Assembly (NCBI GenBank): GCA_947561715.1
Contig: OX387204.1
Coordinates: forward strand, 13,459,001 to 13,523,000
Direction of reading: 5' to 3'
DNA: 64,000 bases
Source: Ascidia mentula
Lineage: Eukaryota; Chordata; Ascidiacea; Phlebobranchia; Ascidiidae
Under the pieces are notes generated by a model that ran no database searches, was not told the origin of the DNA, and saw nothing but the letters and a program-made list of their open reading frames with translations. Position numbers and translations under genes: made by a program. Of this stretch, positions 1 through 64,000 are shown piece after piece. The stretch's first letter is position 1. Each line of letters opens with the position of its first letter.

Positions 1-624
1 GAAATTTTGGTTTTGTAAACTAGGTAACTTATATAGAGAATAAAAATTTATCCGTATCTAAAGATTTTTCGTAGATTTGAAATGCAACTACGCTGACCCA
101 CTGCCGACGAAACGTTTGTATTTTCAAACAATTGTGTTTTCGCGCAGTAGAAAAGCCAGGGCTGAGTTACCGTACAGCACTGATGGTCAACACAGTAGTT
201 GTTCGAAACGTTTGCTCTATCCATGAATAGCAAATTAACTATGGCCTTTTCTGTTTTGCATAATGAAGTTTTTTTGCAACTAAATTTTGAATTGTTTTTG
301 GCTGCTAAAGATTGTCACTGTATGTTTAATAGCTAATTCAGTGTGTTATTGGAGCTTCTTTTCCTGACATTGTTGATTTTATGTCTAACAAGGTACAACG
401 CATCCGTCCTGTTTCAAACAGTCTGTTTCAACTTGAGTCAATGATGCATCTTGTTTCGTGTGCCGAGAAACGTTATGAATTGGCATATTTCGAAAATCGT
501 AAAAAACGATTTTGCACCATATATATTTATCAAAAAAAATTCAATAAATTTGGACTAGATTTTTTGCGGAGTCGAAATAAAGTACGACCAAAATTGAAGT
601 TATCACTGTCACTTAATAGCTCAA

Positions 625-1500
625 AAGAGCAACGATGTATCTTGAAATAAAGCAACTGCTTCGCTATGTTCCTATCCATTAACTACCGCGGTGTGTTTGA
701 TGTATGCAATAAACCGATAAAACACGATATTAAAGTAGCTTTAGCGCCGCGTCTCCAAGCTTGCCCGTTTAATGAGCGTCATTGCAGATTGATTTGGGTT
801 GGTGGAAACTTGTATTTAAATTAAGTGGACACATAGATTCAACTGCGACTCTTGTTACGCAGATCAAGAGTACTCAAAATAAACGAAAAAAATTATATTG
901 CAAATTCCGCACTGTTTAGGGGTTAAAGAAATCGTTTAAAACTGTGTTTGCCATTTTTGCAATTTGTGCTTATTGCCCAATCAATGGAATATATATTAGG
1001 AATATGTATGTTTTAGTTAGTGGCACCGACGGATAGACGTTACTGGTCAGGTATCCAAATTTACGCTTAAGAGTGGCAGGCGATTAGCGTCGATATCTCA
1101 TAAAACATTCTATGATCATTGCAGTCAGTAGTGCAAATATGTACCCAGCGATGTCGCAACTTCTCCGTTGTGTCCTTAATTTGTTGTATGAGTTAAATGA
1201 ATGTAATTAGTTTAGCCCAGTTTTTTACGTTGTAGAAATGCAGTACGAAGAAAAAATGATCGTTGCTGTTACTGTTGACTCGTTACTACAACGATGTGTG
1301 TTGAAATGAAGCCACTGCTCCGCTATGTTCCCATCCAATAACTACCGTGATGTGTTCGATGCAATCAATAACCGATAAAACAAGATATTGAAGTAGTTTT
1401 ACCGCCGCGTCCCCGTGGTAGCCTCTTGTTTAATCAGCGCCGTTGCAGATTTGATTGGGTTGGCTCAACTTGTATTTAAATTAGGTGGACACACATATTT
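625..1500. repeat. Internal direct repeats 1 (shown in unit A)
   Basis: Two diverged copies of about 210 bp, at about 625-835 and 1275-1500. Both read CAACGATGT, then GCTATGTTCC, TAACTACCG, CCGATAAAACA, a GCCGCGTC block and CTTGTATTTAAATTA. They recur in other units and are the endpoints of the deletions in units F and H. Confidence 0.85.
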
Positions 1501-2790
1501 AAATATATATAGGTGATTTCCCACGTCGCGCGTGAAAGATGTACACTGCATTAGGGTTTATAATACGCATTCAACGCAACAAAGATGGAAGGTGGGATGA
1601 ACGTTCTTACGGAGACCACAATTTATTGAAAGAACAATAAAATTTCGGTCAATCCGTTTCTCAGGAAACTCGTCGTGAGTGTCGTACAAAGCGTAAACAG
1701 CGTTTTTAATAGAGATTTGAAAACACACCTAAGATTCGGTCTCTGCCGAACCTAAATACCTTCAGGTTTATCGTAGTTTATTGCTTAGAGCAAATAACAA
1801 GCCGGTTGGGACCTGTCGTGGTCAAGCTGGTTCATTTACGTGTACATCATTATATTACCGGGTGACTCCTATGAATTTTTCGTTCGAGTTCTCTTATTGT
1901 CAGATTATCGACTTTGACGATTAAAAATGCATGTAAATCATTTAGTGCATGAAAACAATTCGTCTAAATACTTCAAGTGTAGTATTTATATAAATAAAGG
2001 CAACAATCCGAAGCGACGCTCTACAGACTTGCTTTCTGTGCAGTTGTCTGCTCAGATGAATACGGCAAATTGTGTTTGAAAAAACTATTTCCTTGCATTA
2101 AATGAAATGCATGTATTTAAAATAGGCGATGTTCTGGCAATAAAAAACACCGACGAAAAGGTCATAGGAGTCACCCATTAGTATGATAATGTATATGCAA
2201 ATGACCCAACATGCCCACGCCAGGTCCCAACTAACTTCTTGTTTGCTCCAAGCAATAAACTGCGATAAAACATAGGGTGCAGTCATCATTCTTCGCTGCT
2301 GGTACCGTTTAGCGGGCGTCGAGTTGAAGTACGTTACATATATGATTTATACGTTAAAAATCGCGAGACATAGTTAGTAGGCAACATAATTGTTGAGGTT
2401 TAAAAACTAAAACCTTATTCAATTCAATTAAGCATAAAAAAACAGCAAAATGCAAACTTTGCAAGCAAGACAAACCCATTCGGTTTGCGGGTGCAAGATC
2501 TTTGCGCAAAAGGATTGTCAGTTCAGGAAATTATAAACTGCCCAATGACTAACAAAATTAATTATTGTCAAGCATTATAAGTTGCTTAAATTTCCGTTGA
2601 AGCAAAAGCAAAGTTAATTTTCGAATAAAACCGATGGATCAGTAGTTACTGCTGGTCAGATACTCAAATTTACGCTGATAGAATGGTAGACGATTAGCGT
2701 TGATATATCGTGAAACATTCAATGATCATTGCAGTCAGTAGTGCAAAGATGTACCCAGCGATGTCGCAACCTCTCCGTTGTGTCATCAAT
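1030..2790. repeat. Internal direct repeats 2 (shown in unit A)
   Basis: Two copies of about 140-150 bp at about 1030-1180 and 2640-2790, sharing ATGATCATTGCAGTCAGTAG and GTACCCAGCGATGTCGCAAC. The same pair recurs in the other complete units. Confidence 0.85.
1768..2273. repeat. Long inverted repeat in every unit (shown in unit A)
   Basis: Left arm about 1768-1955 and right arm about 2090-2273 are imperfect reverse complements, with a loop of about 130 bp. TTTATTGCTTAGAGCAAA, GTTGGGACCTG, GGGTGACTCCTATGA and TTATTGTCAGA on the left answer the complements of blocks on the right. Equivalent pairs lie near 5650-6152, 10,100-10,600, 14,457-14,960, 18,340-18,840, 22,230-22,737, 25,690-26,192 and 29,570-30,075. 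Transcription would give a long imperfect hairpin. Confidence 0.85.
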
Positions 2791-4361
2791 GGATCCTTAT
2801 TACCTCGTTATGTTTGCTGTACGAAATGAACAGAAAAACACGATAAAAAATTAAGTCGTTTTTATTTGGGCGAATGTCGTTGTGGTTCGTCGCAGATACC
2901 GTTTAACGACCGCCTATTGCATGTTCGAAAGGACTTGTCCCAACTTGTATTGTTATGTGGATATAATTTTAACTACGATTATTGTCACGGAAAACAGAGA
3001 AATAAAAAAGGGATATTTTGTTGGCGTCAGCGTAAACGGTATTTGGTTCGCGTTTTTAACAAAGCTTTTTGAGCAGTGTGAGTATCGTTGCTCCCAAACA
3101 ACCATACCTGTTTTTTTATAACTTCGTGGCATCGTTACTGGAAAGTACAACTAAAAGCAATATATTTTTAAAGCCCCTGGCCTGTGCCGACGTGTCTGGA
3201 TTTGTTCAATTTACATTTATGGTAATAGTCGTAAAAGTTTAAAACCGTCAAGCTGTAACGTTAGGTATAAATTGTGCTGCTTAAACATTTACTGAGATTG
3301 TCTGTGAGCTTCAGTAGCTGTGTAAGTTAGAGTTGGACCTGTTGTATTGTATATTCCTTACGGGTTTTTACTGCAGAAATCCAAAAGTAGTTTAACTTCC
3401 GAATTACCATAACTTGTGCACTTTAGTTGTATTTCTTGCTAAGTTAGTTTTTCCACTAAAATTGATATGATTGTTGTTATTAATCTATATTTTGGGAACA
3501 GCTGGAAATTGTTTGTATGACCAAACTTAACACACGAAGGGTAAACAAATGTCCTATTCATTCAATGATTTACAAGCAAAAATGGAGTTTTCACCAGTAA
3601 ATTAGACAAGAACCATTCGCTAAGGTGTATGCTACCAGGTTATTCAAAGAATAATATCGAAATTTTTGGTTTCTATTGTGTTGCAACGTTTATGTATGTA
3701 TATGTTGTTATTTCCCTGTATGCAATCGAGATAGGATTATAATTTTTTTGGATAACAGAAATGTTACTTAACACAAAGGTTCGATTGTGGTCGTATAAAT
3801 TGTTCGAATTTTCGACTTGACGATGTACATATGGAGAGAATGTGAATTACATTGTGGAAAACATCTGTGATATCAAAATACTGGCCGCTTTTGTATGATT
3901 TCCTGACTTTGTGTGGTATGATTTGGATTAAGAAAGAGTGTCGGTCAAATGCTTATGACGGCATTTCTGGCTTTGTGATCTACGGTTAAATGCTGAAAGC
4001 TGTTTCTGCAGCCTGTCGCCATAGAATTACATGCCATCAACAGCGTTGCATTCTTGTACTTGCAAAAGCATAAACCGACACCAAGTAGAAATAAAGACTG
4101 TTCAAGTGAGAGAATAACCGCTGTTATATCAAGAGAACAGACAATCACATTCCGATACAATTAGCGTTGTATTGTGTCACGGGGTGCAAAAGTAATACAT
4201 AGAGGGCAGGATAAAATGACAATTTACCGATCACAAAAACAAAAAATGGAAATTCCGTGCAATGTGCTGTCAATAACAAATGCATGCCAAATAGAAAATA
4301 AGCATGTCGCCTACGTAAGTAGTCGTGGGAATATGTCTGATTGATTTTGTAACTACTACTT

Positions 4362-7300
4362 GGTGTCGAAATAAAGTACGACTAAAATTGAAGATTATCA
4401 CTGGCACTTAATAGCTCAAAAGAGCAACGATGTATATTGAAATAAAGCAACTGCTTCGCTATGTTCCTATCCATTAACTACCGCGGTGTGTTTGATGTAT
4501 GCAATAAACCGATAAAACACGATATTGAAGTAGTTTTACCGCCGCGTCCCCATGGTTGCCCGTTTAATGAGCGTCATTGCAGATTGATTTGGGTTGGTGG
4601 AAACTTGTATTTAAATTAAGTGGACACATAGGTTCAACTGCGACTCTTGTTACGCAGATCTAGAGTACCCTAAATAAACGAAAAAAATCCTATTGCAAAT
4701 TCCGCACTGTTTACGGGTTAAAGAAATCGTTTAAAACTGTGTTTGCCATTTTTGCAATTTGTACTTATTGCCCAATCAATGGAATATATAATAGGAATAT
4801 GTATGTTTTAGTTAGTGGCACCGACGGATAGACGTTACTGGTCAGGTATCCAAATTTACGCTTATGAGTGGCAGGCGATTAGCGTGGATATCTCATAAAA
4901 CATTCAATGATCATTGCAGTCAGTAGTGCAAATATGTACCCAGCGATGTCGCAACTTCTCCATTGTGTCCTCAATTTGTTGCATGAGTTAAATGAATGTA
5001 ATTAGTTTAGTCCAGTTTTTTACGTTGTAGAAATGCAGTACGAAGAAAAAATGATCGTTGCTGTTACTGGTGACACGTTACTACAACGATGTGTGTTGAA
5101 AAAGCAACTGCTTCGCTATGTTCCCATCCAATAACTACCGTGATGTGTTCGGTGTAAGCATAAAACCGATATAACACGATATTGAAGTAGTTTTACCGCC
5201 GCGTCCCCATGGTAGCTTCCTGTTTAATGAGCGCCGATGCAGATTTGATTGGGTTGGCTCAACTTGTATTTAAATTAAGTGGACACACAGATTTAAATAT
5301 ATATAGGTGATTTGCCAGGTCGCGCGTGAGAGATGTATACTGTATTAGGGTTTATAATTGCTTAACATCACAACAAGCACAGCAAAATAGCATAGCTTCA
5401 CGTGATATGGTTTCACTTGATTGTACGTGAATTCTAAAATGTGTGACGCATTCAACGCAACAAAGATGGAAGGTGGGATGAACGTTCTTACGGAAACCAC
5501 AAATTATTGAAAGAGCAAGAAAATTTTGGTCAATCCGTTCTCAGGAAACTCGTCGTGAGTGTCATACGAAGCGTAAACAGCGTTTTTAATAGAGATTTGA
5601 AAACACACCTAAGATTCGGTCTCTGCCGAACCCAAATATCTTCAGGTTAATTGCAGTTTATTGCTTAGAGCAAATAATAAGCCGGTTGGGACCTGTCGTG
5701 GTCATGCTGGTTCATTTACATGTACATCATTATATTACCGGGTGACTCCTATGACTTTTTCGTTCGAGTTCTCTTATTGTCAGATTATCGACTAAGAAGA
5801 TTAAAAATGCATGTAAATCATTTAGTGCATGAAAACAATTCGTCTAAATACTTCAAGTGTAGTATTTGTATAAATAAAGGCAACAATCCGCAGTGACGCT
5901 CTACAGACTTGCTTTCTGTGCAGTTGTCTGCTCAGACGAATACGGCAATTGTGTTTGAAGAAACTATTTCCTTGCATTAAATGAAATGCATGTATTTAAA
6001 ATAGGCGATGTTCTGGCAATAAAAAACACCGACGAAAAGGTCATAGGAGTCACCCAGTAGTATGATAATGTATATGTAAATGACCCAACATGCCCACGCC
6101 AGGTCCCAACTAACTTCTTGTTTGCTCCAAGCAATAAACTGCGATAAAACATGGGAGGCAGTCATCATTCTTCGCTGCTGGTACCGTTTAGCGGGCGTCG
6201 AGTTGAAATACGTTACATATATGATTTATACGTTAAAAATCGCGAGACATAGTTAGTAGGCAACATAATTGTTGAGGTTTAAAAACTAAAACCTTATTCA
6301 ATTCAATTAAGCATAAAAAAACAGCAAAATGCAAACTTTGCAAGCAAGACAAACCCATTCGGTTTGCGGGTGCAAGATCTTTGCGCAAAAGGATTGTCAG
6401 TTCAGGAAATTATAAACTGCCCAATGGCTAACAAAATTAATTATTGTCAAGCATTATAAGTGGCTTAAATTTCTGTTGAAGCAAAAGCAAATTTAATTTT
6501 CGAATAAAACCGATGGATCAGTAGTTACTGCTGGTCAGATACTCAAATTTACGCTGATAGAATGGTAGACGATTAGCGTTGATATATCGTGAAACATTCA
6601 ATGATCATTGCAGTCAGTAGTGCAAAGATGTACCCAGCGATGTCGCAACCTCTCCGTTGTGTCCTCAACCGATCCTTATTACCTCGTTATGTTTGCTGTA
6701 CGAAATGAACAGAAAAAAACACGATAAAAAATTAAATTGTTTTTATTTGGGTGATTGTCGTTGTGGTCCATCGCAGATACCGTTTAACGACCGTTTATTG
6801 CATGTTCGAAAGGACTTGTCCCAACTTGTATTGTTATGTGGATGTAATTTTAACTACGATTATTGTCACGGAAAACAGAGAAATAAAAAAGGGATATTTT
6901 GTTGGCGTCAGCGTAAACGGCATTTGGTTCGCGTTTTTAACAAAACTTTTTGAGCAGTGTGAGTATCGTTGCTCCCAAACAACCATACATGTTTTTTATG
7001 ACTTCGTGGCATCGTTACTGGAAAGTACAACTAAAAGCAATATATTTTTAAAGCCCCTGGCCTGTGCCGACGTGTCTGGATTTGTTCAATTTACATTTAT
7101 GGTAATAGTCGTAAAAGTTTAAAACCTTCAAGCTGTAACGTTAGGTATAAATTGTGCTGCTTAAACATTTACTGAGATTGTCTGTGAGCTTCAGTAGCTG
7201 TGTAAGTTAGAGTTGGACCTGTTGTATTGTGTCTTCCTTACGGGTTTTTACTGCATAATCCAAAAGTAGTTTAACTTCCGAATTACCATAACTTGTGCAC

Positions 7301-8346
7301 TTTAGTTGTATTTCTTGCTAAGTTAGTTTTTCCCCTAAAGTTGATATGATTGTTGTTATTAATCTATATTTTGGAAACAGCTGGAAATTGTTTGTATGAC
7401 CAAACTTAACACACGAAGGGTAAACAAATGTCCTATTCATTCAATGATATTCAAGCAAAAATGGAGTTTTCACCAGTAAATTAGACAAGAACCTTTCGCT
7501 AAGGTGTATGCTACCAGGTTATTCAAAGAATAATATCGAAATTTTTGGTTTCTTTTGTGTTGTAACGTTTATGTATGTATATGTTGTTATTTCCCTGTAT
7601 GCAATCGAGATAGGATTATAATTTTTGTTGGATAACAGAAATGTTACTTGACACGAAGGTTCGATTGTGGTCGTATAAATTGTTCGAATTTTCGACTTGA
7701 CGATGTACATATGGAGAGAATGTGAATTACATTGTGGAAAACATCTGTGATATCAAAATACTGGCCGCTTTTGTATGATTTCCTGACTTTGTGTGGTATG
7801 ATTTGGATTAGCAAAGAGTGCCGGTCAAATGCTTATGCTGGCATTTCTGGCTTTGTGATCTACGGTTAAATGCTGAAAGCTGTTTCTGCAGCCTGTCGCC
7901 ATAGAATTACATGCCATCAACAGCGTTGTATTCTTGTACTTGCAAAAGCATAAACCGACACCAAGTAGAAATAAAGACTGTTCAAGTGAGAGAATAACCG
8001 CTGTTATATAAGTAGAACAGGCAATCACATTCCGATACAATTAGCGTTGTATTATGTCATGTATGCAAAAGTAATACATAGAGGGCAGGATAAAATGACA
8101 ATTTATCTATCACAAACCAAAAAATGGAAATTCCGTGCAATGTGCTGTCAATAACAAATGCATGACAAATTGAAAATAAGCATGTCGCCTACGTAAGTAG
8201 TCGTGGGAATATGTCTGATTGATTTTGTAACTACTACTTTCTATTTTCGTTTTTATGCACATTAACTTAACAGGTAGTCATAATTTCCATTTGAAAAGAA
8301 AATTGAAATTTTAAAAGTATTAACTTTAAACGAATTGTGAAGGAAC
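4362..8346. repeat. Array unit B, 5' part deleted
   Basis: The unit starts abruptly at a junction (about 4362) where CTACTACTT is joined to GGTGTCGAAATAAAG, removing about 700 bp of the usual start of the unit. Unit E has exactly the same junction at about 17,050, offset 12,688 bp, so B and E descend from one deleted unit. Confidence 0.9.
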
Positions 8347-11300
8347 GAAATTTTGGTTTTGTAAACTAGGTAACTTATATAGAGAATTAAAAATGTTATC
8401 CGTATCTAAAGATTTTTCATAGATTTGAAATGCAACTACGCTGACCCACTGCCGACGAAACGTTTGTATTTTCAAACAATTTTGTTTTCGCGCAGTAGAA
8501 AAGCCAGGGCTGTGTTACCGTACAGCACTGATGGTCAACACAGTAGTTGTTCGAAACGTTTGCTCATACCATGAATAGCAAATTAACTATGGCCTTTTCT
8601 GTTTTGCATAATGAAGTTTTTTTGCAACTAAATTTTGAATTGTTTTTGGCTGCTAAAGATTGTCACTGTATGTTTAATAGCTAATTTAGTGTGTTATTGG
8701 AGCTTCTTTTCCTGACATTGTTGACTTTATGTCTAACAAGGTACAACGCATCCGTCCCGTTTCAAACAGTCTGTTTCAACTTGAGTCAATGATGCATCTT
8801 GTTTCGTGTGCCGAGAAACGTTATGAATTGGCATATTTCGAAAATCGTAAAAAACGATTTTGCACCATAAATATTTATCAAAAAAAATTCAATAAATTTG
8901 GACTAGATTTTTTGCGGAGTCGAAATAAAGTACGACCAAAATTGAAGTTATCACTGGCACTTAATAGCTCAAAAGAGCAACGATGTATCTTGAAATAAAG
9001 CAACTGCTTCGCTATGTTCCTATCCATTAACTACCGCGGTGTGTTTGATGTATGCAATAAACCGATAAAACACGATATTAAAGTAGCTTTAGCGCCGCGT
9101 CTCCAAGCTTGCCCGTTTAATGAGCGTCATTGCAGATTGATTTGGGTTGGTGGAAACTTGTATTTAAATTAAGTGGACACATAGATTCAACTGCGACTCT
9201 TGTTACGCAGGTCAAGAGTACTCAAAATAAACGAAAAAAATCCTATTGCAAATTCCGCACTGTTTACGGGTTAAAGAAATCGTTTAAAACTGTGTTTGCC
9301 ATTTTTGCAATTTGTACTTATTGCCCAATCAATGGAAAATATAATAGGAATATGTATGTTTTAGTTAGTGGCACCGACGGATAGACGTTACTGGTCAGGT
9401 ATCCAAATTTACGCTTAAGAGTGGCAGGCGATTAGCGTCGATATCTCATAAAACATTCTATGATCATTGCAGTCAGTAGTGCAAATATGTACCCAGCGAT
9501 GTCGCAACTTCTCCGTTGTGTCCTTAATTTGTTGTATGAGTTAAATGAATGTAATTAGTTTAGCCCAGTTTTTTACGTTGTAGAAATGCAGTACGAAGAA
9601 AAAATGATCGTTGCTGTCACTGGTGACTCGTTACTACAACGATGTGTTTTGAAATGAAGCCACTGCTCCGCTATGTTCCCATCTAATAACTACCGTGATG
9701 TGTTCGATGGAAGCAATAAACCGATAAAACAAGATATTGAAGTAGTTTTACCGCCGCGTCCCCATGGTAGCCTCCTGTTTAATGAGCGCCGTTGCAGATT
9801 TGATTGGGTTGGCTCAACTTGTATTTAAATTAGGAGGACACATATATTTAAATATATATAGGTGATTTGCCAGGTCGCGCGTGAAAGATGTACACTGCAT
9901 TAGCAACAAAGATGGAAGGTGGGATGAACGTTCTTACGGAGACCACAATTTATTGAAAGAGCAATAAAATTTCGGTCAATCCTTTTCTCAGGAAACTCGT
10001 CGCGAGAGTCGTACAAAGCGTAAACAGCGTTTTCAATAGAGATTTGAAAACACACCTAAGATTCGGTCTCCGCCGAACCCAAATACCTTAAGGTTTATCG
10101 CAGTTTATTGCTTAGAGCAAATAATAAGCCAGTTGGGACCTGTCGTGGTCAAGCTGGTTCATTTACGTGTACATCATTATATTACCGGTTGACTCCTATG
10201 AATTTTTCGTTCGAGTTCTCTTATTGTCAGAATATCGACTATGACGATTAAAAATACATGTAAATCATTTAATGCATGAAAACAATTCGTCTAAATACTT
10301 CAAGTGTAGTATTTGCATAAATAAAGGCAACAATCCGCAGTGACGCTCTACAGACTTGCTTTCTGTGCAGTTGTCTACTCAGACGAATACGGCAATTGTG
10401 TTTGAAGAAACTATTTCCTTGCATTTAATGAAATGCATGTATTTAAAATAGCCGATATTCTGGCAATAAAAAAAAAAACGATGAAAAGGTCATAGGAGTC
10501 ACCCAGTAGTATGATAATGTATATGTAAATGACCCAACATGCCCACGCCAGGTCCCAACTAACTTCTTGTTTGCTCCAAGCAATAAACTGCGATAAAACA
10601 TGGGGTGCAGTCATCATTCTTCTCTGCTGCATGGTACCGTTTAACAAGCGTCGAGTTGAAGTACGTTACATATATAATTTATACGTAAAATATCACGAGA
10701 TATAGTTAGCAGGCAACATAATTGTTTAGGTTTAAAAACTAAAACCTTATTCAATTCAATTAAGCATAAAAAAAACAGCAAAATGCAAACTTTGCAAGCA
10801 AGACAAACCCTTTCGGTTTGCGGGTGCAAGATCTTTGCGCAAAAGGATTGTCAGTTCAGGAAATTATTAACTGCCCAATGGCTAACAAAATTAAAGATTG
10901 TCAAGCATTATAAGTTGCTTAAATTTCTGTTGAAGCAAAAGCAAAGTTAATTTTTGAATAAAACCGATGGATCAGTAGTTACTGCTGGTCAGATACTCAA
11001 ATTTACGCTGATAGAATGGTAGACGATTAGCGTTGATATATCGTGAAACATTCAATGATCATTGCAGTCAGTAGTGCGAAGATGTACCCAGCGATGTCGC
11101 AACTTCTCCGTTGTGTCCTCAACGGATCCTTATTACCTCGTTATGTTTGCTGTACGAAATGAACAGAAAAAACACGATAAAAAATTAAGTCGTTTTTATT
11201 TGGGCGATTGTCGTTGTGGTTCGTCGCACATACCGTTTAACGACCGTTTATTGCATGTTCGAAAGGACTTGTCCCAACTTGTATTGGTATGTGGATACAA

Positions 11301-12806
11301 TTTTAACTACGATTATTGTCACGGAAAACAGAGAAAAAAAAATGGATATTTTGTTGGCGTCAGCGTAAACGGCACTTGGTTCGCGTTTTCAACTAAGCTT
11401 TTGGAGCAGTATACCGTTGCTCCCAAACTACCATACATGTTTTTTATAACTTCGTGGCATCGTTACTGGAAAGTACAACTAAAAGCAATATATTTTTAAA
11501 GCCCCTGGCCTGTGCCGATGTGTCTGGATTTGTTCAATTTACATTTATGGTAATAGTCGTAAAAGTTTAAAACCGTCAAGCTGTAACGTTGGGTATAAAT
11601 TGTGCTGCTTAAACATTTACTGAGATTGTCTGTGAGCTTCAGTAGCTGTGTAAGTTAGAGTTGGACCTGTTGTATTGTATATTCCTTACGGGTTTTTACT
11701 GCAGAAATCCAAAAGTAGTTTAACTTCCGAATTACCATAAATTGTGCTCTTTAGTTGTATTTCTTGCTAAGTTGGTTTTTGGACTTGAACTTCAAAATTG
11801 TTATGATTGTTGTTATTAATCTATATTTTGGAAACAGCTGGAAATTGTTTGTATGACCAAACTTAACACACGAAGGGTAAACAAATGTCCTATTCATTCA
11901 ATGATTTACACGCTAAAATGGAGTTTTCACCAGTAAACTAGACAAGAACCATTCGCCAAGGTGTATGCTACCAAGTTATTCAAAGAATAAAATCGAAATT
12001 TTTGGTTTCTTTTGTGTTGTAACGTTTATGTATGTATATGTTGTTATTTCCCTGTATGCAATCGAGATAGGATTATAATTTTTGTTGGATAACAGAAATG
12101 TTACTTGACACTAAGGTTCGATTGTGGTCGTATAAATTGTTCAAATTTTCGACTTGACGATGTACATATGGAGAGAATGTGAATTACATTGTGGAAAACA
12201 TCTGTGATATCAAAATACTGGCCGCTTTTGTATGATTTCCTGACTTTGTGTGGTATGATTTGGATTAACAAAGAGTGTCGGTCAAATGCTTATGCTGGCA
12301 TTTCTGGCTTTGTGATCTACGGTTAAATGCTGAAAGCTGTTTCTGCAGCCTGTCGCCATAGAATTACATGCCATCAACAACATTGTATTCTTGTACTTGC
12401 AAAAGCATAAACCGACACCAAGTAGAAATAAAGACTGTTCAAGTGAGAGAATAACCGCTGTTATATAAGGAGAACGGGGAATCACATTCCGATACAATTA
12501 GCGTTGTATTGTGTCACGGGGTGCAAAAGTAATACATAGAGGGCAGGATAAAATGACAATTTATGTATCACAAACCAAAAAATGGAAATTCCGTGCAATG
12601 TGCTGTCAATAACAAATGCACGCCAAATTGAAAATAAGCATGTCGCCTACGTAAGTAGTCGTGGGAATATGTCTTGTTGATTTTGTAACTACTACTTTCT
12701 TTTTTTTCGTTTTTATGCACATTAACTTAACAGGTAGTCATAATTTTCATTTCGAAAGAAAATTGAAATTTTGAAAGTATTAACTTTAAACCAATTGTGA
12801 AGGAAC
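8347..12806. repeat. Array unit C, longest copy
   Basis: Complete unit of about 4.46 kb, with all internal repeats present. It pairs with unit F (offset 12,688 bp at the start). F later lost about 600 bp. Confidence 0.9.
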
Positions 12807-15800
12807 GAAATTTTGGTTTTGTAAACTAGGTAACTTATATAGAGAATTAAAAATGTTATCCGTATCTAAAGATTTTTCATAGATTTGAAATGCAACTACG
12901 CTGACCCACTGCCGACGAAACGTTTGTATTTTCAAACAATTTTGTTTTCGCGCAGTAGAAAAGCCAGGGCTGTGTTACCGTACAGTACTGATGGTCAACA
13001 CAGTAGTTGTTCGAAACGTTTGCTCATACCATGAATAGCAAATTAACTATGGCCTTTTCTGTTTTGCATAATGAAGTTTTTTTGCAACTAAATTTTGAAT
13101 TGTTTTTGGCTGCTAAAGATTGTCACTGTATTTTTAATAGCTAATTCAGTGTGTTATTGGAGCTTATGTTCCTGACATTGTTGACTTTATGTCTAACAAG
13201 GTACAACGCATCCGTCCTGTTTCAAACAGTCTGTTTCAACTTGAGTCAATGATGCATCTTGTTTCGTGTGTCGAGAAACGTTATGAATTGGCATATTTCG
13301 AAAATCGTAAAAAAACGATTTTGCACCATATATATTTATCAAAAAAAAATTCAATAAATTTGGACTAGATTTTTTGCGGAGTCGAAATAAAGTACGACCA
13401 AAATTGAAGTTATCTCTGGCACTTAATAGCTCAAAAGAGCAACGATGTATCTTGAAATAAAGCAACTGCTTCGCTATGTTCCTATCCATTAACTACCGCG
13501 GTGTGTTTGATGTATGCAATAAACCGATAAAACACGATATTAAAGTAGCTTTAGCGCCGCGTCTCCAAGCTTGCCCGTTTAATGAGCGTCATTGCAGATT
13601 GATTTGGGTTGGTGGAAACTTGTATTTAAATTAAGTGGACACATAGATTCAACTGCGACTTTGGTCACGCAGATCAAGAGTACTCAAAATAAACGAAAAA
13701 AATTCTATTGCAAATTCCGCACTGTTTAGGGGTTAAAGAAATCGTTTAAAACTGTGTTTGCCATTTTTGCAATTTGTGCTTATTGCCCAATCAATGGAGT
13801 ATATATTAGGAATATGTATGTTTTAGTTAGTGGCACCGACGGATAGACGTTACTGGTCAGGTATCCAAATTTACGCTTAAGAGTGGCAGGCGACTAGCGT
13901 CGATATCTCATAAAACATTCTATGATCATTGCAGTCAGTAGTGCAAATATGTACCCAGCGATGTCGCAACTTCTCCGTTGTGTCCTCTAATTTGTTGTAT
14001 GAGTTAAATGCATGTAATTCGTTTAGCCCAGTTTTTTACGTTGTAGAAATGCAGTACGAAGAAAAAATGATCGTTGCTGTTACTGTTGACTCGTTACTAC
14101 AACGATGTGTGTTGAAATGAAGCCACTGCTCCGCTATGTTCCCATCCAATAACTACCGTGATGTGTTCGATGCAATCAATAACCGATAAAACAAGATATT
14201 GAAGTAGTTTTACCGCCGCGTCCCCGTGGTAGCCTCTTGTTTAATCAGCGCCGTTGCAGATTTGATTGGGTTGGCTCAACTTGTATTTAAATTAGGTGGA
14301 CACATATATTTAAATATATATAGGTGATTTGCCAGGTCGCGCGTGAAAGATGTACACTGCATTAGGGTTTATAATACGCATTCAACGCAACAAAGATGGA
14401 GATTTGAAAACACACCTAAGATTCGGTCTCTGCCGAACCTAAATACCTTCAGGTTTATCGCAGTTTATTGCTTAGAGCAAATAACAAGCCGGTTGGGACC
14501 TGTCGTGGTCAAGCTGGTTCATTTACGTGTACATCATTATATTACCGGGTGACTCCTATGAATTTTTCGTTCGAGTTCTCTTATTGTCAGATTATCGACT
14601 TTGACGATTAAAAATGCATGTAAATCATTTAGTGCATGAAAACAATTCGTCTAAATACTTCAAGTGTAGTATTTATATAAATAAAGGCAACAATCCGAAG
14701 CGACGCTCTACAGACTTGCTTTCTGTGCAGTTGTCTGCTCAGATGAATACGGCAAATTGTGTTTGAAGAAACTATTTCCTTGCATTAAATGAAATGCATG
14801 TATTTAAAATAGCCGATGTTCTGGCAATAAAAAACACCGACGAAAAGGTCATAGGAGTCACCCAGTAGTATGATAATGTATATGTAAATGACCCAACATG
14901 CCCACGCCAGGTCCCAACTAACTTCTTGTTTGCTCCAAGCAATAAACTGCGATAAAACATAGGGTGCAGTCATCATTCTTTGCTGCTGGTACCGTTTAGC
15001 GGGCGTCGAGTTGAAATACGTTACATATATGATTTATACGTTAAAAATCGCGAGACATAGTTAGTAGGCAACATAATTGTTGAGGTTTAAAAACTAAAAC
15101 CTTATTCAATTCAATTAAGCATAAAAAAACAGCAAAATGCAAACTTTGCAAGCAAGACAAACCCATTCGGTTTGCGGGTGCAAGATCTTTGCGCAAAAGG
15201 ATTGTCAGTTCAGGAAATTATAAACTGCCCAATGGCTAACAAAATTAATTATTGTCAAGCATTATAAGTTGCTTAAATTTCCGTTGAAGCAAAAGCAAAG
15301 TTAATTTTCGAATAAAACCGATGGATCAGTAGTTACTGCTGGTCAGATACTCAAATTTACGCTGATAGAATGGTAGACGATTAGCGTTGATATATCGTGA
15401 AACATTCAATGATCATTGCAGTCAGTAGTGCAAAGATGTACCCAGCGATGTCGCAACCTCTCCGTTGTGTCATCAATGGATCCTTATTACCTCGTTATGT
15501 TTGCTGTACGAAATGAACAGAAAAAACACGATAAAAAATTAAGTCGTTTTTATTTGGGCGATTGTCGTTGTGGTTCGTCGCAGATACCGTTTAACGACCG
15601 TTTATTGCATGTTCGAAAGGACTTGTCCCAACTTGTATTGTTATGTGGATATAATTTTAACTACGATTATTGTCACGGAAAACAGAGAAATAAAAAAGGG
15701 ATATTTTGTTGGCGTCAGCGTAAACGGTATTTGGTTCGCGTTTTTAACAAAGCTTTTTGAGCAGTGTGAGTATCGTTGCTCCCAAACAACCATACCTGTT

Positions 15801-17049
15801 TTTTTATAACTTCGTGGCATCGTTACTGGAAAGTACAACTAAAAGCAATATATTTTTAAAGCCCCTGGCCTGTGCCGACGTGTCTGGATTTGTTCAATTT
15901 ACATTTATGGTAATAGTCGTAAAAGTTTAAAACCGTCAAGCTGTAACGTTGGGTATAAATTGTGCTGCTTAAACATTTACTGAGATTGTCTGTGAGCTTC
16001 AGTAGCTGTGTAAGTTAGAGTTGGACCTGTTGTATTGTATATTCCTTACGGGTTTTTACTGCAGAAATCCAAAAGTAGTTTAACTTCCGAATTACCATAA
16101 CTTGTGCACTTTAGTTGTATTTCTTGCTAAGTTAGTTTTTCCACTAAAATTGATATGATTGTTGTTATTAATCTATATTTTGGGAACAGCTGGAAATTGT
16201 TTGTATGACCAAACTTAACACACGAAGGGTAAACAAATGTCCTATTCATTCAATGATTTACAAGCAAAAATGGAGTTTTCACCAGTAAATTAGACAAGAA
16301 CCATTCGCTAAGGTGTATGCTACCAGGTTATTCAAAGAATAATATCGAAATTTTTGGTTTCTATTGTGTTGCAACGTTTATGTATGTGTACGTTGTTATT
16401 TCCCTGTATGCAATCGAGATGTGATTATAATTTTTTTGGATAACAGAAATGTTACTTGACACAAAGGTTCGATTGTGGTCGTATAAATTGTTCGAATTTT
16501 CGACTTGACGATGTACATATGGAGAGAATGTGAATTACATTGTGGAAAACATCTGTGATATCAAAATACTGGCCGCTTTTGTATGATTTCCTGACTTTGT
16601 GTGGTATGATTTGGATTAAGAAAGAGTGTCGGTCAAATGCTTATGCTGGCATTTCTGGCTTTGTGATCTACGGTTAAATGCTGAAAGCTGTTTCTGCAGC
16701 CTGTCGCCATAGAATTACATGCCATCAACAGCGTTCCATTCTTGTACTTGCAAAAGCATAAACCGACACCAACTAGAAATAAAGACTGTTCAAGTGAGAG
16801 AATAACCGCTGTTATATCAAGAGAACAGACAATCACATTCCGATACAATTAGCGTTGTATTGTGTCACGGGGTGCAAAAGTAATACATAGAGGGCAGGAT
16901 AAAATGACAATTTACCGATCACAAAAACAAAAAATGGAAATTCCGTGCAATGTGCTGTCAATAACAAATGCATGCCAAATTGAAAATAAGCATGTCGCCT
17001 ACGTAAGTAGTCGTGGGAATATGTCTGATTGATTTTGTAACTACTACTT
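12807..17049. repeat. Array unit D
   Basis: Block-duplicate of unit A (offset about 12.69-12.81 kb). It shares A's deletion and has a further private deletion of about 120 bp near 14,396, where AAAGATGGA joins GATTTGAAAAC. Confidence 0.9.
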
Positions 17050-20000
17050 GGTGTCGAAATAAAGTACGACTAAAATTGAAGATTATCACTGGCACTTAAT
17101 AGCTCAAAAGAGCAACGATGTATATTGAAATAAAGCAACTGCTTCGCTATGTTCCTATCCATTAACTACCGCGGTGTGTTTGATGTATGCAATAAACCGA
17201 TAAAACACGATATTGAAGTAGTTTTACCGCCGCGTCCCCATGGTTGCCCGTTTAATGAGCGTCATTGCAGATTGATTTGGGTTGGTGGAAACTTGTATTT
17301 AAATTAAGTGGACACATAGGTTCAACTGCGACTCTTGTTACGCAGATCTAGAGTACCCTAAATAAACGAAAAAAATCCTATTGCAAATTCCGCACTGTTT
17401 ACGGGTTAAAGAAATCGTTTAAAACTGTGTTTGCCATTTTTGCAATTTGTGCTTATTGCCCAATCAATGGAGTATATATTAGGAATATGTATGTTTTAGT
17501 TAGTGGCACCGACGGATAGACGTTACTGGTCAGGTATCCAAATTTACGCTTAAGAGTGGCAGGCGATTAGCGTGGATATCTCATAAAACATTCAATGATC
17601 ATTGCAGTCAGTAGTGCAAATATGTACCCAGCGATGTCGCAAATTCTCCATTGTGTCCTCAATTTGTTGCATGAGTTAAATGAATGTAATTAGTTTAGCC
17701 CAGTTTTTTACGTTGTAGAAATGCAGTACGAAGAAAAAATGATCGTTGCTGTTACTGGTGACACGTTACTACAACGATGTGTGTTGAAAAAGCAACTGCT
17801 TCGCTATGTTCCCATCCAATAACTACCGTGATGTGTTCGGTGTAAGCATAAAACCGATATAACACGATATTGAAGTAGTTTTACCGCCGCGTCCCCATGG
17901 TAGCTTCCTGTTTAATGAGCGCCGATGCAGATTTGATTGGGTTGGCTCAACTTGTATTTAAATTAAGTGGACACACAGATTTAAATATATATAGGTGATT
18001 TGCCAGGTCGCGCGTGAGAGATGTATACTGTATTAGGGTTTATAATTGCTTAACATCACAACAAGCACAGCAGAATAGCATAGCTTCACGTGATATGGTT
18101 TCACTTGATTGTACGTGAATTCTTAAATGTGTGACGCATTCAACGCAACAAAGATGGAAGGTGGGATGAACTTTCTTACGGAAACCACAAATTATTGAAA
18201 GAGCAAGAAAATTTTGGTCAATCCGTTCTCAGGAAACTCGTCGTGAGTGTCGTACAAAGCGTAAACAGCGTTTTTGTTTGAGATTTGAAAACACACCTAA
18301 GATTCGGTCTCTGCCGAACCCAAATATCTTCAGGTTAATTGCAGTTTATTGCTTAGAGCAAATAATAAGCCGGTTGGGACCTGTCGTGGTCATGCTGGTT
18401 CATTTACATGTACATCATTATATTACCGGGTGACTCCTATGACTTTTTCGTTCGAGTTCTCTTATTGTCAGATTATCGACTAAGAAGATTAAAAATGCAT
18501 GTAAATCATTTAGTGCATGAAAACAATTCGTCTAAATACTTCAAGTGTAGTATTTATATAAATAAAGGCAACTATCCGCAGTGACGCTCTACAGACTTGG
18601 TTTCTGTGCAGTTGTCTGCTCAGACGAAAACGGCAATTGTGTTTGAAGAAACTATTTCCTTGCATTAAATGAAATGCATGTATTTAAAATAGGCGATGTT
18701 CTGGCAATAAAAAACACCGACGAAAAGGTCATAGGAGTCACCCAGTAGTATGATAATGTATATGTAAATGACCCAACATGCCCACGCCAGGTCCCAACTA
18801 ACTTCTTGTTTGCTCCAAGCAATAAACTGCGATAAAACATGGGGTGCAGTCATCATTCTTCGCTGCTGGTACCGTTTAGCGGGCGTCGAGTTGAAATACG
18901 TTACATATATGATTTATACGTTAAAAATCGCGAGACATAGTTAGTAGGCAACATAATTGTTGAGGTTTAAAAACTAAAACCTTATTCAATTCAATTAAGC
19001 ATAAAAAACAGCAAAATGCAAACTTTGCAAGCAAGACAAACCCATTCGGTTTGCGGGTGCAAGATCTTTGCGCAAAAGGATTGTCAGTTCAGGAAATTAT
19101 AAACTGCCCAATGGCTAACAAAATTAATTATTGTCAAGCATTATAAGTTGCTTAAATTTCTGTTGAAGCAAAAGCAAAGTTAATTTTCGAATAAAACCGA
19201 TGGATCAGTAGTTACTGCTGGTCAGATACTCAAATTTACGCTGATAGAATGGTAGACGATTAGCGTTGATATATCGTGAAACATTCAATGATCATTGCAG
19301 TCAGTAGTGCAAAGATGTACCCAGCGATGTCGCAACCTCTCCGTTGTGTCCTCAACCGATCCTTATTACCTCGTTATGTTTGCTGTACGAAATGAACAGA
19401 AAAAACACGATAAAAAATTAAATTGTTTTTATTTGGGCGATTGTCGTTGTGGTTCGTCGCAGATACCGTTTAACGACCGTTTATTGCATGTTCGAAAGGA
19501 CTTGTCCCAACTTGTATTGTTATGTGATACAATTTTAACTACGATTATTGTCACGGAAAACAGAGAAATAAAAAAGGGATATTTTGTTGGCGTCAGCGTA
19601 AACGGCATTTGGTTCGCGTTTTTAACAAAGCTTTTTGAGCAGTGTGAGTATCGTTGCTCCCAAACAACCATACATGTTTTTTATAACTTCGTGGCATCGT
19701 TACTGGAAAGTACAACTAAAAGCAATATATTTTTAAAGCCCCTGGCCTGTGCCGACGTGTCTGGATTTGTTCAATTTACATTTATGGTAATAGTCGTAAA
19801 AGTTTAAAACCTTCAATCTGTAACGTTAGGTATAAATTGTGCTGCTTAAACATTTACTGAGATTGTCTGTGAGCTTCAGTAGCTGTGTAAGTTAGAGTTG
19901 GACCTGTTGTATTGTGTCTTCCTTACGGGTTTTTACTGCATAATCCAAAAGTAGTTTAACTTCCGAATTACCATAACTTGTGCACTTTAGTTGTATTTCT

Positions 20001-21034
20001 TGCTAAGTTAGTTTTTCCCCTAAAGTTGTTATCATTGTTGTTATTAATCTATATTTTGGAAACAGCTGGAAATTGTTTGTATGACCAAACTTAACACACG
20101 AAGGGTAAACAAATGTCCTATTCATTCAATGATTTACACGCTAAAATGGAGTTTTCACCAGTAAATTAGACAAGAACCATTCGCCAAGGTGTATGCTACC
20201 AGGTTATTCAAAGAATAATGTCGAAATTTTTGGTTTCTTTTGTGTTGTAACGTTTATGTATGTATGCGTTGTTATTTCCCTGTATGCAATCGAGATAGGA
20301 TTATAATTTTTGTTGGATAACAGAAATGTTACTTGACACAAAGGTTCGATTGTGGTCGTATAAATTGTTCGAATTTTCGACATGATGATGTACATATGGA
20401 GAGAATGTGAATTACATTGTGGAAAACATCTGTGATATCAAAATACTGGCCGCTTTTGTATGATTTCCTGACTTTGTGTGGTATGATTTGGATTAGCAAA
20501 GAGTGTCGGTCAAATGCTTATGCTGGCGTTTCTGGCTTTGTGATCTACGGTTAAATGCTGAAAGCTGTTTCTGCAGCCTGTCACCATAGAATTACATGCA
20601 ATCAACAACATTGTATTCTTGTACTTGCAAAAGCATAAACCGACACCAAGTAGAAATAAAGACTGTTCAAGTGAGAGAATAACCGCTGTTATATAAGTAG
20701 AACAGGCAATCACATTCCGATACAATTAGCGTTGTATTGTGTCACGGGGTGCAAAAGTAATACATAGAGGGCAGGATAAAATGACAATTTATGTATCACA
20801 AACCAAAAAATGGAAATTCCGTGCAATGTGCTGTCAAGAACAAATGCATGCCAAATTGAAAATAAGCATGTCGCCTACGTAAGTAGTCGTGGGAATATGT
20901 CTGATTGATTTTGTAACTACTACTTTCTTTTTTTTCGTTTTTATGCACATTAACTTAACAGGTAGTCATAATTTTCATTTGAAAAGAAAATTGAAATTTT
21001 AAAAGTATTAACTTTAAACGAATTGTGAAGGAAC
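17050..21034. repeat. Array unit E, 5' part deleted
   Basis: Block-duplicate of unit B with the identical 5' deletion junction. It contains one of only two copies of a 170-codon uninterrupted frame (19,295-19,807). Confidence 0.9.
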
Positions 21035-24000
21035 GAAATTTTGGTTTTGTAAACTAGGTAACTTATATAGAGAATAAAAATTTATCCGTATCTAAAGATT
21101 TTTCATAGATTTGAAATGCAACTACGCTGACCCACTGCCGACGAAACGTTTGTATTTTCAAACAATTTTGTTTTCGCGCAGTAGAAAAGCCAGGGCTGTG
21201 TTACCGTACAGCACTGATGGTCAACACAGTAGTTGTTCGAAACGTTTGCTCATACCATGAATAGCAAATTAACTATGGCCTTTTCTGTTTTGCATAATGA
21301 AGTTTTTTTGCAACTAAATTTTGAATTGTTTTTGGCTGCTAAAGATTGTCACTGTATTTTTAATAGCTAATTCAGTGTGTTATTGGAGCTTATGTTCCTG
21401 ACATTGTTGACTTTATGTCTAACAAGGTACAACGCATCCGTCCTGTTTCAAACAGTCTGTTTCAACTTGAGTCAATGATGCATCTTGTTTCGTGTGTCGA
21501 GAAACGTTATGAATTGGCATATTTCGAAAATCGTAAAAAACGATTTTGCACCATATATATTTATCAAAAAAAAATTCAATAAATTTGGACTAGATTTTTT
21601 GCGGAGTCGAAATAAAGTACGACCAAAATTGAAGTTATCACTGGCACTTAATAGCTCAAAAGAGCAACGATGTATCTTGAAATAAAGCAACTGCTTCGCT
21701 ATGTTCCTATCCATTAACTACCGCGGTGTGTTTGATGTATGCAATAAACCGATAAAACACGATATTAAAGTAGCTTTAGCGCAGCGTCTCCAAGCTTGCC
21801 CGTTTAATGAGCGTCATTGCAGATTGATTTGGGTTGGTGGAAACTTGTATTTAAATTAAGTGGACACATATATTTAGATATATATAGGTGATTTGCCAGG
21901 TCGCGCGTGAAAGATGTACACTGTATTAGGGTTTATAATTGCTTTACATCACAACAAGCACAGCAGAATAGCAAAGCTTCACGTGATATGGTTTCACTTG
22001 ATTGTACGTGAATTCCCAAATGTGCGACGCATTCAACGCAACAAAGATGGAAGGTGGGATGAACTTTCTTACGGAGGTCACAATTTATTGAAAGAGTAAT
22101 AAAATTTCGGTCAATCCGTTTCTCAGGAAACTCGTCGTGAGAGTCGTACAAAGCGTAAACAGCGTTTTTAACAGAGATTTGAAAACACACCTATACGATT
22201 TGGTCTCCGCCGAACCCAAATACCTTAAGGTTTATCGCAGTTTATTGCTTAGAGCAAATAATAAGCCGGTTGGGACCTGTTGTGGTCAAGTTGGTTCATT
22301 TACGTGTACATCATTATATTACCGGGTGACTCCTATGACTTTTTCGTTCGAGTTCTCTTATTGTCAGATTATCGACTAAGAAGATTAAAAATGCATGTAA
22401 ATCATTTAGTGCATGAAAACAATTCGTCTAAATACTTCAAGTGTAGTATTTATATAAATAAAGGTAACAATCCGCAGTGACGCTTTACAGACTTGGTTTC
22501 TGTGCAGTTGTCTGCTCAGACGTATACGGCAATTGTGTTTGAAGAAACTATTTCCTTGCATTAAATGAAATGCACGTATTTAAAATAACCGATGTTCTGG
22601 CAATAAAAAGAAACGACGAAAAAGTCATAGGAGTCACCCAGTAGTATGATAATGTATATGTAAATGACCCAACATGCCCACGCCAGGTCCCAACTAACTT
22701 TTTGTTTGCTCCAAGCAATAAACTGCGATAAAACATGGGGTGCAGTCATCATTCTTAGCTGTTGGTACCGTTTAGCGGGCGTCGAGTTGAAGTACGTTAC
22801 ATATATGATTTATACGTTAAAAATCACGAGATATAGTTAGCAGGCAACAATTCAATTAAGCATAAAAAAACAGCAAAATGCAAACTTTGCAAGCAAGACA
22901 AACCCATTCGGTTTGCGGGTGCAAGATCTTTGCGCAAAAGGATTTTCAGTTCAGGAAATTATTAACTGCCCAATGGCTAACAAAATTAATTATTGTCAAG
23001 CATTATAAGTTGCTTAAATTTCTGTTGAAGCAAAAGCAAAGTTAATTTTCGAATAAAACCGATTGATCAGTAGTTACTGCTGGTCAGATACTCAAATTTA
23101 CGCTGATAGAATGGTAGACGATTAGCGTTGATATATCGTGAAACATTCAATGATCATTGCAGTCAGTAGTGCAAAGATGTACCCAGCGATGTCGCAACCT
23201 CTCCGTTGTGTCCTCAACGGATCCTTATTACCTCGTTATGTTTGCTGTACGAAATGAACAGAAAAAACACGATAAAAAATTAAGTCGTTTTTATTTGGGC
23301 GATTGTCGTTGTGGTTCGTCGCAGATACCGTTTAACGACCGTTTATTGCATGTTCGAAAGGACTTGTCCCAACTTGTATTGTTATGTGATACAATCTTAA
23401 CTACGATTATTGTCACGGAAAACAGAGAAATAAAAAAGGGATATTTTGTTGGCCTCAGCGTAAACGGCATTTGGTTCGCGTTCTTAACAAAGCTTTTTGA
23501 GCAGTGTGAGTATCGTTGCTCCCAAACAACCATACCTGTTTTTTATAACTTCGTGGCATCGTTACTGGAAAGTACAACTAAAAGCAATATATTTTTGAAG
23601 CCCCTGGCCTGTGCCGACGTGTCTGGATTTGTTCAATTTACATTTATGGTAATAGTCGTAAAAGTTTAAAACCGTCAGCTGTAACGTTGGGTATAAATTG
23701 TGCTGCTTAAACATTTACTGAGATTGTCTGTGAGCTTCAGTAGCTGTGTAAGTTAGAGTTGGACCTGTTGTATTGTATATTCCTTACGGGTTTTTACTGC
23801 AGAAATCCAAAAGTAGTTTAACTTCCGAATTACCATAACTTGTGCACTTTAGTTGTATTTCTTGCTAAGTTAAAGTTTTTCCACTAAAATTGTTATCACT
23901 GTTGTTATTAATCTATATTTTGGAAACAGCTGGAAATTGTTTGTATCACCAAACACACGAAGGGTAAACAAATGTCCTATTCATTCAATGATTTACAAGC

Positions 24001-24617
24001 AAAAATGGAGTTTTCACCAGTAAATTAGACAAGAACCATTCGCTAAGGTGTATGCTACCAGGTTATTCAAATAATAATATCCAAATTTTTGGTTTCTTTT
24101 GTGTTGTAACGTTTATGTATGTATGCGTTGTTATTTCCCTGTATGCAATCGAGATAGGATTATAATTTTTGTTGGATAACAGAAATGTTACTTTGCACGA
24201 AGGTTCGATTGTGGTCGTATAAGTTGTTCGAATTTTCGACTTGACGATGTACATATGGAGAGAATGTGAATTACATTGTGGAAAACATCTGTAATATCAA
24301 AATTCTGGCCGCTTTTGTATGATTTCCTGACTTTGTGTGGTATGATTTGGATTAGCAAAGAGTGCCGGTCAAATGCTTATGCTGGCATTTCTGGCTTTGT
24401 GATCTACGGTTAAATGCTGAAAGCTGTTTCTGCAGCCTGTCGCCATAGAATTACATGCAATCAACAGCGTTGTGTTCTTGTACTTGCAAAAGCATAAACC
24501 GACACCAAGTAGAAATAAAGAATGTTCAAGTGAGAGAATAACCGCTGTTATATAAGGAGAACAGGCAAACACATTCCGATACAATTAGCGTTGTATTGTG
24601 TCACGGGGTGCAAAAGT
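21035..24617. repeat. Array unit F, internal deletion
   Basis: Block-duplicate of unit C that lost about 640 bp by joining the first internal direct repeat to the second near 21,867 (AAGTGGACACATA directly followed by the TATTTAGATATATATAGG segment). It holds the second copy of the 170-codon frame (23,157-23,669). Confidence 0.9.
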
Positions 24618-27600
24618 ACCAAGTTTTTGGTGGAAACTTGTATTTAAATTAAGTGGACACATAGATTCAACTGCGACTCTTGTTACGCTGATCTAGAGTA
24701 CCCAAAATAAACGAAAAAAATCCAATTGCAAATTCCGCACTGTTTATGGGTTAAAAAAATCGTTTAAAACTCTGTTTGCCATTTTTGCAATTTGTACTTA
24801 TTGCCCAATCAATGGAATATATAATAGGAATATGTATGTTTTAGTTAGTGGCACCGACGGATAAGTCGTCACTGGTCAGGTATCCAAATTTACGCTGAAA
24901 GAGTGGCAGGCGATTAGCGTGGATATCTCGTAAAACATTCAATGATCATTGCAGTCAGTAGTGCAAATATGTACCCAGGGATGTCGCAACGTCTCCGTTG
25001 TGTCCTCAATTGTTGTATGAGTTAAATGAATGTGATTAGTTTCGCCCAGTTTTTTACGTTGTAGAAATGCAGTACGAAGAAAAAATGATCGTTGCTGTTA
25101 CTGTTGACTCGTTACTACAACGATGTGTGTTGAAATGAAGCCACTGCTCCGCTATGTTCCCATCCAATAACTACCGTGATGTGTTCGTTGAAAGCAATAA
25201 CCGATAAAACAAGATATTGAAGTAGTTTTACCGCCGCGTCCCCATGGTAGCCTCCTGTTTAATCAGCGCCGTTGCAGATTTGATTGGGTTGGTGGAAACT
25301 TGTATTTAAATTAAGTGGACACATAGGTTTAAATATATATAGGTGATTTGTCAGGTCGCGCGTGAGAGATGTATACTGTATTAGGGTTTATAATTGCTTT
25401 ACATCACAACAAGCACAGCAGAATAGCGTAGCTTCACTTGATATGGTTTCACTTGATTGTACGTGAATTCTTAAATGTGCGACGCATTCAACGCAACAAA
25501 GATGGAAGGTGGGATGAACGTTCTTACGGAGATCCCAAATTATTGAAAGAGCAAGAAAATTTCGGTCAATCCGTTTCTCAGGAAACTCATCTTGAGAGTC
25601 GTACAAAGCGTAAACAGCGATTTTAATAGAGATTTGAAAACACACCTATAAGATTTGGTCTCTGCCGAACCCAAATATCTTCAGGTTTATTGCAGTTTAT
25701 TGCTTAGAGCAAATAATAAGCCGGTTGGGACCTGTCGTGGTCAAGCTGGTTCATTTACGTGTACATCATTATATCACTGGGTAACTCCTATGACTTTTTC
25801 GTTCTAGTTCTCTTATTGTCAGAATATCGACTATGACGATTAAAAAATGCATGTAAATCATTTAGTGAATAAAAACAATTCGTCCAAATACTTCAAGTGT
25901 AGTATTTATGTAAATAAAGGCAACAATCCGCAGTGACGCTCTACAGACTTGCTTTCTGTGCAGTTGTCTGCTCAGACGAATACGGCAATTGTGTCTGAAG
26001 AAACTATTCCCTTGCATTAAATGAAATGCATGTATTTAAAATAGGCGATGTTCTGGCAATAAAAAAAACGACGAAAAGGTCATAGGAGTCACCCAGTAGC
26101 ATGATAATGTATATGTAAATGACCCAACATGCCCACGCCAGGTCCCAACTAACTTCTTGTTTGCTCCAAGCAATAAACTGCGATAAAACATGGGGTGCAG
26201 TCATCATTCTTAGCTGCTGCATGGTACCGTTTAGCAGGCGTCGAGTTGAAGTACGTTACATATATGTATTATATGTTAAAGATCGCGAGACATATTTAGT
26301 AGGCAACATAATTGTTTAGGCTTAAAAACTAAAACCTTATTCAATTCAATTAAATGTAAAAAAAACAGCAAAATGCAAACTGTGCAAGCAAGACAAACCC
26401 ATTCGGTTTGCGGGTGCAAGATCTTTGCGCAAAAGGATTGCCAGTTCAGCAAATTATAAACTGCCCAATGGCTAACAAAATTAATTATTGTCAAGCATTA
26501 TAAGTTGCTTAAATTTCTGTTGAAGCAAAAGCAAAGTTAATTTTCGAAAAAAAACCGACGGATCAGTAGTTACTGGTCAGATACTCAAATTTACGCTAAT
26601 AGAATGGTAGACGATTAGCGTTGATATATCGTGAAACATTTAATGATCAATGCAGTCAGTAGTGCAAAGATGTACCTAGCGATGTCGCAACTTCTCCGTT
26701 GTGTCCTCGACGGATCCTTATTACCTCGTTGTGTTTACTGCACGAAATGAACAGAAAAAACACGATAAAAAATTAAATCGTTTTTATTTGGGCGATTGTC
26801 GTTGTGGTCCGTGGCAGATACCGTTTAACGACCGTTTATTGCATGTTCGAAAGGACTTGTCCCAACTTGTATAGTTATGTGGATACAATTTTAACTACGA
26901 TTATTGTCTCGGAAAACAGAGAAATAAAAAAGGGATATTTTGTTGGCGTCAGCGTAAACGGCATTTGGTTCGCGTTTTTAACAAAGCTTTTTGAGCAGTG
27001 TGAGTATCGTTGCTCCCACACACCCCTACATGGTTTTTATAACTTCGTGGCATCGTTACTGAAAAGTACAACTAAAAGCAATATATTTTTAAAGCCCCTG
27101 GCCTGTGCCGACGTATCTGGCTTTCTTAAATTTACATTTATGGTAATAGTCGTAAAAATTTAAAACCGTCAAGCTGTAACGTTGGGTATAAATTGTGCTG
27201 CTTAAACATTTACTGAGATTGTCTGTGAGCTTCAGTAGCTGTGTAAGTTAGAGTTGGACCTGTTGTATTGTATATTCCTTGCGGGTGTTCACTGCAGAAA
27301 TCCAAAAGTAGTTTAACTTCCGAATTACCATAACTTGTGCACTTTAGTTGTATTTCTTGCTAAGTTAGTTTTTCCACTAAAATTGTTATGATTGTTGTTA
27401 TTAATCTATATTTTGGAAACAGCTGGAAATTGTTTGTATGACCAAACACACGAAGGGTAAACAAATGTCCTATTCATTCAATGATTTACAAGCAAAAATG
27501 GAGTTTTCACCAGTAAATTAGACAAGAACCATTCGCTAAGGTGTATGCTACCAGGTTATTCAAAGAATAATATCCAAATTTTTGGTTTCTTTTGTGTTGT

Positions 27601-28387
27601 AACGTTTATGTATGTATGCGTTGTTATATCCCTGTATGCAATCGAGATGTGATTATAATTTTTGTTGGATAACAGAAATGTTACTTGACACAAAGGTGCG
27701 ATTTTGGTCGTATAAATTGTTCGAATTTTCGACATGATGATTTACATATGGAGAGAATGTGAATTACATTGTGGAAAACATCTGTGATATCAAAATACTG
27801 GCCGCTTTTGTATGATTTCCTGACTTTGTGTGGTATGATTTGGATTAGCAAAGAGTGCCGGTCAAATGCTTATGCTGGCATTTCTGGCTTTGTGATCTAC
27901 GGTTAAATGCTGAAAGCTGTTTCTGCAGCCTGTCGCCATTGAATTACATGCCATCAACAGCGTTGTATTCTTGTACTTGCAAAAGCATAAACCGACACCA
28001 AGTAGAAATAAAGACTGTTCAAGTGAGAGAATAACCGCTGTTATATAAGGAGAACAGGCAAACACATTCCGATACAATTAGCGTTGTATTGCGTCACGGG
28101 GTGCAAAAGTAATGCATAGAGGGCAGGATAAAATGACAATTTACCTGTCACAAAACAAAAAATGGAAATTCCGTGCAATGTGCTGTCAATAACAAATGCA
28201 TGACAAATTGAAAATAAGCATGTCGCCTACGTAAGTAGTCGTGGGAATATGTCTGATTGATTTTGTAACTACTACTTTGCTTTTTTTTTGTTTTCAAACA
28301 CATTAACTTAACAGGTAGTCATAATTTCCATTTCGAAAGAAAATATTAATTTTAAAAGTATTAACTTTAAACTAATTGTGAAGAAAC
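24618..28387. repeat. Array unit G, 5' part deleted
   Basis: The unit begins at a distinct junction near 24,617-24,628, where CAAAAGTA is joined to a TTGGTGGAAACTTG segment. This removes more of the unit start than in B or E. It lies outside the 12.7-kb block duplication. Confidence 0.88.
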
Positions 28388-30530
28388 GAAATTTTGGTTT
28401 CGTGAACTAGGTAACTTATATAGAGAATAAAAAGTTATCCGTATCTAAAGATTTTTCATAGATTTGAAATGCTACTACGTTGACACATTGCCGACGAAAC
28501 GTTTGTATTTTCAAACAATTTTGTTTTCGCGCAGTAGAAAAGCCAGAGCTGTGTTACCGTACAGCACTGATGGTCAACACAGTAGTTGTTCGAAACGTTT
28601 GCTCTATCCATGAATAGCAAATTAACTATGGCCTTTTCTGTTTTGCATAATGAAGTTTTTTTGCAGCTAAATTTTGAATTGTTCTTTGCTGCTAAATATT
28701 GTCACTGTATGTTTAATAGCAAATTCAGGGTTATTAGAGCTTATTTTCCTGATATTGTTGACTTTATTTGTCTAACAAGGTACAACGCATCCGTCTTGTT
28801 TCAAACAGTCTGTTTCAACTTGAGTCAATGATGCATCTTGTTTCTTGTGTCGAGAAACGTTATGAATTGGCATATTTCGAAAATCGTAAAAAACGTTTTT
28901 GCACCAAAAATATTTCTCAAAAAAAAAATTCCATAAATTTAGACTAGTTTTTTTTGCGGTGTCCAAATAAAGTACGACTAAAATTGAAGATTATCACTGG
29001 CACTTAATAGCTCAAAAGAGCAACGATGTATATTGAAATAAAGCAACTGCTTCGCTATGTTCCTATCCATTAACTACGGCGGTGTGTTTGATGTAAGCTA
29101 TAAACCGATAAAACACGATATTGAAGTAGTTTTACCGCCGCGTCGCCGTGGTTGCCCGTTTAATGAGCGTCATTGCAGATTGATTTGGGTTGGTGGAAAC
29201 TTGTATTTAAATTAAGTGGACACATAGATTTATATATATATAGGTGATTTGCGATGTACACTGTATTAGGGTTTATAATTGCTTTTCATCACAACAAGCA
29301 CAGCAGAATAGCATAGCTTCACGTGATATGGTTTCACTTGATTGTACGTGAATTCCCAAATGTGCGACGCATTCAACGCAACAAAGATGGAAGGTGGGAT
29401 GAACGTTCTCACGGAGACCACAATTTATTTAAAGAGCAATAAAATTTCGGTCAATCCGTTTCTCAGGAAACTCGTCGTGAGAGTCGTACAAAGCGTAAAC
29501 AGCGTTTTTAATGGAGATTTGAGAACACACCTAAGATTCGGTCTCTGCCGAACCCAAATACCTTAAGGTTTATCGCAGTTTATTGCTTAGAGCAAATAAT
29601 AAGCCGGTTGGGACCTGTCGTGGTCAAGCTGGTTCATTTACATTTACATCATAATATTACCGGGTGACTCCTATGACTTTTTCGTTCGAGTTCTCTTATT
29701 GTCAGATTATCGACTATGACGATTAAAAATGCATGTAAATCATTTAGTGCATGAAAACAATTCGTCTAAATACATCAAGTGTAGTATTTATATAAATAAA
29801 GGCAACAATCCGAAGTGACGCTCTACAGACTTGGTTTCTGTGCAGTTGTCTGCTCTGACGAATACGGTAATTGTGTTTAAATGAACACTTTCCTTGCATT
29901 AAATGAAATGCATGTTTTTAAAATAGCCGATGTTCTGGCAACCGAAAAAAAACGACATAAGGGTTGTTGGAGTCATCTAGTAGTGTAGTGTTGTATATGT
30001 GAATGAAGCAAATTATCCACGCCAGGTCCCAACTAACTTCTTGTTTGCTCCAAGCAATAAACTGCGATAAAACATGGGGTGCAGTCATCATTCTTCGCTG
30101 CATGGTACCGTTTAGCGGGCGTCGGGCGTCGAGCGTCGAATGCGAGTTTAATTTACCTTGCTTTCGTTGATACTATTTTAGCAGCGATTTAATGTACGTT
30201 AGAGACATGATTCATACGTTAAAAAAACGCGAGATATAGTAGGCAACATAATTGTTTAGGCTTGGAAACTAAAACCTTATTCGATTCAATTTAACTCAAA
30301 AAAGACAGCAAAATGCAAAATTTGCAAGCAAGACAAACCCATTTCGTCGTTGGTCATAACTTGTAATTAAATTAAGTGAACACATTGCTTTATCTGCAAC
30401 TGTTGTTACGCAGATGTAAAGGTATCAACAAAACAGGTAAATAGCCAATCTTATTGTAAATTGCGCACTGCTTGATGAGTTTATCAATTTTCTGAAAATG
30501 TGGTTTCCAGTTTGCCAGTTCGCGCATCAA
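28388..30530. repeat. Array unit H, partial and diverged edge unit
   Basis: Last unit. It lacks the segment between the first internal direct-repeat pair (junction near 29,215-29,240, like F but with its own sequence). It diverges from about 29,900 onward, rearranges at about 30,343 into a diverged copy of the segment seen at about 810-980, and fades out near 30,530. The edge unit is clearly more diverged than the interior ones. Confidence 0.85.
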
Positions 30531-31049
30531 AAATGCGTAAATAGATGACTTATAACAAGCCGTTTAAACCACCCGATTTACAAATGTGGTACGAGGAATG
30601 TTGCCACTGGTGAATTGTTGACTCCAAATGTATCGGTATTGTACTTAGTGACCAAGTGGTTGCGTCAAAAACCAACTGACGTTTGTAATCAAAACGTTCG
30701 TTTTCAGGACCACCGGCCCCATTGAAATTATCAGTGGCGGATTTAGTGGCTAACTATCAGCGGAATACAATTCAGCGCTTTATGCATTGTTATTGTCACA
30801 ACAAAAATGAAGTAGCACATCAAACAATCGCAGTTATACAATTCTATTCATAGGTTTTTAAACCCGTTGTTCATTTATAAAATGTTGTATTTTTCGATAC
30901 TTTACGCCATGTTTTCCATCAACTTCCAAATTTAAACTAGTTATTTGTCAAAAGGACATAACACTAGCAAGAAATACTATTAATTTAAAGTTGCTGATGT
31001 GTTGGCAAAACACTGTTATTGAGCAAGAAACCATCCTTACGACCAAAAA
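30531..31049. other. Unique spacer between the array and the GTPase gene
   Basis: Low-copy AT-rich DNA with no convincing coding frame. The promoter and 5' UTR of the downstream gene should lie here or within the edge of the array, but no clear TATA box or initiator can be assigned. Confidence 0.5.
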
Positions 31050-34000
31050 ATGAGTTCTGACGAGGCTAATTCGATGGAAGGTACGACTGTTAAGATACTT
31101 ATTACTGCCTAAAACATGTTTTGATATATAACAAAAAGTTACAAAAAGCATGAAGCATTTTAAACTTTGTTTTAAAATAATTTATGTCTAAGTAAGTTAT
31201 ATCTTTAAACAGGAAGGCCGAAGGTTTGCTGACTTTCATGTTTAAAGTATTTAAAAGTTTTTGCAGTCAAGTTAATTATATCCTTCATCACTTTTGCATT
31301 AGAAAATCCACAACCCGGATTTCCTCCCATAACGCCAGATGTGGAACCGGTAAAACTTTATTGTTTATATTCCTAATTGTTGTTTCTTACTTGTAGCATA
31401 TCGACCAAACAGGTCTTTGCATTTATATGGATTTTTTTCTTTTTCTTTGGTCAACGGCAAGATGTTTAAACTATTTATTTATTTTCTCTTTTCACCAACA
31501 AAAAGCAACCAAAGGCAATTTTAATTTCCGATGCGGATGGAAAACAAATAACCAAGGAAAACTTAAATGAACTGTTTCGCGATGTTAAAGATATGCCAGT
31601 GGCAATTTATTCCGTTGCTGGAGCATTTCGGAAAGGAAAATCATTCATACTCAATCTGTTCATAAAGTATTTGGAATCACTACAAGAATCCGCGGTATGT
31701 TTAAGTTTGTGCGTAGCGGGTAATCAATGTGGTTTTCATAGATTTAAACAAGAAAATGTTAAGGTAAACAACGTAAGTTGGATGGAAACAAAGGACGTGG
31801 ATGTGGGCGGTTTTAATTGGCGTGGTGGAATGGATCCCGACACTCAGGGTATATTAATCTACAGCAAATACTTTTTACTACAAAGTCAGAACGGGAAAAA
31901 GGTAAGAAAATATTATTCCAATGATGTCATCCCGATGTTGTTTAAATTTGTAAAATTCGGTAGGTTGCCGTTTTCTTGATGGATACGCAAGGGTTATTTG
32001 ACAATAAAACGTCGTTGGCTAAATGTACAGCTGTTTTTGCACTTAGTACACTGATAAGTTCTGTACAAATTTACAATGTATCCCAGCAAATACAAGAGGA
32101 CTATCTTCAGTATCTACAGGTGAGAAAAAATTGAAACATAGGCAAGTTAACCGTGTCACAAAATATGTTTAAGGTCTTCACGGATTACGGAAGAGCTTTA
32201 CAATCAGCAAGGATTGGTGACACTAGGAATAACAAGCCATTTCAGGTTATAACTGTGCGTTTAAACACGTACTTAGATTTAACATCAATTACGTGTTGTG
32301 TAGAGTTTATGTTTTTTGATTCGTGATTGGCAAGATCCAGATATTGGTTTTGGTCGTGAAGGGGGAGAAAAGGTTTTAAAAAAATGTCTTGATATTGATG
32401 AAACTGATGATGGCGGCTTGATTGATGTGAGACAATATATCAAGGACACTTTCGAAACTGTATTTTGCTTTTTATTACCATATCCCGGAAGTGCGATTGC
32501 AGTAAGATCAAAAGACAATAATCGAATTGTGTTTGAAGGTACATTGTACAAACGATTTTTTTTTAATTTTGCAAATTTCGATCTTGTTTTAGAAATGGAC
32601 AAACTGTTCAAAGGTTACTTGGATGACTTGGTACAAGATTTGTTTTCTAGAGAGAAAGTTGTTGTCAAAATGATTGGAGAAAAAACAGCTACAGGACAAA
32701 ATCTTGTTGATTATATATCTGTCCTAATTAAGGAAATCAGGTCCGGTAACATTTCATCGATCAAAACACTCTTTCAGGTCAGATATGAATTGTATACATT
32801 CCTAAAATCACGGCTAGTCTGCATATTATTGGAAGATTCGTTCCTCCTTTTCGTTATTTTTTATTATATACATATTTGCAACTATTTATTTGTTTTTCAG
32901 AACACAGCCGAACAAGTAGCAACAAACATTCTTGTCAGTTGTGATAATTTGTGCACGCAGAGACTAAAGAAACAAAGCGTAAATTTTGCTATGTATAAAA
33001 CGCTTTACGCACAAGCATTTAGCTTCAAATACACAATTTGCAGACAAATAAAACATACCTGAAGGAAGACGAGATGTTGTTGATCGAGGAAACAGTTCAA
33101 CGGGAGGTTTTGGATCTTTTTGAGTCCAGAGTTGTTTTGGGTGGCTCAAAATTTAAAAATACATTACGGAACGACCTGGATATTCAATTGAAAAGGCATT
33201 TCCTAGATTTCGTTCACGAAAACAGCATGAAACTTGTACTTTCTTTTGATAACCTAAAAAACGAATGAATATCAAGACTACTATTATGTTTTAGAAAGCT
33301 CTGAAGCGAACTTGCAAGAAGTATGTGGAGAAGTCAACCCAGCAATATGCAGAAACAATCAGACAAAAGGCATTTGAAATAATGCTTAAATATCAAAATT
33401 AGTGCTACATATACGGAAAAGATCATAAAACAGGTAAACAGAAACTATACTTACCACTACTTTTCAGATACCAAATGTGGAAGATTTTGATCTGAATGAA
33501 ATTAAAACTTATCACGAACAAGCCCTTAATGACATACACAACAAGTTCAACGAAGAACAAGGAGATATTGGCGATGAATTGAAAAACAAATATTTTAATC
33601 AACTTAACGCCCAAATCCAACAGCAATACAGGGATTTGACAAACGAGTACACACTTAAACAGGTAACTACAAGTTTGTTTACAAACCAGCTTACTACATA
33701 TTACAGGATTTCCCTATTTAATTGTAGATAAAAGATAGGCAACAAATGGGAAATATTGTTCAGGAATCTGTAGATTGTTTCAGAGAGAGACTGAACACAG
33801 AGGTTTGTCTTTCGCTTCATTTATATCCTTAAAATCTTGCGAAACATGTTTCTACAAATGAAATCGCCTTTAGGTTTGCAGATGTTTTTAGAATCCATGT
33901 AACGTATTTTCTGCCAGCATATGCTTTTGTTTATTGGGAACATTAGTTTGCCGCAAATCAAAACGGCCTTAAATGAAATTCGTATAAGCTTAAAATACTG

Positions 34001-37000
34001 TTTAAACAACATAATCTGTACCAAATGTTTGAAACAAAGTGTTTCTAATCACCGTCAGTTGGTTTATTTTTTAGAATTGTAAAAATTCGATTTTATCTAC
34101 GTAGTCATCATCAGTTTCTGCAAACAAAATGCATTAATAAACTCTGAAGCTACATGTACACAAAATACGCCAACAAATAAAAATAAAAATGAAAAATTTA
34201 GCAAAATGTACCCTACCACTGCATCTACACAACTGCAAACTTCACTGCAGAGCAAGGCCCTCTAACACCGTAAGCAGAAAGATAAGAAAGTGCGAAGAAC
34301 GTGATCACGCAAAATAATAACGACCCGCAGCACGAACGCACAACGAAATTTAAACATTAAAAACAATGGTAAAAGATACCACCGAAAACAACTTGAATTG
34401 CTTAGGCGCGTTCCTGGCGGTTGGTGCGCGTTTGCAAAATGGTGGCGCAGAGTCGTCTGTCGTTGCCTCCCAATTTGCCTTCGGGTAAATACTAATTTGA
34501 CCAATTTGTGAACATCTTGTTGAAAATTTATTTTTGGTTTGGCCAACGTATTGTTCATGACAGGTTGTGCACGTTAGATGTTGCAGCAGTTTATATTGTT
34601 TGCCTGCTTTTGTTGTTAATGTTGACGGTTCGTTAATGATGGATATGTGGTTATCATGGTGTTCGCACAATGCGCACCGTCCACAAGAGTAGCTTCCAGG
34701 AAGGTAAATAAACCAACTGACGGTGAGCAGAAACACTTTGTTTCAAATATTTCCTATCGGCTAATTGCTGTCGCGGATTTAAAGACAGTGAGGTTATAAT
34801 CTGACCACATTAGAGATCAAGTAGCAATAAATTGTTTTACTCCATGAAATCTACCTAACCAGCAGCACTTCTTCACGTGACACAAGTTAACCATCAATTC
34901 AATTTTAAATGTTACTAGAACAACTTTGTGTCCACGCTTCTGGTTTTAGTTCTAGTAACGTTTAAAATTACAGATCAAGTTTAATCTGTAACAATATAAA
35001 TTGCCACATAATGTTTTTTTGATTTTCTAATTTAGACCAAGAAAAAATGATGTAGTAAAATCTTTTTCCAGTCGAACAAGGATGGCGTAGATTTCCCAAA
35101 CATTGTGGAAGAAGCCAAACAGTTTGCTTTCGGTCAGTTTGACGACAAGTCTAAAAATTACGAGAAATCCTTTGTCAACTCGTTCCGAAAAAAACTGGCG
35201 AATGACCTAAGGATGGAAGAGGAACGTGACGAACGTTACGAAGACAAACGAGTAATCAGTCGTAGTAATAGTTTGTCACTGTCTAATACTTAACTAGTCT
35301 CGATAGTGAATCTCAGGTTAATGAAATTCCATGTGTAAACAATGTTTGAAAGTAATGATTTATACTGCAAATGGTAAAATTTTGGAAAAAAATTAGCCAT
35401 TTAGTCTAAATAGAGTCTAGGGTTTGTAAAGGTTTATGTACCATTGGAAAGTAAATATAGCATATTGCATCTGATATTAAATTTTCCTGTTTCAATTTAT
35501 TTATTTTTTGCTATAGGAAAAGTCACGGCAGTTGGCATTTAAAATTTTATCAGAAACTAAGCGACTTTACAGAGAAAAACAAATGGTAAGTTTCGCATAA
35601 AATTATAGAACGGAAATATATCATGAAACTTTTTGTATAGGAACTTCTACGTGGGTGTACATATTTAAACACACGAGAACAAGATGAGTTGCATGAAAAT
35701 TGTCGCCAATTTGCTGAAACCAGTGAAAGTGAAAAACTTTTGGAAACTTGTCTATCTCGCGATAATGAAAACGTCAAGTTGCAAATATTTGACTTTTATC
35801 ATGAGCAAAAACGCAACTTGGAATTTGATAACGAACGAAAAAAGGTTTGTTGTACATAAATTTTGATGACAAACATGTTTGTTTAGACTTTTGCTTGACT
35901 GTGTTTTAAATTCTACACTAAAAAGGAGGATCATCAACATCGTCGAAAGTTTTTTAACGTTTAGCAAAAGGTGTACAAATGTATTTCCATACTGGAGTCA
36001 AAAATGTTCGGACCAAGGTTGATTACCATGGTGTTGAACCATATGTGCACGATTTCTTAAGAACGATCACACGTTTCCATATGGACGAGCGTTAAACGAC
36101 TCAAAATATTGTTATGTTAAAAATTTTTGACAAATCCCGCAGAAAAGTCCATAAAATAAAAGTGATTAAACCTAATCATCAAAAACAAATTAAGGCAAGA
36201 CCACGTTCAGTTTGTTCACCGAGACTTGTTTTTCGTCACTCTATTGCAAAGCTGATTATCAAGCATTTACCTACTCTCTCTATCGCTTAGGAGCTTTCTT
36301 TTTCAACTGCCTTCTTTTCGTTGGGGGACTTTTTTTCGTTGTTCAATTGCAAAGCTGATTATCAAGCATTTACCTACCCTCTCTATCGCTTAGGAGCTTT
36401 CTTTTTCAACTGCCTTCTTTTCGTTGGGGGACTTTTTTTCGTTGTTCAATTGCAAAGCTGATTATCAAGCATTTACCTACTCTCTCTATCGCTTGGGAGC
36501 TTTCTTTTTCAACTGCCTTCTTTTCGTTGGGGGACTTTTTTTGTTGTTCAATTGCAAAGCTGATTATAAACCATGTACCTACTTTCTCTATCGCTTGGAA
36601 GCTTTCTTTTTTAAACGCTTTATTTTCTCTGTGTGACTTTTTTTGTTGTTCAATTGCAAAGCTGATTATAAAGCATGTACCTACCCTCTCTATCGCTGGG
36701 GAGCTTTCTTTTTCAACCGCCTTCTTTTTGTTGGGGGACTTTTTTTCGTTGTTCAATTGCAAAGCTGATTATCAAGCATTTACCTACTCTCTCTATCGCT
36801 TGGGAGCTTTCTTTTTCAACTGCCTTCTTTTCGTTGGGGGACTTTTTTTTGTTGTTCAATTGCAAAGCTGATTATAAACCATGTACCTACTTTCTCTATC
36901 GCTTGGAAGCTTTCTTTTTTAAACGCTTTATTTTCTCTGTGTGACTTTTTTTGTTGTTCAATTGCAAAGCTGATTATAAAGCATGCACCTACCCTCTCTA

Positions 37001-40000
37001 TCGCTGGGGAGCTTTCTTTTTCAACCGCCCTCTTTTCGCTGGGGGAAATTTTTGTTGTTGTTCAATTGCAAAGCTGATTATAAAGCATGTACCTACCCTC
37101 TCTATCGCTGGGGAGCTTTCTTTTTCAACCGCCCTCTTTTCGTTGGGGGACTTTTTTTTGTTGTTCAATTGCAAAGCTGATTATAAAGCATTTACCTACC
37201 CTCTCTATCGCTTAGGAGCTTTCTTTTTCAACTGCCTTTTTTTCTCTGTGGGACTTTTTTTTTGTTGTTCAATTGCAAAGCTGATTAAAAAGCATGTACC
37301 TACGCTCTTTTTTTTGCTTGGGAGCTTTCTTTTTCATCTGCCCTCTTTTTGCTAGGGGATTGTTTTAGTTGCTCTGTTGCAAAGCTAATTATAAAGCATG
37401 TACCTACCCTCTCTATCGCTTGGGAGCTTTCTTTTTCAACCGCGCTCTTTTCGTTGGGGGACGTTTTTTTGTTGTTCAATTGCAAAGCTGATTATAAACC
37501 ATGTACCTACTTTCTCTACCGCTTGGAAGCTTTCTTTTTTAAACGCTTTCTTTTCTCTGTGTGACTTTTTTTTGTTGTTCAATTGCAAAACTGATTATAA
37601 AGCATGTACCTACTTTCTCTATCGCTTGGGAGCTTTCTTTTTCAACCGCCCTCTTTTCGCTGGGGGACTTTTCTTTCGTTGTTCAATTGCAAAGCTGATT
37701 ATAAAGTCCGTACCTACTTTCTCTATCGCTTGGGAGCTTTCTTTTCAACCGCCCGCTTTTCTCTGTGGGACTTTTTTTGTTGTTGTTCAATTGCAAAGCT
37801 GATTATTAAGCATGTACCTTCCTCACTATCGCTTGGGAGCTTTCTTTTTCAACCGCCCTCTTTTCGCTGGGGGACTTTTCTTTCGTAGTTCAATTGCAAA
37901 TCTGATTAGAAAGCATGTATCCACCCTCTCTATCGCTTGGGAGCTTTCTTTTTCAATCGCCTTCTTTTCAATGTGGGACTCGTTTTGTTGTTGTTCAATT
38001 GCAAAGCTAATTATAAAGCATTTATACTTTCTCTATCTCTTGGGAGCTTTCTTTTTCAACCGCCCTCTTTTCTCTGGGGGACTTTTTTTTGTTCAATTGC
38101 AAAGCTGATTATAAAGCATGTACCTACGCCCTTTTTTTGATTGGGAGCTTTCTTTTTCATCTGCCCTCTTTTTGCTATGGGATTTTTTTAGTTGCTCTGT
38201 TGCAAAGCTGATTAAAAAGCATGTACCTACTTTCTCTATCTCTTGGGAGCTTTCTTTTTCAACCGCCCTCTTTTCTCTGTGGACGTTTTTTTGTTGCTCA
38301 ATTGCAAAGCTGATTAAAAAGCATGTACATACCCTCTCTATCGCTTGGGAGCTTTCTTTTTCAACCGCCCTCTTTTCGCTGGGGGACTTTTCCTTCGTTG
38401 TTCAATTGCAAAGCTGATAATAAAGCATGTATCTCAGCAAACCAACCAATAAACAAACTTTAACCCAATAAACAAGTCTGAAAAGTTGCGTGAAATGCTT
38501 CCAGTCAAGTCGAAAGTCAAACACCTGTGCCCACGTCCGCTCGAGATTAGAAAGAAGAGGACAATTAACAATTTTCCCATTCATAGCATCGTAATACAAC
38601 ACTGTGTCGAGGCAAGCAAAGTAATTGGCCAAAAATAATCAGGATATATCGGCACCTCATGCTTGGTGTAACTGAGCCATAGATATCATCGTTGTAATAA
38701 GGTTTTAATTTTTGCTATATGATCGTTTTGATGAAAGTGGGCTTAAACTTTTCCGACAATCACACACACAGAGCGAAAACAAACAAACAAACATCAGTTC
38801 GCTAATATAACCTCACACGGCCAAACATGCGCCAGGCTGCTCCGTGAGCAGTGAAGGCTTTAACTGAGCACTGACCGTTTATTACCAGTTTAGCATAATC
38901 ACTGAGCAACACAGCTGATCTCGACTGCTCACCCATTCTAATTAGTTACTAATGCGACAAGTTTCGCGCTATATACTACTGCGCCTTGATCATGTAGTTA
39001 TTGCTGCAGTGTACACATTGATTGTTGAAAACACTTGGTTGGGGCGTCCCCATTCGTAAAAACAATTTAAGAATTTTAGTAAAAATAAACCTTCAAATAG
39101 TTTGGTATACATTTTTGACAGAAAAACATGGAACTCCAATTGGAGCAGTTATTGCAAAAAAGCTTAAAACATTACCGAGATGCCATGACAAAGCAGGTAT
39201 GCTTTTATTAGTACCATTTTAGCAATACTAGCCAATCTTTTCATGGTTTAATTCTTGCTTTTACCAAATAGCTTCATGAGATATTTCGTAACGGTAATGA
39301 TGAGCAAGACTTCGACAAAGAGCACGAAACCCAATTACATAAAGTTGTAACGAATTATGAAACTGAAACCAGCACAATGAAAAAATTTCAAGACGAACGC
39401 ACTGAACATATTGAAAAACTAAAAACTATGATTATGGAAGAGCATCATCATAATTCACATGCATTTTCCAGAAATAAGGTAAATTGGAATAACGTTTTTT
39501 TAGAAATATAGAGTTTTCGTTTGGACTTTGTTTCATTTTTTTAGGAAAAAATAAAGGAATCCGTCTCTGCTTTGTCAAGTGATTGTCTAAATGTATACAT
39601 GCAGTACATGTCAAAGGTATAGTAATTCTATGCTGGAAGTAATAGCCTAAATGGTATTACATAGTGGTTTAATACGCTAAAGCCGCTGATATCCAGTCCT
39701 CAACTATGCACACAAACACGTTTTTAATGTAGAGATTGAAGCAAGCCGCCACTGACGAGTGGCTGGAAGACGTTCACACTCAAGCTAGTGATAGGGCCAT
39801 ATACCAATTTGATATAAATGACACAGGAAAATCTACACATTTCAAACAAGAGCAACGAAATGATCTTGTCGGGAAAATCGAAGATGCCAAGCAAGAATTT
39901 ATTGCAACCAATAAGAAAAAACAGGCATGTAGTGTAGTGTTCGTTTTTGTGTTGTTCAATTGTAGCACACAGTAAAGTATAACCTTTCTCTAGGAAGTTG

Positions 40001-43000
40001 CTAATGAGAGAGCAGCCAAACACATACTAGAAGCTCAACGCAGTTACCAGTCCAAAATGGCTGAGGTATTTACGATGGTTATTTCTTTAGACATACAAAT
40101 ATCGGCTTTATAACAAAACCGAATTCATAGTTACTGTATTTTTGTGTTGTTCCTTTAGATATGCTCCAGAGGTTACGTTGATTATCATACTCTTATAACG
40201 GAGCACGAAAGCATGCAGAGTGAAGCACTAAAAGAATTCAAAGAAAAGGCAAAGAGTCAAAGGTTATACCAATTTAAGGATTTTGAATCAAACTTAAACA
40301 ATGCAATAAAATCAGAATGGATAGCTCTTTCCTCTGCAAACAAAAAGTTTCAGGTAAATTCTTGAGTTTTTTTAACAATAAACAACAACCACACGATCTG
40401 ATTATAGAAAAAAGAAATACTCAAAATAAAATTGAAACAGGATGAGTTGTTGCATGAATTTTCCAGTCAACTATTCGAGGTAATTTCAAAACACCACAAT
40501 TAAACCAGGATGCGTTTCATATTTTTAAGTAATCGACAATTGAACACATTGCTTTGTTTTTGCAGAAAGCTACGCAAAACCTTGAAGAAAGTGAATTTAT
40601 GATGTTCACTGAGGAACTAAAGCATGAGGTCCTAAAAAAATTTGACCAAGTCGAAGCAAACGATTTACATGACGAGTTGCTAGAAGCGCGTAAAAACCTT
40701 GAGAGAGAACTTCGTTTTGAACATGAGTATCATGCAGTAAATGTATACAATAGGGCAAAGGTATAGAGGCATATCGCAAATCAAATTTATACTAACCTGA
40801 TTTATGGTTAACATTAACTTAGAAAGGCATGGAGCTGAAAGCTGAGAAACACGCAATTTCAGCGTTAAATATGTTTGAGGAAGCACTGGATTCTGTAAGC
40901 TGCATGGCTTGTGGTATTGATGTTGTAAATAACCAAGCTATGCATTTTAGGTTGCCAAACAATACTACGAGGAACAAGATTTACAAAAAAAAATTACGAC
41001 TGAGAAAGAAAGAGCGCTAAAACATTTTTTAGCCAATGCCGATGACGTACCACAACATATACTGCAAAACATCCACCAAAGTTTAAAAACAAACTTGTGC
41101 AAAGCTCAAGCCCAATACAAAAGCAAAAACTCCTCAAACAAAGTAATGATCAAGGACGTTTATAAATAAAATTACTAACATCAGATTTCGTATTTTTACA
41201 GGATTTTATTGAGCTATTTTGTGACAATGCAAAAAATGAAGCCATTCAAACTTTAAAAGAGGAACAGGATAAAGTAAATAATGAAGAAATAACTTCACAA
41301 ACAATTTTAACTATAAAAAAGATGTATTTTATTTATTATGCAGATGCTTGATGATCCATCATTCACTGTTGACATTGTGCACAAAAAGGCACCCGCTGCA
41401 ACAAACGAAGCACTTCGACTATACAAGAAAAAATTACAAGGGCACAAAGTCAAGTTTGACACATCCACGTACGAAAACGAAATTGACGACACTTTGCATA
41501 AACTAGAGGAAAGCTTTATACAAAATTTTGAGAAAAAACAGGTACGGTGTTGCAAAATGTAAATGATATTTGAACGCAAAGAAGCTACCATCACGGTACA
41601 CCTATTAAACCTTATCATGGGTGTAACAAAAATGACTATGCTACATTCGAAGGTTGGAAAGTCAATCCAACTTACATACTGTACCGAAATCATGTCACAC
41701 ACCAATGTCGTTTTCGTTCGCACTTGTTAAACGCGTCCTGTTCTGCTGGGCTAACGACAAGTGTGACCTAAGTGATTTTCACAAATTTGGCACTTACTTT
41801 GTACAGTTTAACCCTGACTTTTGAAAACGTACAGATTGAATTTCACCTGCTTTACCGTATCAGGACGACAAAGAACGACTTTGACGTTTATTTAAACATT
41901 GGTCCAGAAATATGTTAATGTTTATTTGAACAGGAAAGAAAAAGCTAAGATCTTATTCAAAGACATATTACAACAGATAATCCAAACACAAATGTGTCCT
42001 TGATCAGTTCAGTTGGTCTCAGTCACTAAAAAGAAGCACTAATGAGTGTACACGGTTACATTGCGCAGATATGGGTGTATGACATCCCACCAACATTATA
42101 CATAGCGATTACACCACACGTTTCTGATGAGCACCACTCTAGCTATCCCCTTAGAACAGGGTTTTCAAACTTTTTTGGCCCTGGACCCCCATTTGTGAAT
42201 TTGTTGTTTGGACCTCTTGTGTTACATTAATTTTTTCTTCAACCGGTTTAGCCCAGACGTGGATTATTGTCTTGCAATTCAAATTTTGTTTAAATTCTTT
42301 TTTTTATCATCAACTTTTCACTTAATTCAACTAGACAGTTTATATTTCTCTAAAACTTCACCTCAAATTTCACCTACAGCATACAAAAAATTCTTTGTTT
42401 ACTAATCAATCTACTTACACGTAAGTTGTTGTACACACAAAAATGGTTGATAAGATCTTCTTAACAACAAGTCTTTTTTTATAATTTACATTGAGTGCCT
42501 AGTGTGTGGACGTGTTTTACTTGGGCATAAAATTTTATTATTATAACGACATTTGTATGCTGTTACGTCTGAGAGTCTAGTGCTGTTATTTTTGTAATTG
42601 TCGCTGGTGTTGTCCAGTGAAAATTTTCATGCCAAGTAAAACACGTCCACACATTCGCCACTCAAAAATAAAATGAATTGTAGAAAATGAAAGTAGAATG
42701 CTGCTACAAGTAACTCTATTACGCCCCAAGTCAAATTACTTTTGCGTTAACAACACATGCTAGTATGTGAAAGAAATTATGCGACAATCTATATTATATG
42801 CTAAGATCGCGCAACAACCATTTACTCTTGCGAAAGAATCACTTTAATAACTATATGAAACAAAGCACTGTTTGAAATACATTTCTATCATTTATATGTA
42901 GAAACACCTGGAAGCAAAGGCCGAGCATCAAGGAGATTTTGCATACAACAATTTCCGAGAAAACTTCATTTCTGTAAGTTTTCATATGAAAAACATCAAC

Positions 43001-46000
43001 GTTGAAACTAACATTACGAACTATACGTTTAGGTTGACAAGACGTGTTACGACGAAAAAACCATGGAGAAAAATTTAAAAGGAGAGAAATCAAGAGTTTT
43101 AAACACTTTTTTAACAAATGTCAATGACATTCCCGCCCACATACTTAAAAACGTTGAAAATAAGTTAAACGAAAAGTTGGACAAAGCACAAAGCGAATTG
43201 AAAACTAAAAACTCTACTAACAAAGTATAAATTTGAAATAAGAAGTAAATACACAAAGAGTAAATAAAAAATCATTTTGTTCCATGTAGAAGGTGATTCA
43301 ACTTTTTTGTGAAAAAGCAAAAACTGAAGCAAAACAAAATTTAGACAAGGAACTGCAAAAAGTATGCTAATGTCATAAGATTGCATGTGTAGGTAGATAA
43401 GATGTTGAATCAAACAATATATTTTATGAGCAGATGCTTGTTGAACCGATCACAGACACGGAAGCACAGAAATTGGCATCAAGCAAAACAAATGAAGCTA
43501 TTAAAATGTATAAAACGAAGCTGCAAGAGTGTGAAATAGATTTTAACACCCGAGAATACGAAGAAGACGCCACTGCTATGTTTCGAAGTCTTGAAAACGA
43601 GTTCGTTAAGTTGGTAAACGAGAAGCAGGTAAGACATGTATTTACGCTAATAAAGTTCTAGTTAAGCAATTAATAAATCATAAGTTCTCATAGTACAAAT
43701 ACAATTGCCATGGCTGTTTAACCGACATACCTGAGTCTTTTTTTTTTCTTTAACAATATAGCATCATGGAATAGAATAAGACTATGACGAAGCAATTGTG
43801 TTTTAATATCATAAACTTTATCATAAATTTAATATTCATTCCATTTTTTGTAGAACGAACTGGAAAAAAGGGCAAAAGTGCTTGAAAATGCAGCATTTTC
43901 TATGTTTGAAGAAACCTTTGTTTGTGTAGGTTCTAATTTAAATTGTAAAATGTTCTACATCATCCAACCATGATTATTTACAGGTTAATCAATTATACAC
44001 CGATGAGGAGCTGGAATCACAATTGGAGAACGAAAAACAAAAGGTTCTAAATCATTTTCAATCCTCTGCTGATGACATACCGGATCACATACGTAGATCA
44101 CACCGACGTCATCTTGAGGAAAATTTGAAAAACGCTCAAACACAATACAGACAGAAAAACTCTGCAAACAAGGTATAGCCTACATGTGAAATATCCCAAA
44201 TTACAAAATGTGTATGCTTGTAGACAAATTTAAAATACTTTTAGGAGTTGATTCAACTCTTTTGCGAAAACGCAAGAAATGATGCTGTGCAAAATCTAAA
44301 AGCCGAACTGCGTAACGTACGAACAAGTTTGGTTACATTGCCTGAGATTAACTAATTTATCATTTCAAACTCGCCCAGGTCAATGATATGTCATCCAATT
44401 TAGAGACAATGCACGAAAATGCTTCTTCTGCTGCGAACAAAGTATTTCTAGCTTATAAAGCTGAACTACACCAATACACAACAAAATTTGACACTCTGTT
44501 GTATGAAAATCAGACACAAGAGTATTTACATATGCTGAAAAAACAACACATTCAGGAGATTGAAAAACAGCAGGTAAAATTGTATATGTTGCTCAAATCA
44601 ATAGTTCATGCATAAAACATGTATTTAGGGTTTTAAACTTTTGTTTAAATCTGTAGTATAGATTTTGGTTCTCCGATTTCTGGTAATTTATTCGTAACTA
44701 AACAATAGTACTTAAGTCCTGTATAGCAAGTAAACTGCTCTGTCTTATTGTAACAGCTTTCAAAACGTAGTGTGAAAGTAATCAAGTTTTGATTTGCAGA
44801 AAGATCTCAAAAAAAAAGCAGTCCGGCGGGGTGATGCTGCGCTAAGCATGTTCAAAGAAGTCTTTACTGCTGTAAGTTTCTACGTAGCTTATTCCTACGT
44901 TTTTTACTGTGTTGCCAAACTACATTAAGAATGATAAGCAATATTGCGTGGAGTACGAGATGGACGAAAAATTAAAACAAGAAAAGGATAGAGCTCTGAA
45001 GTATTTCTCAGCCATTGAAGACGAAATTCCGGAAGACATGCTCAAAGATGTTTACAAAACATTAGTGGAAAACTTGGACAAAGCCGAAATTGAATTTCAA
45101 CGCCAAAATATGTTGAATAAGGTAAGGAATTGGAAATGAATTTGCAAATACTTTAAAATAAAGTTTGTTTCGCACAGGCACAAATTAATCTACTCTGCGA
45201 CACCGCAAAAACTGAAGCAATTCTAAATCTAAACACGGAACTGCAAAAAGTATGTTGTCTTGTGTGACGTTGAGCACTACTTTATGAAACAAAAAATGCG
45301 TTTAATAAACGTTAATAGGTGCCCAGTAAAACAATCACAATGACAGAAGCAGAAAGGCTGGCCGACGAGAGGAGAGACGAGGCATTCCAAATGTACAAAA
45401 CAAAACTACAGCGGTACGAAATAAAATTTAACACGCAGGCATATGAAGAAGATGCTGGCAACATTCTGCAAAACCAGAAAAAAGACTTTGTAAAGGAACT
45501 AAAAGATAAGCAGGCAAGTTGACATTCATACCAGATACCTACTTTTTGCAAACAGTGTTGAAATACTTTGCCACTTACCTTTTTTCATTTATTTATTCCA
45601 GGATATTTTATCGTTAGCATACGGTGGCCCGTAAGGGCAACGCACGAAAAAGTTTAAATCGGTAAATATATTTTAAAATCGGCATATGCATTGCAATCGG
45701 AGTTTCAAGATTTACCGATAGGAGCTTCAATATTCGCTGATCGGAATTTCAAAATTCGCCGATCGGAGTTTCAGTATTCGCCGATCGGAGTTTTTATATT
45801 TTCTATTGGTGAGTATTTACGCATAAACACACATGCTTTGAAACTACTGTCATTTCGGCGAAATGATTTTTTTTCAACAAAATATGTTTCACGCACGAGT
45901 GAACACAACTTCAAAGGATTTATCAAAAAAAAACAATCGATTATATACACAAATTAAAACAAAATGACCAACCAAAAACATCAAATGTAACTTTAGCACT

Positions 46001-49000
46001 CATCCGTTGTCAATTCTGACTATTCGTTTTTTTCATATAGGGATATATTGAGGCAACAATACTTGCAAATTTAGATGCGAACATACACGAAGCAGATAGT
46101 GGTGCAGTCGCTTGATACAGGCGAACATTAGAAACCTTTCCGGGCCGTAGGATTTTTATAAATTTTGCACATAGCTTGCCTGGAGCATGCAGATGAACGT
46201 GGTATAAGTTAAAATCTCAACAGTTTTCAAGTTTCCCAGCGATATAACCTTTACCGCAAGCACTGAGTTGTGTATGAAACAAACCAATGAACGTGATTGA
46301 TTTTGCAATACCTATTGTTTCATTATCATAAAAATCAGTTATTGATGACAGAGGTTTACGCAGGTTAAGTCTCATCGTTGAAACTGTGTCCCCCACAGAA
46401 AAATATTTTTACCCACAATCAATTGACATTTTTTATTCGTTGTGTTCACTCGTGCGTGAAATATATTTCGTTGAAAAAAATCATTTTGCCGAAATGACAG
46501 TAGTTTCAAAGCATGTGTGTTTATGCGCAAATACTCACCAATAGAAAATATAAAAACTCCGATCGGCGAATATTGAAACTCCGATCGCAATACATTCGTC
46601 GATTTTAAAATATATTTACCGATTTAAACTTTTTCGTGCGTTTCCCTTACGGGCCACCGTATTAGCGGAATACGCATAAATATATTTTGAGACATATTTT
46701 TTCAGTTTTTTAAAAACGGATGAGGTGTCCTCATCACTTTTATTGTGAAGATGCCATACTGTATTGAAAGGGCTCAAAATACTTTTACAAACATGGTGAT
46801 TCTTGTTTGTTTTACAGACAAAATTTGAGAAAAAGGCAAAAAATCTTGCAAATTCAGCATTTTCTATGTTTGAAGAAACCTTCAATTGTGTAAGTTCCGA
46901 GTTAAAACATCAATAATTCTGACTTACCCATCCACTACCGTATTCAGGTTAATCAACACTTGTACACGGACGAAGAACTAAAATTGCAATTAATAAATGA
47001 AAAGCAAAAGGTCCTAAACAATTTTAAATCAGGTGCCGATGACGTACCCAATGATATAATTGAAATCCATCAACATGAATTGGAGCAAAAATTGGAACAA
47101 GCTCAAGACCAATACTTGAAGAAAAATTCTGCAAACAAGGTATGTGCAAATAGCTATCAACATTGTTACGGCGAAGTGTCATTGAAAACTGGACCTTATC
47201 CTATGAACTTTGGAAAAATCGTCATCCTTAAAATGGACCAACCCAAAAATACATTTTAAGGCCGCCACACTGTTTGGACTGTACTTAACACATTAGGTCT
47301 GTTAAAGTGAAACCGGTAGGGTTACATCACAACTACCTAGTCCAATTGGTCTTCTAAACCATTTGGATTATTATTAAGCCTACTTTGCAAATCCTTTATT
47401 GAAAAAAATTGCGACATACCTCAACAATACATTAGCTGTTCATACAACTTAGTTAAAATAATACTACAACTCATACCAAGGGAAAGTTCCGAAGAATGTT
47501 TTGTAGTCAAACTTTATTTTGATTACGTACACTGTTAATCAAAGATGGCATACACTAACCTACTTGTTAATACGTTTAGGATTTGGTTCAGATGTTTTGT
47601 GAAAGCGCAAAGAAGGAAGCCCTGCAAAATCTAAGAGATGAATTGGACAAAGTACGAACTCCTGTTGTTTCTTGTAGCTGGTATTTAATCATTAACATGT
47701 GCCATTTTTACTAGATTATTCGTGAAACGTCCAGTTTCGAGAAAATGCACGAAATGGCTTCTAATAAAATGAACAAAACACTTCAATCATACAAGGCCCA
47801 GTTGCGCCAATACAAAACAAAATTTGACCCGCTCTCATATGAAAATGATACATTTCGCGATTTGAATGTCTCAAAAGAAAACTTTCTTCAGGATATAGAA
47901 AAGAAGCAGGTAAGACGAACGTATGCCCTAACAACTGCACAAATAGATATGTTTTAAAGTAATATTGTAAGTCAGACCTAGATGCCTAACCTACAATATA
48001 AATTCGATAGTTTTGATCAAAAAACAAGGTAAAGCTCAAGCTTAAAATTTACGCGAGACTGTTTTGTTTTGGTTCGACGGTTGCTTGTTTGCAGCTTGCA
48101 AAACATACTTTTTATATGTTGGCCTGCAATAAATAATTGTTTTGTAGGCTATATTATTAATATTTTATATGTGGCAAACTAACAGCACCTTTTTAGATAT
48201 CAAATAGCAAAGCCTAATCTAATAATTGTATTAAGGGCCTACTAATTTTCTTTAAAAACATGCAAACAAAATGAATCCGCTTTTCCCCTGTGCATATTCG
48301 CGTGGTCTGATTTTTGGGGTGAAAGTTGTGGGGGCATATAATTACTGTTTGCATCGTGTTTAACAACGACAATATTCTTGCCCTTGTTCCACAACGCCAA
48401 ATTCATTTTACAAACCGCATGCCACTGTGCTAAAAGGAAAAAAAATAGTTCCTCGCACAATGCCAAGTGTTTGAAAACAATGACAAATTTACCCACGAGG
48501 TGGTTTTTAGTTGAATATTCAGATCAACTTGTGCTTTTGATATTAAATCAGATAAAAGCATTTTACAAGGGTGACCCTTACTACCCTTCCCCATACATAT
48601 GCCAATAATTTTTTTTCCGAGTTAAAGTAAAAAAAAATATGCAAAAAATAATAGTTGATAAATTTCCAATTGAACGAGTGAGACCCCTTAAAAGGTCCGG
48701 ACTTAGACCGCTGTACGACAGTGGGAAGGAAACGTGTCTCGTAATTTTACGAACTTCTACTTAGAATATCTTGTAAACGAAAACTTACAAAAAATTAACG
48801 CATATTTACAGAAAGACCTGAAAACAAAAGCTGAGAAACGTGCAGATATCACGTTGAGCATGTTCCAACTAGCGTTTTCTGATGTAAGTTGGAATATAGC
48901 CGACACAGTTTGTATTTAGCAGCCACCATAACTAATTTTAAAAAAAAAATGTTTTAAGACTGATAAGCAATACTACGAGGACCATGAAATGGACACGAAA

Positions 49001-50756
49001 ATAAAAACGGAAAGACAAAGAGCGTTAAATAGTTTTTTGCAAAATGACGATCAAATTCCCGAAGACGTACTTGGGATTATTCAAAATAAGCTGATGGAAA
49101 GTTTGGACAGAGCTCAAAGTGATATCAAATCGAAAAACTGTAGAAACAAAGTATGTTGAAACTAGCAATCAGATTTTTTAATTACAGTAAAATAACAATT
49201 AAACGATTTCTCCCGCAGGCGATAATTGACGTATTTTGTGAGAAGGCCAAATCTGAAGCAATTCGAAACTTTACAGAGGAATTGCAAAAAGTAAGCAACC
49301 ACTCTTTTTATTGCGATCACGTCATTATTTTCCCATCAAATTACTGGTTCTTCAAATGCGAACAGGTGCTTAGCGAACCAATCTCAAGTGGAGAGGCGAC
49401 CAATATTGCATCTAGAAAAGCAAGCAAGGAATTGGAAATGTATGAAACAAAACTGCTGCAGTGTGAAATTAAATTTCAAGGCCATTCATACAAAGCAGAC
49501 ACAAGAGCCAATTTAAAAAGCATTGAGGAGGACTTTCAAATGTCTATTAAGGATAAAGAGGTATGGCAGACAAAAATCGTTGTGTACATGCAGCCCATGC
49601 TTAAGTAAAAGTCATTGTCAAAAGCCAATTGTATCCAAGCATGCATCCTGTCGCGAGTTTTACAGTTTTCAGCCCTTTATTTTAATTCTATAATAACTTT
49701 ATTACGAAAAACAATAACGGAAAATCTTATTAAATACTTAATTCTCTTATTGCACTTCACTGTACCTGTATGTCAATTAAGTCCCAATAACATACAATTT
49801 ATGGTTCCAATTACAAAATGGTATCACAAACTCTATTGATCATGTATGACTGAAAAATTTACATCTAAACCATAGACTGCAGATGCTGGCCTGTTGTTAA
49901 AAACGCTTTGTGCGCCTATTGACCATGTATGACTATTGTTTTGTGTTACTGCAGAAACATATCAGCAACAAAATAACAAGTTTGCGAAAAGAGTACCGAA
50001 GCACCTGCGAAAGGGTAATCAGTCCGTTTTATTAAATCAGAAATATTTAAGCATTAACCGTGACTTGCACTCCGATGCATGTCTTTTGAATGGGCATCAG
50101 ATCAAACAACCTATCTGGTAACCAGTGCAGCAGCTAAAGATGAACAAAATACATTGAATTTTAGCGATAAAAGCAAAATTACAAAATGTATAAAATGATG
50201 TATTAATCCGATTTGACAAATTGAACTGAAACATTTTTCGAACATTTCCGACTTATAGATTCGTATCAGAGACTTTTTGGATGTAGGCATTCCTGGCCTA
50301 AAATATTTGGCTTTTATTTTATTTTTAATTATTTTACGAACGACGCCTCCCAACTCCATTATTTAATGGCACTTCGATGACCTAACAGATAACTGGAGTC
50401 CTACTGGAATATTTAAGTTTCTATGAAATACTTACTTTTGTTACGCTGTAACGCAAATATTACCCACTTACATTCTGCATCAGCTAACAATGGTTATTAG
50501 AACGTTTCCTGGTATTTTACGAGTAGCTCAATATAAAATTACCCGTCTTCTTACATTAATTTGATAGATGATTGGAGGCGTCACATTTGGAAAGGTAGCT
50601 GAACTTGAACGTTGGAATGAAGAGCTCAAGAATGGATACATCTCACAAATAAAAGAAATTAACGGGAATGAAACTGATATACGGAAGATCGAGGAGGTTC
50701 TTACAAAAGAACATGAAGAGTTAAAAGAAAAGTACAAACGGTGTTTAATCCTGTAA
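31050..50756 (+). CDS. Giant atlastin/GBP-like GTPase with ten-module helical stalk and CaaX end
   Basis: I assemble a 49-exon frame of about 2,234 codons. Head exons are 31050-31080, 31303-31349, 31506-31901, 31964-32119, 32174-32245, 32304-32538 and 32593-32777. The head (residues 1-374) shows a P-loop GAFRKGKS (about 65-72), WRGG with the switch Thr (131-139), DTQG (165-168) and RDW (241-243), as in atlastins; GBPs have DTEG instead. Ten four-exon cassettes follow (listed separately), then exons 49955-50014 and 50568-50756, ending CLIL, a prenylation-type CaaX box. No transmembrane hairpin is visible, although atlastins have one. Known members of the family hydrolyse GTP and self-assemble on membranes; a membrane-bound assembling GTPase role here is inference. 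From exon 2 all introns are phase 0 except one phase-1 intron at 32539-32592. That 54-nt intron, and a stretch at 31695-31793, could also be read through. The start is the first ATG, and a second lies at 31074. Confidence 0.85.
32901..33662 (+). repeat. GTPase stalk module 1 (exons 8-11)
   Basis: Coding cassette with a 32901-32978, b 33044-33235, c 33295-33369 and d 33468-33662 (26, 64, 25 and 65 codons). It occupies the position of the atlastin/GBP middle domain directly after the GTPase head, so it is probably the ancestral copy. Exon b begins with [11 protein letters not shown], matching [10 protein letters not shown] of later b exons. The c exon only keeps frame if the intron uses a GC donor at 33370 (AAG|GCATTT). 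Reading through instead meets TAG at 33400. Confidence 0.8.
34080..34745 (-). mobile_element. Penelope-like retroelement 3' relic (GIY-YIG endonuclease remnant)
   Basis: Minus-strand translation at 34736-34350 gives [30 protein letters not shown] and TRC. This is the Cys-rich lead plus GIY-YIG-type core typical of Penelope-like elements (family knowledge). The frame then shifts, with HHFANAHQ read in another frame near 34,430. No reverse transcriptase remains. It lies in the a-b intron of stalk module 2, antisense to the gene. Confidence 0.65.
34902..34968. repeat. Short imperfect palindrome
   Basis: Arms ATTTTAAATGTTACTAGAAC (34902-34921) and GTTCTAGTAACGTTTAAAAT (34949-34968) with a 27-bp loop. 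Probably a small foldback or MITE remnant in an intron. Confidence 0.7.
36241..38430. repeat. Intronic minisatellite, ~103 bp x ~22
   Basis: Twenty-two occurrences of TTGCAAAGCT at about 103-bp steps, each followed by a CTCTCTATCGCTTGGGAGC-like segment and a run of CTTTCTTTTTCAAC. The plus strand is pyrimidine-rich. Part shows a three-unit higher-order period of about 310 bp: units starting near 36449, 36549 and 36651 recur near 36757, 36859 and 36960. Because 103 is not a multiple of 3, long open frames arise without being genes. Confidence 0.95.
38431..39121. other. Intron remainder right of the minisatellite
   Basis: Non-coding, with a (CAAA)n-like stretch near 38,780 and no convincing exon. 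It ends at the acceptor TTTTTGACAG of exon 16. Confidence 0.6.
39122..39924 (+). repeat. GTPase stalk module 3 (exons 16-19)
   Basis: Cassette with a 39122-39196, b 39272-39478, c 39545-39616 and d 39733-39924 (25, 69, 24 and 64 codons). It is separated from module 2 by a 3.3-kb intron holding the minisatellite. Exon d ends AAACAG followed by GCATGT. A GC donor is needed because the nearby GT sites break phase 0 with the next exon. Confidence 0.8.
39994..40760 (+). repeat. GTPase stalk module 4 (exons 20-23)
   Basis: Cassette with a 39994-40065, b 40159-40353, c 40408-40479 and d 40566-40760 (24, 65, 24 and 65 codons). All boundaries are canonical GT-AG and phase 0, with introns of 54-93 bp. 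Confidence 0.85.
40823..41541 (+). repeat. GTPase stalk module 5 (exons 24-27)
   Basis: Cassette with a 40823-40894, b 40951-41142, c 41202-41273 and d 41344-41541 (24, 64, 24 and 66 codons). It shows the cassette signatures: a ALNMFEEAL, b EKERALKHF then DDVP, c FCDNAKNEA, d YKKKL then KFD and YEN. Being odd-numbered, it resembles modules 7 and 9. Confidence 0.88.
42161..42240. mobile_element. Possible hAT-type element end in an intron
   Basis: CAGGGTTTTCAAACTTTTTT followed by a GACCCCC stretch resembles the terminal sequence of many non-autonomous hAT elements. No matching second end was identified, so this is weak. Confidence 0.3.
42493..42663. mobile_element. 171-bp foldback/MITE
   Basis: Terminal arms of about 44 bp. 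GAGTGCCTAGTGTGTGGACG at the left is answered by the complement of CGTCCACACATTCGCCACTC at the right, and both continue into a GTTTTACTTGG block and AAAATTTT. It lies in the 1.36-kb intron between stalk modules 5 and 6. No clear target duplication beyond the palindrome. Confidence 0.7.
42902..43628 (+). repeat. GTPase stalk module 6 (exons 28-31)
   Basis: Cassette with a 42902-42973, b 43033-43224, c 43290-43361 and d 43434-43628 (24, 64, 24 and 65 codons). Signatures are b EKSRVLNTF with NDIP, c FCEKAKTEA with KELQK, and d [11 protein letters not shown] with YEEDA. It groups with modules 8 and 10. Confidence 0.88.
43854..44573 (+). repeat. GTPase stalk module 7 (exons 32-35)
   Basis: Cassette with a 43854-43925, b 43984-44172, c 44245-44316 and d 44379-44573 (24, 63, 24 and 65 codons). 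Exons a (AFSMFEETF) and b ([17 protein letters not shown]) are nearly the same as in module 9, which suggests recent duplication. Confidence 0.88.
44800..45513 (+). repeat. GTPase stalk module 8 (exons 36-39)
   Basis: Cassette with a 44800-44871, b 44930-45121, c 45178-45249 and d 45319-45513 (24, 64, 24 and 65 codons). Exon d ends CAG|GCAAGT, a consensus GC donor; the nearby GT would break the frame. The following intron carries the MITE. It pairs with module 10 (KDLK start in a, DKQY in b). Confidence 0.88.
45622..46659. mobile_element. 1.04-kb MITE with long terminal inverted repeats, TA target site
   Basis: Ends CGGTGGCCCGTAAGGG and its complement, flanked by TA on both sides (45620-45621 and 46660-46661). 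The inverted repeats run about 290 bp at the left and 230 bp at the right, near-identical over long stretches (for example TTTCTATTGGTGAGTATTT). The left arm has about five tandem copies of a 22-bp CGATCGGAGTTTCA motif; the right arm has two. No transposase frame. A TA duplication suits a Tc1/mariner-type source (inference). It lies in the intron between modules 8 and 9. Confidence 0.85.
46818..47909 (+). repeat. GTPase stalk module 9 (exons 40-43)
   Basis: Cassette with a 46818-46889, b 46948-47139, c 47580-47651 and d 47715-47909 (24, 64, 24 and 65 codons). It is the closest match to module 7. Its b-c intron is unusually long, at 440 bp. Confidence 0.88.
48812..49560 (+). repeat. GTPase stalk module 10 (exons 44-47)
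   Basis: Cassette with a 48812-48883, b 48959-49150, c 49219-49290 and d 49366-49560 (24, 64, 24 and 65 codons). It is the closest match to module 8. It is followed by a short a-like exon (49955-50014, 20 codons) and the terminal exon with the CaaX motif. Confidence 0.88.
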
Positions 50757-50760
50757 ATTT

Positions 50761-50766
50761 AATAAA
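50761..50766 (+). promoter_or_regulatory. Polyadenylation signal AATAAA of the giant GTPase gene
   Basis: Canonical hexamer 5 nt after the stop codon (TAA at 50754-50756). The 3' UTR would be very short. This supports 50,756 as the true end of the gene. Confidence 0.7.
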
Positions 50767-51689
50767 AGAAAATTGCTCTGTATGTAGCTATATTTGTGTA
50801 TGATTTGTAATCGCAATATCTTTAGTTATAAGCTGTAACTGCGTAGTTGTTGATTTTATTGTTGTGATTGTAATTCTTGTTATAATTCAAATCCTTTTAA
50901 CAATAAATGTATAAGTGCACTTCATGTTTATGTTTGCAACATAAATGTATGTATTAACCAAGTGGGAAAAGCGAGTCAAGTATGAATAGAGCCTTGTTAA
51001 CAATTGGTTTACATGCGCACAGCCATTACAACACGTGAAAGTGTCGCATGAATCAGTTTACTCGAGAACATTCGATGGATAAATCATTTGGGTCACCTCA
51101 TTGGATTATGTTTACACTTGGGTCAGAAGCTTTTTGCCGCGATTACTGTCAATTAACCAATTAATGAACAGCGTAACCACTGGGGCGTATACGTGGCAAA
51201 CTTTTAATACGACTGTGCAGTGCGCAAATAAATATAAATCGAAAGGAAATTCAATGAAACGTAAGTTCGGTAAATCAATAAAACAAAAGGAAAAGTGCGG
51301 TGTGTTGTGTGCAAATAAAATAGATCATAAAATTAAAATAACCTACACAGGAAACAAAAGAAAGCGTGAATAGAATGAATAAAAGACTGTCTTAATCCAT
51401 AAAACTTTATTTGTGTGTGTTCCAGCACTGACCTACGTGGTCGGTCAATATACGGTGGGCTTTTCAATAGGCTCTACGTTACTTTGGCGATCATAAATAT
51501 GTCTATTAGACGACTTTGCTGACCAAGCGGCCAAGTAAAGACTTCCACTATGTGGTGACTACACAATCACCGTCATCCGTTGGGCACCAAACTAGGTGCA
51601 ACCTTACGGAGAAAACAAGGTGGAAACACTATGGCCAAGCAATGCTCAACCAATAGTGCCGTCAGGCCTCGTGTCACAATAATCATATG
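50767..51689. other. Intergenic, nothing recognised
   Basis: AT-rich spacer after the GTPase gene. A 90-codon frame at 51101-51373 (+) has no recognisable domain and no supporting signals. I see no RNA gene. Confidence 0.5.
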
Positions 51690-52625
51690 ATAAGCAAACC
51701 AAACGGTGTCACATGCACTTTCCTAGTAAAACTAGCAGCACCAGTCATCTCTTCAATTCTTTGCATGCTGCATTCAAACAGCAAGTTACCCAAGTTGCCT
51801 TAAACTGTCGCAAATATCACCATTGTTCAAGGGAGGGGACCAAAAAATGTAGACCGATATCGCTAATACCAGTTTTTGCTAAAATTGTGTGCAATTTTCC
51901 TGGATTTATCAATGGCATTTGATACCTTCAACCACAAAATCATTCTGCAAAAATTAGAGTTTTACGGATTCCGGGAAAAAATTAAAAGCTTTTTTGAAAA
52001 CTATCTCACTGGCAGGCAACAATACACTAAAATTTACAATTTCCACTCCAATGTCTGTGACGTGGAATGCGGCGTTCCCCAAGGATCTTCTCTAGGACCC
52101 CTTCTGCTTCTCATTTATGTAAATGATTCGCCTTGCGCCTCCTCATTCTGCACAAGATTATTCGCAGATGACACATGTCTGATCATGTCATGCAAAAATG
52201 TAAGGGATTTAGAAAAGGTTGCAAATATCGAACGTGATATTCCAACAAACTAACAGTTAGCAGCAAAAAAAACATTCATGCTATTCGCAAACAGCAAAAA
52301 GACAAACAACTTTGCATATACCCTTTAAATCAATGACACCACACTCGAGCAAGTTACGACTACGAAGTGCATTGGGTACATATTGACGATACACTGTCAC
52401 GGGCCCCACATGTCAACTCAATCCGCAAAAAATAGCGAAATTGTGAAAAAACACGATGTCAAACCAACCATCAATATTTTCTCCCACGTGTGTTCACTCA
52501 ACTAGCCAAAAAAAAACTATACAATACCAAGGTGCAGAAATATGGAACAACATTCCGCAAAACATTAAAACCTTCAGTTTGAAAGGATTTCTTGAAAGCA
52601 CTGAGTTTACACCTACTTGACTTGC
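51690..52625 (+). mobile_element. Non-LTR retrotransposon (CR1/L2-like) reverse-transcriptase fragment
   Basis: Plus-strand pieces in order: CRPISLIPVFAKI near 51,846; FLDLSMAFDT (RT domain, catalytic-region start) near 51,900; GVPQGSSLGPLLLLIY near 52,070; LFADDT near 52,160; and a C-terminal EIWNNIPQNIKTFS near 52,545. These are family-typical motifs in the right order. Stops, frame changes and a deletion between the first two pieces show it is dead. Confidence 0.85.
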
Positions 52626-54389
52626 ATGCATATGCTGCGCAGCTATATGGCCACGTGTGCGATGTCAACATCCCCAAGAATATTTTGATGCGATAGGGCG
52701 CAATTTAGCAAAAAAACACAACAACACTTCGCCGCCGGCATAATTGCTCTCCTCATGTGTGCGTTCACTCGCCAAACTCAAATTCACAGGTGACGTGTGT
52801 TTGTTTTCTGGGGATTTCGTAACTGTGTTTAATTTTGTTTTTCTGTTGCCAAATCTCGCAATCGCATTTATGTACACAGTACAATTATTTGGAGAGGTTG
52901 ATGCGTTAAAGCAGACTGCCTTTGAAAGCAGCATTGGTTTTAAGTCAAAACAAAACATAATTTTGTCCAGCGGTGCTGCATTTTCCTTTAGCAGTTAGTC
53001 ACATATGGCAACTGTTTAGGTTTGAAAATCCCAACTGGGTTCAGGCATAAATAATTGTACATAAACAACGTGGTACTCATTTGCATACCACGTATTACGC
53101 GTTGAAAGGAAAATTTATGCTACGTCTGTGCACTGCTTCTTTTCCGTTTGTTAATGCTTGACACGATTTATGTAGCAAAATAAAGGATATAAACAACAGT
53201 TTTTCCTGGAAATTGCTACGCCATTTGCCTGTGTTCGGCAGACGAACATGCAAAAGAAGTTGGATTTGATGAAAACAAGTCTTTTTGTGGGCTGGATCAA
53301 TATTGAGGGAGTGGAGAACACTCTTCACAACAGGGAAGCACTAATGCTGCAAGTGTTTCAATGAGAACTCTCCTCCGCCAAATAGCAAAAAAACGCAGGA
53401 CGATTCAAATATCTGTCACCAAAATTTCTAAGATCTGCTGGGTGTTCGATTAGTAATTATTCCCCTTCATTAGTAGGCATCGACAGGAGGAAGGAAACTG
53501 AACGCATTTCCATGATATGCCTACACATGTTTTAAACTTTCAGAATATTCCACACGCGGCAAACTACACACGAGATACAATTTTCGTTTTTAAAAGGGAA
53601 ATATACCTCGTATACTGTACTTGCCGCATGTGGCTCCTCACATTCCATGCCTGTTTAACCACGTTTAAATGTATTGTTTTACAATTTGTTTTCAGGCTGA
53701 AAGAAAAATATGTGCTTGTATTAGGCGCGAATGCTTTACCTGAGCTCATGTTTCTTTTTCGCCACAAGGAAACAAGCTTTAACTTGATCGTCCCCCTAAT
53801 TGTGCAGTGCACCTTTCCATACGAGTGACAAAACAACCCGATATCCAAATTGATTCCACATGCACGCCTTCGCTTCCTGTTCTCGCAGAATGCAATTGTT
53901 ATGATTCAGGGAACTGTCGATAAAAGGACGACTGAGACTGCACCTCCCGTCATTTTGGATCGAGACGAAAAAGCTCGCCATCTTCGCAATCGTCTTCGAC
54001 GGCGTCGTTGCATCAGTGGCCGAAGACAGTTTTGGCGTAAGCCCTGGCATTATACAAAGACATACGTACCAAAGATCCTGAAAATGTTCGGGTAATTCGG
54101 GTAAGAATTTGTTTGTATTAATTGAAACGGAGTCTATATTCATACTCGCTCGTAAGCCGCCGGCCTTTGGGGTTAATTGCGCTGCTGTCGTGATCGAAGC
54201 AATAGATTCACTGTTGATGCATCTTCTTTTTTCGCAATTACAACCTGGCGATGGAAGGATTTCACTGAAACACAGTTGTCGTCAGACTAGCATGCGACGT
54301 TACCGGAGATCAGTTCCGTGGTTCGGGTCGTTGGAGACCGTCGGGATCACGGCGCATGGCATCGAGCTTGTTACGAAAGCTATCAATAG
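52626..54389. other. Intergenic, no gene recognised
   Basis: Short frames on both strands with no family resemblance. From about 53,800 the base composition becomes more GC-rich, like the gag relic to the right, so the minus-strand frame 54143-53796 may be a decayed downstream part of that element. This is a guess. Confidence 0.4.
53068..53093. promoter_or_regulatory. Octamer-like ATTTGCAT inside a short palindrome
   Basis: Arms ACGTGGTA and TACCACGT (8 bp each) flank a loop containing ATTTGCAT (53079-53086), the POU-factor octamer in reverse. With no adjacent promoter, function is unsupported. Confidence 0.25.
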
Positions 54390-55080
54390 ATTACTTCACA
54401 TTTGAATTCAGCTTGACCAAAGTGTTTTTGAGTTCGACCAACTCAGGATATCGGGTTAAACTTATCGATGTAACGGGAAGAGAGCCGCGTGACACATCGG
54501 ACTCACAAACACTGAAATTCACTTTTGTCTGAATGAGTCCACAAGTTGGCGGTCCTTCAGACCCCGCGAGAAGCATCGACTCATTTTAATGGCGGCTGCC
54601 CTCGGGTACGCACGGGCGGCTAAAGCTTCTATGGCATACACAAAAGTTCTACGGTCTTCTTGTTGCCCTTGGATTCGATTGACCAACTGGCTCCTTAGCG
54701 CGCATTGTCTAGTGGGCTTCAGTCCGAGTGCTTTGGCTTTGGTAACTATCTCATCAAATTGCATTTCGTACAGATTATCGGCCCCGTTTTGAATATCCAA
54801 TATAAAGTCTTTGTCAACGTTTGTTCAAAAAAGGTGCCTCTTAACCCCTTCCGTAGCTATTATGCTGGCGCAATAAGAAACTTGTAAAAATGAGTTAAAA
54901 TTGTCTTCGTTTCTGAAATGCGGGGGCGTCATGCCAAAGCCATCATCCAGTCCAAGAGAAAATATGATGAACCTTAGTACTTTCTCGTGTGACAGGAACG
55001 CGTCTTCTGTGGTTGCAGCGTCCTGGCCTGCTCGCCAATTTCGTGTTACGCTTCTTAAACAAAGGTTTTCCAAGGTCCTC
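54390..55080 (-). mobile_element. Ty3/gypsy-like gag relic
   Basis: Minus-strand frames read PPHFRNEDNFNSFL near 54,930. Then 54800-54519 reads FDEIVTKAKAL, QLVNRIQGQQEDRRTFV, AIEALAARAYP and FSRGL. The spacing and wording match the capsid-like gag of Ty3-type retrotransposons (family knowledge, by eye). Frames are broken between pieces. No LTRs, protease or reverse transcriptase were found beside it. Confidence 0.6.
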
Positions 55081-55097
55081 AGGACGATGCATTAACA

Positions 55098-55598
55098 CAG
55101 TGTTTCTCAAACTTTTTTCTGTGCCGCCTCCCCCCCCCCCCAAAACACCTTAGTCATTTAACAACGCCCAACAGAACAGACAAAAAACACAGCGAATTTA
55201 TTTGTTGCTGGTCAATTAATGCGATGGGTGAGGTTGGTGCAATGACACAAATTTCTCAATATCAGGTTTCATGTCGGACAAAAACAATCGTAAGTCTCCT
55301 CAATTGTCGATATCAAGACGATTTATTTTTTCATCTAAAAGAGTGATGAATGCGCTGAACGCACGTTTCCATCAAGTAAGAGCTAAAATAATTAGGAAAA
55401 GGTGCTCTCGTACCACCTGGAATGCGGTCGCATACCACTAGTGGTAAACGTACCACCGGTTGGGAAACACTGACTTAGGCTATAAGAGAAAATTTGCCAT
55501 ATCACCAAGCGCCCTCCAAGCGCCCTCCAAGCGCCCATTCAGTCTCCTGCGCCCCCCAATACGATTGCCAACGCCGGCGCCCACTTGGGGAACCACTG
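55098..55598. mobile_element. Probable hAT-type non-autonomous element
   Basis: Left end CAGTGTTTCTCAAAC (55098) and right end GGGGAACCACTG (to 55598) are hAT-like inverted termini. Flanking octamers CATTAACA and CAATAACG agree at 6 of 8 positions. A second right-type end, GTTGGGAAACACTG near 55,458-55,471, suggests a nested or composite insertion. A C-run lies at about 55,128-55,141, and a short CAAGCGCCCTC repeat near 55,510. Confidence 0.55.
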
Positions 55599-55619
55599 CA
55601 ATAACGGCTAACCACGAGC

Positions 55620-56260
55620 CTGTTCCAGCATAACGGTTGAACAATTACATTCAATCTTGTTTATAAAACTTTACAATAGCAGCAGACGAATAAAAACGTT
55701 AACAAGTGATCGCAAGTTCTTTTGCGCTATACGTGTTTTGCCGGAAAACTTTCTACTTTGATGAAATAACGTCGAGAGGAAGTTTGATTTGGAATTGGAT
55801 TTAACTCCACTATGACGTTTGCTATGTGGAGAAATATACACGCTGCGCATTTGAGCAATACTCCAAATAGTGATATGGACATCTGCTACTGTTATTAGCC
55901 TCTTATTGATTAACGCAGCATTGCTTCATCTTTAACAAGTTTAGCAATGGGAATTAAGTGATGTTGCAAGTTTTGTTGAATCATTAAATTAAAAAGTTCC
56001 ACAACCCTCCACATGAGGAATCGTACACCACCAAGAGCAAAATTTCTGGATATAGGAAGGCCCAAGACTATTCATTTAAATAGAGTAATGTCAACTTGGC
56101 CGTTCGTCGCCCATCTTACAAGTGATGAAATGACACAAATACCATGCAGAAAGACAATAATTAGTACAGTCTCTCAATTTTGACGCATTGTATACTGTAT
56201 CTCATATTCTAAAGATTGTTTTTCTTTTTGTTGTACGGTAAGGTAATTTTTTGTTTAATT
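55620..56260. other. Intergenic, nothing recognised
   Basis: AT-rich sequence without a convincing frame or repeat. Confidence 0.5.
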
Positions 56261-56261
56261 T

Positions 56262-56765
56262 TATTGGTTGTGTTGTTGGTGTTGTAATGTAACGTGACCA
56301 ACATCCTTTTTGTACTATATTTTGGGTGCTCTTCCGAGAATGGGGAACGACCTGACACTTTTTCGAGTATTTGGGCAGAATGTTTGTGTGGCAGTAGCGG
56401 ACAGACGCTACTTGGCGTAGAAACAGTTCAGTTCTTGATATTAAATTGTGCACTGGTTTGAAGCAGGTCCTAATTAAGTCTTGGGTACAAATTTTATCCG
56501 ATTAAGTTTAGTGTTTTTTTGTAGAGTTGCAGTGTAATGTGCTTAATCTTCTTGCCAGGATTAGGTAGAATATTACACGCTGTTATTTTTGCTTATCGGT
56601 GCCGCTAGTGGCTATGTTGTCTTTATCTCGCTTCGAGTTAGTTTTGCGTAGCAGTACCGGACAGACGTGTCTCAATATACAAGTAGTTACATTCTTTGTA
56701 TTAATGTTTGTACAGTTGGTTTAAAGCAGGTCCTAGTCTTTTTTTAGGTAAAAATTTGACAAACG
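56262..56765. repeat. Diverged ~260-bp tandem duplication
   Basis: GCAGTAGCGGACAGACG at 56391 and GCAGTACCGGACAGACG at 56651 anchor two copies offset 260 bp. Both continue with CAGTT..TT.TTAAT and AAGCAGGTCCTA blocks. Non-coding. Confidence 0.65.
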
Positions 56766-57640
56766 GAGGTTAGAGTTTTTACGCTCAATACATTGAGTGC
56801 CCTGCTTGTTGGTATCCACAAATCAAGAGCTCCTACAGTATGAAAAGTTTGCTTGCTTATACGTTCAGGTGACTTGCAATTTTATTGTACATAAATTATA
56901 TTTTTGCGATTATATTTACACCTTGTGCCACAGGAAAGTTGTGCCACAGCAGATAAATATCCAGACAAGAAAACTAAGAATGTAAATAGACCGAGTATTA
57001 CTGGTACATTCCATATAGATTGTAGATAAGCCGTATTTGATTGAAATGTCCATAAAGTATTGTTGCGTCATAACACTCAGGAAGTAGCATGCATTGCCCT
57101 AATTCCAAATACAATTTAATTAACTTCGTCGCGATTCAGTATTATAGTGTGCACGAACATCATGCAATAAAATATAAGTACTGCTGCTTACACAGACGGT
57201 AGGTTTTGCCGCATACCCAAGACTCCAAGTTTCGAGAATTTTTTGGATGTGTAGGGCGGACATCATTCAAAACAACACATGTCTAACACGGTTGGCAATT
57301 GTGTTGTCAGAAACAGCTTTACGGATTCTATCTTATATTTCCATGAACCAGTCACAACAAACACATTTTAGTTTTATGTTGAGAGCATAATCTCAAATAA
57401 AAACTCGAGCATGAAAAGCTTATTTAAAAAAGTATTTGTGGCACATCCAGAAGAGTCACAAACAGTTAAAAGACAGCTAATATCAACACAGCAAAAAAAT
57501 CTATTAAATCTATACGGTTACTGTAGATTGAATATGTTATGCATAATTGCAACAAGAATTTTGAGGTGTGCAGTTACTATTTTCGTGTACACTTGAAAAA
57601 AATGATTACGATTTTTTGCGGGTTTTGCATAAGCATATTT
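56766..57640. other. Intergenic, nothing recognised
   Basis: AT-rich DNA with only short open frames (for example 57411-57596, +) that show no domain or splicing support. Confidence 0.45.
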
Positions 57641-57672
57641 ATTTCCAAACTACGTTTCGTGCTCATTTTAGG

Positions 57673-57813
57673 AGGCGGAATGCGCAAGTCCTCTTAGCAA
57701 TCTTGATTGTTACATTGATTGTCATGTTCAAACACATGCCAAATCAAAAAATTAAATTGAAAATATCCGTACCAAAAAGTGAAACACCTTCAAATGCAAA
57801 GGCACCCCCTTGA
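57673..57813 (+). CDS. Possible terminal exon with one membrane segment
   Basis: An acceptor-like TCATTTTAG precedes an open frame reading RRNAQ, then a hydrophobic run VLLAILIVTLIVMF, then a basic, polar tail and a stop at 57,813. A positive cluster followed by about 14-16 hydrophobic residues resembles a signal anchor. No upstream exon could be joined and the frame also extends upstream to 57,568, so this may not be a gene. Confidence 0.2.
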   Translation, partial: RRNAQVLLAILIVTLIVMFKHMPNQKIKLKISVPKSETPSNAKAPP

Positions 57814-57829
57814 AAACAGAATGATTCCT

Positions 57830-58243
57830 GCTGTCTAAATGACATTTTCTTTTCACTTTCAAATTCTTACCGAAACAAGTCCAAGGTGCAGGCAAAAATA
57901 ATTACTCCTGCACAATTGGAAACTGATATACATTGCCTTTATACCTTGTACATATGTGTATGCGTTGTTGTTGACGCATGAACAGTAATTAAGCTTGTGA
58001 CGTAATCGTGTCACTTGAAAAGGATTCAACGTTCATTGTTGGTTTTTCATTCTATGTTTGAGTGGCTACAGTGTGGACCTGTGATAACTGCAATCAAAAA
58101 ATTTGACTTACCAATTTACTCGCGACAATTAAAAGGTCTAATAACACAAGGCAATTAAAAAGTCGTAACAGAAACAATCTTACTGCAGTGGGAGAATTTA
58201 AAACAAAAGTTTTTGGCGAATTGAATTACTTGGTAACAAATCA
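57830..58243. other. Spacer, nothing recognised
   Basis: AT-rich sequence. A TTACTGCAG acceptor-like site near 58,185 may belong to the hypothetical gene to the right. Confidence 0.35.
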
Positions 58244-58904
58244 ATGTCACTTGACGAATACAGACAATGGCAAACTTTAGACTTCACCAAAAGGAAAGCG
58301 AATCCCGGAGAAAAGCGTTTGGTTCCTCCCATGGAACGCGAATACAAGGCATGGATAATGTGCTTAGATTTAGTACGATGTATTAGATTAGTGGCGAGTC
58401 CTGAATTATTCAATAAAATTAGTTTTGATTCAATACAGGATGACAATAATTTCCTTCCCAAAAAACGTTCTGCGAATTTGGAAAGAAGACATAAATTAAA
58501 TTGTTGCTGATGTAGAGCGGGAAAAGTTTAACATTTGAGGTGTTAAAATGGTTTACCTGCGCGTATAAGTTACCTACAGTCCATCATTAAATGCATTTGC
58601 ATTTCCAACTCTCGATGATGAAACAATAAGGACGTTTAAAAGAGTCGTAGAAGAGTTTTCAAGCAAAAAGTACGATTGGATTGTGGATCAAGCAAACGGT
58701 AAATTGAAATGTTCATTGAGCAGCACATACAGAGGCAAAGGCTCCCGGTTAATCTGCATGGTATGTCAACGTCTCGCCGAAATAGGATGGGAACTTTTAC
58801 AATTAGCATTTACACCCATTTGTTTTTGTATATACGTTTTGATTGCTCTTCTTAATCTAAAGCCTTTTTGGCACAAATTTGAGTCCATTCGTACAGCACA
58901 ATAA
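58244..58904 (+). CDS. Hypothetical two-exon gene, function unknown
   Basis: The first open segment, 58244-58510, starts MSLDEYRQWQTLDFTKRKAN and contains WIMCLDLVRCIRLV. A second segment, after the acceptor ACCTACAG at 58579, reads TLDDETIRTFKRVVEEF, YDWIVDQANGKLKC, STYRGKGSRLICMVC and a hydrophobic stretch (TPICFCIYVLIALLNL) to the stop at 58904, with AATAAA at 58968. The second segment has protein-like composition and a poly(A) signal in place. I could not find a donor in the right phase to join the two, so they may be separate or frame-broken. I do not recognise the family. Confidence 0.4.
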
Positions 58905-58967
58905 ACGAGGAGTTGTCCAACCAATGAATGAAGCACGCGCAAACGGGACAGGGGCCATGGGTACACC

Positions 58968-58973
58968 AATAAA
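58968..58973 (+). promoter_or_regulatory. Possible polyadenylation signal AATAAA
   Basis: Lies 64 bp after the stop of the hypothetical gene at 58,904. Suitable position, but the hexamer is common in AT-rich DNA. Confidence 0.35.
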
Positions 58974-59339
58974 TTAAGAAAAGCATGCCAGTTATATATA
59001 TTTCGAAATATATTTTTCGCCTTTACAGCATAAGAATAACTCAAATTCAAATAGAATTGCAGTTTCACAGAAAACTACATACAAGTCAAGTTTATCAATA
59101 TTATTCTAACTTACAACTTATTTTGTACTGACATAGACGCAATAGGCAGGCTAAACAAAAAGCAAAGTACATGAAAAGTAACAAGACCCAAATCGATTAG
59201 ATCTCTGGTACATCACGCCCTTCATCGCCACAACCTCGTCTTCATCTCATTCTCACGTTCCATGGGGGATGTATTATTAGCATGGACGTCCACTAAAAAA
59301 AATTCAGGAGGGCAATTTTTGGTAAGTGTCCGCGTTTAT

Positions 59340-59608
59340 AAGTGCATTAGTTTTCTGGATTGGGGTAGGTGACTTTTTTTAGTATGTGTTTTTATTTGTT
59401 TATGCAGATGATGTTTTCTATAAAAATCTCTTGTGCAATGTGTACACTTGTAAGATTTCTCTCCAGTGTGTGTTCGTATGTGTATTCGTATTTTGTGAGG
59501 TTTCTCCCCAGGGTGAATTCCGAAGTGTTTCTTTTATAGAGTGCTTTCTGCTTTAAATGATTTTTCACAAATATTGCAGTGAAATGATTTCTTTTGTTGA
59601 CTATCCAT
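59340..59608 (-). pseudogene. C2H2 zinc-finger relic 1
   Basis: Starts ATG (59608, reading down) as MDSQQKKSFHCNICEKSF. A TAA stop sits in the recognition helix of the first finger, after AESTL. The second finger has lost its Cys pair, keeping only HPGEKPHK and HIRTHTGEK. The third, YKCTHCTRDFYRKHHLHKQI, is intact. The start resembles that of the larger finger gene at 63.9 kb, so the two are paralogues. Confidence 0.75.
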
Positions 59609-59619
59609 AATAATTTCTA

Positions 59620-61290
59620 TGCAAGATTTTCTCTTGGTACTGCGAACCAGAAATTATCACATCAATTGGAGCTAAAGAATTTTTGTTTCCTGGTTCCGAA
59701 TTTTAGCATATTATTGTATTTAGTGACAAAAAATAGTAATTTTTGTGAAAAAGCCAAACATATGTTGTTTACTTGATGTACAAGGGTTGATGTTCTCCAA
59801 ATCAGTATTGCCTTGTAGAATTCACGATGCTTCAGCTAAAATGATCTAGGATCTGTGAGGCGTTGTTTAAAACGTCTACACAAATAATAACACTGCCGTA
59901 TATCTGGCTCCTGACAAAAAAGTCTGCTATCAAACCCAAAGTCGACCAGTTTAATACATAATAAACAAGCAGACTAGGATTTATATTAAAAGTCCCTGTC
60001 CTATATGTCCTTTTGTCGGTCTGTCTCTGTTCGTTTTTCCGTATGTCCGTGCCTTTGCAAAAGGCATGTGTGGATTATAAACAAAATTCGTGCAGGGTTG
60101 TTTGAGTTTGGGTTACTCCGTGACTCATTTCAAAATGCGGCTTGTTGTTGGAAGTGTCATAAAATATGTTGACCGAATATTTAATAACCTACCTTGCATA
60201 CGAAAGAATAGCAAGCACGCCGTAAATGAGATGATGTGTGTTTGCAGTGTGAATGCTACCAGCTGTTAATCAAAAAACGGATGATGCCAGAAAAACACAA
60301 CATAATAATTGCAAATATGACGTCGAAACTACAAATCCTAAAACAAAATAATTGGTTTATTGGCTTGTCATAAAACACGTTTAAATACAATATTATTTCA
60401 GCTATTGATGTAATTCCTTTATTAGCAATAGAATCTTAAAAACTGATTTACATTTTTTTTTTGTCCCACAATGTCACCAGGTTACTCATAATAATTTATT
60501 GTTGGTTTTATGTGGTATTCAGACCGTAATTTCAATTATTTTTACCAGTAAACAAGTTCATTAAATTATATACGTTTACTGTTTTTTTTGGCCAACAAAA
60601 TTTAACACCGTAATTTTGCACTCTTTTATCGAAAAATCTCTCTCTCTCTCTCTATATATATATGCCTATATTTAGTGTAACATGTGTCCTGCCAATAGGC
60701 ACTTTTTCCTCTAGCCTGCAGAGTTTTTTGCATTTACAGAATAATTCATTGATATAATGTTTATTATCATACTAAAATCCGGTAATAAACCAGACAAACA
60801 GTTGGTATATAAGCTCTTTCTGATTTTGACATTTTCACACTAGGAATCTCATGGCATAACCTTCTTACAAAATACATGTCTCACCTAACAATGCAAAATA
60901 AAGAACACCTTAACACCTAATTAAATAATTTAAAACAATTCCGCCTCCGGGCGTAACATCTAAATATCGCAAACAACTTCTCTGAATTGTCGCTGTCTTT
61001 CATAACCACAGTATGGCGCGCTCCACACAAACATACACTCTCCAGAAAAAATCTCACCAAACGCGGTTGATGGTAAACTGCTGGGCAGGATCATCGGACG
61101 TGTCTGGCATATGACTTAGTTTTGTTGACCATAAAAATGATCTGGCGCCGCGTTGGACCAAACGCACTGCTGGTGCTTTAAACAGTGCGGAATATTCAAA
61201 CACGGCCGCTACGTAGGTTGGCAGTCGGATTGTAGAATTTCTCATTTCTATAGTTAAATATTGTTGTTGCAAGCTGTTCTGAGTGATAAC
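59620..61290. other. Intergenic with a CT/TA microsatellite
   Basis: AT-rich DNA without a recognisable gene. A (CT)n run joined to (TA)n lies at 60,636-60,663. The 72-codon minus frame at 61,272-61,054 shows no domain. Confidence 0.5.
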
Positions 61291-61499
61291 AATTTATATC
61301 TTGCCTTGAATGGTCATAGTATTCAAACTATCAACAAAGAGCCACAAACAAAAGCAGTTAGCAGTTTTTGTTGTAATGATTAGACATGCAGTGAATGAAG
61401 AAAAACGAAGCATAATGTAAATCATTACATTCAAAACATTTTGTGATAGTAATCTGGTGTAAATAACCACAAGTTTTAGTTTCAAAACCATATAGGTTT

Positions 61500-61850
61500 T
61501 ATGACAAGATGTGCATTTGTAGGGCTTTAGCATGAATTCTTCTGTGTACAAGAAGGTACAAGGAAACTTGACCTGCTAGAAAATTTTGCAAATATCACAA
61601 TCGAATTGCTTCTCACCGGTATGGAGTCGTCTGTGTTCATTCAAATTTGAATTAAGTGCAAACGTTTTTTCACTTATTCCACATCTAATATGCTTTTTTT
61701 CCAGTATATGCATGTTCTCATGTGGTTTTGTAGATTACTTTTCCTGCTGAAAGCTTTGATACAAAAGTTGCACTTGAAGGGTTTCTCTTCAGTGTGAGTT
61801 CGGATGTGTATTTGTTGATTACTTTTTGCGTGAAAGATTTTTCATTTGCG
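61500..61850 (-). pseudogene. C2H2 zinc-finger relic 2
   Basis: Reading downward: [34 protein letters not shown], then HMRTC (second zinc-binding His lost), a break, and later HRRLHTGEKQFDCDICKIF followed by a stop, then KPYKCTSCHKTY. The first pieces are nearly the same as fingers 3-4 of the gene at 63.6 kb, so this is a decayed duplicate with frameshifts and stops. Confidence 0.75.
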
Positions 61851-61859
61851 CGCGCCTTA

Positions 61860-62715
61860 GTCCGCTAGGATCCATTGACAGAACGAAACATGTTCATCCT
61901 AAAAGGATAGACGTTGCACAGTTCCTCTTAGTGGAAATATTTGTGCCTGGTCAGTTTACAATCCAACTGCCATGTTTCCCTTACATTTAATCAACTGCAT
62001 AGGAACGGAAAAACCCCCAAAATTAAGTAATTTTCAGCACGCATATCGGCATGAACCATCTATCCCACTTATAACAATTCAAGGTAGAGTAACCATAATA
62101 GTTATTTTACCGGGTAGTCAGGAACGTTGATCTCCTATTCAATTATATTTTGTGGCTGATTTTTATGTGCTAACGCTTCACCAAAGTAAAATGAAAGCTC
62201 AAAAGGAAAACACCAGTGAGAAAAATTTAAATGTATTGCAACGTTAACTTGAGACGGATTGTCTGACATAAAACATACAGCAATTCTCTCCTACTGATGA
62301 TATCGGTTGGTTTTAACGGAAGCAAATTAAAACAACTCATTATTATTTTGTTGTTTTGGCGTATTTTGTTGGAGGCACATCCTTTATGTATTTTTATTTT
62401 TACCTCGCATGTTTATTAACGTTTACTTTCATATTTTCTTGTTTACTTCTCGCCTACATTTTTATTTTGAGTTATTGTTTTCAGCCAGCTTTTCACGTTT
62501 ATTTTATACGCCTAAGTAGTTTCGGCTACGAGGCAACTGTATAACACGCGGATTTTGTCTGGATGCTGACTGGCGAAATGATGAGTCAGTTCTCTGAGGT
62601 AGGTTTGGATACCCTGCTCGAAATTGCAATTCGGTAAACTGTTAGTTAGGACGGACTATAGTATCTCACACCATGAACGATATGCAGAGTTGCAGGCACT
62701 AATATCAGTTACATA
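61860..62715. other. Intergenic, nothing recognised
   Basis: AT-rich. The 62-codon plus frame at 62,356-62,544 is hydrophobic and Phe/Tyr-rich, as expected by chance in T-rich DNA. Confidence 0.45.
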
Positions 62716-62719
62716 AACT

Positions 62720-62888
62720 CAATTATTGTGTGTAAACATATGCTGTTCACTAATAATGTCGGTCAGAGTACTTTTTTTGATCAATTATTGTGTGTAAACA
62801 AATGCTGTTATATATTTTGATGTTGGTCAGAGTACTTTTTTTGATCAATTATTGTGTGTAAACATATGCTGTTCACTGATAATGTCTT
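62720..62888. repeat. Three tandem copies of a 62-64 bp repeat
   Basis: CAATTATTGTGTGTAAACA recurs at 62720, 62782 and 62846, the first two copies ending GGTCAGAGTACTTTTTTT. An inverted piece, AAAAAGTACTCTGACC, lies at 62,947-62,972. This suggests a foldback or a transposon remnant. Confidence 0.8.
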
Positions 62889-63034
62889 GGTAATTTTCGT
62901 TTAACTTGAACAAAAGTGCTGCAAAGAATTTTCTAAACAAAGAAATTCAAAAAGTACTCTGACCAACATCAAACTTCAACTACAACACCTAGACCTTCGA
63001 CGTACAACCTACTTCAGAAGCTTGCGGGAGTGAG

Positions 63035-63260
63035 CTTAATCAAAATGATTTCGCCGGCGTATATGCTCAGCGGCAAGTCGCCGGCGTAATACGCAGAGCG
63101 CTCGCAAACCCGCGACCTCTTGTGACCAAAAGTTCACGCTTCCAAGCTTTCTCACTGGCGTACGCAAACACGCCGGCGTATGCGCCCGCGGCAATGAAAC
63201 AAACAAAGAAGGCGCAAAGCGTGAGTGTGGACCCTGTCTCAAGAAAAAGGGGGCGCATAT
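63035..63260. repeat. GC-rich element with CGCCGGCGTA motifs
   Basis: A GC-rich island in AT-rich surroundings. CGCCGGCGTA occurs at about 63,051, 63,080 and 63,171, partly in a palindromic context with TATGCGCCCGCGG. Probably a mobile-element fragment inserted at the 3' end of the zinc-finger frame. No termini or target duplication defined. Confidence 0.5.
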
Positions 63261-63905
63261 GAACAAAAAATAATCAACGAAGAATTTTCGCAAATGTCGC
63301 AACTTGTGGACTTGTCTGTGCTGTTTCAAGTTGGTACTGGTTGTAAATGTTTTTTCACAAACTTCACATCTGTAAGGCTTTTCTCCAGTATGCGTTCTTA
63401 TGTGATTTTCCAATCCTTGTTTGCTGCTAAAATCCCGGCCGCAACTGTTGCATTTGTAGGGTTTCTCTCCAGTATGGACACGTCTGTGTATATGTAAGTT
63501 TGTATTAGTTCCAAAGGTTTTTTCACAAAAATCGCATCTGAATGGCTTTTCTCCAGTATGTGTTCTTATGTGTTTTTGTAAATCACTTTTGTTGCTAAAA
63601 GCTTTGATACAAAAGTTGCACTTGAAGGGTTTCTCTCCAGTGTGAGTTCGGATGTGTATTTGTTGATTACTTCTTTGCATGAAAGATTTTTCACAATAGA
63701 TGCACTTGAAAGGCTTCTCCCCAGTATGTGTTGTTATGTGACGTCGAAAATCACTTTTTTGACGGAATGCTTTCTCACAATAATCGCAATTGTAAGGTTT
63801 CTCACCAGTGTGAATTTCAGTATGTTTCTTCAGTGAGCCTTTTAATTTAAATACTTTTTCACAGACGTTGCAGCGAAATCATTTTATTTCTTTTGGACTT
63901 TCCAT
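63036..63905 (-). CDS. Seven-finger C2H2 zinc-finger protein, 5' end disrupted
   Basis: Seven consecutive C2H2 fingers with TGEKP-type linkers lie at about 63,878-63,303 on the minus strand: [60 protein letters not shown] and YRCEVCEKTF, all with C-x2-C and H-x3-H intact. This is a sequence-specific nucleic-acid-binding array, probably a nuclear regulator. The apparent start, ATG at 63905 (MESPKEIK), meets TGA at 63881-63879 just before finger 1, where the paralogue at 59.6 kb reads Ser. Unless a spliced start or another allele exists, translation could begin only at Met 63680 in finger 3. After finger 7 the frame continues 88 residues through GC-rich repeat DNA to its stop. Intact fingers argue for recent or no loss of function. 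Confidence 0.7.
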
Positions 63906-64000
63906 ATAGCTGCTTGCCAACGTACCACAATTTTAAATTTTTCCTTGCTACTGTGAATAAGAAAATAAAGCTTCATTTATATCGTCACGGATTTTCTCTA

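Follow-up and report, generated by a model that had tools for sequence, protein, structure and literature searches.

A predicted giant GTPase of the ascidian Ascidia mentula with an atlastin-type head and a stalk of about twenty repeated exon pairs

A fifty-exon gene model and its surroundings

The stretch of Ascidia mentula DNA analysed here (64,000 nucleotides, referred to as the window) contains a predicted giant GTPase gene of 50 exons and 6,636 nt, encoding 2,211 residues (Table 1). The model was assembled from the genomic sequence by eye and script. Its exon chain (31050-50756, forward strand) runs from an ATG at 31050 to a TAA at 50754-50756 and is open and in phase throughout. A first-pass annotation of this DNA had described a complete frame of 49 exons; the frame is indeed complete, open, and in phase, but the exons number 50. 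Donors are GT at 46 of the 49 introns and GC at three (exons 11, 20, and 40), the donor of exon 11 being weak, and all 49 acceptors are AG. Every intron from the one between exons 8 and 9 to the one between exons 49 and 50 lies in phase 0. As a gene model, the chain is consistent, and the protein that it predicts has an atlastin-type GTPase head followed by twenty units of about 89 residues and a divergent 21st unit.

Table 1. Features of the predicted giant GTPase gene, in window coordinates
Feature	Position	Strand	Evidence
Exons 1-8: N-terminus, atlastin-type GTPase domain (P-loop among its motifs), and linker	31050..32777	+	Gene model; Pfam GBP N-terminal domain; solved atlastins
Cassette 1, exons 9-12: unit 1 (assigned as the orthologous atlastin middle domain) and unit 2	32901..33662	+	PDB alignments; both units in register with Phallusia P0017
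Cassette 2, exons 13-16: units 3, 4	33728..35844	+	Gene model; P0017 alignment
Cassette 3, exons 17-20: units 5, 6	39122..39924	+	Gene model; P0017 alignment; GC donor at exon 20
Cassette 4, exons 21-24: units 7, 8	39994..40760	+	Gene model; unit 7 against atlastin middle-domain profile, E 2.3e-6
Cassette 5, exons 25-28: units 9, 10	40823..41541	+	Gene model; cassette comparison; counterpart in C72 paralogs
Cassette 6, exons 29-32: units 11, 12	42902..43628	+	Gene model; cassette comparison
Cassette 7, exons 33-36: units 13, 14	43854..44573	+	Gene model; cassette comparison
Cassette 8, exons 37-40: units 15, 16	44800..45513	+	Gene model; cassette comparison; GC donor at exon 40
Cassette 9, exons 41-44: units 17, 18	46818..47909	+	Gene model; cassette comparison
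Cassette 10, exons 45-48: units 19, 20	48812..49560	+	Gene model; cassette comparison
Terminal exons 49-50: divergent 21st unit, basic tail, stop	49955..50756	+	Gene model; similar C72 paralog exons, E 0.002
CaaX box CLIL, predicted prenylation signal	50742..50753	+	C-terminal sequence
AATAAA polyadenylation signal just 3' of the stop (second copy at 50902-50907)	50761..50766	+	

The introns after exons 16, 28, and 40 are long (3,277, 1,360, and 1,304 bp), and an in-frame ATG lies close to the start of exon 17, as might be expected if the chain had falsely joined at least two adjacent genes, one with the head and units 1-10 and the other a separate helical repeat gene. We regard such a false join as improbable, since the frame and phase 0 are maintained across the whole chain and since relatives make the same connections. 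In a cluster of paralogs on C72, an intron of 62 bp in gene 1 and one of about 0.8 kb in gene 4 link the exons that correspond to units 4 and 5, and a pair similar to terminal exons 49-50 follows unit 10; units 4-6 are moreover present within one Phallusia protein. We therefore continue with a single gene. Two further candidates were rejected: a pseudogene, because the exons are open throughout and dN/dS lies below 0.5, and a collapsed or duplicated assembly at this gene, its cassettes being merely 28-57% identical.

The surroundings of the gene are rich in repeats. Window positions 1-30343, upstream of it, hold a tandem array of roughly 4-kb units, mostly 93-98% identical (84-92% in the last partial copies), with six open reading frames of at least 110 residues. 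Within the gene, intron 16 contains a minisatellite of 21 copies of 103 bp (36243-38431), and intron 40 an element with long inverted arms (45619-46662; 96% over 150 bp and 93% over 90 bp), which we take to resemble a DNA transposon or MITE. An open fragment at 51900-52200 is reverse-transcriptase-like by translation, presumably of LINE type, and an 84-bp repeat at 63351-63814 is one that we would read as C2H2 zinc fingers on the minus strand. Rfam gave no match in the 64-kb window at its gathering score.

GTPase head, repeat unit, and middle domain

Pfam recognizes its GBP N-terminal domain at residues 41-312 (E 4.6e-53) and no other GBP-domain stretch in the protein, and the P-loop, DTQG, and RD motifs are all present in the G domain. 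Among solved structures, 13 distinct atlastin sequences align to the head, in most cases together with unit 1, with E-values between 1.6e-65 and 3.8e-73; a PDB chain named RNF112 follows at E 1.8e-25, whereas solved guanylate-binding proteins (GBPs) fall far behind, at E about 2e-4 to 8e-4. The G domain is thus closest to the atlastins and not to the GBPs (3.8e-73 against 2.4e-4 for GBP5), and the atlastin-like head recognized in the first-pass annotation is supported by both the Pfam and the atlastin matches. We take the P-loop arginine of the giant to be the equivalent of R77 of human ATL1. Loss of this residue in ATL1 is reported to block dimerisation (PMC7830690). The GBP C-terminal domain (PF02841) gave no match at E up to 1 with the giant submitted as two halves; this tag separates the families poorly, because many atlastins carry it.

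The stalk had originally been divided into ten modules of about 177 residues. Its self-comparison does show maxima at an offset of 177 (569 high-scoring windows) and of 354 (424 windows), and none of five shuffles gave more than 11, but the real unit is half as long: an exon pair of about 24 + 64 codons in phase 0, or about 89 residues, which makes 20 units plus the divergent 21st. The short (A) exons measure 72 nt in 15 of 20 cases and 69-78 nt in the other five; the long (B) exons measure 189-198 nt in 17 of 20, the others having 180, 204, and 207 nt. An exon pair in phase 0, the proposed element of copying, can be inserted whole and leave the reading frame intact.

The origin of this unit is suggested by its first copy. 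Where an atlastin construct in the PDB includes the middle domain, its alignment stops at residues 439-447 of the giant, and unit 1 ends at 441. By sequence comparison, a three-helix-bundle middle domain thus stands directly after the G domain, a feature of membership among the atlastins, and unit 1 is assigned to it, as had been proposed for the first module. In the ordinary atlastin of the same genome, as we read its locus, the middle domain is likewise opened by a phase-0 exon of exactly 24 codons. That gene has one further intron after this exon, which the B exon of the giant lacks; its transmembrane (TM) region was matched and is therefore retained.

Profiles extend the relation to most of the stalk. 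When profiles were compared one pair at a time (66 pairs), the atlastin middle domain matched unit 7 at E 2e-6, unit 1 at 2e-5, and unit 6 at 1e-4; units 2-4 reached 0.0008-0.0024 and the AB units 0.012, and no match was found to units 5 and 8, to the CD units, or to the terminal one. A profile of 33 B exons (8 from the giant, 6 from Phallusia, and 19 from paralogs, these last hand-picked from exon-scan candidates, not all of which were used) placed 27 of 28 atlastin middle domains, 6/6 AB, 1/6 CD, and 0/1 terminal exons above all 2,460 shuffles. A stricter profile of 27 exons, excluding every first unit, still placed 23 of the 28 middle domains, 5/6 AB, 1/6 CD, and 0/1 terminal exons above all 3,096 decoys, reversed stalks included, with 26 of the 28 middle domains beyond the 99th percentile of the decoys. 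The one CD unit that passes both profiles is unit 10, which is 29-40% identical to CD units 12-20, and the other CD units are therefore tied in through it. The terminal 21st unit has no link to the middle domain in the single-pair test or in either exon-profile test. At the level of sequence, we count most stalk units as homologous to the middle domain. This relation, which the first-pass annotation had set as a test of its modules, is seen directly for units 1-4, 6, and 7, the AB units, and unit 10; for the other CD units and the terminal one, these comparisons found no direct link.

The want of a direct match between the sequences of CD units 12-20 and the middle domain could also mean that the later units are an unrelated, merely regular-looking coiled coil, sharing no descent with it. 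We consider this extremely unlikely in view of the AB units and the unit 10 bridge, both under the stricter profile, and of the exon-pair grammar, with which the helix-loop-helix of exon D agrees: exon D of unit 12, modelled alone, forms a helix at 8-31, a loop, and a helix at 40-64 (mean pLDDT 90). Database searches of the stalk were negative. No Pfam family scored above its cut-off, and no spectrin-repeat match was found in the giant at E up to 1; the period of spectrin repeats is about 106 residues, against about 89 for the unit here. A stalk-only protein search returned none of 7,990 scored candidates at E 1e-3, the candidates being limited to 0.55-1.75 times the query length. All in all, the stalk probably consists of about twenty copies of a single middle domain, with the exon pair as the element of copying.

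Growth of the stalk and the relatives of the gene

The modules had been described as ten tandem copies. Clear mutual resemblance is confined to cassettes 5-10, with 28-57% amino acid identity among themselves; units 1-8 are at most 23% identical to one another. Within the younger set, cassettes 7 and 9 are 57% identical and cassettes 6, 8, and 10 are mutually 43-46% identical, a likeness that, together with the strong 354-residue period in the self-comparison of the stalk, suggests duplication as two-cassette blocks. Cassettes 5-10 are under purifying selection: pN is lower than pS in all 15 cassette pairs, of which 14 are not saturated and have dN/dS ratios of 0.16-0.46. Sequence comparison points to growth in at least two phases, in which older units (up to about 10), common to relatives, would have been followed by later duplications of cassettes 5-10 in this gene, partly as two-cassette blocks. 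The earlier proposal, growth of the protein through repeated duplication of its stalk, is supported both by the matches of the stalk-exon profiles to atlastin middle domains and by the copies among cassettes 5-10.

The giant is one member of a large gene family that has been little described. A search of the genome (195.8 Mb, 79 contigs) for GBP-domain heads found at least 103 places that cover the DTQG exon, with 21 clusters among the matches listed; these are places, not proven genes, and they include the ordinary atlastin and the giant gene. Four heads lie at C72:12.97-13.02 Mb, about 0.5 Mb upstream of the giant gene, and are followed by stalk exons colinear with units 1-10, although not every exon was found. 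These paralogs carry about 10 units (genes 1 and 4 were examined in detail), and gene 4 also has exons similar to giant exons 49-50 (E 0.002). Gene 2 of the same cluster carries 4.0 copies, at 99% identity, of a stalk-exon block of 1,610 bp (L012-L013, positions 16131-22576 in joined cluster coordinates), and the copied block ends one A exon out of pair register. These repeats may mean that cassette copying is current, unless they are an artefact of the assembly.

The exon grammar of the giant is shared by three of the four distant paralog loci scanned (L018, L020, L021, and L022, with L019 left out). Clear runs of 72/195-nt phase-0 exons follow the head at L020 and L022 and a looser run at L018, whereas at L021 there is no such run after the head, only two candidates, neither of 72 nor of 195 nt. 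These scans, like the one of C72 genes 1 and 4, pre-selected lengths of 60-87 and 174-216 nt and a charged composition, and therefore favour the pattern; within those ranges, exactly 72 or 195 nt was found for 5 of 5 candidates at L020, 9 of 10 at L022, and 2 of 9 at L018.

Among other animals, the closest named relative over head and stalk is an 'atlastin-2' of Phallusia mammillata (P0017, UniRef A0A6F9D7B1) of 966 residues. Within this one protein, the head (54% identical) and units 1-6 (19-35%) are colinear with the giant and in register, with tree support of 100/99, but it stops in the eighth unit and has no CaaX box. Proteins with a GB1 head and a long tail also occur in Clavelina (P0012/P0004), in Zophobas (P0005), and as HSP70 fusions in Folsomia. 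The tails are repetitive in Clavelina (period about 160) and Zophobas (68), periods that differ from the 177 of the giant. In a tree of 31 heads, with no GBP sequence among them and with long branches and unsettled bootstrap, the long-tailed GB1 heads and the giant do not form one supported clade, and most of their relations are unresolved. NCBIfam assigned no family to P0017, P0012, or P0005. Other combinations with GB1 heads were seen along the way: HSP70/actin-like domain tags on P0006-P0008, P0010, P0011, P0014, and P0015, from springtails, a mayfly, and other sources; an HSP70-like end, by reading of the sequence, on P0013, which carries a GTPase tag only; and a protein kinase domain on Clavelina P0004.

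The first-pass annotation knew of no protein with this plan, a statement that does not survive the colinear Phallusia protein, the C72 paralogs, and the long-tailed GB1 proteins. Nor is any part of the plan new, the head, the bundle, and CaaX anchoring each being already known; a multi-bundle atlastin, or this ascidian family, is described in none of the titles and abstract beginnings that searches of the open-licence PMC literature listed. Atlastins (ATL1-3 and Drosophila atlastin) share with the giant, by sequence, the GTPase head and the first three-helix bundle, and the ordinary atlastin of this genome shares the position of the 24-codon exon. They are described as single-bundle proteins that also have an amphipathic helix and two TM segments (PMC12312388), in contrast to the about 20 units, absent TM-like segment, and CaaX end of the giant. 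GBPs resemble it in their three-helix bundles and, in human GBP1, 2, and 5 (hGBP1/2/5), which carry a CaaX box and are isoprenylated, in their anchoring (PMC9005921). They differ in a distant G domain (E about 2e-4 against 4e-73) and in having two bundles, said in the same source to share a helix, and a GED.

Sey1p and RHD3 combine an atlastin-type GTPase with a lengthened helical stalk, which may be a likeness to the giant in plan. They are TM-anchored, and their stalk is shorter than that of the giant. For Sey1p, fusion is reported to depend on stalk length (PMC4980331). The very large inducible GTPases are likewise giants of the dynamin superfamily; human GVIN1, which coats bacteria, is described as having 1,808 residues and two large GTPase domains (PMC11974893), unlike the one GTPase domain and 50 exons found here. 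With 50 exons and a single GBP-domain stretch, the gene indeed departs from the largely single-exon plan of the vertebrate very large inducible GTPases, which have more than one large GTPase domain, as had been noted of the exons. Silkworm BmAtlastin-n is reported to be a TM-less, antiviral protein of 770 residues (PMC4926086).

Anchor, rod, and possible role

Both the two TM segments that follow the middle domain in atlastins and the TM anchor of Sey1p/RHD3 are absent from the giant, in whose stalk no TM-like segment was found (best 19-residue hydropathy 0.80, against 2.19 in the control atlastin P0070). The protein ends instead in a CaaX box, CLIL, a C-terminal feature of some GBPs, which was missed in the earlier description of its architecture; the chance of such a box at that place is about 0.0013 by stalk composition. 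A final L in the CaaX box is typical of geranylgeranylation. A scan of the four gene ends on C72 for open stretches of at least 40 codons that close with a CaaX box found none, and the anchor may therefore be peculiar to the giant gene.

For the shape of the stalk, an AlphaFold2 model was made of Phallusia P0017, as a relative of the giant. Much of the head and unit 1 is confident, and the stalk is weak (block pLDDT 39-80, pTM 0.50). In units 1 and 4-6, helices of about 22 residues alternate with helices of about 55-59 residues that cross the unit junctions, an arrangement that, in the model, resembles a spectrin-like rod. Residues 488-635 (units 2-4) form one 148-residue helix and the end one 80-residue helix; the regular pattern therefore does not extend to units 2-3 or 7 in the model. 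A PDB structure search with the whole model was dominated by the head (residues 13-483) and said little on the stalk. If extended, 21 units would reach very roughly 80-95 nm, counting 0.15 nm for each residue of helix length.

We think it likely that the giant is the product of one gene of the atlastin lineage, a GBP-like, lipid-anchored rod with a probably defensive or tethering role. An atlastin-lineage GTPase would have lost both TM segments, and its single three-helix-bundle middle domain would have become a chain of about 20 bundles, copied as phase-0 exon pairs in which one exon encodes helix A and the other helices B and C. At one end of the rod, the heads would dimerise on GTP, as in atlastins and GBPs; at the other, a prenylated C-terminus would hold the membrane. 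Head, rod, and lipid tail together might then act as a membrane-anchored, long-reach tether or coat.

By analogy, the most likely role of such a protein would be cell-autonomous defence, favoured because of the size and clustering of the family, the GBP-like anchoring, the TM-less antiviral BmAtlastin-n, and the existence of giant GTPase coats on bacteria (GVIN1). The same architecture could serve a non-defensive, long-reach homotypic membrane fusogen or organelle tether of the Sey1p/RHD3 kind. This main alternative seems rather unlikely to us: the giant has no TM-like segment and its CaaX end is different, the structure match to Sey1p is at rmsd 33, at least 103 head places, with 21 clusters among the matches listed, would be unusual for a housekeeping fusogen, and an ordinary atlastin with its TM region is still in the genome.

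Returning to defence, we tentatively put forward a broader possibility: that in ascidians the atlastin lineage, and not that of the GBPs, made a large defence family of lipid-anchored rods, their length tuned by in-frame duplication of two-exon three-helix-bundle cassettes (about 10 to 21 units). Such rods would tether or coat the membranes of pathogens or vacuoles over a long reach, and rods of new length would still be evolving. The giant suggests a route by which a membrane-fusing GTPase may be rebuilt, in which the bundle encoded by a symmetric exon pair multiplies to give a rod and a lipid tail takes the place of the membrane anchor; a rod with a lipid tail derived from the atlastin lineage would represent convergence on the GBP design. 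Whether atlastins assumed a GBP-like defence in invertebrates is a question raised in print (PMC9005921), and the giant family bears on it. Its natural length series, from about 10 to 21 units, would also offer a test of stalk length against reach in machines of the dynamin superfamily.
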